Source: Bacteroidales bacterium (GTDB lineage Bacteria; Bacteroidota; Bacteroidia; Bacteroidales; VadinHA17). From it: 38,490 bases of DNA. Below the pieces are notes generated by a model. It made no database searches. It saw nothing but the letters and a program-made list of their open reading frames with translations, and had not been told where the DNA came from. The first letter of the stretch is position 1, and every line of letters begins with the position of its first letter. This document shows, one piece after another, positions 1 through 38,490 of this stretch. Made by a program: the position numbers and the translations under genes. The stretch covers positions 1-38,490 of the forward strand of contig JALONV010000016.1 of assembly GCA_025454755.1 (NCBI GenBank), read 5' to 3'.

Positions 1-1164
1 TATGCAATTTCACTCGGACTTGCAACTGCAACAACATCACTTGTATCAAGGAGGATCGGCGAAAAAAAACCCGACAGAGCTTCACGGACTGCTTTCCAGG
101 CAATCCTCACCGGGATAGTGGTATCGATGTTCATTGCTGTACCGGGTGCATTATATTCAGGCAGGCTTCTCGACCTCATGGGTGCGTCAGATGAAATTGT
201 AAGCGAACTTTCAGGATACGCAAAGATCATGCTCGGAGGCAATATTGTTATCATGCTGCTCTTCATTATCAATGCAATCTTCAGGAGCGCCGGCGATGCT
301 GCTATTGCAATGAGAGTTCTGTGGGTAGGAAATATTTTAAATATTATACTCGATCCGCTGCTTATTTTCGGGATTGGACCATTCCCTGAACTTGGAATAA
401 AAGGAGCAGCTATTGCAACAACAACAGGAAGGGGAATAGCAGTCTTATATCAGTTCTACCTGCTTTTCTTCGGGCGAAAAAGAATACAATTATCATTTAA
501 GGATTTTGGAATCGACTTCCGCATTATTGCCAGACTGCTCAGGATATCTCTTGGCAGTATAGGACAGAACCTGATCGCTACAACAAGCTGGATAGCGCTG
601 GTGAGAATTATTTCCGTATTCGGAAGTGAGATAGTTGCAGGTTATACCATTGCAATAAGGATTGTCAGTTTTACCCTTCTTCCATCATGGGGCATAGCCA
701 ATGCCGCATCGACACTTGTCGGACAGAATCTCGGTGCAAAAAAACCGGATAGGGCTGAAAAGTCGGTTATGATCACCGGCTGGGTCAACATGATATTGCT
801 CGGTACAATCGGGATATTCTATATTATCTTCCCCGGATATTTTATCAGGCTCTTTATCAGTGATGCCGCAGTGCTGAGTTCAGGCATTGAATGTCTCAGG
901 ATTGTAAGCATAGGTTTTATCGCTTACGGATTCGGCATGGTTGTCACCAATTCATTTAACGGGGCAGGGGATACTGCAACTCCGCTTAAGGTAAACGTGG
1001 TCGCATACTGGTTGATTGAAATTCCGCTTGCCTGGATGCTGGCAATAAAATCAGACATGAACGAGAACGGTGTCTTCTGGGCTATTGTTATAGCAGAGTC
1101 GATCATGACTATAACTGCATACCTGATATTCAGAAGAGGGAAATGGAAACTGAAGGAAGTGTGA
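1..1164 (+). CDS. MATE-family efflux transporter, 5' end outside window
   Basis: The reading frame is open from base 1, giving 387 residues of a protein whose N-terminus lies before the window; MATE proteins are usually about 450 residues, so roughly the first 60 are missing. The visible part has the hydrophobic helix pattern of the two six-helix MATE halves. Two equivalent motifs mark the halves: SLVSRRIGEKKPDRA near the left edge and TLVGQNLGAKKPDRAEK in the middle. Both match the G(A)xK..RA loop that precedes the next helix in this family. Proteins of this family export cationic drugs or metabolites in exchange for Na+ or H+ across the inner membrane. The substrate cannot be told from sequence. 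The stop is followed at once by a C6/G6 hairpin. The family call is firm. Confidence 0.93.
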   Translation, partial: YAISLGLATATTSLVSRRIGEKKPDRASRTAFQAILTGIVVSMFIAVPGALYSGRLLDLMGASDEIVSELSGYAKIMLGGNIVIMLLFIINAIFRSAGDAAIAMRVLWVGNILNIILDPLLIFGIGPFPELGIKGAAIATTTGRGIAVLYQFYLLFFGRKRIQLSFKDFGIDFRIIARLLRISLGSIGQNLIATTSWIALVRIISVFGSEIVAGYTIAIRIVSFTLLPSWGIANAASTLVGQNLGAKKPDRAEKSVMITGWVNMILLGTIGIFYIIFPGYFIRLFISDAAVLSSGIECLRIVSIGFIAYGFGMVVTNSFNGAGDTATPLKVNVVAYWLIEIPLAWMLAIKSDMNENGVFWAIVIAESIMTITAYLIFRRGKWKLKEV

Positions 1165-1186
1165 ATTGTGATTGAATACCCCCCAT

Positions 1187-1202
1187 CCCCCCTGAAGGGG
1201 GG
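1187..1202 (+). terminator. C6-TGAA-G6 hairpin after the MATE gene
   Basis: Six C, the tetraloop TGAA and six G form a perfect stem 24 bases after the MATE stop codon, followed by CTAATTTT. It could end transcription, although the T run is short and slightly displaced. A similar C-rich half sequence sits just before it (1181-1184). From memory, C-rich/G-rich hairpins with a TGAA loop are common between genes in Bacteroidota, so this may be a dispersed repeat rather than a dedicated terminator. Confidence 0.4.
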
Positions 1203-1250
1203 CTAATTTTGTTTACCTATTATAATCAGACAAGATTTATTCAGGATTAC

Positions 1251-1277
1251 TGTCATTGCGAGCGAAGCGAAGCAATC
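1251..1277. repeat. Dispersed intergenic repeat (TGTCATTGCGAGCGAAGC type)
   Basis: This 27-base intergenic stretch contains GAGCGAAGCGAAGC followed by AATC. The motif is familiar from intergenic repeats in many unrelated bacterial genomes. It lies three bases past the end of arfB, between two converging genes. Only one copy is present here, so the repeat call rests on recognition and not on copies seen in this window. Confidence 0.4.
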
Positions 1278-1279
1278 TT

Positions 1280-1705
1280 TTAATCTTCACTGATTTTTGA
1301 ACCACTTCGTAGTCTTTTGATAGTCCCTCTATTTTTTTTCTTCTCCAGCCGTTTTGCTTTAGATGCTGCAGTCGGTATTGTCTTTTTGCGTTTTCGCTTT
1401 TCAGTCAATGCAGAAGCCAGAAGCTTATAGAACTTTTCTTCTGCCTTCTTACGGTTCATCAGCTGAGTTCTTTCCGATTGTGAAATGATTAACAATTCAC
1501 AGGCAGAGTTGATCCTGTTTTTCAATTTGGTAAGAATTATATCTTTCTCTTTTTCGGAAAGAGAACCGGATTCCCTGACATTGAATCTTAACTCAACTTT
1601 TGTATTTACCTTATTCACATTCTGGCCACCGGGACCTCCGGAGCGTGATGTCGAAAATATTATTTCGCTTTTAGATATTCTCTTTTTTACTTCTTCCGGA
1701 GTCAT
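1280..1705 (-). CDS. arfB: Alternative ribosome-rescue factor / peptidyl-tRNA hydrolase ArfB
   Basis: The protein has 141 residues, the usual length for ArfB (YaeJ). It carries the release-factor GGQ loop as SGGPGGQNVNK, with the catalytic Gly-Gly-Gln at residues 26-28, in a domain of about 100 residues that lacks the codon-recognition domains of RF1 and RF2. The C-terminus is very basic (ALTEKRKRKK, then KAKRLEKKKNRG), the tail that enters the empty mRNA channel of stalled ribosomes. The enzyme hydrolyses peptidyl-tRNA on non-stop ribosomes in the cytoplasm. The start lies 6 bases after the stop of the EamA transporter gene, so the two are probably co-transcribed. A mitochondrial-type ICT1 homologue would look the same; in bacteria this is ArfB. 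Confidence 0.92.
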   Translation of the reverse strand: MTPEEVKKRISKSEIIFSTSRSGGPGGQNVNKVNTKVELRFNVRESGSLSEKEKDIILTKLKNRINSACELLIISQSERTQLMNRKKAEEKFYKLLASALTEKRKRKKTIPTAASKAKRLEKKKNRGTIKRLRSGSKISED

Positions 1706-1711
1706 ATTGTA

Positions 1712-2614
1712 CTAAATAAAAAACAGTGCAACGCCGCAAACACTCACAATAGCACCTATTAGTTCGGGCAAAGTTACTTTTTGTTTATATAGAAAATATG
1801 CCGGAAGAAGAATAAATACAGGAGCCAGAGCCATAATGGTGGATGCAATGCCTGTTTTGGCGAACTTAACGGAAATGAGCGAAAACGAGACTCCCAGGAA
1901 CGGACCAAAGAATGCACCCAGTGAAAGCGATTTCATTCCAGGCCTGTCCTTCAATGCAGATCTGACTCCGCTCCATCGCTTCATAATTGTCACCAGGAAG
2001 GCAAAACCAGCAATTCCGATAATCACTCTTATCTGGGTTGCAGCAAATGGATCATAATCCCTGAGTCCAAGCTTGCTGAGCACAAGTCCCAGCGCCTGTC
2101 CAATAGCTCCCCCAAGTGCATAAAACACCCCGGATGGCGCCAGCTTGAGGGAGAGTTTTTCGTCAGCACCTGTACGCGAAAAGATTGCAATTGCTATACC
2201 GGTAAGAGTTAAGCCAATCCCGGCAAGGTTCAGAAAAGTAAGATGTTCTCCTAAAATGATCCATCCGAAAAATGCAGTCATGGGAGGCACCAGCGTCATG
2301 ATCAGCATAGAGAACCTGGAGCCGATGATCGTAAATGATTTGAAAAGAAACAGATCACCTAATACAAAACCTACAAGACCTGAAAGACCGAGCCATATCC
2401 AATTATCAGCGCTGGCATCAACCGGAAAGACCATCTTTCTTGTCACCGATGTCAGGAGACTGAGGAATATGAATCCAATGATCAGTCTGAGTAGATTTAC
2501 CGGCAATGAACCTAACCTGCGGCTCGCAGATTCAAATGCAAGTGCGCTTATTGTCCAGAAAACAGCAACAAGAAGGGCAGAAAATTCGCCCAGGTGGGTA
2601 TTAATAAAATCCAT
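1712..2614 (-). CDS. EamA/DMT-family transporter, 10 predicted membrane helices
   Basis: The 300-residue protein is almost wholly hydrophobic and shows the two-fold EamA repeat. The first half (residues about 8-145) ends in the conserved pattern LIMTLVPPMTAFFGWIILGE, and the second half (about 160-300) ends in IMALAPVFILLPAYFLYKQ followed by a Glu-Leu-Ile-Gly helix. Both match the conserved end of an EamA domain, where a Pro-containing helix is followed by a short charged turn. Such proteins move metabolites, often amino acids or nucleosides, across the inner membrane. The substrate is unknown. It sits upstream of arfB with a 6-base gap, and its start is 5 bases from the end of the GH78 relic on the same strand. 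Confidence 0.9.
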   Translation of the reverse strand: MDFINTHLGEFSALLVAVFWTISALAFESASRRLGSLPVNLLRLIIGFIFLSLLTSVTRKMVFPVDASADNWIWLGLSGLVGFVLGDLFLFKSFTIIGSRFSMLIMTLVPPMTAFFGWIILGEHLTFLNLAGIGLTLTGIAIAIFSRTGADEKLSLKLAPSGVFYALGGAIGQALGLVLSKLGLRDYDPFAATQIRVIIGIAGFAFLVTIMKRWSGVRSALKDRPGMKSLSLGAFFGPFLGVSFSLISVKFAKTGIASTIMALAPVFILLPAYFLYKQKVTLPELIGAIVSVCGVALFFI

Positions 2615-2619
2615 TCGGC

Positions 2620-3063
2620 TTATTTCAGATATTCAAAAAAGTAATCTCCGGAACCTTTAAGTATTTCTATCATTTTATTTCCATAACCATCAGACAAAAC
2701 AATAATCTCCTCATTTTTTCCGATCTGCGTGCCATTAACAGTAACTTTAGATGCATCATCAACCGGCACTACAATTGCAGTTTTTGTATTTGCCGGCACT
2801 TTAACAGTTATTATTACTTTTCCGTTCTTCCTTTCCCATCCTGAAGCAATAGTGCCATACATACTTTCGTACGTAGCTTTTGAATAATCAAGTTTATTTG
2901 AAGTATGAGGCTGAAAAAAAATATGTTTATATCCTGGTTTCATAGCTTCTATTCCCACCGGATTCTTTTTTTACTCAGTATTAAGATCCAACACGTTCAG
3001 ATCCTGTGAAAAGATAGTACCTGTAACTGATAACATAAGAAAAATAAGTTTGATTGATCTCAT
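2620..3063 (-). pseudogene. GH78 alpha-L-rhamnosidase relic: signal peptide plus C-terminal domain only
   Basis: Reading the minus strand from the ATG at 3063, the first 30 codons encode a clean signal peptide ending FSQ and then seven more residues before a TAA at 2973-2971. In the same frame, four codons later, the sequence resumes at GIEAMKPGYKHIFFQPH and continues for about 110 residues to 2620. This matches the C-terminal beta-domain of GH78 rhamnosidases, including the motif YGTIASGWERKNGK. A complete family member has 700 to 1000 residues, so nearly the whole catalytic barrel has been deleted while the frame was kept. The C-terminal piece can be read from a GTG at 2958 but would not be a functional enzyme. 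An intact secreted enzyme would remove terminal L-rhamnose from plant or algal glycans. Confidence 0.75.
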
Positions 3064-3190
3064 GGTACGAAGGTTTTATTTGGAGACTCGGGAATTTAAA
3101 ATTGATTTATAAAAATATAGAATAAATGGCAAAATCCTAAATGAAAGTTTTTAAATTGCGGTTCGTTTAAAAAAAATAAAATAAAATAAA

Positions 3191-3271
3191 TTGGAATCAC
3201 TTATAGGTATTTTACTGATAGCTGTTGGAAGCATAGGTGCTTCAAGGGGGAAGGGGGCAATAAAACTATGA
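3191..3271 (+). pseudogene. Possible N-terminal stub of an L-rhamnose/H+ symporter (RhaT-like)
   Basis: From a TTG at 3191 the frame reads ESLIGILLIAVGSIGAS and then RGKGAIKL before a TGA at 3269-3271. The first stretch resembles the first membrane helix of Bacteroidota RhaT proteins, which begin with a pattern like xxxIGLLIIAIGSF. After that the resemblance stops, so at most about 17 residues remain. The stop overlaps the kinase start as ATGA. The match is short and hydrophobic and could be chance; the call leans on its position between a rhamnosidase relic and a sugar kinase. Confidence 0.3.
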
Positions 3272-4629
3272 AAGACAAGGTTATTGCAGTTTTTGATGTC
3301 GGAAGAACCAATAAGAAGATCCTGCTTTTTGATTATGACCTTAATATAATCTCTGAAGAAGAGGAACGCTTTCCAGAGATTAATGATGATGATGGGTTCG
3401 CCTGCGACGACATTGAAAAAATTGAAAAGTGGATATCGGCTGCAGTGAAGAATCTTCTTTATTCCGACAAGTATGATCTTACTGCCGTAAACTTTGCCAC
3501 CTACGGAGCTACCCTCGCATATCTCGATAGCAGGGGTAAACTCATTACACCTATATATAATTCTCTCAAACCTATTGACGACAGGATACCTGAAAAGATT
3601 TATCGGCGGTCAGGTGGCCAGGATGAGTTCTGTCGCCGAACTGCGTCTCCTGCTCTGGGAATGCTAAATTCGGGGATGCAGGCTTTGTGGCTTAAAAATG
3701 AAAAGCCTTCAGTCTTCAACAATGTAGCACATATACTTCATTTTCCCCAGTACCTTTCTTATCTGCTGACAGGCAGGATTTATTCTGAACATACATCAAT
3801 AGGATGCCATACCGCTCTTTGGGACTTTGACAAAATGGACTATCATCACTGGACAACAGAGGAAGGATTTAAGCTTCCGCCTCCGTCAAGTGTCAACACA
3901 CTCAATGAAGTCGCAATTGGTGGTAAAAAGATTTCTGTTGGCATAGGCATTCATGACAGCTCTGCATCGCTCGCTCCATACATTGCCGGAAGCAGAGGCA
4001 AATTCCTTCTGATATCAACAGGGACATGGTGTATAAACATGAATCCCTATAATACGGAAAAACTTACTGCTGAACAACTCGATAAGGACTGCCTCTGCTA
4101 TATGAGCATTACCAGGCAGCCTGTTAAATCCTCAAGGCTTTTCCTCGGCAATCTGCATGAAGTTGCTGTTAAAAGGATAAGTGATCATTTCGGAACCGCA
4201 CCTGACTTCTTCAAGAGTGTAAACCCCGATAAAAAACTGATTGAGATCTGCAGGAAAAAATGCGGTGAAAAAAGATTCTACTTCGCTGATCAGCCATTCT
4301 CAAGGAGACTTGTTGAAAAGAATGATTTCTTTACCTTCAAGACCTGTGAAGAGGCTTATCACCAGCTGATGGTAGAACTTGTTGAACTTACGGTTGAAGC
4401 TATCGACCTTGTTATCCCTTCCGATGATGACACAGAGAATGTCTATATAACCGGAGGCTTCTCCAAAAATCCGCTTTTTTTGCGGCTGCTGGCCGATGCA
4501 TATTCAATGAAGAATGTTTATACCTCAGAGATCAACAATGCCACTGCACTTGGAGCAGCACTTGTTGTCCTCAATTCACTTGATCCAGATCGCAAACCTG
4601 CTCTCAACCTTGGTTTGAATCAATATTAA
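3268..4629 (+). CDS. FGGY-family carbohydrate kinase
   Basis: The 453-residue protein has the FGGY kinase layout. The phosphate-binding motif FDVGRTNKK is at residues 9-17, the catalytic Asp is in GIHDSSASL (Asp230), the second phosphate loop STGTW is at 250-254, and the adenosine-pocket motif YITGGFSKNP lies near the C-terminus, followed by ATALGAAL. It phosphorylates a sugar or ketose with ATP in the cytoplasm. This Bacteroidota branch is usually annotated only as carbohydrate kinase. L-rhamnulose or L-fuculose are plausible substrates, and the GH78 relic upstream slightly favours rhamnulose, but that is inference. The ATG at 3268 is chosen because no other in-frame start lies nearby upstream. 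The carbonic anhydrase gene follows after 15 bases, suggesting co-transcription. Confidence 0.88.
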   Translation: MKDKVIAVFDVGRTNKKILLFDYDLNIISEEEERFPEINDDDGFACDDIEKIEKWISAAVKNLLYSDKYDLTAVNFATYGATLAYLDSRGKLITPIYNSLKPIDDRIPEKIYRRSGGQDEFCRRTASPALGMLNSGMQALWLKNEKPSVFNNVAHILHFPQYLSYLLTGRIYSEHTSIGCHTALWDFDKMDYHHWTTEEGFKLPPPSSVNTLNEVAIGGKKISVGIGIHDSSASLAPYIAGSRGKFLLISTGTWCINMNPYNTEKLTAEQLDKDCLCYMSITRQPVKSSRLFLGNLHEVAVKRISDHFGTAPDFFKSVNPDKKLIEICRKKCGEKRFYFADQPFSRRLVEKNDFFTFKTCEEAYHQLMVELVELTVEAIDLVIPSDDDTENVYITGGFSKNPLFLRLLADAYSMKNVYTSEINNATALGAALVVLNSLDPDRKPALNLGLNQY

Positions 4630-4644
4630 CTTAAACCTGCTTAT

Positions 4645-5286
4645 ATGATCCAGCACAACGATTACATCGATTTACTGAAGAACAATGTCCTGTGGGCTGT
4701 GGAAAAGCTTAAAACTGATCCTTCATATTTTGCGGAACTTTCGCTTCCTCAAAAACCGAACTTCCTTTTCATTGGCTGTTCCGACAGCAGGATCCCTCTT
4801 GATATGATAACCGGATCAGAACCGGGGGAACTCTTCGTTCACAGGAATATAGCCAACCAGGTTAACCTGACGGATATCAATCTGTTGTCGATAATAGAAT
4901 ATGCTGTTGAGATACTGAACATCGAACATATCATTGTGCTTGGTCATTACAAATGCGGTGGAGTAAAAGCCGCTGTTGAAGGCTTGAATGAAGAGGATAT
5001 CGTTGAAAACTGGGTGAGCCAGATTAGCGATCTGTATCACTATCATAAGAAGGAACTTGAAGCAATAGGGGACAAAACAAAGATGTACGACCGCCTGTCG
5101 GAAATGAACGTGATCGTGCAGCTGAAAAATGTATTGCGAACTCCAATAATTCAAAGGGCATTCAGAAACAAAAAGAAATTATGGTTTCATGGATGGATTT
5201 TCGATATTAACAGCGGACTCATCAACGATTTGCCCCTTCCCTTAGATGAATGGAAAGAACTCGATCTCCTTCCGGAAGATTATTGA
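4645..5286 (+). CDS. Beta-class carbonic anhydrase
   Basis: The 213-residue protein interconverts CO2 and bicarbonate. All active-site residues of the beta class are visible: zinc ligands Cys45 in CSDSR, His101 and Cys104 in GHYKCGG, and the Asp47-Arg49 pair that orients the metal water. The motif HRNIANQV at residues 66-73 is also typical. There is no signal peptide, so it acts in the cytoplasm. The extended tail with WFHGWIFDI resembles the can/CynT-like subfamily, in which an anion-pocket residue follows the second zinc motif. It follows the sugar kinase after 15 bases and converges with the large permease gene 25 bases later. Confidence 0.95.
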   Translation: MIQHNDYIDLLKNNVLWAVEKLKTDPSYFAELSLPQKPNFLFIGCSDSRIPLDMITGSEPGELFVHRNIANQVNLTDINLLSIIEYAVEILNIEHIIVLGHYKCGGVKAAVEGLNEEDIVENWVSQISDLYHYHKKELEAIGDKTKMYDRLSEMNVIVQLKNVLRTPIIQRAFRNKKKLWFHGWIFDINSGLINDLPLPLDEWKELDLLPEDY

Positions 5287-5311
5287 AATAAATAAATCCT
5301 CCTGTTTAATT

Positions 5312-8300
5312 TTATTCCCTCCTCAATTCACTGATCAACACCGCATTTCTTACATTTCTTACTGATAATAAAAGTGTTATCAATCCAGTCAGAGCAACCA
5401 GCAAGATCATAATAAGGATTGTTGTCCAGGGAATCTCACTTCCGCTACTTATGGATGGTATTGTTGCAACCAGTCCTGAAAGTGTTCCTGTAAGCAGGCC
5501 CCATGCAAGGATCAGTATCTGATCTCTGAGAATATGATCTCTTATTTTTCTCTGTGAAAATCCTGTTGCAGCCATCAGGGCAAACTCTCTCTTTCGCTGG
5601 TTGAAATTCCTCAAAAGAATAAAACCAAGTCCGGCAACTCCAAGAACCATTCCGAATATCCCAAGGATAGTGAATACATCCAGATATGTGTTTGTGACTT
5701 CCATAAATGATGCAAGTTTTGAACCTGCATCCATAGTCTGGAAACCATACCCATAGAACCTTTCGTTGAGCAATTCCCTGTACCGGTCAGAAAGTACAGG
5801 ATTACCATCGAAAAGAAATACCGAGTTCCCGGATACCGAAGGAAAATATCTTGCCATATCATTATCATGAATAATCATTTGTCCCTGAAAGACAGATGAT
5901 CTGAGGCCTGCGCATATTACCATATTAAGAGGTTGCCCGTCTTCGGCTTTTATAACGATAGTATCTCCGGTCTTAAGCTTGAGGCCCCACTCGAGCACAG
6001 TCTGATCTGCAATTGCATAAATTGTATTTTCTCCTGCATGCGTACCAAGAAGCTCCCATGGATTGGCTCCGGAGTGCTCTTTTAATGTCGAGGCAAATGA
6101 AAACGAACCTCTTCGTATGAAGTTAGCTGGATCAACACCCAGAACAGGAGGAGAGGTTACATGGTTCAGGTTAAGACAACTTGCATCATCACCTGCCAAA
6201 CGGGAGGCCTGAAGAACTTCAAGGTCCCTGAGCTCGTCTTCATGAAGACCAAGTTCTCTTCGTCCTTCTTCCCCTGCAAGATCCTGTTTTATCGGAATAG
6301 CAGACTCTGCCCACAGAAGATATCCGCCTGTTCCGCCCGATGGAAGAAGGCTCCTGGAGGTTATTACCTGCCGGTTTGCTGAGGTGATGACAATTGCAAA
6401 TATTCCGGCAGCTAATACGACGACAGGAATTATTGCCTGCGCTGGATTGAAGAAATAATATCTCTTTGAAAAATGTGAAGTGCTATTTACTTTCTCCTTT
6501 CTACTTTTTCCTTTCTCCTTTATATAATACGATCTCAGGAGCAGGACCATTATTATGAGAAGTAAGGCTCCAGCAATAAAGTAAAGAGCTGTAGATAACT
6601 GATAAGAGAATAAAGCTATACCAAGAATAACTAAATAAATGAGTAATAAAAGACTCAGGATAAGCAAATTACCTTTGTAAGAATGAGTCTTCAACTCACC
6701 TGTCTCTCTTTTAAACAGCAATGATGTGAATGAACTTGACTTAAAATAAATAAGGATGAAGGTTATAAATAATGTAATAAGCAAACCGTAAATGAGAGAC
6801 ATAATACTTAATCCGGCAAGAAGTGTATCGGTCTGAACAGCGCCTTTCCAGACGCCATTTAATGCATTAATAATCAATACATTCATCAGGTATCCCAGAA
6901 AAACTCCGGGAATAGCTCCCAAAAGAGAAAGCAGTGATGCTTCAGTGAAAAGCATTCTTCTAAGGTACTGGCTTCGGAATCCAAGGGAGGACATAGCCCT
7001 GATCTGTTTTCTTCGTGTATCAAAATAGATCGATACGGAAAGAGAAAGAAGAATTATGCACGAAACAATTATAAAGAGGCTCAGGCTGATGAAAAGTGAG
7101 CCAAAATCGGTTCCGGCTTCTGCAGCATCCATAGCGGAATTCCTTAAATCGGTGATTGAAAAGCCTGCCGAGCCAGGATCTATCGATCCATTAAGGATCT
7201 TTTCAATCTCTTCTTCTTCCATCTCTTGCGGAAATCTTACTGCAGTCGCAACTCCAAAGTTATTTGACCAGAGCTTTTTACCTGACTCATAATTTATGAA
7301 AGCTTTCGGTGTTCCTTTGTATTTATTCCAGTAATCCTCATCTTTCCCTCTTATTCTCTCAAGAAGGACAGGAATTCCGGCATCCCAGTCAGAGCAGGAT
7401 GTCCGTCCGGATATTCCGGGAAAATCGGGCATCAACGACGGATCGGAATTAGCGCCATCATTCTCCTGAATCCCGGCGATACGAAAATCGGAAGTCCTTT
7501 CTTCCAGCTTTCCTCTGAATCCCTGGACGAACCAGGTCAGTTTCACAGTATCGCCCGTACCGGAGCCAATATCTTCTGCTACCCACTGGTTGATGATTAT
7601 CTCATCATCAACCAGTCCCCTGGTTACTTGCGATAAAATTGCAGTTACAAAGGAATAAGGTGTTGATTGCCCATTGCAGGAAATCTCATTTGCAAGATAT
7701 GTCAGAACAGGGCAGGAGGAAGGAATCTTATTAATGACAGTCGCGGCAAGAGCGCTGTCTATAAAGATCCTTTCTGAGATAAGTTCAGGCTCACCGGTCT
7801 TTGCAGATCTCCTTATTGATAAGCCTATATCCTGCAATGTCAGGATTCCGGGCAGCAAATTCGTAAATGCAGATAAAGGCAATCCATTTGTATTATCGAT
7901 TAAAAGCCTGTTGGGCTTGACATTTTCATTGACTCCTCTTTCCTCACGGATATTCATAAAAACATTCATCGGTACTGCCTGGCTCACACCGAGCGAAAAA
8001 TTGCCGGATTGTTCAGGCAGCAATATCCTGCTTACCTTCATCACCTTCGATCCTTGATTCTCTGTCTTTGGCGCAAATGGTGCATTGGCAGGAATAGGAT
8101 CTACAGACCTGAAACGGATAATAATTTCATCTCCCGGATTAACATTCAGAAAATCTGCAAGCCTCTTATTTACTGCGACTGTGCCTTTCTCAATAGTAAT
8201 TGTATCACCTGAATTGAAAGCAAAGAAGTCATTGTCAACTGCAAATATTTTTGTGTTTAGTGCAGTCTGCCCGGTGCTGAAGTTCTGACAATATCCATCA

Positions 8301-8593
8301 ATCTCCAGAATTGCAGCAGCTTTGTTTCCGGTTCTTTCTTCAACTCCTGCTGTGAGAGCTGGATCAAAATACCTCAATCCTGAACTGATGACAATATCGG
8401 TATTCCCAAGTTTTTCCTCAGATGTTTTTTTCAGACTGTTCCTGACTGATTCTCCTGTAAGCAGGGATCCTGTTATTACAGCTGTCAGAATTGCAACAAT
8501 AATAATCTGATATACAGCATCTTTCCTGTAGTATTTAATCGATCTGAAAATATTCTTAAAGAAGAAGTTCTTCATTGAGATAGTCCTGATCAA
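5312..8593 (-). CDS. Large two-module FtsX/MacB-type ABC transporter permease
   Basis: The 1093-residue membrane protein has an N-terminal helix (about residues 25-48) followed by a long extracytoplasmic domain. A first FtsX module (about 495-640) contains the coupling motif RKQIRAMSSLGFRSQYLRRM. Several more helices follow (about 645-735), then a second soluble domain and a second FtsX module (about 960-1090) with the matching motif KREFALMAATGFSQRKI. This is the duplicated permease layout seen in YbbP-like and some MacB/LolC-like systems, which move lipoproteins, peptides or lipids at the outer face of the inner membrane rather than importing small solutes. Its ATG overlaps the stop of the ATPase gene as ATGA (8590-8593), which fixes the start and implies translational coupling. 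It is the last gene of the nine-gene operon. The substrate is unknown. Confidence 0.9.
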   Translation of the reverse strand: MIRTISMKNFFFKNIFRSIKYYRKDAVYQIIIVAILTAVITGSLLTGESVRNSLKKTSEEKLGNTDIVISSGLRYFDPALTAGVEERTGNKAAAILEIDGYCQNFSTGQTALNTKIFAVDNDFFAFNSGDTITIEKGTVAVNKRLADFLNVNPGDEIIIRFRSVDPIPANAPFAPKTENQGSKVMKVSRILLPEQSGNFSLGVSQAVPMNVFMNIREERGVNENVKPNRLLIDNTNGLPLSAFTNLLPGILTLQDIGLSIRRSAKTGEPELISERIFIDSALAATVINKIPSSCPVLTYLANEISCNGQSTPYSFVTAILSQVTRGLVDDEIIINQWVAEDIGSGTGDTVKLTWFVQGFRGKLEERTSDFRIAGIQENDGANSDPSLMPDFPGISGRTSCSDWDAGIPVLLERIRGKDEDYWNKYKGTPKAFINYESGKKLWSNNFGVATAVRFPQEMEEEEIEKILNGSIDPGSAGFSITDLRNSAMDAAEAGTDFGSLFISLSLFIIVSCIILLSLSVSIYFDTRRKQIRAMSSLGFRSQYLRRMLFTEASLLSLLGAIPGVFLGYLMNVLIINALNGVWKGAVQTDTLLAGLSIMSLIYGLLITLFITFILIYFKSSSFTSLLFKRETGELKTHSYKGNLLILSLLLLIYLVILGIALFSYQLSTALYFIAGALLLIIMVLLLRSYYIKEKGKSRKEKVNSTSHFSKRYYFFNPAQAIIPVVVLAAGIFAIVITSANRQVITSRSLLPSGGTGGYLLWAESAIPIKQDLAGEEGRRELGLHEDELRDLEVLQASRLAGDDASCLNLNHVTSPPVLGVDPANFIRRGSFSFASTLKEHSGANPWELLGTHAGENTIYAIADQTVLEWGLKLKTGDTIVIKAEDGQPLNMVICAGLRSSVFQGQMIIHDNDMARYFPSVSGNSVFLFDGNPVLSDRYRELLNERFYGYGFQTMDAGSKLASFMEVTNTYLDVFTILGIFGMVLGVAGLGFILLRNFNQRKREFALMAATGFSQRKIRDHILRDQILILAWGLLTGTLSGLVATIPSISSGSEIPWTTILIMILLVALTGLITLLLSVRNVRNAVLISELRRE

Positions 8594-9255
8594 TTCCTCA
8601 GTTTTCCGTTTTCCAGTTTGTAATGGTTTGACATCTTGCCTGCAAGATCATTTGAATGAGTAGCAACGATAAGAGTTATTCCAAGATCAATGTTCAATTC
8701 AGTCAGAAGTGTTCCAAGAAGGCTGGCATTTCTGCTGTCAAGTGATCCTGTCGGTTCATCTGCAAGAAGTATGTCGGGTTTATTGACAAGTGCACGCACC
8801 AGAGTCACGCGCTGAGCTTCGCCACCTGAGATCTGAAAAGGATACTTTCCTGAGAGCGCAGTGATGCCTGTCTTTCCCAATAATATAAGAGCATGTTTCT
8901 CAGCAGCATCGAACTGCTCTTCAGTGATTCTCCAGGCAGATAGTGGAAGTAAAATGTTTTCCCTGACTGTCAGGTGCGGAAGCAGGAGATGATCCTGAAA
9001 TATAAATCCAATATTCCTGTTCCTGTATAAGGCGGATTCATCAGGTGTCATACTCAGAATTGATCTGTCCCTGAAAAATACTTCACCGGAATCCGGCCGG
9101 TCAAGAGATCCGATTATATTCAGAAGTGTTGTTTTACCAGATCCTGAGGGTCCGGTTATGGATATAGAATTACCCTGTTCAATTTTCAGTGAGAGCCCAT
9201 CGAGAACCAGGCCTCGTTGAATGAATGATTTGAAAATGTTCTCCAGTCTGAGCAT
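8590..9255 (-). CDS. LolD/MacB-like ABC transporter ATP-binding protein
   Basis: The 221-residue ATPase is complete: Walker A GPSGSGKT at residues 35-42, Q-loop Gln87 in IFQDHLLLPHLTV, signature ISGGEAQR at 142-149, Walker B ILLADEPTGSLD from 162, and the switch His200 in VATHSND. The IFQ..LLPHLTV..N pattern and the LADEPTGSLD form are characteristic of the LolD/MacB/FtsE group that partners FtsX-like permeases. The signature has Glu where the consensus has Gln, a common variant. It would energise the 1093-residue permease encoded directly downstream with a 4-base overlap. The upstream glycosyltransferase gene ends 20 bases before. Confidence 0.95.
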   Translation of the reverse strand: MLRLENIFKSFIQRGLVLDGLSLKIEQGNSISITGPSGSGKTTLLNIIGSLDRPDSGEVFFRDRSILSMTPDESALYRNRNIGFIFQDHLLLPHLTVRENILLPLSAWRITEEQFDAAEKHALILLGKTGITALSGKYPFQISGGEAQRVTLVRALVNKPDILLADEPTGSLDSRNASLLGTLLTELNIDLGITLIVATHSNDLAGKMSNHYKLENGKLRN

Positions 9256-9274
9256 TTATAATTCCGGGTTTCAG

Positions 9275-10561
9275 TTATTTTCTATTATAGATTTCTGAGA
9301 GAGCAATCGACATCTTTTCCAGTGAAAGCTTTGATCTTACATTCTTGCTGCCTGCATCACCAAACTCTTTCTGCATGGATGGATCAATCAGCAGCCTGAC
9401 AAGCGATTTCACAAGCTCTTCTTTATTATCAGGTGAATAAACTATTCCTCCGGATGTCATTCCCAGAATCTCCGGGAAAGCTCCGGTCGCCGGTTGAACA
9501 ACAGGGATACCTGCACCATTAGCCTCAAGGATGTAGAGACCGTAGCCGTCATATTTTCTGACAGGCACGCTGATTACATTTACATTTCTAAAAAACTCCA
9601 TCTTCTTGTTTCCCAGGAACTCAGGATAGATCCTTACGCTCTTCTGAAATCCTTTTTCCCTGAATTTCTTTATCTGGTCCGAAATAAATGGCTTATCGTC
9701 GCCGGTGAATCCACCGCATACATGAAGTGACAGGTCAGGTACCAGATTGTTCGACTTTATTTCGAGGAAGGCATCTGCCAGCTTGTCAAATCCATTGTGT
9801 GAATTAACCCGGCAGAAATAACCGAGTGAAGGATTAGCAGGCATTGTTTTATCATGAATAGTATTCTCAGGATCGAATCCAAGGGGTACCACATGGACAT
9901 TTTCTCCGCTCAATCCTGTCTTCTTTTTAAAAAGTTCCTTGCTGTATGAACTGGGTGTAATGAAATCGTCGACATGCACGGCTTCCTTTGCAATAATTGA
10001 CCATGCTTTGCTCTGGTATGGCTCAGCCATGTCATCAATCCAGTCGTCTTCATTTAGAAGAGAACATACTATTTTAATATCCATCCTCTTTTTTATCTGA
10101 CGCGCAAGACCCAGAATAAGAGCATTTGAAAGGTGTATTACATCAGGTTTGTCGTCTTGCAACAGGTATCTCACCAGCCTGTCGACCTCATGACTCCGGA
10201 ATGCATTGTCTCCTTCGATCATGTTCAGAGTAAGATCCTCATAGCCTTCAGTCCTGGTTGCTCCGGCCTGCCGTGCTGCGAGCTTCAGCAATGGATTCGA
10301 ATCAACAAGTTTGTCCATAAATGCCGGCATATTCCTGAATATCCTCACCTTCTCTCTCAGGTACATGGAAATGGCTCCAAAAAATACTTCCTTTTCGAAT
10401 CCCTCCCTGATGTATGCCTTATCAGGCGGAAGATAAAGAGGTATTGGTTTTGCAATAACTCCCCGCACCTTGCGGATTGCCCTGACGTAAAGCATATCGC
10501 GGTAACAATTGCCGCAGTAAAAAGATCCTCCCGATCCTGTTATCAGATAAACAATCTTCAT
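9275..10561 (-). CDS. GT4-type glycosyltransferase with N-terminal CGNC motif
   Basis: The 428-residue cytoplasmic protein has the GT-B fold pattern of family GT4. It starts MKIVYLITGSGGSFYCGNCY, and the CGNCxRD segment (Cys16, Cys19) marks a subfamily known from Bacteroidota and Planctomycetes. The donor-site end of the fold is DGYGLYILEANGAGIPVV, where Asp338 and Glu346 form the usual acidic-x7-Glu pair with Asp replacing the first Glu. The protein transfers a sugar from a nucleotide donor; acceptor and linkage are unknown. Its start lies 1 base from the stop of the secreted propeller gene and it is followed after 19 bases by the ABC ATPase gene, so it is an integral operon member. It may glycosylate the lipid or protein that the ABC system handles, which is inference. 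Confidence 0.88.
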   Translation of the reverse strand: MKIVYLITGSGGSFYCGNCYRDMLYVRAIRKVRGVIAKPIPLYLPPDKAYIREGFEKEVFFGAISMYLREKVRIFRNMPAFMDKLVDSNPLLKLAARQAGATRTEGYEDLTLNMIEGDNAFRSHEVDRLVRYLLQDDKPDVIHLSNALILGLARQIKKRMDIKIVCSLLNEDDWIDDMAEPYQSKAWSIIAKEAVHVDDFITPSSYSKELFKKKTGLSGENVHVVPLGFDPENTIHDKTMPANPSLGYFCRVNSHNGFDKLADAFLEIKSNNLVPDLSLHVCGGFTGDDKPFISDQIKKFREKGFQKSVRIYPEFLGNKKMEFFRNVNVISVPVRKYDGYGLYILEANGAGIPVVQPATGAFPEILGMTSGGIVYSPDNKEELVKSLVRLLIDPSMQKEFGDAGSKNVRSKLSLEKMSIALSEIYNRK

Positions 10562-10562
10562 T

Positions 10563-11672
10563 TTATTTATTTCCGAACGCCAATAATCTTCCGTCGTCAG
10601 TCAGAAAATAAAACCTCTCTCCGGTTACAGCAGGGGAACTGCTTATCGGTGCACCTGCATTGAAGCTCCATAACTTTCTGCCATCAGTGCGATTCAGCAG
10701 ATAAATATTGCCATCCATGCTTCCGAATAACACACCTGAAGGAGATATGACTGCAGACCCCGTAATCCTTCCGTTTGTCCTGAACTTCCACAACTGTTTT
10801 CCGGTTGAGGCATTATAGCAGTAAAGGTACTTATCCTCATTGCCGATTACAACATGGTTATTGTCAGCAGCGGGGATTCCAAGAATGGATCCTGAGCTCT
10901 GGCCGGCCGGAACTTTCCAAACCACCTTCCGGCCGACAATATCCAGGCAGTAAAAATTTCCATCGTAGTCGCCAAAATACGCTTTCTGGTTAAAGAAGGC
11001 AGGAGAGGCCGCAATGTAGATACCTATATTAATTGTATCCCTCTCCTTGCCCGTCAGTGGATCTGTTATCCTGATTATTCCGTCACAGCCTCCAAACACA
11101 ATTCTGTTAGTGGACACGGCTGGAGTACCGTTTATATAATTCCCGGTTTCCAGCTTCCAGAGCAGTTTTCCTGAAACCGGGTCAACACAATGCAGGAAAT
11201 AATCATAACTACCGAAGATGATACCGGTTTTTTTTCCTGAATTCCAGATATTGGCCGATCCTACAATCTGGTTATCAGAAGAATAAGACCAGGCAGGCTT
11301 TCCTGTTATTTTATTAACAGCAACCATGGTTCCTCCGGAATTGCCAACAATAACATAACCTGAGTAAACAACAGGAGGTGCTTCAATTGCACTTCCCGAT
11401 TCGTATTTCCATTTTATCTTTCCGTCAGTCCCGGCAGCAAACAGCGTTCCTTTATCGTTGCCGAAAAATATCAGCCCATCACTGATTACAGGTGAGGATT
11501 TTGTGGCTGTTCCCGTAGCCAAACTCCAGATAAGCTTCTGTCCTGGTGGTATCTCATGGTCTACCCGACCGCATAAATCAGCTGATCCCCTGAACAGATG
11601 CCAGTTATCGCTCTGTCCATGAAGATTTCCTGTAATGGCGGAAAATGTTAATATTATGATGAGATTTTTCAT
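10563..11672 (-). CDS. Secreted PQQ-like beta-propeller repeat protein
   Basis: The 369-residue protein has an N-terminal signal peptide ending LHGQ at about residue 20, followed by a propeller of about eight blades. Each blade carries a turn of the type DxxTGKxLWK, for example DPVSGKLLWK, NASTGKQLWK and NRTDGRKLWS. The first segment, NWHLFRGSADLCGRVDH, is the N-terminal strand common to this BamB-like family. I see no catalytic Asp/Asn set or Ca2+ site of true quinoprotein dehydrogenases, so cofactor binding is not supported. It probably acts as a periplasmic interaction platform. It is encoded 1 base after the membrane-anchored propeller of the same fold and 1 base before the glycosyltransferase. 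Confidence 0.88.
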   Translation of the reverse strand: MKNLIIILTFSAITGNLHGQSDNWHLFRGSADLCGRVDHEIPPGQKLIWSLATGTATKSSPVISDGLIFFGNDKGTLFAAGTDGKIKWKYESGSAIEAPPVVYSGYVIVGNSGGTMVAVNKITGKPAWSYSSDNQIVGSANIWNSGKKTGIIFGSYDYFLHCVDPVSGKLLWKLETGNYINGTPAVSTNRIVFGGCDGIIRITDPLTGKERDTINIGIYIAASPAFFNQKAYFGDYDGNFYCLDIVGRKVVWKVPAGQSSGSILGIPAADNNHVVIGNEDKYLYCYNASTGKQLWKFRTNGRITGSAVISPSGVLFGSMDGNIYLLNRTDGRKLWSFNAGAPISSSPAVTGERFYFLTDDGRLLAFGNK

Positions 11673-11673
11673 C

Positions 11674-13368
11674 TCAGCGGGCTCCGATACAATAAAGGTT
11701 GTTTTTACTTCTTATATATATTTTCTTTTCCGAAAAAGCCGGTGTGCAGTCACTGTTTTCCCCGACCGGGCAGGATGAGATAACCTTCAATTCTTTGTCG
11801 GCTTCGACAATGTGCATAGTACCGCTTCGGCCAAGAAACCATACTTTGCCGTCACATATTATCGGTGATGCATAAAAAGTATCGTCAAAATAATGAGTCC
11901 ATAATGTGTCTCCCGTTTCGGAATTATAGCACGCCACATCACCATAACCTGTGGCAATAAACAGATATTCATCGGTAGCGACCGGACTCGCAACATCAGG
12001 TGTATAGCTGTTATCTTCCCAGACCTTAGATCCGGTCTTCCCTGGTTTAAGTGCAATGACATTGTAATAATCGGTTGCTGTGAAAACCATTTTACTGTTC
12101 ACTGCAACTGAAGGTGCAACATCTCCGGAAACTCCGGGCAGACTCCACAGCTCCTTACCTGTTACGGGATCATATGCGGATACATTCGGATTTCCATTTA
12201 TGAGAACCAGCGGTTCTCCGTTAAAAGATGCAAGAACAGGTGAGGAATTCACAATGCGCCCATCCCTCGGAGTTTCCCATTTCAACTCTCCTGTTTCGGT
12301 GTCGTATCCGGTAATGGTCAGTTTTTCCTGGCTGTCATACTGGACAATCAGTTTATTATCATAAATCACCAGTGATGCGGAATAGCCATAGATGGTTTGC
12401 GGTGTACCTAAATTCTTAGCCCATTTAAGTTTCCCGTCATGAGAGTAGCCTACAAGGTTCCCGTTTCCGAAAATTGCATATACTCCGCTTTCGGAAACTG
12501 CAGCAGTTGGTACAGCCATTCCGGCTTCAGCATCCGATTCAGGAACATCCTCAGAAGATTCCTCAAAATCTGATCCTGATCCTGTCCAGAGTATGCTGCC
12601 TGTGTTCTTGTCAATACAATATATTTCAAGATTGCTGCCTTCAGCACCCGTAAGATACAGGTTGCTGCCCCATATCACAGGTGAGTTCTTGCCAGGTTTC
12701 GGGACGGGTATTTTCCATTTTATGTTTTTCCCCTCAGTACCGTTCCATTCTGTGGGGAAGCCCTTGCCGCCTGCAATGCCCCGACTGCCTTCTCCCCTGA
12801 AAAAAGGATAGTTTACATCACCGGGCGTATAAAATATGGTCGACACGGAAACACCTGCATTAATTTTACTGCCTTTTGATTCTGTCGCCGAAGATGGAAG
12901 TTCTGTTCTCAGAATAAATGATGATATGATTGCTACAACAACGAGTGCCCCGGAGGAAATTAAGATGTATCGATGGTTCCTGGTTCTTTCCAGGTCAATG
13001 TCCGGTCTGTCGGATCGCAGTGAGCGTAACGGTTTCCCGCTTCCGTCCACAAGCCTCTGGAAGAATATAAAAATTATGGCCCCTCCAAGCAGCAGATATG
13101 AACCCGTCTCAAGCTGCCACCTGGATGAAAAATAGGCTTTCCTGGCCATCAGATCCATTGCCCTTACCTGATCAGCTTTAGCCGCATCATCGGGACTTGA
13201 ATCAAATTGCTCTATTACCGATTGCAGGGCCTTATTACCTAGCGGGTTGATGGTTTTGAGCTGAACAAGACTGAAGATCATGGTGATGGCTATCACAAGG
13301 GTAAAGACTCCCGATGCCATGCTGATTCCCCTGAAAATGCTGATTTCTTTTTCTGTGAACTTCATCAT
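11674..13368 (-). CDS. Membrane-anchored PQQ-like beta-propeller protein
   Basis: The 564-residue protein has three N-terminal membrane helices (about residues 15-38, 84-106 and 132-152) and then an extracytoplasmic propeller from about residue 185. The propeller begins YPFFRGEGSRGIAGGKGFP, the N-terminal strand typical of PQQ-like/BamB-like propellers, and has recurring turns such as DKNTGSILWT, DTETGELKWE, DPVTGKELWS and NSETGDTLWT. It is therefore a propeller held at the outer face of the inner membrane. Its ATG at 13368 directly follows the last base of the polyferredoxin stop, and its own stop is 1 base from the next propeller gene. It could dock the ferredoxin or the permease; no enzymatic role can be read from the sequence. 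Confidence 0.87.
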   Translation of the reverse strand: MMKFTEKEISIFRGISMASGVFTLVIAITMIFSLVQLKTINPLGNKALQSVIEQFDSSPDDAAKADQVRAMDLMARKAYFSSRWQLETGSYLLLGGAIIFIFFQRLVDGSGKPLRSLRSDRPDIDLERTRNHRYILISSGALVVVAIISSFILRTELPSSATESKGSKINAGVSVSTIFYTPGDVNYPFFRGEGSRGIAGGKGFPTEWNGTEGKNIKWKIPVPKPGKNSPVIWGSNLYLTGAEGSNLEIYCIDKNTGSILWTGSGSDFEESSEDVPESDAEAGMAVPTAAVSESGVYAIFGNGNLVGYSHDGKLKWAKNLGTPQTIYGYSASLVIYDNKLIVQYDSQEKLTITGYDTETGELKWETPRDGRIVNSSPVLASFNGEPLVLINGNPNVSAYDPVTGKELWSLPGVSGDVAPSVAVNSKMVFTATDYYNVIALKPGKTGSKVWEDNSYTPDVASPVATDEYLFIATGYGDVACYNSETGDTLWTHYFDDTFYASPIICDGKVWFLGRSGTMHIVEADKELKVISSCPVGENSDCTPAFSEKKIYIRSKNNLYCIGAR

Positions 13369-14649
13369 CTACGTATTTAACTTAACAGGACAATACCGGA
13401 AGCATTTTCCGCAACTGTAACATCTACCGCGATCAGGTTCATAATCTGTCCTGATCTTTCTTATCGTCAGACGAAACATACTGATGCCAAGCGATAATCC
13501 AAGAAATATGCCAATCCACGGAGCTCCTTTTTTAAACCTCCCGATAATGAGCTGCTCTTCGTCATACAGCTCTTTTTCACTTTTTCCCGATTCAAAGTAG
13601 GCGACAGCTGCTTTTGATACTGCTTTGATTCCGCTTTCTTTTTCAAGCCTTATCTCCCTGGCAAGTTTTACGTCATCATTGACAATTGCAAGGGAAGGAG
13701 CAAGGTTGTAGAAGATAACGGCCAGGGAGGCTGCCATTACAGGGATTAACAGGAAGTAGAGAACGGATTCCTTCCACGATCTCTTCGGCCTTTTTTTAGC
13801 CGGATCAGGATCTGACTGAAGAATTGCATCATAAGGACATCCTGATTCGCATAACCGGCAATTTCTGCATTCTGCCGGAGTTATGGTCAGGTGTCGGACA
13901 GAAAAGCGGGAAAAAATGTTCTGAAGAACCCCATAGGGGCAGATGTATCTGCAATATGGCCGGTTAACAAAGATTCCGGTAACCAGAAGAAGTGATCCAA
14001 AGATAACCATTGTGTAGGGAGCATCTATCCTGAAGATCCCTACGAATGGATCATAACGGCATATGAGGAACTGGCTCTTGGTTGCAGCAAAAAGTATAGC
14101 AAGGACAAGGTAGACAAATGGTATCGCAGAAAGAATCCCTTCAACTTTCCTTGGTACCTTTACCTGCCTGAATCCTGTGAGTTCCTGAATGGCACCCAGA
14201 GGACAAACACCTGCGCAGAAAACCCTTCCTGAAAGTAAGGCAAATAACAGGGGTATAGCAAAGAACAGGAGCGCTGAAAAGGGCATTGAATAATCATCAT
14301 TGAAGAGTGCCAGCGATACATTCTGAATTGATCCTATGGCGCATATGCAACCCTGCCTGTAAAAGCCAAAATAAGCAAGGGAAAAAACTGATAACCATAT
14401 GAGTCCCTGGCGTGATCTTTTCTTCAAGGCAAGCCAGGAAGCAGCACTCAGAGCAAGGACGAGGACAGCTGCATCCATGTATTCCCACAAAGGCCCGCGC
14501 TGATACTGGAACTGATGTTCAGGGAATGTGTAACCTCCCTCGAATTCAGGCCTGGGAAACCTTTGCTCCTGGGCTTTGGTGACAGTATGCCAGACCAGCA
14601 TTATTGCCAGAACAAGGTACGGGATATATTTCTTGAGTGTTATCTTCAT
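13369..14649 (-). CDS. NapH/NosR/CcoG-like membrane polyferredoxin
   Basis: The 426-residue membrane protein has about seven helices. Two CxxxCP motifs follow membrane segments, CAGVCP (Cys145, Cys149) and CRYICP (Cys233, Cys237), as in NapH, NosR and CcoG. Two ferredoxin-type 4Fe-4S motifs are present: CRNCRLCESGCP (Cys261, 264, 267, 271) and CYSCGKCFRYCP at the extreme C-terminus (Cys410, 413, 416, 420). A further CIC (Cys101, Cys103) sits near a helix end. Unusually, about 140 residues with two more helices separate the two cluster motifs. In the known family members this fold takes electrons from menaquinol and passes them across the membrane. The gene is 2 bases after the Tat-ferredoxin gene, the same pairing as napG-napH. 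No reductase is encoded in the operon. Confidence 0.88.
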   Translation of the reverse strand: MKITLKKYIPYLVLAIMLVWHTVTKAQEQRFPRPEFEGGYTFPEHQFQYQRGPLWEYMDAAVLVLALSAASWLALKKRSRQGLIWLSVFSLAYFGFYRQGCICAIGSIQNVSLALFNDDYSMPFSALLFFAIPLLFALLSGRVFCAGVCPLGAIQELTGFRQVKVPRKVEGILSAIPFVYLVLAILFAATKSQFLICRYDPFVGIFRIDAPYTMVIFGSLLLVTGIFVNRPYCRYICPYGVLQNIFSRFSVRHLTITPAECRNCRLCESGCPYDAILQSDPDPAKKRPKRSWKESVLYFLLIPVMAASLAVIFYNLAPSLAIVNDDVKLAREIRLEKESGIKAVSKAAVAYFESGKSEKELYDEEQLIIGRFKKGAPWIGIFLGLSLGISMFRLTIRKIRTDYEPDRGRCYSCGKCFRYCPVKLNT

Positions 14650-14651
14650 TG

Positions 14652-15290
14652 TTAACTCCCCGGCAATCTATTGTTTTTAAATCTTGCCTGTGTCAGGTTA
14701 TGCCGTGGGAGAGGTTCCTTAGGCTCTTTTTTCAGTTCCTTCCTTAAATATGGTTCTTCGGCTGGCACCCTGATTACTGCATCTGAAGGACAAATACGTG
14801 CTATAGCACATTGATTGCAATTGACGCAAAGATTATGCATTATCTGCAGATAGAGTGAGCCATTCCCAAAGTCGGCACATCCTTTTACACATTTTGAACA
14901 ACCATCACATAGCTTTTCATTAATGGAATATTCGAAATATGGTTCCTCCACAAAAATTCTTTTTATTGCACCTGTCGGACATAACTGATCCTCAGCAGCT
15001 GTGCTGAATTTCTTTGCACCCTGCCTCAGGAATCCCGGACAGAAATCGCAGTAACCGCACATCGGGTAAGCATTCGTGCATTTTACTGCTGAAGGTGTCA
15101 TCACACAGGCTGTCTTACACTGTTCACAGCTTGTGCATTTATAAGGATCAATCTGCCACACGTATCCTTTTACATCCATTTTCTTGGCCAGAATTACGGG
15201 TAGAGAAAGAACCGGAACTGCTATTATCAGTTTTCCGGCACTCCTTACAAACTCACGTCTTGTTCCTTTCCTGTTTCCGTCTTTTTCCAT
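14652..15290 (-). CDS. Tat-exported multi-cluster ferredoxin, NapG-like
   Basis: From the ATG at 15290 the protein has 212 residues. It starts with a twin-arginine signal TRREFVRSAG (Arg11-Arg12) and a hydrophobic stretch ending in VILA, so it is exported folded with its clusters. Cys groups for up to four 4Fe-4S clusters are present: Cys52/55/58/62, Cys71/78/81/84, Cys128/131/134/138 and Cys155/158/161/167, with an extra Cys104. The third position of the last group is spaced CAIARICP rather than the normal CxxxCP. This is the NapG/DMSO-reductase-B layout. The start at 15290 is preferred over 15317 because it leaves 2 bases after the upstream stop instead of a 25-base overlap and places the Tat motif normally. 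It should accept electrons from the membrane polyferredoxin encoded next. Confidence 0.88.
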   Translation of the reverse strand: MEKDGNRKGTRREFVRSAGKLIIAVPVLSLPVILAKKMDVKGYVWQIDPYKCTSCEQCKTACVMTPSAVKCTNAYPMCGYCDFCPGFLRQGAKKFSTAAEDQLCPTGAIKRIFVEEPYFEYSINEKLCDGCSKCVKGCADFGNGSLYLQIMHNLCVNCNQCAIARICPSDAVIRVPAEEPYLRKELKKEPKEPLPRHNLTQARFKNNRLPGS

Positions 15291-15292
15291 CT

Positions 15293-15475
15293 TTATCTTG
15301 ACAGATATATTGAACAATCATCTTCACTCTTGCAGATCCCCTTGCCAGGACATGATGAACAGTCGGAACCGTTCACAATCCTGCTTCCGGTAATGGCAGC
15401 AATAGTCACCAGCAGGCCAAACAGCAGGAAACGAATCAACTTTTTAATAAATGCACTTCTGTCCATATAACTCAA
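15293..15475 (-). CDS. Small Cys-rich single-pass membrane protein, unknown function
   Basis: This 60-residue protein has a basic N-terminus, one hydrophobic helix (about residues 15-33) and a short tail containing four Cys in CSSCPGKGICKSEDDC (Cys39, 42, 48, 54). The tail would face the periplasm if the positive-inside rule holds. I do not recognise the family. Its start overlaps the stop of the NHL-like gene as ATGA (15472-15475), and its own stop is 2 bases before the ferredoxin ATG, so it is very likely translated. The four Cys could bind a metal or an iron-sulfur cluster, or form disulfides; nothing seen decides among these. Confidence 0.75.
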   Translation of the reverse strand: MSYMDRSAFIKKLIRFLLFGLLVTIAAITGSRIVNGSDCSSCPGKGICKSEDDCSIYLSR

Positions 15476-16398
15476 TCTTTTTTCTTAAACACATACAGTT
15501 TAGAATCAGCGGGATTAGCCCCGTAAATAACTTTGCCGTCGACGGAAGCGATATCAAGTGGGAGCGGCGGTACAAAACTATTAACAGAAGAGACGAATTC
15601 TATAAATCCGCCTTTATCACTGATTACCTTGATCCTGTTTATTCCTTTCTCTGCGGTCACAAATCCTCTCTCCATCGGTGTAAAATGTGCCGGATTGCAA
15701 CAACCGCAGAAAGCATCCGGCTCACTGCCTGATGTTCCGAAAGAATCCAGTATTTTTCCGTCAAAATTCCTTTTCTCAATTCTTTTGTTGCCTGTATTTG
15801 CGACATAAACCGTATTATTACCACCAAGAACAACATCAAAATACAAGCTTGGAATAGTAAACGGATCGGTTGATTTTCCTATCAGCGATTTTACCTGTCC
15901 CTGCTTGTCGAGAATAAAAACAGACTTGTTAACTGCATCGGCAAATGCCACATTCTTTTCATCCGAAGAAAGGGACGTTATTACCGCATTGCTTTCAAAA
16001 GGACCCCATTCTTCTTTCTTTTCACCAGCTATATTCAGTAAGAGTATAATCCCGTTTGCAGCAGCATAGATATTTTGTCCTGATGCAGAAAGAGCAGTAA
16101 CAGGCATTCCGGTTTTATACTCCCAAAGCAGCTTAAAATCAGGATCATAACATGTTATAAACGATTCACCTCCAAGAAGGATATCTCCTTTGCCTGTAAT
16201 GGCGACCGAACTTAACTGCCCTTTCCCCGGATCAAATACCATGGAAACAAACCACCGGTCATCAATTCCTGTCAAAGCGGCGGGTGAGGCCGGAGCAGTT
16301 ATTTTCTCTTCTTTCAGTGCTACATCAACTACGATATATGAAATGAAGACCATCAGAAGGATAATAATTGTTACAGTTGACCATTTTCTGTTCATCAC
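15472..16398 (-). CDS. Membrane-anchored NHL-like propeller with CGCCNP motif
   Basis: The 308-residue protein has an N-terminal signal anchor (residues about 8-27) and an extracytoplasmic repeat domain. The repeats look like NHL/6-bladed propeller strands, for example VYVANTGNKRIEKRNFDGK. A striking CGCCNPAHF segment lies at residues 231-239, where three Cys sit in four positions inside the propeller. Similar GCCNP segments occur, as far as I recall, in some NHL proteins next to iron-sulfur proteins; whether it binds metal is unknown. It is the first intact gene of the operon, coupled by ATGA to the small Cys-rich protein. An adjacent ATG codon at 16395 is an equally possible start. Confidence 0.82.
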   Translation of the reverse strand: MMNRKWSTVTIIILLMVFISYIVVDVALKEEKITAPASPAALTGIDDRWFVSMVFDPGKGQLSSVAITGKGDILLGGESFITCYDPDFKLLWEYKTGMPVTALSASGQNIYAAANGIILLLNIAGEKKEEWGPFESNAVITSLSSDEKNVAFADAVNKSVFILDKQGQVKSLIGKSTDPFTIPSLYFDVVLGGNNTVYVANTGNKRIEKRNFDGKILDSFGTSGSEPDAFCGCCNPAHFTPMERGFVTAEKGINRIKVISDKGGFIEFVSSVNSFVPPLPLDIASVDGKVIYGANPADSKLYVFKKKD

Positions 16399-16479
16399 TC
16401 AGTTTTTTTATCAACGTCTAAGCATATCATTTTATGTGCATCTCTGAGAATAATATGTTTTCCTGCAGGCGCCATCGGG

Positions 16480-16669
16480 GCCCATTCCGATCCCGTCGGT
16501 CTCCCACAAAAGTGATGGTCCCTATGCAGGACAGGATCTCAGCAATCCGGTTTCATTATATATTCCTGTTCTGCCTGTTCCTTGCCAACCATACTGTTGT
16601 CCGAATAAATTTCCGTTGATAGAAACCAGAAGAACTGCAAAAATGATCTTTATAAAAACATCTTTTCAT
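16480..16669 (-). pseudogene. Relic of a secreted PQQ-like propeller (N-terminus only)
   Basis: On the minus strand the ATG at 16669 opens a signal peptide whose frame is broken in a run of five T a few codons later. Removing one T restores a hydrophobic stretch ending LFGQQ. The same frame then reads GWQGTGRTGIYNETGLLRS, CPA, a TAG at 16524-16522, and GPSLLWETDGIGMG. This matches the conserved N-terminus of PQQ-like propellers, where Trp normally stands at the Cys. So there is a frameshift, a lost Trp, an in-frame stop and no propeller after about 60 residues. It lies 81 bases upstream of the operon that encodes two intact proteins of the same fold, and probably once belonged to it. Confidence 0.7.
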
Positions 16670-17052
16670 AGTTTTCCCTGTTTGGTTAAGTTTTGCAATA
16701 TAAAGAATTGTACTCAACAATCTATTAATTATTATATGTGTCAGAAAATCTAACCTGATAATGCCTGAATTTTAACATAAATTAAGAATAAATATGAGGG
16801 AGAGATTATAACCTGATGGTGAATTCCTCAGCATGTAAATCCTGACCGGAACGGATGCTTTCTTGAGCAACTTTCACTGATAACATCACTAACACCGGAA
16901 GATATTCCGGAAGATTATTGTTTTCAAGAATATTATTCTTGTAAGTTTAATGAATCATACCATTATATGATAAATAATATCATTATATAACTTTATACAT
17001 GTTATTACTTAATATTATATAGTAAATATTAATTTTATATTATTATTTATAT
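16670..17052. other. AT-rich intergenic region without a gene
   Basis: About 380 bases separate the divergent propeller relic and asnB. I see no ORF with recognisable content. The right half is extremely AT-rich. A perfect hairpin CCGGAA-GATA-TTCCGG lies at 16895-16910. Promoters for both directions are expected here; only the asnB one is convincing. Confidence 0.6.
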
Positions 17053-17082
17053 TTTGAAAATCATAAATAACAATTAGCTTTG
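17053..17082 (+). promoter_or_regulatory. Bacteroidota-type promoter of asnB
   Basis: TTTG at 17053-17056 and TAGCTTTG at 17075-17082 match the -33 (TTTG) and -7 (TAnnTTTG) elements of the Bacteroidota housekeeping sigma factor, separated by 18 bases. Transcription would start near 17090 and leave a leader of about 37 bases before the asnB ATG. The match is exact at all defined positions but is only a sequence match. Confidence 0.55.
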
Positions 17083-17126
17083 CAGACTATATTTAAATAA
17101 TGGATTTTTATTAACAGAAAAGAAAT

Positions 17127-18794
17127 ATGTGCGGAATTGTAGGAGTTTTTGATCTGAAGGTTAACCATACCGAATTAAGGAGCAGTGTGCTGAAAATGTC
17201 GAAAAAACTCAGGCATCGCGGACCCGACTGGTCTGGAATCTTTTACTGCGAAAAGGCAATACTTGCCCATGAACGCCTTTCAATAGTTGATCCTCAATCG
17301 GGCAAACAGCCTTTATACAGCAAGGACGGGAATCTGGTACTTGCAGTGAACGGAGAGATTTACAATCACCAGGATATAAGAAACCGGTTTGAGGGCACTT
17401 ATGAATTCACAACTCACTCAGATTGTGAAGTCATACTTCCGCTATACAGGGAAAAAGGCCCTGCATTCCTTGAGGAAATGAACGGCATCTTCGCATTTGC
17501 ACTCTACGACAGGGAAAAGGATTGTTATCTGATCGCCCGTGATCATATTGGAATTGTACCTCTGTATATAGGTTGGGATCAGTTCGGGAATTTCTTTGTA
17601 GCCTCCGAACTTAAAGCTCTGGAAGGTGTCTGCAACAGGATCCAGGAGTTCCTGCCCGGGCATTATCTGTACAGCAGGGAAGGCGAGATAAAGAAATGGT
17701 ACCAGCGCGACTGGATGCAATATGAAGCTGTCGAAAAAAACGAAACATCGATCAGCGACCTCAGAGATGCAATGGAAGCTTCCGTTCACCGTCAGCTTAT
17801 GTCGGATGTTCCATATGGCGTGCTTCTGTCAGGAGGACTTGACTCCTCAATAGTATCTGCCGTTGCAAAGAAATTTGCCCCCAAAAGAATTGAAACGCAG
17901 GATAAGAGTGAAGCATGGTGGCCTCAGCTGCACTCGTTTGCAATTGGACTGGAAGGCTCACCCGACCTTGCATCGGCGCGAAAGGTCGCTGAACATATCG
18001 GAACAATACATCATGAAATAAACTTCACCGTGCAGGAGGGACTCGATGCTTTGCGGGACGTGATTTATCATATCGAAACATATGATGTTACAACTATCCG
18101 GGCTTCCACACCCATGTACCTTCTTGCCAGGGTCATTAAATCGATGGGAGTGAAGATGGTTCTTTCCGGAGAAGGAGCCGATGAGATTTTCGGAGGTTAC
18201 CTCTATTTCCATAAAGCTCCGGATCCGAAGGCATTTCATGAAGAGACAGTGAGAAAGCTTAGTAAACTGCATCTCTACGACTGCCTCAGGGCAAACAAAT
18301 CTCTTGCAGCATGGGGCGTCGAAGGCCGGGTACCGTTCCTTGACAAGGAATTCATGGATGTGGCCATGCGCCTCAATCCGAAAGACAAAATGATCACAAA
18401 AGATAAAATGGAAAAATGGGTTCTCAGAAAAGCATTCGAGGATTATCTCCCTCCCACCATTGCCTGGCGCCAGAAAGAACAGTTTTCTGACGGCGTAGGG
18501 TACAGCTGGATAGACACTCTCAGGGCGCTGGCATCGAAAGAGGTCTCTGATGAACAGCTTAAAAATGCAAAGTACCGCTTCCCGATAAATCCTCCGATGT
18601 CGAAGGAGGAATACTTTTACAGAACGATCTTTGCTGAGCATTTCCCCTCAGATTCAGCAGCATCATGCGTGCCTTCAGTTCCATCGGTGGCATGCAGCAC
18701 TGCTGAAGCCCTTGCCTGGGATGAATCATTTAAAAATATGATTGATCCATCAGGAAGGGCAGTTAAAAGCATTCATATCGATTCATATAAATAG
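17127..18794 (+). CDS. asnB: Asparagine synthetase B, glutamine-hydrolysing
   Basis: The 555-residue protein has the same length as E. coli AsnB. It begins MCGIVGVFD, where Cys2 becomes the N-terminal nucleophile of the class II glutaminase domain (residues 2 to about 200) after Met removal. The glutamine-site motif NGEIYNH is at 75-81. The synthetase domain has the ATP pyrophosphatase loop LSGGLDSS (SGGLDS at 235-240) and the SGEGADEIFGGY motif. It makes asparagine from aspartate, glutamine and ATP in the cytoplasm. It is monocistronic by context, with its own promoter upstream and a converging gene downstream. Confidence 0.96.
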   Translation: MCGIVGVFDLKVNHTELRSSVLKMSKKLRHRGPDWSGIFYCEKAILAHERLSIVDPQSGKQPLYSKDGNLVLAVNGEIYNHQDIRNRFEGTYEFTTHSDCEVILPLYREKGPAFLEEMNGIFAFALYDREKDCYLIARDHIGIVPLYIGWDQFGNFFVASELKALEGVCNRIQEFLPGHYLYSREGEIKKWYQRDWMQYEAVEKNETSISDLRDAMEASVHRQLMSDVPYGVLLSGGLDSSIVSAVAKKFAPKRIETQDKSEAWWPQLHSFAIGLEGSPDLASARKVAEHIGTIHHEINFTVQEGLDALRDVIYHIETYDVTTIRASTPMYLLARVIKSMGVKMVLSGEGADEIFGGYLYFHKAPDPKAFHEETVRKLSKLHLYDCLRANKSLAAWGVEGRVPFLDKEFMDVAMRLNPKDKMITKDKMEKWVLRKAFEDYLPPTIAWRQKEQFSDGVGYSWIDTLRALASKEVSDEQLKNAKYRFPINPPMSKEEYFYRTIFAEHFPSDSAASCVPSVPSVACSTAEALAWDESFKNMIDPSGRAVKSIHIDSYK

Positions 18795-18863
18795 ACATTT
18801 TTACTACATTATTATTTTAACTGACAGATTCGCATCAGACAATAGATCCTTAATTTGTTCTTA

Positions 18864-19250
18864 TCATTGTTTTTTACTCAGAAGCCACTTCTCTGCATCA
18901 CTGACTGTTGAAAACACTGCGACGGGTGCGCATCTGTTTAATGCAACAGTCTCCGCAAAGTCCATTAAATCCCCTTTGGCATTCATATCAACGTAAGCCA
19001 TCGATTTAAGATAGCCCTGTAATATGCAACTGGTATCTGATACAATCTGATAAACATCCATTGCACCAAGACGTGGCCCATCCAGATGCTCTTCTATTAA
19101 AACCCGTCTGAAATTCCTGGATTTGCATTCCAGTACGACTTCCTTCAGGTATGATTCAACATTAGTTTTATTGTTTATTCCAGTAACAACCACATGCAAG
19201 TAGCTTACTTTTGACTGAAATGTTAATTTGTACGAACCTGGCATTACCAT
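18864..19250 (-). CDS. STAS-like (SpoIIAA-type) domain protein, unknown role
   Basis: The 128-residue soluble protein has alternating strands and helices like a SpoIIAA/STAS fold, with the pattern KSRNFRRVLIEEHLDGPRL followed by a helix and AYVDMNA. The final segment APVAVFSTVSDAEKWLLSK is typical of Bacteroidota proteins in which a STAS-like domain ends with an xDAxxWL helix. No catalytic motif is visible. Such proteins are usually regulatory or of unknown function. It converges with asnB. The Met-Val-Met start offers two possible initiation codons (19250 and 19244). Confidence 0.65.
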   Translation of the reverse strand: MVMPGSYKLTFQSKVSYLHVVVTGINNKTNVESYLKEVVLECKSRNFRRVLIEEHLDGPRLGAMDVYQIVSDTSCILQGYLKSMAYVDMNAKGDLMDFAETVALNRCAPVAVFSTVSDAEKWLLSKKQ

Positions 19251-19374
19251 TTTTTCCTCCTGCTTTTAAAATGCAATCTATAATTAGTAATGTTAAAAGT
19301 CAAATTTTTTTGAGGTGTTTCTGATTAAAAATCATAATTTTAAACCAGGCGTAAATCTTAAAAATCTGTAAAAG

Positions 19375-19458
19375 ATGGAGAAAAAGAATGACTATGCCTG
19401 GAATATTATTCTGTGGCTGATCTTATTTCTTGTTTTCGGAATTATAATCATTACCTGA
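19375..19458 (+). CDS. Predicted 27-residue single-helix membrane peptide
   Basis: From ATG 19375 to TGA 19458 the frame encodes a short polar head, MEKKNDYAWN, and one continuous hydrophobic helix that runs almost to the C-terminus. AGATGG precedes the ATG after a run of A, with no strong ribosome site. The stop lies 3 bases before the ATG of the sulfatase relic, so it could have been a leader or small partner of that gene. I do not recognise it. The clean charge-then-helix pattern supports a real small protein, but ORFs this short arise by chance. Confidence 0.35.
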   Translation: MEKKNDYAWNIILWLILFLVFGIIIIT

Positions 19459-19461
19459 AAC

Positions 19462-20025
19462 ATGAAACCTTCAACCTCTTGTCTTCTCTTTATCTCTCTT
19501 GCAGCTGCCGGATGTTCTCAGCCTGCTAAAAACAAGCCTCTGCCAAATATTGTTTTTATTCTTGCCGATGATCTGGGCTACGGAGATCTTAGCTGTTATG
19601 GTTCAACCAGCCTTAGTACTCCTAATATCGACGGGATTGCAGCCCATGGATTGTGGTTTGCGAATGCCCATAGCACATTAGCAATAAGTACCCCTTCGCC
19701 ATATTCTCTTCTAACCGGTGAATATGCATGGCGTAGAAAGGAAACTGGCGTCATGACAGGAAAATCAAAATCGGACCGCGACTGGGTGGTCGAACATTCA
19801 TCAAATGGAAGATTGTCATTGATAAAAGGCTACTGGAAATATATTGAACCGGGTCCAGGGGTAAAGATAAATGCTAACACCAATACTGAGACCGTAAATG
19901 ATCCTTTGCCCCGGCTTTACAATTTAAAAACCGATTTGGGAGAGAAGAATAATGTAGCTGTCGAAAATCCTGCTATTGTTAAGGAATTAACAGATCTGCT
20001 TCAAATAATAAAAGAAAATAAATGA
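19462..20025 (+). pseudogene. Internally deleted sulfatase lipoprotein with damaged active site
   Basis: The 187-residue frame has a lipoprotein signal (LAAAGC, Cys18), the sulfatase metal motif ILADDLGYGD (Asp36, Asp37) and the strand PNIDGIAAHG. The formylglycine signature reads STPSPYSLLTGEY (from Ser76), where the invariant Arg of C/S-x-P-x-R is replaced by Pro80, one base change from CGA to CCA. Right after ETGVMTG (about residue 100) the sequence jumps to VVEHSSNGRLSLIKGYWKYI, which belongs near the end of a sulfatase of about 500 residues. So some 300 residues have been lost in frame. Loss of the Arg and most of the fold means no sulfatase activity. The parent belonged to a Ser-type S1 subfamily like its two neighbours. 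Confidence 0.82.
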
Positions 20026-20026
20026 C

Positions 20027-20083
20027 GTACAGCGCTGGCGCGGATTTGCAATCCGTGTACTTGCTCGCTTGTAATCCGTGCCA
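20027..20083. repeat. Intergenic palindromic repeat (GCGGATT/AATCCG type)
   Basis: TGGCGCGGATT (20036-20046) can pair with AATCCGTGCCA (20073-20083) with one G-T mismatch, and also with a nearer AATCCGTG (20050-20057). A GTAC at 20027-20030 pairs with GTAC at 20057-20060. The two alternative partners make competing hairpins. Similar CGGATT...AATCCG palindromes are, as far as I recall, dispersed between genes in many Bacteroidota. It lies between the sulfatase relic and the intact sulfatase. Confidence 0.5.
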
Positions 20084-20100
20084 GAATAAAATATTATAAT

Positions 20101-21777
20101 ATGCTCAAAATTAAACCAATTCTTCTAACAGGTTTTGCATCGTTGCTGGTTACTGGCATTGCCGGACAACAATCACAGAAACGCCCCAACATCCTCTGGA
20201 TATCAACAGAAGATATGAGCCCTCACCTGGGATGTTATGGCGATAAAGTGGCAAAAACACCTAATATTGACAGGCTCGCATCACAGGGCATTCGGTATAC
20301 AAATGTCTACACTACGGCAGCCATCAGTGCACCATGCAGGGCCGGCATTATTACAGGCATGTACCAGACATCTATAGGCTGCATGCATATGAGAACAACA
20401 TCTTACCGACGGTCGGCTGATAATCCTTTGCAGTTTACTGCCGTTCCTCAACATTACGTAAAAGCTTTTACCGAATACATGAGAGCCGCCGGTTACTATT
20501 GCACAAACAATTCAAAAACCGATTATCAGTTCGCAAAAGATCCGGTTCCTGCCAGCATCTGGGATGAATGCAGTAAAAGTGCTCATTACCGTAACAGACC
20601 CGATAAAAACCAGCCTTTCTTTGCAGTATTTAACTGGATTGGTACACATGAGAGTCAGAACTGGGATATTTCTAAAGTTAAAACTGACCCAAAACAAGTT
20701 AATGTCCCTCCATATTATCCTGATAATGAAATAATAAGGAAGACCCTCGCAAAAATGTACGACAATATTGCCCGTCTCGATTCTGTGGTTGGTGCTCTTC
20801 TTAGGGAGCTTGAAAAGGAAGGGGAACTTGATAATACGATCATCTTCTTCTGGGGAGATCATGGAGACGGGTTGCCCAGAGCAAAAAGATGGCTTTATGA
20901 TTCCGGACTGAATATCCCGCTTATAATCAAATGGCCCGATAAGTCCAATTCAGGGTATGTTGATGACCGGCTCATAAGCTCAATTGATTTTGGACCAACG
21001 GTATTGTCTCTTGCCGGTATTCCAGTCCCTGCCCACATGCAGGGAAAGCCATTTCTCGGTAAGCAGGCGGTCCCTCCAAGGAATGCTGCTTTCGCAGCGC
21101 GAGACAGGGTGGATGAGTCGTATGATATGATAAGATCTGTACGTACAAAAGATTACCTGTACATCCGAAATTATTATCCAAATGAGCCATTTGCAATATG
21201 GGTGCCCTATCTGAGTAACATGCCCATTTATAAGGAGATGCTAAGGCTCGATGCTGAAGGAAAACTTGCCGGGCCGCAGAAATCATGGATGGCTTATTCA
21301 CGTCCTCCGGAAGAACTGTATGATGTCAAGGCTGATCCTTTCCAGATCAATAATATCATCAATGATCCAAAATATACAGCTGTTCTCGGGGAGCTAAGGG
21401 ATAGGCAAAAAGAATGGACTCTCGAAACAGGAGACATGGGCCATCTGAACGAACCCGAGATGATCGAACAGATGTGGCCGGGTGGTATTCAGCCGGTTAC
21501 TGATATGCCTTACTTCATTATCAATTCATCAGAAGACCGGGCCTCAAAAAACTATCGCACCGGAGGAGAGTATACTTGTCCGATGACATTAGGATTCTAT
21601 TGCCCTACCCATGGTGCATCTATGGTCTATGCATTTGAAGAAAGAAATAATCCTCACTGGCTTCTTTACACAGGCCCGCTGAATCTTAAGCCTGGAACAT
21701 ACAACATCCGTGTTAAGGCAGTGCGGTATGGATACAAAGAGAGTGAGGAGCTTAAAGGTTCATTTGAAATAAAATAG
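20101..21777 (+). CDS. Secreted Ser-type S1 family sulfatase
   Basis: The 558-residue protein has a signal peptide ending GIAGQ, then the metal-binding start ILWISTEDMSPHLGCYG (Glu37, Asp38) and TPNIDRLASQGI. The active site is ISAPCRAGIITG: Ser76 is the residue to become formylglycine and Arg80 completes S-x-P-x-R. A late metal motif FFWGDHGDG lies near residue 250. Ser at the first position means maturation by an anSME-type enzyme, and one is encoded in this window. Compared with typical sulfatases it has an extra C-terminal beta domain of about 100 residues (from about 460). It releases sulfate from a glycan in the periplasm; the exact S1 subfamily and substrate cannot be fixed by eye. Confidence 0.92.
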   Translation: MLKIKPILLTGFASLLVTGIAGQQSQKRPNILWISTEDMSPHLGCYGDKVAKTPNIDRLASQGIRYTNVYTTAAISAPCRAGIITGMYQTSIGCMHMRTTSYRRSADNPLQFTAVPQHYVKAFTEYMRAAGYYCTNNSKTDYQFAKDPVPASIWDECSKSAHYRNRPDKNQPFFAVFNWIGTHESQNWDISKVKTDPKQVNVPPYYPDNEIIRKTLAKMYDNIARLDSVVGALLRELEKEGELDNTIIFFWGDHGDGLPRAKRWLYDSGLNIPLIIKWPDKSNSGYVDDRLISSIDFGPTVLSLAGIPVPAHMQGKPFLGKQAVPPRNAAFAARDRVDESYDMIRSVRTKDYLYIRNYYPNEPFAIWVPYLSNMPIYKEMLRLDAEGKLAGPQKSWMAYSRPPEELYDVKADPFQINNIINDPKYTAVLGELRDRQKEWTLETGDMGHLNEPEMIEQMWPGGIQPVTDMPYFIINSSEDRASKNYRTGGEYTCPMTLGFYCPTHGASMVYAFEERNNPHWLLYTGPLNLKPGTYNIRVKAVRYGYKESEELKGSFEIK

Positions 21778-21791
21778 AAATAGGGAAGCTT

Positions 21792-21828
21792 GGGGATTGG
21801 GGCCTGGGGCTTGGGGCTTGGGGCTTGG
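21792..21828. repeat. G-rich 7-bp tandem repeat, left flank of four-helix-bundle gene
   Basis: Five GGGG runs begin every 7 bases (21792, 21799, 21806, 21813, 21820), most in the unit GGGGCTT, followed by a final GG. The three-base spacers make this a canonical G-quadruplex pattern on the plus strand. It lies 14 bases after the sulfatase stop and about 60 bases before the four-helix-bundle ATG. Confidence 0.8.
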
Positions 21829-21890
21829 ATTATAGTTTGTGAATTAAACAGTGACAACGAAATAATTTTTAAACTTAACAACCATTGACA

Positions 21891-22253
21891 ATGGCAGATT
21901 TTAGATTTGAAGAATTTGACATCTGGAAAGAAGCGATTAAAATTTCAGATAAACTTTTTGACTATGCTGATAAAGCTGAAGAAAGTAAATTCTTTAAATT
22001 CTCTGAGCAACTTAGGTCATCTGCAATGAGTATTTCTAATAATATTGCTGAAGGGTCTGGTTCATTTTCTGATAAAGAATTTTCTAGTTTCCTTAATATA
22101 TCAAGAAGATCTGTTTTCGAATGTGCTAATATTATACACATCTACCTCAGCAGGAATATTATTAGTTCTGATGAAAAGAAACAAATATTTCCACAGCTCA
22201 TATCTTTAAGCAAGAAAATAACCAACTTTCGAAAATCACTACTTAAGCCCTGA
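21891..22253 (+). CDS. Four-helix-bundle protein (23S rRNA intervening-sequence protein family)
   Basis: The protein has 120 residues from the ATG at 21891. Its layout matches the S23/IVP four-helix-bundle family: FEEFDIWKEAIKISDKLF in helix 1, then FFKFSEQLRSSAMSISNNIA and EGSGSFSDKEFSSFLNISR. The signature SxSNNIAEGSGr.s..EF..FL is well preserved. The family was first found in insertions within 23S rRNA genes but is mostly free-standing in Bacteroidota; its molecular function is not established. A TTG at 21885 is in frame, but the ATG is preferred because family members start MxDFRFExxDIW. The gene interrupts a run of sulfatase genes and is bracketed by inverted G-rich 7-bp repeats, which suggests it arrived as a unit. 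Confidence 0.88.
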   Translation: MADFRFEEFDIWKEAIKISDKLFDYADKAEESKFFKFSEQLRSSAMSISNNIAEGSGSFSDKEFSSFLNISRRSVFECANIIHIYLSRNIISSDEKKQIFPQLISLSKKITNFRKSLLKP

Positions 22254-22285
22254 TAATCCCAGGAATATGCCTGTAACTATCAATA

Positions 22286-22369
22286 CCATGCCCCATGCTC
22301 CATGCGCCATGCTCCATGCCCCTTGCTCCATGCCCCATGCCCCATGCCCCATGCCCCATGCTCCTTGCC
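22286..22369. repeat. C-rich 7-bp tandem repeat, right flank of four-helix-bundle gene
   Basis: About eleven 7-base units of the type CCCCATG or CTCCATG, with CGCCATG, CCCCTTG and CTCCTTG variants, fill the space between the four-helix-bundle stop and the next sulfatase. The minus strand reads GGGGCAT repeats, again G4 runs with three-base spacers. It is thus inverted relative to the left GGGGCTT array and shares its 7-base period. Confidence 0.85.
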
Positions 22370-22399
22370 TTTAGCATCCTTAAATAAACAATACAACCC

Positions 22400-23965
22400 A
22401 TGAAACCAAACTTCAATCTCACAATTATTTTAGGATTATCCGCTACTGCTTTTTCCTGTACAAACCCTGGTGCAGGAAGAAATGAACAGCCGAATATTGT
22501 TTATATTATGAGCGACGACCATGCCTGGCAGGCCATCAGCGCTTATGGCGGCATATTGAAAGATCTTGCGCCAACACCTAATATTGATCGTATTGCGATG
22601 AACGGCATGCGCTTCGACAGATGTCTGGTGACAAACTCCATTTCCGGACCCTGTCGTGCAGTTGTTCTCACCGGCAAATACAGTCACCTGAACGGATTTG
22701 TTAAAAATGAAGGACAATCGCCATTTGACGGCTCCCAGCAGACTTTCCCGAAACTTCTCCAGAAAGCAGGCTACACAACTGCAATGATTGGCAAATGGCA
22801 TTTGGGCTCTGATCCGACTGGATTTGATTACTGGGATATTCTTCCCGGGCAGGGAAATTACTATAATCCTGATTTTATTACTGCAGCAGGACGCCAAAGG
22901 GAAGAAGGCTATGTGACTGACCTCATTACTGAAAAGTGCATCAAATGGCTAGGAAATGTAAAGAACAGCGGCAAACCGTTCATGCTGATGATGCATCATA
23001 AGGCACCTCACCGCGAATGGCAGCCGGGACCACATGAATTAACACTCTACAAGGATGTTACTTTCCCTGAACCTGCAACACTGTTTGATGATTATTCCGG
23101 AAGAGGGACAGCTGTGAACTCGCAGGATATGACTATTTCGAAAACCATGAGACTGGTTGAAGACAATAAGCTTTATAAGGATCCTAAAGCGCCTAAAAAT
23201 GCCGGACTGAACAGGATGAATGCGGAACAGGCTGCAGCATGGGACTCCGTCTATAATCCCATTATAAGGCAATTCTATAAAGCAACGCCTGAAGGAGATG
23301 ACCTCGTAAAATACAAATACCAGAGATATCTTCAGGATTACCTTGCCTGTATTGCTGCCGTGGATAAGAGTGTGGGAGAAGTGCTCGATTTTCTTAAGGA
23401 GAGCGGACTCGACAAAAATACTATTGTCATCTATGCATCTGACCAGGGATTTTATCTTGGCGAACATGGCTGGTTTGACAAGCGTTTTATTTTTGAGGAA
23501 TCATACCGCACTCCTTTGCTGATCCAATGGCCCGGCGTCACAAAACCCGGCTCAATAAACGCAGATATTGTTTCGAATCTCGATTTTGCTGAAACAATGC
23601 TTGATATGGCAGGTGTGGAGATCCCCTCAGACATGCAGGGCAGGAGCATGGTGCCGGTTTTGAAGGGCAGAACTCCGTTAAACTGGAGAAATGAACATTA
23701 TTATCATTATTACGAGTACCCCGGTTCACACTCAGTTAAGCGTCATTATGGGATCAGCAACGACAGATTTAAGCTTGTACATTACTATTATAATATAGAT
23801 GAGTGGGAGCTCTATGACCGGCAGATAGATCCCCTGGAGCTTAAGAACTACTATAACGATCCCGCATATGCTGATGTAAAGGCAAAGCTGCACAAACATC
23901 TGGATAAGCTTATGACCAAATATGGTGACAGCGAGGAACTTGCCAGATCATTTCTGCCTGATTAG
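22400..23965 (+). CDS. Lipoprotein Ser-type sulfatase, probably GlcNAc-6-O-sulfatase-like (S1_11)
   Basis: The 521-residue protein has a lipoprotein signal (SATAFSC, Cys20), the metal motif IVYIMSDDHAWQAISAYG (Asp39, Asp40) and TPNIDRIAMNGM. The active site is NSISGPCRAVVLTGKYSH: Ser82 is the formylglycine residue and Arg86 follows. Further conserved parts are MIGKWHLG, MMHHKAPHREWQPGP and IYASDQGFYLGEHGWFDK. The HAWQAISAYG and NSISGPCR segments resemble the S1_11 group that contains N-acetylglucosamine-6-O-sulfatases; this assignment is from memory of the family. Maturation needs the anSME encoded at 30-31.3 kb. The 14-base gap to the converging TPR gene leaves little room for a terminator. 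Confidence 0.92.
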   Translation: MKPNFNLTIILGLSATAFSCTNPGAGRNEQPNIVYIMSDDHAWQAISAYGGILKDLAPTPNIDRIAMNGMRFDRCLVTNSISGPCRAVVLTGKYSHLNGFVKNEGQSPFDGSQQTFPKLLQKAGYTTAMIGKWHLGSDPTGFDYWDILPGQGNYYNPDFITAAGRQREEGYVTDLITEKCIKWLGNVKNSGKPFMLMMHHKAPHREWQPGPHELTLYKDVTFPEPATLFDDYSGRGTAVNSQDMTISKTMRLVEDNKLYKDPKAPKNAGLNRMNAEQAAAWDSVYNPIIRQFYKATPEGDDLVKYKYQRYLQDYLACIAAVDKSVGEVLDFLKESGLDKNTIVIYASDQGFYLGEHGWFDKRFIFEESYRTPLLIQWPGVTKPGSINADIVSNLDFAETMLDMAGVEIPSDMQGRSMVPVLKGRTPLNWRNEHYYHYYEYPGSHSVKRHYGISNDRFKLVHYYYNIDEWELYDRQIDPLELKNYYNDPAYADVKAKLHKHLDKLMTKYGDSEELARSFLPD

Positions 23966-23979
23966 AATGCCGGCTTTAT

Positions 23980-25092
23980 TTATTCGTCGAAGGTAATCTT
24001 CTTGAAATCGACCAGATCCATTCCTTTACGGCGGTTTGCTTTTCTTTCATGCTTATCTTCTGATTCATTTGCGGTGCGGCTTAAACCGAAATATCCATAA
24101 GCGGCATATTCATTGCCGTATGCACTGAATATAGCAAGCTTGTTGATGCCTCTCTGATAATGATCCCGGGCCAGAGTATAATTATGATATTTCTTCTCCT
24201 GAATTATCCCTCTGAATATATCTCTTACGGCTAAATAGAATGCGTTGCTTCCTTCCCGTCGGTTTTCAGACATGAGTTCCTCGGCTTCCTCATATTGCTT
24301 CAGTAGCAATAGATTCTTGATATAATATACTTTAAACAAAGGATTTGATGGATACTCTTCAGCCAGCTTCCTTGAATAGGGTAGTGCTGCGTCAAAATTT
24401 GTCTCAAAATTCATTCTTATCCAATAGAGTAAAGATATAGCCTCAGCCCTTAGTGCCATTGACTTTTTACCACATATCTCAAGCTGCTGCAATCCTTTTT
24501 CCATATCTCCGTTGGGAAAAAGAAAAGCAACGGTTTTATAAACAGGGTAGACCTTTGGATATGCTTCCCTGTAATAATTATAAACCCCGGTGAAATAGTA
24601 AAAATCAGGATATGCGGAAGCGAATGAAAAGGAACGCATCAGTGGTCTGTAGGTGCTTGTAACCAGGGGTACCACATCACCGCTCAGATCGTTATCTGAC
24701 ATAAACAAAAGCAGTAATCCACGGGCGCAGATATTCGCCAGAAGGTATTCAGCTTCGTAAACCTGCGAGGGATATACTTTCTTGTCACTTTGTTCTATGC
24801 ATGTCCGCATTTCGGATTCAAATTGAATGCGTTCAGAAGAGTTAGGGATAAGAGGAAAATTCTCCCAGTATATCTTCATCCCGTTATAAAGATGTAAAAC
24901 AGGATGCTCAGGATAAAGTTCTTTAATTGCATCATACGCCATCGTCGCTCCTTCAAATTCAAGGTTGTAGATATTGTGCATACCTCCGGTTATGATATTT
25001 ATTGCTGCACTATCCTTAAGTATCTGAGTCTTTGACTCCATTGAGATAAGGCAGATAGCTGCAACTGGAATGCATTTGAGAAGGAATCTCAT
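23980..25092 (-). CDS. Exported TPR-like helical repeat protein, unknown function
   Basis: The 370-residue protein starts with a signal peptide (about residues 1-23, ending SKTQ) and is then almost entirely helical with TPR-like pairs, for example AYDAIKELYPEHPVLHLYNG and SRKLAEEYPSNPLFKVYYIK. The xxYPxxPxx turns are typical of tetratricopeptide units. No enzymatic motif is seen. Bacteroidota encode many such periplasmic TPR proteins without known role. It is divergent from the PNPOx-fold gene, with 73 bases between the two starts, and so may share a control region with it. Confidence 0.75.
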   Translation of the reverse strand: MRFLLKCIPVAAICLISMESKTQILKDSAAINIITGGMHNIYNLEFEGATMAYDAIKELYPEHPVLHLYNGMKIYWENFPLIPNSSERIQFESEMRTCIEQSDKKVYPSQVYEAEYLLANICARGLLLLFMSDNDLSGDVVPLVTSTYRPLMRSFSFASAYPDFYYFTGVYNYYREAYPKVYPVYKTVAFLFPNGDMEKGLQQLEICGKKSMALRAEAISLLYWIRMNFETNFDAALPYSRKLAEEYPSNPLFKVYYIKNLLLLKQYEEAEELMSENRREGSNAFYLAVRDIFRGIIQEKKYHNYTLARDHYQRGINKLAIFSAYGNEYAAYGYFGLSRTANESEDKHERKANRRKGMDLVDFKKITFDE

Positions 25093-25165
25093 GGTTTTGT
25101 TTCAATATACTAAAATACACAATTATGATGGTTTTATTATTAAGTATTATTTTTACAATAAAAAG

Positions 25166-25591
25166 ATGAAGAGCATTCAGGATTGTATTAAATTCACAAA
25201 TGAGAATCCAATCTGCTATCTTGCAACTGCAGAGGGTGATCAGCCGCGCGTTCGCGCTATCGGATTCTGGTTTGCCGACAAAACAGGTTTCTACTTTCAG
25301 TCTTCCACAATCAAGGAGTTTCCGCACCAGATCAAAATCAATCCAAACATTGAAGCATGCTTTTATAAGCACGAGGGTATGACAGGAACAATGCTGAGAA
25401 TCTCCGGAAAAGCAGAGTTCATGAATGATCTGAAACTGGGAGAGAGAGCCATGAAAGACAGGCCTTTCCTTAAAAGTTTCGGTCTCACAGCCAACAGCCC
25501 TGAGATGTTTATATTCAGAATTGCCCACGGCAAAGCCCATTTCTGGACGATGGATAAAAATCTTGCACCAAAGGAATATATAGAATTCTGA
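25166..25591 (+). CDS. Pyridoxamine 5'-phosphate oxidase-fold flavin-binding protein
   Basis: The protein has 141 residues from the ATG at 25166. It begins MKSIQDCIKFTNENPICYLA and continues with QPRVRAIGFWFAD, the strand pattern of small split-barrel flavin-binding proteins. The segment IKEFPHQIKINPNIEACFYK matches the flavoredoxin-like/general stress group, where a K-x(3-4)-Q-I...N-P pattern precedes the strand. A longer frame back to 25070 would run into the start of the divergent gene, and its first 32 residues lack family resemblance, so the internal ATG is preferred. It is probably an FMN- or F420-type oxidoreductase or binding protein; the substrate is unknown. Confidence 0.82.
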   Translation: MKSIQDCIKFTNENPICYLATAEGDQPRVRAIGFWFADKTGFYFQSSTIKEFPHQIKINPNIEACFYKHEGMTGTMLRISGKAEFMNDLKLGERAMKDRPFLKSFGLTANSPEMFIFRIAHGKAHFWTMDKNLAPKEYIEF

Positions 25592-25610
25592 ACAGGCAAA
25601 AGTTTTATTC

Positions 25611-25681
25611 GATGGTCTACGACCATCCATACAACAAGGGGTAGCTTATTTTCTACAATAATTTGATGATCTACGATCATC
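25611..25681 (+). repeat. REP-pair unit, left copy (two 17-nt hairpins)
   Basis: Two perfect hairpins, GATGGTC-TAC-GACCATC (25611-25627) and GATGATC-TAC-GATCATC (25665-25681), are separated by 37 bases ending GGGGT, ten bases, CTACAATAATTT. The same unit occurs in inverted orientation at 27018-27087. Stem bases differ between hairpins, but every change is matched on the other arm. This is the arrangement of REP/BIME elements moved by REP-associated Y1 transposases, one of which is encoded next to the right copy. Confidence 0.75.
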
Positions 25682-25749
25682 TCGTTTTCACTAACCATAA
25701 GGTGTCTCTTAAATGTTTATTAATCATCGGATTAATTAATAATAAAAGA

Positions 25750-25767
25750 CTAAGTACATGACAAAAA
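25750..25767 (+). repeat. IS4-type element, left terminal inverted repeat
   Basis: CTAAGTACATGACAAAAA. The first three bases also encode the transposase TAG stop on the minus strand. Confidence 0.9.
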
Positions 25768-26841
25768 TTTACAACATTGGTTAAATTTATCTATATCGTT
25801 GCTAAGAAGCAAGTTGGCGATGTAAGTAAGACCATATTTAAACAAGCTCTTCGCCCTTCTTCCATGTTTTTTGATTTTGATGGGCCGGAGAGTGTTGAGA
25901 TATATTCCAATCCTATACACCCAGGCAAAAGCAATCAAAACAAGTGACAATAGCTTACTTACCCTTTCAATATCAGACAGATGAGTGTCCTCAATATTAA
26001 ACTCACTTGTTTTCAACGCCTTAAAAGCAGACTCTATCTGCCATCTTTCTTTGTAAAGAGCCTGTGCCTTGTCGGGTTTATTAAACGACACTATTATCTG
26101 AAGCTCCGGAACATTTTCTTTGTTTATAATCCTGGAAGCAGAGAGATAACAGAGTTCTCCGTTGACCCGAACAATCTTAGGGTAAAAAGACCAGTCATTA
26201 ATTCTGAGGTTATTAAACAACCACGAAGCCTTTACCATTTGACCGTTGGTAGGTTTTTCGACCCAGAAGTTTTCACGTATACGAATATGATACTCAATGT
26301 TTAGCTTGTTAAGATATTCCAGCCATTTGTCCCCAACAAACTCTCTGTCGGCCAACAGGCATTCAATACTGTTGGATCCAAAGAGCCAGATAAAGCGTTC
26401 CATTAAGTCTATCCGCTCCTGCATGCAGGAGTTCCCGAACTTGGGCATTATGTGGAACAGTATTGGAAAGGCTACTCCCTTATATACGATGCCAAGAGTA
26501 AGGATATTAATGTTCTTCGTACCGAACTTCCAGTTTGTCCTGTCCAAAACCAGTCTGTATGGTGGTTCATGGGGCAGCAGAGCAAATATAAACCTTGCCA
26601 CCAGGTCCGAGTCAAGTGAATACTCCGATATAAATCTCTGTATCCTTCGCAACGACGACTCCGCTTTAACGCTTGAGTCAAATCCACAGGCCAGCTTTTC
26701 GAAGCAAACAGTCTGCACCTTGCATAACGCACTGATAAATAAGCCAAAGAACTTTATACGAGCTAAGTTCATTTTGTCACCAAAGAACTCTTTCAACGTA
26801 TCAGATAAAACTGTAACTTTGTTTTCAACCTTGATTTTCAT
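25750..26841 (-). CDS. IS4-family DDE transposase
   Basis: The protein has 363 residues from the ATG at 26841. The IS4 catalytic triad is in place: Asp100 in LVLDRTNWKFG, Asp165 in LLADREFVG and Glu270. The diagnostic Y-(2)-R-(3)-E-(6)-K signature is exact in YKERWQIESAFKALK (Tyr263, Arg266, Glu270, Lys277). A GTG at 26865 would add eight residues; the ATG is preferred. The stop codon is formed by the first three bases of the left inverted repeat. It cuts and joins the element ends during transposition. Nothing suggests inactivation. Confidence 0.92.
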   Translation of the reverse strand: MKIKVENKVTVLSDTLKEFFGDKMNLARIKFFGLFISALCKVQTVCFEKLACGFDSSVKAESSLRRIQRFISEYSLDSDLVARFIFALLPHEPPYRLVLDRTNWKFGTKNINILTLGIVYKGVAFPILFHIMPKFGNSCMQERIDLMERFIWLFGSNSIECLLADREFVGDKWLEYLNKLNIEYHIRIRENFWVEKPTNGQMVKASWLFNNLRINDWSFYPKIVRVNGELCYLSASRIINKENVPELQIIVSFNKPDKAQALYKERWQIESAFKALKTSEFNIEDTHLSDIERVSKLLSLVLIAFAWVYRIGIYLNTLRPIKIKKHGRRAKSLFKYGLTYIANLLLSNDIDKFNQCCKFLSCT

Positions 26842-26963
26842 AGTCGGAAAATGTATTGGTAACACATTTCTAACATATTGATTATCAAGGTTTTATACTA
26901 ATAAAAGAACGTGTATTTATTAACAATTAACATATAACATATTAACATTCAACGCGTTAACGT

Positions 26964-26981
26964 TTTTTGTCATGTACTAAG
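26964..26981 (-). repeat. IS4-type element, right terminal inverted repeat
   Basis: On the minus strand it reads CTTAGTACATGACAAAAA, one mismatch to the left end. The first copy-flanking bases to the right are the 9-bp target duplication AATAAAAGA. Confidence 0.9.
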
Positions 26982-27017
26982 AATAAAAGATTTAATTCCT
27001 AGATTTTACAGAACAAA

Positions 27018-27087
27018 GATCCTCGTAGAGGATCGAATTATTGTAGCAACCCGATCACCCCAAACCCTGAGATCCTCGTAGAGGATC
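27018..27087 (-). repeat. REP-pair unit, right copy, inverted
   Basis: Two identical hairpins, on the minus strand GATCCTC-TAC-GAGGATC (27087-27071 and 27034-27018), are separated by 36 bases that contain GGGGT, ten bases and CTACAATAATTC. This is the same module as at 25611-25681, on the opposite strand. It lies 9 bases after the stop of the Y1 transposase gene. Confidence 0.78.
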
Positions 27088-27096
27088 AAATAAAAA

Positions 27097-27582
27097 TCAT
27101 AAATTAACGGAATCAATGTCCTCAAAAAATTCAAATAGAAACCTCTCATCAAATTCAATCTGTTCGATTTTCAACATATTTATGTATTCCTCCCTGAACC
27201 GGATAGATTTATGATGCTCTTCCTGCCTCGCTATATAATTGTAAACATCATCGATCTGGCTTCTGCTATATGAAAATCCCCCATAACCATCCTGCCACTG
27301 AAACTTCCCTAAAAACCACTTCCGCTCATTGATAAACCATGCTGATGATTTCTTAATGACTGAAATCGTATCCGAGGTGGAAACCGATGGATTCCTTCCA
27401 TAAAAAATGTGTATATGATCGGAATATCCATTAACAATCAATGACTTATGCTTTAGGTTCTTAAGTATACCACTGACGTACGAAAAAACTTCAACCCTTC
27501 GGGAATGGTTTAATAAACACTCCCTGAATCTGACAGCAAAAACAAGTTGCTCATAAAGCTGAGTAAATGTCCCGGACTTCAT
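27097..27582 (-). CDS. REP-associated / IS200-like Y1 (HUH) transposase
   Basis: The protein has 161 residues from the ATG at 27582. It has the single-strand HUH motif DHIHIF (His56, His58) and the C-terminal helix SRSQIDDVYNYIARQEEHH, where Tyr116 of the YIxxQ pattern is the likely nucleophile. IS200 TnpA proteins of about 150 residues look like this. The neighbouring REP-type hairpins rather than classical IS200 ends favour a REP-associated (RAYT/TnpA-REP) role. An in-frame start at 27609 adds nine residues, but family members begin near MKSGTFTQLYEQLVFAV. It is divergent from the QueG-like gene. Confidence 0.85.
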   Translation of the reverse strand: MKSGTFTQLYEQLVFAVRFRECLLNHSRRVEVFSYVSGILKNLKHKSLIVNGYSDHIHIFYGRNPSVSTSDTISVIKKSSAWFINERKWFLGKFQWQDGYGGFSYSRSQIDDVYNYIARQEEHHKSIRFREEYINMLKIEQIEFDERFLFEFFEDIDSVNL

Positions 27583-27627
27583 AGCGATACAATATTTAAA
27601 ATTCCACAAAGGCTAAATTACGAAAAG

Positions 27628-27647
27628 CAAGACTATTTTGAGTCTTG
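27628..27647. other. Hairpin between the Y1 transposase and the QueG-like gene
   Basis: CAAGACT-ATTTTG-AGTCTTG is a perfect 7-bp stem with a six-base loop, 45 bases upstream of the transposase start. It could be a subterminal hairpin of the transposase unit or an operator. It does not share the REP hairpin sequence. Confidence 0.35.
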
Positions 27648-27715
27648 GTGAATATTTTGTTTTGCACAGATTCAGAATTTTACGATTTTTATACTTTCCA
27701 TCTTTTAAGTACAAA

Positions 27716-28423
27716 ATGATTAACTCTATTCTAAAACAAATTCTCAGACCTGCCAACCATTATATCTATGGATTTGCTGATCTCCATGGTCTGTTGAATG
27801 AAAAATTCAGAGGATACAATTATGGCTTATCTATTGGAAAGAGACTGGACAGCAGGATTGTTGATGGAATTAAGAAAGGGCCAACAATTGAATATTTTAA
27901 TCATTATAGGAAAACAAATTCTGAACTCTCAGGAATTACCTGGAAGATCCATGCTGATCTGAAGAAAAAAGGCATTGATTCACTGCCTGTCGCACCGACT
28001 ATTTCAAAAGGTGATGAATCCTACAATGAGGAGTATTTACGAACTCTTAAAGTCGATCTATCCCATAAAATGGTTGCAACAAGAGCCGGATTGGGGTGGA
28101 TAGGGAAAACCGATCTTTTTGTCTCACGGGCTTTCGGACCGCGGCTGAGACTGGTTAGCATTCTTCTCAGGCAGGATCCTGGAATATCATCAATCCCTGT
28201 TACTGAAAGCGAATGCGGAGAATGTAAGGTATGTGTTGTAAAATGCCCAGCACAAGCTGCAAACGGAAAGCTGTGGAATATCCGGGTAAACCGGGAACAA
28301 TTCTTTGATCCTCATAAGTGTCGTGAAAAATGCGCTGAACTGGCTCTTGAGAAACTAAAAGTTAATGAAAGGATCTGTGGATTATGCGTATCAGTCTGTC
28401 CCTATGGAAAAACAAAACATTAG
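27716..28423 (+). CDS. QueG-like double 4Fe-4S cluster protein
   Basis: The protein has 235 residues from the ATG at 27716; the longer frame back to 27638 starts at TTG and adds no family sequence. It contains MVATRAGLGWIGKTDLFVS, a segment typical of epoxyqueuosine-reductase relatives, then CGECKVCVVKCPA (Cys167, 170, 173, 177) and a second Cys set (Cys202, 206, 221, 224, 228) ending CGLCVSVCPYG. It lacks the N-terminal length and C-terminal HEAT region of QueG (about 350 or more residues), so it is a short paralogue rather than QueG itself. Similar short proteins are common in anaerobes. It probably transfers electrons or binds a corrinoid; the role is unknown. Confidence 0.8.
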   Translation: MINSILKQILRPANHYIYGFADLHGLLNEKFRGYNYGLSIGKRLDSRIVDGIKKGPTIEYFNHYRKTNSELSGITWKIHADLKKKGIDSLPVAPTISKGDESYNEEYLRTLKVDLSHKMVATRAGLGWIGKTDLFVSRAFGPRLRLVSILLRQDPGISSIPVTESECGECKVCVVKCPAQAANGKLWNIRVNREQFFDPHKCREKCAELALEKLKVNERICGLCVSVCPYGKTKH

Positions 28424-28477
28424 TATTATTATATTTGAGGATAAAACAATTCTTTTTATGCAAATAATCAGGATCCT

Positions 28478-29962
28478 GTGAATATTACCGCTGAAAATAT
28501 CCTGTTGATAGGTTCATTGCTTGTTTTTATAAGCGTGCTGGCTGGTAAAACTTCCTTTCGCCTGGGCATCCCTACTCTCATTCTGTTTGTGGCAGTGGGC
28601 ATGCTTGCAGGTTCCGACGGAATAGGCAAAATCAGCTTTGACAATCCTGCCATTGCACAGTTCATTGGAATAGTAGCATTAAATTTCATCCTTTTCTCAG
28701 GTGGTTTTGAGACCGATTGGTCATCCGTGAAACCGATCTTTGGACAAGCCCTGAGCCTTTCGGTACTTGGAGCGTTATTAACTGCAGCATTTCTGGGTAT
28801 ATTTATCTGGCTGGTAACCGATTTCACAATTTTTGAAGGTCTCCTTCTCGGTTCAATTGTGTCATCAACAGACGCCGCTGCTGTCTTTTCAATTCTGCGT
28901 TCTAAAAACCTTGCACTTAAGGGACACATACGCCCTGCTCTTGAATTCGAGAGCGGAAGCAACGACCCAATGGCGTATATTCTTACAATAATCTTCATAA
29001 GTCTTATCCAGAATCCTGAAAAGTCTGCCTGGTCTATGGTACCTTTGTTTTTTCAGCAACTACTTATCGGTGGAGCTCTTGGTTTTGTTTCTGGATATGC
29101 CGGCAAGTTTGTTATTAACAGGATAAAGCTTGATTACGAAGGACTTTATCCTGTACTGATGATAACCCTGATGTTCCTGACATATTCCGTCACCACATCG
29201 GTGCACGGAAATGGATTTCTGGCTGTATACATCTCTGCAATTTACCTTGGTAATCAGGATCTGCTTCATAAGCGCACCATTATTAAAATGTATGATGGTC
29301 TTGCCTGGCTTATGCAAATAATCCTGTTTTTGACTCTTGGTCTTCTTGTTTTCCCCAGTCATATAGTGCCTGTCATCGGTATCGGATTGATTATATCTGC
29401 CTGCTTGATTTTATTAGTGCGCCCTCTTGCAGTATTTATCTGTCTGGCGCCTTTTAAAGTCAAAGCAAGGGTAAAATGGTTCTATTCATGGGTTGGACTA
29501 AGGGGGGCGGTTCCCATTGTATTTGCTACATTCCCTCTCATGGCAGGCCTTAACAATGCTGACATGATCTTTAATATAGTTTTCTTTATTTCCCTGACGT
29601 CTGTTATTATACAGGGTGCGTCAATTCCAAAGGTCGCAAAATGGCTTCATGTTTCATTACCTGCACGTGTCAAGGCAATCACTCCTGCAGATATCCTTCT
29701 TGCAGAATCATTTAACACGGCAATGGCAGAGGTCATTTTATCGCCGGATAATTCAGCTGTGGGAATGAAAATAATCGATCTTGGCTTTCCGCAGAATGCA
29801 CGCATCGCTTTGCTGAAAAGAGATGAGAAATACTTAATACCTGACGGACTGACACAACTGAAATCCGGTGATAAATTACTAATCATTGCAGGCACAAAGG
29901 AGATCCTCTCATCAGTATCTGAATGCCTTATGGGTACAAAGCAATCTGAAACAACAGGGTAA
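28478..29962 (+). CDS. cvrA: K+/H+ antiporter, CvrA/NhaP2 type
   Basis: The 494-residue protein has a CPA1 antiporter domain of about 12 helices (residues 5-390) with the conserved SSTDAAAVFSILR and FESGSNDPMAY motifs, which contain the ion-binding Asp residues. A cytoplasmic RCK-C (TrkA-C) domain follows (about 405-485), with LGFPQNARIALLKRDEKYLIP and GDKLLIIAG. It exports K+ (or Na+) for H+ and guards against osmotic or alkaline stress. The start is GTG at 28478. A seven-codon frame, ATG 28458 to TGA 28481, ends within this GTG (GTGA), which may couple translation or be chance. The gene converges with the sulfatase maturase gene. Confidence 0.9.
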   Translation: MNITAENILLIGSLLVFISVLAGKTSFRLGIPTLILFVAVGMLAGSDGIGKISFDNPAIAQFIGIVALNFILFSGGFETDWSSVKPIFGQALSLSVLGALLTAAFLGIFIWLVTDFTIFEGLLLGSIVSSTDAAAVFSILRSKNLALKGHIRPALEFESGSNDPMAYILTIIFISLIQNPEKSAWSMVPLFFQQLLIGGALGFVSGYAGKFVINRIKLDYEGLYPVLMITLMFLTYSVTTSVHGNGFLAVYISAIYLGNQDLLHKRTIIKMYDGLAWLMQIILFLTLGLLVFPSHIVPVIGIGLIISACLILLVRPLAVFICLAPFKVKARVKWFYSWVGLRGAVPIVFATFPLMAGLNNADMIFNIVFFISLTSVIIQGASIPKVAKWLHVSLPARVKAITPADILLAESFNTAMAEVILSPDNSAVGMKIIDLGFPQNARIALLKRDEKYLIPDGLTQLKSGDKLLIIAGTKEILSSVSECLMGTKQSETTG

Positions 29963-29973
29963 GAGAATTAATA

Positions 29974-31338
29974 TCATGCCAGGCCTGAATAAAGAGGTTT
30001 CAAAGCGCAGCAATTCTTGAATTTTTTCCCGCTGCCGCAGGGACATGGATCATTTCTTCCGGGAGACGATGGTTTCACAACCTGCGATTCCTTGTTTTTT
30101 ATCCACTGCATTACGTTCGCAGGTGCTCTCTTATTGTTTAATTCCTTTGCCATGAAATCCATATAGGGACCAACATGGTGGAAAAATGTCTTGTATCCTT
30201 CACATAACCAGTTCAGTCCTTTCTCTCCGTCAGGTGTTCTGGCAATCCTGTGCTTCGGACATTCACCATGGCATGCAAAGCGTACATCGCATATCAGGCA
30301 ATATCGGGGGAGAGTGTTCCTTTTATCAATACCAAAATCAAATTGTCTCTGAGATTTGAACATCTCTGACAATGGTTTCTCTGAAATATTGCCCAGAAAA
30401 TATTCAGGATACACATAATGGTCGCATGAAAAGAGATCCCCGTTATGTTCCATTACCATCGCATCTCCGCACGTTCCCGCAAATACACAGATACCTGGCA
30501 TCTCTCCAACCCAGTTTGCAAGTGTTGTATCAAATATCTGGACATAATACCTGCCGACATCTGACCTGACCCAATCATCAAAAATGCCTGTCAGGAACTT
30601 ACCATAATCAGGACCACGCACTGACCAGTCTGTTATTTCTGCACTCCCGGAATAATTGTTTGGAACAAGTGTCAGCAGATTATCTGGTTGCAATCCCGCC
30701 TTTCTTTCAACAATTGGGAGAAACTGCATAAAAACACTACCTATACTCTTCAGGAAACTGTATGTTTCGCCCGGAAAATGGACACTGTAATTATTTACAC
30801 AGCTGAGGGTATTGAATTCTACCCTCTTTTTCTGAAGTATTTCTATACCCTTCATCACCCTTTTAAAGGATGCACCTCCTGAGGCAGTTTTCCGGAATTT
30901 ATCATGAATGTGCTCCGGGCCGTCTATCGAAATGCCGACAAGCATATTATTGTCCTTCAGAAAACTGCACCACTCTTCATTTAACCTTGTTCCGTTTGTC
31001 TGAAAAGCATTCTCAATTGCTTTTCCTCCGGCATATTTCTTCTGGAATTCCATAGCTTTCCTGAAGAAATCAATTCCCAGCAGTGTCGGCTCACCCCCCT
31101 GCCATACAAAAGTAACTACAGGAATGTCATTTGCCTCGATATACTGACGTGTGAATTCTTCAAGCATCTCCTCCGACATCCTGAAATCGGTTTTCCCCGG
31201 ATACAACTTCTTCTTCTCCAGATAATAACAATAGGTGCAATCGAGATTGCAAACCGGTCCTGCCGGCTTCAGCATCACATTGAAAGCAGTCGGTCGCTTA
31301 AGTTTAAGGGCATCGGAGAAAAGAATGTTCTTGTTCAA
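29974..31338 (-). CDS. Anaerobic sulfatase-maturating radical SAM enzyme with C-terminal SEC-C motif
   Basis: The 454-residue protein has the radical SAM motif CNLDCTYCYY (Cys30, Cys34, Cys37), the VWQGGEPTL strand and SPASM-domain Cys motifs, including CGDAMVMEHNGDLFSCDHY and CLICDVRFACHGECPKHR. This is the anSME layout: it oxidises the active-site Ser or Cys of sulfatases to formylglycine and needs two auxiliary 4Fe-4S clusters. After about residue 425 it has an added SEC-C zinc motif, NDPCPCGSGKKFKNCC (Cys432, 434, 443, 444), as in SecA tails. The start codon is TTG at 31338, because the base that makes ATG in the partial copy at 35010 differs here; a TGA lies two codons upstream. It serves the Ser-type sulfatases in this window. 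Confidence 0.92.
   Translation of the reverse strand: MNKNILFSDALKLKRPTAFNVMLKPAGPVCNLDCTYCYYLEKKKLYPGKTDFRMSEEMLEEFTRQYIEANDIPVVTFVWQGGEPTLLGIDFFRKAMEFQKKYAGGKAIENAFQTNGTRLNEEWCSFLKDNNMLVGISIDGPEHIHDKFRKTASGGASFKRVMKGIEILQKKRVEFNTLSCVNNYSVHFPGETYSFLKSIGSVFMQFLPIVERKAGLQPDNLLTLVPNNYSGSAEITDWSVRGPDYGKFLTGIFDDWVRSDVGRYYVQIFDTTLANWVGEMPGICVFAGTCGDAMVMEHNGDLFSCDHYVYPEYFLGNISEKPLSEMFKSQRQFDFGIDKRNTLPRYCLICDVRFACHGECPKHRIARTPDGEKGLNWLCEGYKTFFHHVGPYMDFMAKELNNKRAPANVMQWIKNKESQVVKPSSPGRNDPCPCGSGKKFKNCCALKPLYSGLA
31261..31337. repeat. 77-bp direct repeat, copy A (5' end of the maturase gene)
   Basis: This stretch matches 34933-35009 at 76 of 77 bases. It covers the first 25 codons of the sulfatase maturase. 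Similarity stops one base inside the start codon. Confidence 0.9.
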
Positions 31339-31416
31339 AAATCAGGTATAATATATTACTTGAAACCGTTAATTAAATAATTGCTAAATTTATTGATCCT
31401 TTTCAAATTTCAGATA

Positions 31417-34400
31417 ATGATAAGATCTTTATTTTGCATGTTAACAGCTTTTATCTTATTCTTCTTTAATATAACACATATTCAGGCACAGACTCCTGAA
31501 CTAATCTTGCCCATAGGTCATTCCGACATTATAAGTGATGCATGCTATAGTCCTGATGGGAAGAACATAGCTACCACATCAGTCGACAGAACAGTCAAAA
31601 TCTGGAACGCTGAAAGCGGGAAACTGCTCCTTACTTTGGATGGATTCACGGACTGGGAGATTGTGAATACTATAAAATTCAGCACCGACAACAAAGCTCT
31701 GATAACATATTCTGAAGCAGGAAAAGTACAAATATGGGATATTAAATACGGGCAGATGATTCCGGATCCTGAAGGAAAATATTCAGATATTCATCAGGAA
31801 ACAAATATAATAATACAGCCTCCCCCGAATGATGGTATGGCATATAGAATAAAAATTGAATCTGAAGTGCCGCCTGTATTAAGCCCCGGCAAAGAAAGAA
31901 TACTTGCAGCAGCGCATCTGACATGGCATTCAGGAGAATGGAAAAAGCTGACCTGGACATCAGATACCATATATGCTGACGAATTATACGGAATGGTTGT
32001 AGTATCCTATGATTCTGAAAACGGTAAAATGCTTAAAGTTTATTTCGACTCAACAACTATTGATCAGCAAAACGGATTGGTGGGGAATGAAGAACCATTT
32101 TACAAAATTTGTTTCAGTCCTGACGGGAACAACGTAATGACTGTTTCAGACAAGTGCAGAGTATATGATACTGAAAGTGGAAAGCTTTTATTCACTATTG
32201 ATGAATATAATATTGATCCCCACGGTTTTTCTTACTCCAAAGACAGTAAAAGGATAGTGGGATTTGGTGATTCAACCTTCTTATTCGATGCTTCTGATGG
32301 CAAATTGCTGCATACATATGAGGCTCCCATTAAAAGGATCTATAACAGATTTGAAGAGAATGAGCAAATTGTTTATTCCTGCTGTTTCAGTCCTGATGGT
32401 AAGAAATTCTTCATTGTAACAGGTAAAAGCAATTCACTTAAGATATATGATGTCAATAACGGCAATCTCATTCTTAATCTGACAGGAAGTTCAATGCCTT
32501 TGTCTGAAGCGGTTTTCAGTCCTGATGCCAGATATCTTCTTTCAAAATCATTCGATGAGATACCAACAGCTAAAATATGGGATCTTTACAATGGAAAGAT
32601 ACTTCATGGTTTTGTCGGGCATGAATGGAGCAACGCCGGGTATGATAAGGAGGGCAGAAGCATTCATACATTTTATCAGTCAGCCCATGGAATTACAACT
32701 GTTAATAAATGGAATCCCGCTAGCGGAGAAAGATTATCAACAGTTGATCTGAAGGCTGATTCTGTCTCTGGTTTTAGTCCTGACAATAAAGCCCTTATTG
32801 CAATCGATAAAGGGAACATTGCTAAAATACTTGACGCTGAAACAGGTGAACAGATACATTCTCTGTCAAAATCTGTTGGATTGGCATCAAAAGCATATTA
32901 TTCTCCTGATGGCAAAATAATTATTACGTCGTCAGAATTCAATTTTGCCAATATCTGGGATGCTGAAACCGGTAAATTTATGAGACCTCTGAGAGGCCTT
33001 GATGAAGATGGTGATTCAATAAAGCTGCAAACTTATACATATATTGAAAAGTTAGATATCGAGACAGGTAATCCTGTAATAGATAGTATATTACAGATAT
33101 TTGAAAAACCATTTATCTTCAGCTCAGATAGCAAAATATTAATAAGCGGAGGGGACAATAATCTTCTTCAGAGGATATGGAATATTGAAAACGGCTCACT
33201 TGTGAATAATTTTTATGGACGCAGAGCTGCAATAAACCCGGATGGCACTAGAGTTCTGATTTTTGATATGGCAGAAGACGAATTTTCCGAGGTGCCGAAA
33301 ATTTGGGATATAACTGCTAACAAATTGTTATTCACTCTTGAGGCAGATCCTTTTCAACGCATAACAGCCAGTTTCAGCCCCGACGGGAAGAATATCCTTA
33401 CTGTCAGCCATGACTCTGTGAAAATATGGGATGCACAGAACGGGAAGCTTAAAACGCCAGTTTACTTTCAGGGTACTTTTTATGATATCGACTGGAAGAA
33501 TGAGAAGTTGGTTGTTCATGATAATTCCAGACTGGTTATTTACAATATCAGGACAGGTGAGCAACTCTGTTCATTAATAGCTATTGACTCAACAGATTAC
33601 CTGGCGTTAACACCCGATAATTACTATATGGGGACAAAGAATGCAGCCAGCAGGTTGTCATGGCGCATAGGAGGGAAGCTCTACAGTTTCGACCAGTTCG
33701 ATCTGCAGTATAACAGGCCGGATATCGTCCTTGAAAGGCTTGGTAATACCGATACGACTCTTATTGAAATGTACAGGAAAGCTTATGAGAAACGACTCAA
33801 AAAAGCAGGATTCAGCGAAAAGATGTTCTCAGAGGAGTGGCATACACCTGAAATGAAAATCCTCAATTCCGACTCTGTTGATTACTCCACTGACAAATCC
33901 ACGGTAAACCTGAAAATATTTGGAACGGATTCAAGATATAATCTTAACCGCCTTATGGTGTGGGTCAATGGTATACCGGTTTATGGCGCAAATGGAATAA
34001 ACCTTACTGATGTAAAGACGAACTCTGTTTTTAAAACCATTAAGATCGATCTTGCATATGGCACTAATAATATCAAGGTTTCCTGCATAAATGAAAAGGG
34101 GGTTGAGTCCCTTAGAGAATCTGTAGATGTGGAATACAGTCCTGCTGTCAGGGTAAAACCTGATCTTTATGTAATCACTATGAGTGTTTCTACCTATAAA
34201 GACAAAAGATACAGCCTTCAGTATGCTGCTAAGGACGGAAAGGATATTGCATCTCTATTCAGCACACTTGACCAGCCTGATGGCGGCTATGGCAAAGTCA
34301 GTGTTTACACACTGCTTAATAAAAAAGCTGTAAAAGAGAACTTCTTTTCACTTAAACATCAGTTATCCAGAACAAAAGTTGATGACCAGATCATTATTTT

Positions 34401-34926
34401 TGTTTCAGGACATGGATTACTCAACAAAGACCTCGACTTCTACTTTGCAACATATAACACTGATTTCCGGCATCCTGAGATTAACGGGATCTCCTTTGAT
34501 GAGATTGAGAGCATTCTTGACAGTATCCCGGCCAGGAAAAAGCTCCTGATGATGGATGCATGCCACAGCGGCGAAGTCGATAAAGATCAAATAAGGGATC
34601 TCACTGCTGAAAAAGAAACAAGTTCGGGTGAAATAAATTTCAGGGGAAATATAAGGGAATACGATTTCCGCAGCAATGGAAAATTATTTTCGCAGTCGGG
34701 TATAACTCTGACTAACTCATTTGATCTTATGCAGGAACTCTTTACCGGCCTTGATAACGGAACGGGGACAACTGTAATCTCTGCAGCAGCCGGAAAAGGC
34801 TATGCACTTGAATCACCCCTCTGGAATAACGGTGTATTTACCTTTTCTATAATAAATGGCTTGAAGAACCGTGCAGCAGATAAAAACAGAGATGGTGCAA
34901 TCACTATATCAGAATTAATTACTTGA
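31417..34926 (+). CDS. Secreted WD40-repeat caspase-family protein, C-terminally truncated
   Basis: The protein has 1169 residues from the ATG at 31417, which directly precedes a signal peptide ending IQAQ. About ten WD40-type blades follow, with repeated SPDGK and VKIWNAESGK elements (residues about 30-740), then a linker and a C14 caspase-like domain (about 925-1165). The catalytic dyad is visible: His999 in FVSGHGLL and Cys1049 in MDACHSGE. The protein stops at ITISELIT, where relatives continue for some tens of residues, and the maturase-gene copy begins 7 bases later, so the tail was probably removed by a deletion. A TAAATTTA about 25 bases upstream of the ATG also precedes its paralogue. 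Export makes a periplasmic or surface protease role more likely than classical cytoplasmic cell suicide. Substrate and trigger are unknown. Confidence 0.88.
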   Translation: MIRSLFCMLTAFILFFFNITHIQAQTPELILPIGHSDIISDACYSPDGKNIATTSVDRTVKIWNAESGKLLLTLDGFTDWEIVNTIKFSTDNKALITYSEAGKVQIWDIKYGQMIPDPEGKYSDIHQETNIIIQPPPNDGMAYRIKIESEVPPVLSPGKERILAAAHLTWHSGEWKKLTWTSDTIYADELYGMVVVSYDSENGKMLKVYFDSTTIDQQNGLVGNEEPFYKICFSPDGNNVMTVSDKCRVYDTESGKLLFTIDEYNIDPHGFSYSKDSKRIVGFGDSTFLFDASDGKLLHTYEAPIKRIYNRFEENEQIVYSCCFSPDGKKFFIVTGKSNSLKIYDVNNGNLILNLTGSSMPLSEAVFSPDARYLLSKSFDEIPTAKIWDLYNGKILHGFVGHEWSNAGYDKEGRSIHTFYQSAHGITTVNKWNPASGERLSTVDLKADSVSGFSPDNKALIAIDKGNIAKILDAETGEQIHSLSKSVGLASKAYYSPDGKIIITSSEFNFANIWDAETGKFMRPLRGLDEDGDSIKLQTYTYIEKLDIETGNPVIDSILQIFEKPFIFSSDSKILISGGDNNLLQRIWNIENGSLVNNFYGRRAAINPDGTRVLIFDMAEDEFSEVPKIWDITANKLLFTLEADPFQRITASFSPDGKNILTVSHDSVKIWDAQNGKLKTPVYFQGTFYDIDWKNEKLVVHDNSRLVIYNIRTGEQLCSLIAIDSTDYLALTPDNYYMGTKNAASRLSWRIGGKLYSFDQFDLQYNRPDIVLERLGNTDTTLIEMYRKAYEKRLKKAGFSEKMFSEEWHTPEMKILNSDSVDYSTDKSTVNLKIFGTDSRYNLNRLMVWVNGIPVYGANGINLTDVKTNSVFKTIKIDLAYGTNNIKVSCINEKGVESLRESVDVEYSPAVRVKPDLYVITMSVSTYKDKRYSLQYAAKDGKDIASLFSTLDQPDGGYGKVSVYTLLNKKAVKENFFSLKHQLSRTKVDDQIIIFVSGHGLLNKDLDFYFATYNTDFRHPEINGISFDEIESILDSIPARKKLLMMDACHSGEVDKDQIRDLTAEKETSSGEINFRGNIREYDFRSNGKLFSQSGITLTNSFDLMQELFTGLDNGTGTTVISAAAGKGYALESPLWNNGVFTFSIINGLKNRAADKNRDGAITISELIT

Positions 34927-34932
34927 CGGTAG

Positions 34933-35010
34933 TGCCGGCTTCAGCATCACATTGAAAGCAGTCGGTCGCTTAAGTTTAAGAGCATCGGAGAAAAGAATGT
35001 TCTTGTTCAT
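34933..35010 (-). pseudogene. Fragment of a second maturase gene (first 26 codons) / repeat copy B
   Basis: On the minus strand this reads ATG AAC AAG AAC and onward for 26 codons identical in protein sequence to the maturase at 29974-31338, with one base difference in 77. Unlike the full gene it has a normal ATG (35010-35008). At the other side it stops abruptly against the end of the WD40-caspase gene. It cannot make a functional enzyme. Confidence 0.85.
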
Positions 35011-35085
35011 ACGAACGTATTTGAACTATTTAAATTGCTGGTAATAAATAAATGTTAAATTTACTAATCCAAAACAAATATAACC

Positions 35086-37770
35086 ATGATAAGCCATACC
35101 GCCAGATTTCTTGCAGTTAATCTCTGCATATTTTTTTGTATTCCAATCCTTACATCACAGGTACCTGAATTAATACTCCCTTTAGGCCACTCAGCACCTG
35201 TAAATGATGCCGCTTACAGCCCTGATGGAAAGAGAATAGCTACATGTTCAAATGACAGAACTGTAAAGATATGGGATGCTGAAAGTGGCAGGTTATTTCT
35301 TACAATTAAAGATTTCTCAGTAATGGATTATCCAAAGGAAATTGCTTTCAGTCCTGATGGAAAATTACTCCTGACCATTGGCAGCGGCACCAGGATAAAT
35401 TTATGGGATCCGATCAGCGGCAAGATGCTGCTTGAAACTTCGCCTGCTGGTGAAACAGGAAAATCAGATGGTGAAGCTTTACTTTCTGCTCTCTTCGGTA
35501 CCAATATAGAGGCGCTCTTCAGTCCTGATAGTAAGTTATTACTGATAAGTATAATAGGAATAAATGTCTGGGATATTCAAAGCAGGAAGATGATTAGAAC
35601 AATAAAAGGTCCTGAAGAAGGTATCAGATCGTTCATTGTGAGTCCTGATAGCAAGTATATCCTTACGAACTCAGCGGAAAGCTCTATTGATCTTTGGGAA
35701 ATAAGTACCGGGAAACTTATACGGAATTTCAGCTCCGACATCGAGTTATCATCCATTTCCGGATCATTCACAGCTGATGGGACAAAAATCATTACCCGCT
35801 CGGAAAGTGAAATAAAACTATGGGATATCCAGAGTGGGGAAATGATATTGAGTTTAAATACTATCCCGGGATCCCGGCATTGTATAAGTCCTGATGGCAA
35901 CAAGATACTCGCAGATGGCAATCTGTACCTTCAGAAAGGAAAGTGGATGGAATCTTCACAAATGAATATGGACTCACCCAGTGACCTCATGGGGCAGATT
36001 GTCGGACTTTACGATGCGATTACTGGGAAAGTTAAAGTGGCATATGTCGATTCCTCGACTATAAAGGATAATCTTTATGTTGGAGATTACCTGCAGGTAT
36101 TCAGTTTAGCCTTCAGCCCTGACCTTAGCAAGGTTATTACTGTTACAGATAAATGCAGGATCTGGGACACGCAAAATGGAACTCTTCTATTCTCAATTGA
36201 GGGATTTTTTGACAATACGACGAAGGCTGAGTTTACACCTGACGGAAGAAGAATATTCATCGCTTCGGCAGCATTTTGTGGTCTCTGCGATGCAGATGAC
36301 GGTAGCTTGATAAACCAGTTCATTATACCTGCAATCAGGTACACAGATGATGGATCTGTTGAATCTCAATATCCGTTTGCCGGTTTCAGCCCTGATGGAA
36401 AAAACATATACATGGTGCCGGACTATTCAAATCATGTCAATATTTATGATGCATTTTCAGGAGAGCTGAAAACAAGTTTAAGCGGAAGCTTAATAGATGT
36501 ATCAGGAGCAACATTCAGCAGTGACGGCAACACTTTAGTCATAAATCCACGCACAGATACTTTTGAAATCAGATCCTGGGACCTTAAAAATGGAAAGTTA
36601 TTAAATCAATTTAAGGAAAATGGTATGGCATATGCCCTTTATCCAAGGGGAGGAATGGCAGTCCATACGTTTTTTACCAATATGATTGACAATGTAACTA
36701 TTAAATCATATAACATTCACACGGGATTACTGATCAGTTCAGTTGATCTCAGGGTAAATCCTTACAGCAACTTTATCTTCAGTCCTGATGAGAAAATACT
36801 TACTGTCATTGATACAAATTTTACTGCAAAAATATTTGATGCAAAGACTGGTGCGGAATTGTATGACCTGCAATCGCCAGTAGGTGATGTATTCTATACT
36901 CCTGACGGGAAAAATATTTTGACCACATCATGGGAAAATTTTGCCAGATTATTCGATATACAAAGTGGGAAACTGATACGTGAATTGAAAGACCTCGAGT
37001 CTTCTGATGAGGGGAGCTTGTATAGTATGTCTGTCCTTAAGGGATATGACGCATCAGGAAATGAAATTCTGGGAGATACGATGGTAAGTGGTGGAACAAT
37101 CACTGCCAAATTCAGCGGCGATGGAAAACGGTTGATAAATACGGGTTCTTTATGGGGTAATATCACCAGAATATGGAATGTGGAAAACGGCAAACTCCTC
37201 AATAGGTTTGAGGGTACTGAAGGCTCAATTAATTATGACGGCTCAAAAGTAATTACTCAGATACAATTTGCAGATACAATAAACGAAATTTATAAAGCAA
37301 TCCCTGTTATATGGGACGCAATCGATGGCAGACAATTATTCAGGCTTGATCCGTTGGAATGGGGATATTCAGCTTTCAGCACTGATGGAAAGAACATCAT
37401 AACCTCCGACTTTGGAGATACGATAAAATTCTGGGATGCCACCACCTATAAACTCCGAAGGAAAATTGTACCAGATGGCGAACTTGTGGATATTGACTGG
37501 AAAAATGACCGGATTATCATTAATGAAAATTCCCAGTTGGTATTCTACAGTATCAATACTGGTCAAAAGCTTTTTTCACTTCTGGTCATGGATTCACAGG
37601 ATTACCTTTTCATTACTCCTGAAAACTACTACTGTGGCACTGAAAATGCCATTAAAAAACTTTCCTGGATAGTTGATGGACAGCTTTATCCCTATGATAA
37701 ATTTAACCTTCAGTATAATCGACCCGATATTGTTCTCCAACAACTTGGAAATTCCCTGAATCATGAATAA
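35086..37770 (+). CDS. Secreted WD40-repeat protein, paralogue lacking the caspase domain
   Basis: The 894-residue protein has a signal peptide ending LTSQ and WD40 blades throughout. It begins VPELILPLGHSAPVNDAAYS, in parallel with TPELILPIGHSDIISDACYS of the gene at 31417, and the two align over their whole WD40 parts with moderate divergence. Both reach LQYNRPDIVL followed by LGN; here the sequence ends after SLNHE, whereas the paralogue goes on to the linker and caspase domain. So the catalytic domain has been lost at a precise point and the protein is at most a binding scaffold. The last 8 bases overlap the start of the TPR gene (ATGAATAA). Confidence 0.85.
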   Translation: MISHTARFLAVNLCIFFCIPILTSQVPELILPLGHSAPVNDAAYSPDGKRIATCSNDRTVKIWDAESGRLFLTIKDFSVMDYPKEIAFSPDGKLLLTIGSGTRINLWDPISGKMLLETSPAGETGKSDGEALLSALFGTNIEALFSPDSKLLLISIIGINVWDIQSRKMIRTIKGPEEGIRSFIVSPDSKYILTNSAESSIDLWEISTGKLIRNFSSDIELSSISGSFTADGTKIITRSESEIKLWDIQSGEMILSLNTIPGSRHCISPDGNKILADGNLYLQKGKWMESSQMNMDSPSDLMGQIVGLYDAITGKVKVAYVDSSTIKDNLYVGDYLQVFSLAFSPDLSKVITVTDKCRIWDTQNGTLLFSIEGFFDNTTKAEFTPDGRRIFIASAAFCGLCDADDGSLINQFIIPAIRYTDDGSVESQYPFAGFSPDGKNIYMVPDYSNHVNIYDAFSGELKTSLSGSLIDVSGATFSSDGNTLVINPRTDTFEIRSWDLKNGKLLNQFKENGMAYALYPRGGMAVHTFFTNMIDNVTIKSYNIHTGLLISSVDLRVNPYSNFIFSPDEKILTVIDTNFTAKIFDAKTGAELYDLQSPVGDVFYTPDGKNILTTSWENFARLFDIQSGKLIRELKDLESSDEGSLYSMSVLKGYDASGNEILGDTMVSGGTITAKFSGDGKRLINTGSLWGNITRIWNVENGKLLNRFEGTEGSINYDGSKVITQIQFADTINEIYKAIPVIWDAIDGRQLFRLDPLEWGYSAFSTDGKNIITSDFGDTIKFWDATTYKLRRKIVPDGELVDIDWKNDRIIINENSQLVFYSINTGQKLFSLLVMDSQDYLFITPENYYCGTENAIKKLSWIVDGQLYPYDKFNLQYNRPDIVLQQLGNSLNHE

Positions 37771-38490
37771 ACTGTTCTTTGGAATCAGATTTTTTTGCTC
37801 TGTTACTTTATTACTTTCTGCATCTGTCGGCTTCTGCCAGACAGCTGAAGAAATGCAAAAAGCAATCTTCAGGATTTTGAAGGTGCAATTTCAGATTATA
37901 ATGAAGCTATAGAGATTAATCCCGGTGATGATAAAGCATATTCCGGAAGGGGATATGCAAGGATAAACCTTCAGGACTATCATGGTGCTATTGATGATTA
38001 TACAAGTGCGATAGAAATCAAAACTTCCTCATCAGCCTACTTTTTCAGGGGCGTGTCACAAAGCCTTCTAGGCTACTATGCTGAGGCCATTGCCGATTAT
38101 ACACTCCAGATAGAGATTGACCCTGAAAACGAATACGCCTTCATTTACAGGGGAAATGCATATATCGAACAGGAAGAGTATAGGAATGCAATCAATGACT
38201 TCTCAAGAGCCATCCGCATTAATCCGGATAAAGGAGATTCATATTTAAGCAGAGGAAAAGCAAATATTGAAGTCAGGGATTTTATAGGGGCGCTTAAAGA
38301 CTTTACCAAAGCAATTGAGATGATCCCTGATGACCCATGGGCACATTATTACAGGGGAGACGTGAAGTTATCAATAAGGGACTATAAAGGCGCTGTTGTT
38401 GATTATACAGATGCGATAAAACTGGATTCTGAGTTTTATGGAGCTTATTTGGGAAGAGGAAAGGCAAAAAACGGCCTGAAGGACTTCCAG
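37763..38490 (+). pseudogene. Secreted TPR-repeat protein, frameshifted near the start, 3' end outside window
   Basis: The ATG at 37763 opens a signal peptide ending GFCQTAEEMQK and would stop after 49 codons. At a run of five A (37857-37861) the frame must shift by one base to continue into NLQDFEGAISDYNEAIEINP and at least five more 34-residue TPR units, for example DYTSAIEIK, DYTLQIEIDPENEYAFIYRG and DFTKAIEMIPDDPWAHYYRG, open to the window end. One more A would restore a single frame. This may be a real mutation, phase variation at the A-run or a sequencing error. It overlaps the WD40 gene upstream by 8 bases and was probably translated with it. TPR arrays bind other proteins. Confidence 0.65.

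Follow-up and report, generated by a model that had tools for sequence, protein, structure and literature searches.

A reduced copy of a conserved ferredoxin–propeller–transporter gene cluster in a Bacteroidales genome

NapGH and NosGH-NosDFY, which supply periplasmic reductases with electrons, pair a membrane polyferredoxin with an exported multi-cluster ferredoxin, and in nos systems an ABC transporter is found near the electron-supply genes. The cluster that we describe here has such a ferredoxin pair, but its nine genes lack a reductase and include several propellers, a GT4 glycosyltransferase and an FtsX-type permease, and fuller versions of the locus add a Bfu-type electron donor. With the Bfu family (BfuABC; HydABC, Nfn-Bfu/Stn) those fuller loci share a nuoEF product carrying the BfuBC domains and ligands and a BfuA-like nuoG product; unlike in that family, BfuB and BfuC are joined in one protein, which is encoded beside the membrane/periplasm ferredoxin pair, a partner of which the part of PMC9304861 available to us makes no mention. 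The LolD-like ATPase and FtsX-domain permease recall LolCDE, MacB and ADOP, although here the permease is a single two-module protein of 1093 amino acids encoded among redox and propeller genes. The propellers have the PQQ-like fold of BamB and its relatives but are membrane-anchored or exported, and a single locus can encode about five of them; in further contrast to BamB, one of them (pqqY) has invariant R-N-H/C/H/Q residues, and no BAM context was seen at the loci. An accessory cyclase has the DxDD motif and SHC N- and C-terminal domains of squalene-hopene-type class II cyclases, but is encoded with a DUF116–polyprenyl synthase fusion, a radical SAM protein and Fe-S proteins. Judging from titles and the openings of abstracts, we found no description of the cluster among the papers that our searches listed, and the system appears to be undescribed, as the initial annotation of this DNA had supposed.

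The window copy and its deletion scar

The window is the whole stretch of DNA analyzed, positions 1–38,490 of contig JALONV010000016.1 (assembly GCA_025454755.1), from a Bacteroidales bacterium of VadinHA17. An ORF check recovered all nine minus-strand ORFs within 5312–16398, the span initially annotated, and domain profile searches upheld the assignments made for their products. The two overlaps first read as ATGA, at 8590–8593 and 15472–15475, are in fact TTGA; at both, the frames begin with TTG, and downstream ATG starts are possible. The genes and two relics upstream of them are as follows.

pqqX relic, 16465..16669, minus strand: deletion-truncated N-terminus, 61% over 67 amino acids to locus L016
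pqqY relic, 16395..16457, minus strand: last ~20 codons, with a stop overlapping the nhl ATG (TGATG)
nhl, 15472..16398, minus strand: inner-membrane-anchored NHL-type propeller; likely start ATG at 16395
c60, 15293..15475, minus strand: 60-amino-acid protein with one hydrophobic segment and C-x2-C-x5-C-x5-C
fd, 14652..15317, minus strand: Tat-type exported ferredoxin with 17 Cys; probable start ATG at 15290
polyfd, 13369..14649, minus strand: NapH/NosR-like membrane polyferredoxin
pqqB, 11674..13368, minus strand: membrane-anchored PQQ-like propeller
pqqA, 10563..11672, minus strand: PQQ-like/BamB-like propeller, 369 amino acids
gt, 9275..10561, minus strand: GT4-family glycosyltransferase
atp, 8590..9255, minus strand: LolD/FtsE-like ABC ATPase
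perm, 5312..8593, minus strand: two-module FtsX-type permease with a TTG start, ATG possible at 8575

The relics form a pseudogene scar directly upstream of nhl (16669–16395), which the initial annotation did not include; that of pqqX has an apparent frameshift near its start and an in-frame TAG at 16524–16522. The scar marks two propellers lost from the window copy, and fuller loci indeed have two more propellers than it does. No intact pqqX, pqqY or Bfu gene lies in the window cluster, where BfuBC is not encoded; fuller loci have the two propellers and, in 44/54, the BfuBC-type fusion. What the window carries is a reduced version of a conserved cluster, its nine genes falling short of the whole system, and the loss of Bfu in the window's clade is derived. 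The comparison behind the latter conclusion covered 73 rows (L009–L011, L091 and rows of 330 amino acids or less were left out), of which 12, including L018, L046, L078 and L086, fell in neither Bfu group; the locus counts described below found no nuoEF in the last three of these.

The window genome is 97.8% complete and at the thresholds used has no orthologue of nuoEF or pqqY and no match to the cyclase. We rejected relocation of Bfu within this genome, having found only NuoF/HydB-like paralogues (the best at 51% over residues 204–802, with no NuoE part), and likewise relocation of pqqY, for which only a 24% propeller was found. Promoter-like sites (36, versus 26.2 in shuffles, sd 4.3) and terminator-like sites (13, versus 9.4, sd 3.4) were left unused as evidence.

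A co-inherited set of genes

Relatives of the locus were collected with fd as the only query, and the best 80 of 175 were examined; each count takes only loci with sufficient flank and scores a gene as present at any same-strand position within the locus, with L046 (which has masked stretches and odd partner genes) counted as negative. On this basis polyfd was present in 73/73 loci, pqqB in 64/65, nhl in 64/70, pqqY in 61/63, pqqA in 44/54 and nuoEF, an NADH/ferredoxin fusion of BfuBC type from the electron-bifurcating family, in 44/54. At least one of gt, atp and perm was present in 44/54, and none of the three was seen in the other 10. Pairwise distance matrices of nine families (without perm and c60, and leaving out members below 0.75 of the median length) were correlated in all 36 pairs, with r of 0.83–0.97. 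Among 179 genomes of a planctomycete class, for which completeness is not given, fd occurred in 49, gt in 76 and both in 39 (p = 6e-10, Fisher, kinship ignored), a gt count that includes likely off-system relatives in view of the 37 genomes with gt only; in 14 of the 39 genomes with both, the two lay on one contig within 20 kb. Co-occurrence of the ferredoxin and polyferredoxin genes with the propeller, glycosyltransferase and ABC genes in other genomes, on which the initial annotation had staked its grouping, is therefore borne out, and the locus counts, the planctomycete genomes and the distance matrices together identify one co-inherited unit. It comprises about a dozen genes and occurs in three or more phyla, the bacteria in question being mostly uncultured. 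We also looked for a cluster-encoded reductase and rejected it: the loci examined showed no recurring reductase family, and none is among the nine window genes.

Conserved domains and residues

A Tat-type RR-x-F motif (R20 R21 F23) and the cluster cysteines of the exported ferredoxin are conserved in the family alignment (members below 0.7 of the median length were left out of the conservation alignments), and its 17 cysteines leave room for four [4Fe-4S] clusters. Its eight NCBIfam matches at E ≤ 0.1 do not include the MauM/NapG model, which that library presumably contains. The polyferredoxin has the two CxxxCP motifs (C145xxxC149P and C233xxxC237P) and two 4Fe-4S motifs (CxxCxxCxxxC) that define the NapH type, as well as C101 and C103, and scores 61.7 bits against a NapH/MauN subfamily cut-off of 213.05. 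The four-Cys pattern of c60 recurs in 25/25 rows gathered by the family profile.

In the fuller loci, the nuoEF product of L043 has NuoF-FMN, NADH_4Fe-4S and Fer4 domains and the NuoE part, and among solved structures it is closest to NfnB, HoxF-type and HydB subunits (9n5u, 8oh5, 7t2r). Using the definition of the B2 ligands in the available part of PMC9304861, our own mapping assigns His733, Cys738 and Cys743 to B2, with the fifth ligand outside the mapping. All three residues are kept in 49/49 rows, and the cluster cysteines overall in 49/49 to 51/51 except for two B5 cysteines at 49/51. The BfuA-like nuoG has a GAGP dinucleotide motif in 11/15 long forms.

An AF2 model of nhl (pLDDT 92.3, helix 4–28) is a TM-anchored propeller whose closest folds are NHL domains, and its sequence has no Pfam match above cut-off. 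Cys-Cys-x-Pro (C233 C234 P236) and E250 K251 are invariant in nhl; because five sister loci (L013, L014, L016, L017 and L020) lack the gene, it is not essential. Matches to PQQ_2/BamB-like models were found for both pqqA, whose N-terminus looks signal-peptide-like by eye, and pqqB, which has three hydrophobic segments near residues 11–35, 89–107 and 135–157; their scores (71.9 and 49.6 bits) lie below the PQQ-dependent dehydrogenase cut-off of 480.05. A search for PqqC, for PQQ supply, gave 0/17 matches and was silent for its control as well. The AF2 model of pqqY is again a TM-anchored propeller of PQQ-like fold, matching BamB (Z 28–32), YxaL and quinoproteins. Its R161, N162, H163, R167, C225, H267 and Q366 are invariant and sit in loops preceding blade strands, with strand starts read off the secondary structure of the AF2 model by eye. 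Sequence and fold searches with pqqY and nhl returned generic propellers only.

An N-terminal F-Y-C-x-N-C-x-R-D is conserved in the glycosyltransferase (C16, C19). The ABC ATPase is closest to LolD, with 204.1 bits, under the LolD equivalog cut-off of 307.75; the permease, which has its FtsX domain in two stretches, scores 33.5 bits, under the ADOP subfamily cut-off of 622.3, and the ABC genes also score under the MacB cut-off.

A possible electron route and the adjoining cyclase module

Our preferred reading, which we hold with about even confidence, is that the cluster is a membrane-spanning system delivering low-potential cytosolic electrons to a periplasmic complex of anchored propellers, with the window copy a reduced form; we infer the direction of the electrons, the formation of the complex and its substrate. 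Electrons would pass from a cytosolic Fe-S/flavin donor to the membrane polyferredoxin, the Tat-exported ferredoxin, perhaps c60, and the propeller complex. The donor would be a BfuBC/BfuA-type NAD(P)H/ferredoxin unit in the fuller form and a shared cytosolic ferredoxin or quinol in the window copy. The GT4 enzyme would make, and the LolD/FtsX-type transporter extract or move, the complex's substrate in the envelope; our best guess for it is an isoprenoid-derived lipid. Co-inheritance, the conserved cluster ligands of the ferredoxin and the nuoEF fusion, the anchored propeller models, the invariant pqqY residues and the adjoining cyclase module speak for this reading. Against it stand the missing Bfu, pqqX and pqqY of the window copy, the loci with none of gt, atp and perm, those lacking nhl and the patchy occurrence of the cyclase; nor was any known reductase or cofactor site recognized.

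The initial annotation had proposed that quinol oxidation is coupled to the maturation, modification or export of an envelope component. The link between an envelope component and periplasmic electron delivery is plausible, but quinol as the ancestral input is unsupported, given the dedicated Bfu unit in 44/54 loci, its derived loss in the window's clade, the want of a MauM/NapG model among the eight NCBIfam matches of the ferredoxin and the low score of the polyferredoxin (61.7 versus 213 bits). In view of the Bfu unit in 44/54 loci, the ferredoxin's matches and the lack of a recurring reductase family in the clusters examined, we think it unlikely that a NapGH-type chain oxidizes menaquinol to feed a putative periplasmic reductase or maturase, despite the NapH/NosR-like polyferredoxin with its CxxxCP motifs; quinol is a possible donor for the Bfu-less loci of the window clade, including the window copy. 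The propellers could instead be BamB-like scaffolds, the ABC and GT genes the main activity and the redox chain a means of protecting the thiols or metals in some envelope machine from oxidation, as the fold neighbors of pqqY, the model matches of pqqA and pqqB, and the invariant cysteines of nhl and c60 might suggest. This too is improbable in our judgment, since the invariant pqqY residues look more like those of an active site or a binding site and a bifurcating module would be a costly donor for thiol repair.

The scar, with its apparent frameshift and stop, and the lack of nuoEF and the cyclase in the window genome could also mean that the window copy has lost its function and is decaying. 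Against this, its nine remaining ORFs are all intact, their pN/pS is 0.12–0.45 versus up to six sister loci (averages over the entire divergence, not the time since the deletion), and sister loci without Bfu retain the remaining genes, so we consider decay quite unlikely. As for an electron-transfer operon lying by accident beside a propeller/GT/ABC operon, most of the Prevotella-like loci examined show no gt, and gt, atp and perm shift position in Planctomycetota, but the evidence for co-inheritance leads us to reject this explanation as extremely improbable.

Under the preferred reading of electron delivery to a propeller complex, a bifurcating enzyme would send electrons into the periplasm, something that the available part of PMC9304861 ascribes to no Bfu enzyme, and in many genomes this route would be tied to a terpene-cyclase pathway with an uncharacterized product. 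Genes for a DUF116–polyprenyl synthase, a radical SAM protein and a class II terpene cyclase form a module that can adjoin the cluster in Planctomycetota and Prevotella-like loci; it does so in 14 of the best 80 of 175 loci and in selected planctomycete stretches, the 20 used having been picked mostly for linkage, so that they show gene order rather than frequency. The cyclase has DxDD in 25/25 SHCb rows listed and scores under the SHC equivalog cut-off. In the 179-genome planctomycete class it accompanies fd in 26 of 49 fd genomes and is missing from 23, and it is missing from 35 of 49 core genomes chosen from the 80 loci. An isoprenoid substrate is therefore not a feature of the cluster as a whole. 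We offer only tentatively, as a doubtful possibility, that the cluster supplies the membrane and periplasmic half of an undescribed anaerobic pathway to a cyclic isoprenoid (glyco)lipid of the envelope, which the synthase-DUF116, radical SAM and cyclase proteins would build, the GT4 and FtsX-type ABC proteins glycosylate and extract, and Bfu electrons, via polyferredoxin and ferredoxin, reduce on the propellers; the window lineage would keep only the periplasmic half, acting on an acquired or different lipid. Both parts occur in a named strain, Mangrovibacterium lignilyticum, where one locus (L053) carries fd together with propeller, GT and Bfu genes and another (L134) the cyclase module.

The cluster genes and their co-occurrence

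All nine minus-strand ORFs that the initial annotation had placed at 5312–16398 were found, and all are intact. Its domain reading was also borne out, with FtsX in two stretches of the permease (perm), an ABC ATPase nearest LolD (atp), a GT4 glycosyltransferase (gt), two PQQ_2-type propellers (pqqA and pqqB), a NapH/NosR-like polyferredoxin (polyfd; 15 cysteines), a multi-[4Fe-4S] ferredoxin (fd; 17 cysteines and an RR-x-F signal) and a 60-aa Cys protein (c60; four cysteines); the ATGA overlaps claimed at 8590 and 15472 proved to be TTGA. The ninth protein, the nhl propeller, weakly resembled an NHL-repeat protein model in a domain-model search, and no CxxCH motif occurred in any of the nine.

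Using the ferredoxin as sole query over an 84,980-species genome collection, we gathered 175 related loci and kept the best 80, which came mainly from Bacteroidales, Prolixibacteraceae and Prevotella-like MAGs, next from Planctomycetota and Verrucomicrobiota, and once from a Deltaproteobacterium. The commonest order (by tblastn and family profiles) was pqqX-pqqY-nhl-c60-fd-polyfd-pqqB-nuoEF-nuoG-pqqA-gt-atp-perm, where pqqX and pqqY are further propeller genes and nuoEF (a BfuBC-type fusion) and nuoG (BfuA-like) resemble members of the electron-bifurcating Bfu family; in Planctomycetota gt/atp/perm (plus pqqA) frequently lay upstream instead. Among those best 80 of 175 loci, counting only loci with enough flank, the same locus held polyfd in 73/73, pqqB in 64/65, nhl in 64/70, pqqY in 61/63, a pqqX-like gene in 32/63, c60 in 36/75, nuoEF in 44/54, nuoG in 43/54, pqqA in 44/54, gt in 32/54, atp in 40/54 and perm in 38/54, with at least one of the last three in 44/54. 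Distance matrices of nine families (fd, polyfd, pqqB, pqqA, gt, atp, nhl, pqqY and nuoEF) were correlated in all 36 pairs (r 0.83–0.97; 0/300 permutations as high), indicating that this set travels together. By both measures, the electron-transfer and propeller/GT/ABC genes, proposed from the window as one grouping, co-occur in other genomes.

The ferredoxin was rare in the window's class (4/395 genomes, its own included), and across a phylum sample of 296 genomes GT (E ≤ 1e-30) or ferredoxin (E ≤ 1e-20) matches appeared only in its own genome. Within a planctomycete class (179 genomes), 49 had fd, 76 gt and 39 both (p 6e-10, uncorrected for kinship), and in 14 of these 39 the two shared a contig within 20 kb. 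One locus (L046) had fd and polyfd but also masked stretches and unrelated partner genes, and is possibly masked or chimeric.

The Bfu module and the propeller relic

The 812-aa nuoEF of one fuller locus (L043) carries NuoE, NuoF and Fer4 domains. Among solved structures its best matches are NfnB (9n5u), a HoxF-type chain (8oh5) and the NiFe-hydrogenase HydB (7t2r), which we take to be bifurcating enzymes. By our own mapping, cluster ligands were conserved in 49/49 to 51/51 rows, two B5 cysteines in 49/51 and the B2 histidine in 49/49. The nuoG product had a short form in 28/43 rows and a long one in 15/43, with a GAGP dinucleotide motif in 11 of the 15. PMC9304861, which in part covers bifurcation by these relatives, places the B2 histidine in virtually all BfuB and reports it missing from non-bifurcating HydB homologues; it also reports 17 BfuB clades without obvious function, among which the cluster's Bfu may fall.

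The window copy has neither nuoEF nor nuoG, and fused nuoEF was not found in its genome. In the polyferredoxin tree, eight Bfu-less rows, the window included, split from 53 Bfu rows as one branch (100/97) lying within Bfu-bearing Bacteroidales; 12 rows belonged to neither group. Because the Bfu-less rows are one nested branch, a single loss in the window's lineage is the simplest reading.

The window also bears a scar immediately before nhl:

16395–16669, scar of a deletion that fused the N-terminal relic of pqqX to the C-terminus of pqqY

The relic matches L016 at 61% over 67 aa, contains a stop codon in frame and seems to be frameshifted; after it come the final ~20 codons of pqqY, and the pqqY stop overlaps the nhl start. 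That there are several lesions argues for genuine decay over an assembly slip. No pqqY orthologue was found in the window genome (best match 24%). Five sister loci (L013, L014, L016, L017 and L020) have the reverse pattern, with pqqY retained and nhl not found. Compared with sister loci, the nine remaining window genes had pN/pS of 0.12–0.45; synonymous sites were close to saturation in these comparisons. These five sisters and L021, all Bfu-less, have a further propeller gene (best family pqqB) convergent after perm, where the window has a carbonic-anhydrase-like gene (by eye).

The isoprenoid module beside the core

A DUF116-polyprenyl synthase fusion (PPS116) and two squalene-cyclase-like genes (SHCa and SHCb) precede the core in 14 of the best 80 of 175 loci, 13 of them Prevotella-like or related Bacteroidales plus L040, most also with a radical SAM gene (rSAM) and an Fe-S protein. 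The module stands away from the ferredoxin in several other genomes and is contiguous with the core in planctomycete stretches (20, picked for linkage), as in L172: rSAM-PPS116-SHCa-SHCb-pqqA-gt-atp-perm-pqqY-nhl-fd-polyfd-pqqB-nuoEF. SHCb and fd occurred together in 11 of these 20. In eight, the rSAM place was held by another protein, by eye resembling one from L133 that scored under the cut-off of the B12-binding radical SAM model TIGR04013 and over that of Pfam Radical_SAM. All 25 SHCb rows listed kept PDxDDT, the class II cyclase motif.

Cyclase matches occurred in 14/49 chosen core genomes (E ≤ 1e-8) and in 1/395 genomes of the window's class (E ≤ 1e-30), which was also ferredoxin-positive with the two genes ~6 kb apart; the window genome had none. 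Among the 179 planctomycete-class genomes, 39 had the cyclase and 26 both cyclase and fd (p 4e-9, uncorrected for kinship), in 12 of the 26 on one contig within 20 kb. A cyclase match was missing from 23 of the 49 fd genomes of that class, so the module is an accessory to the core. PMC5898192 notes that in Pirellula staleyi DUF116 is fused to a polyprenyl synthetase, and it suggests that DUF116 acts in electron transfer.

Propeller models, proposed mechanism and surroundings

AF2 models of pqqY (L043; pLDDT 89.0) and the window's nhl (pLDDT 92.3) each have an N-terminal helix (4–28) followed by a propeller. Fold searches placed pqqY closest to YxaL, BamB and tetrathionate hydrolase, and nhl closest to NHL domains. 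Invariant pqqY residues include R161, N162, H163, S166, R167, C225, H267, Q366 and T368; 10 of 17 checked lie within 16 residues before the first strand of a blade (strands assigned by eye), a placement that suggests a putative ligand or active site.

From domains and conservation alone, we infer that electrons would pass from a cytosolic reductant to the polyferredoxin, the exported ferredoxin and then a propeller complex, and that the GT4 enzyme and FtsX-type transporter may work on the same envelope molecule as that complex. For the window's lineage this would leave either a shared ferredoxin or quinol as the donor and require that pqqA, pqqB and nhl be enough, or else the copy is losing function. 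Each part belongs to a known superfamily, but the literature searched (titles and abstract starts) yielded no description of the combination.

Around the cluster, and ahead of it in L075, lie:

17127–18794, divergent from the cluster, asparagine synthetase B-like gene
19462–23965 and 29974–31338, by eye, sulfatase-like genes and one radical SAM gene resembling anaerobic sulfatase maturase
25750–27609, by eye, a pair of transposase-like ORFs, one IS4-like and one REP/IS200-like
31381–37770, a tandem pair of long WD40-repeat proteins; judged by eye from SGHG and DACHSG motifs, the first has a caspase-like domain at its end
L075:3–1259, ahead of the cluster, LytS-like sensor and LytTR-like regulator genes

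Among the best 80 of 175 loci, an asparagine synthetase B-like neighbour on the minus side recurs in 15 others. Sulfatase-like ORFs occur in 11 other loci (33 ORFs over 12 sources), and LytS-like and LytTR-like genes in 11 and 12 loci, L022, L023 and L040 among them.
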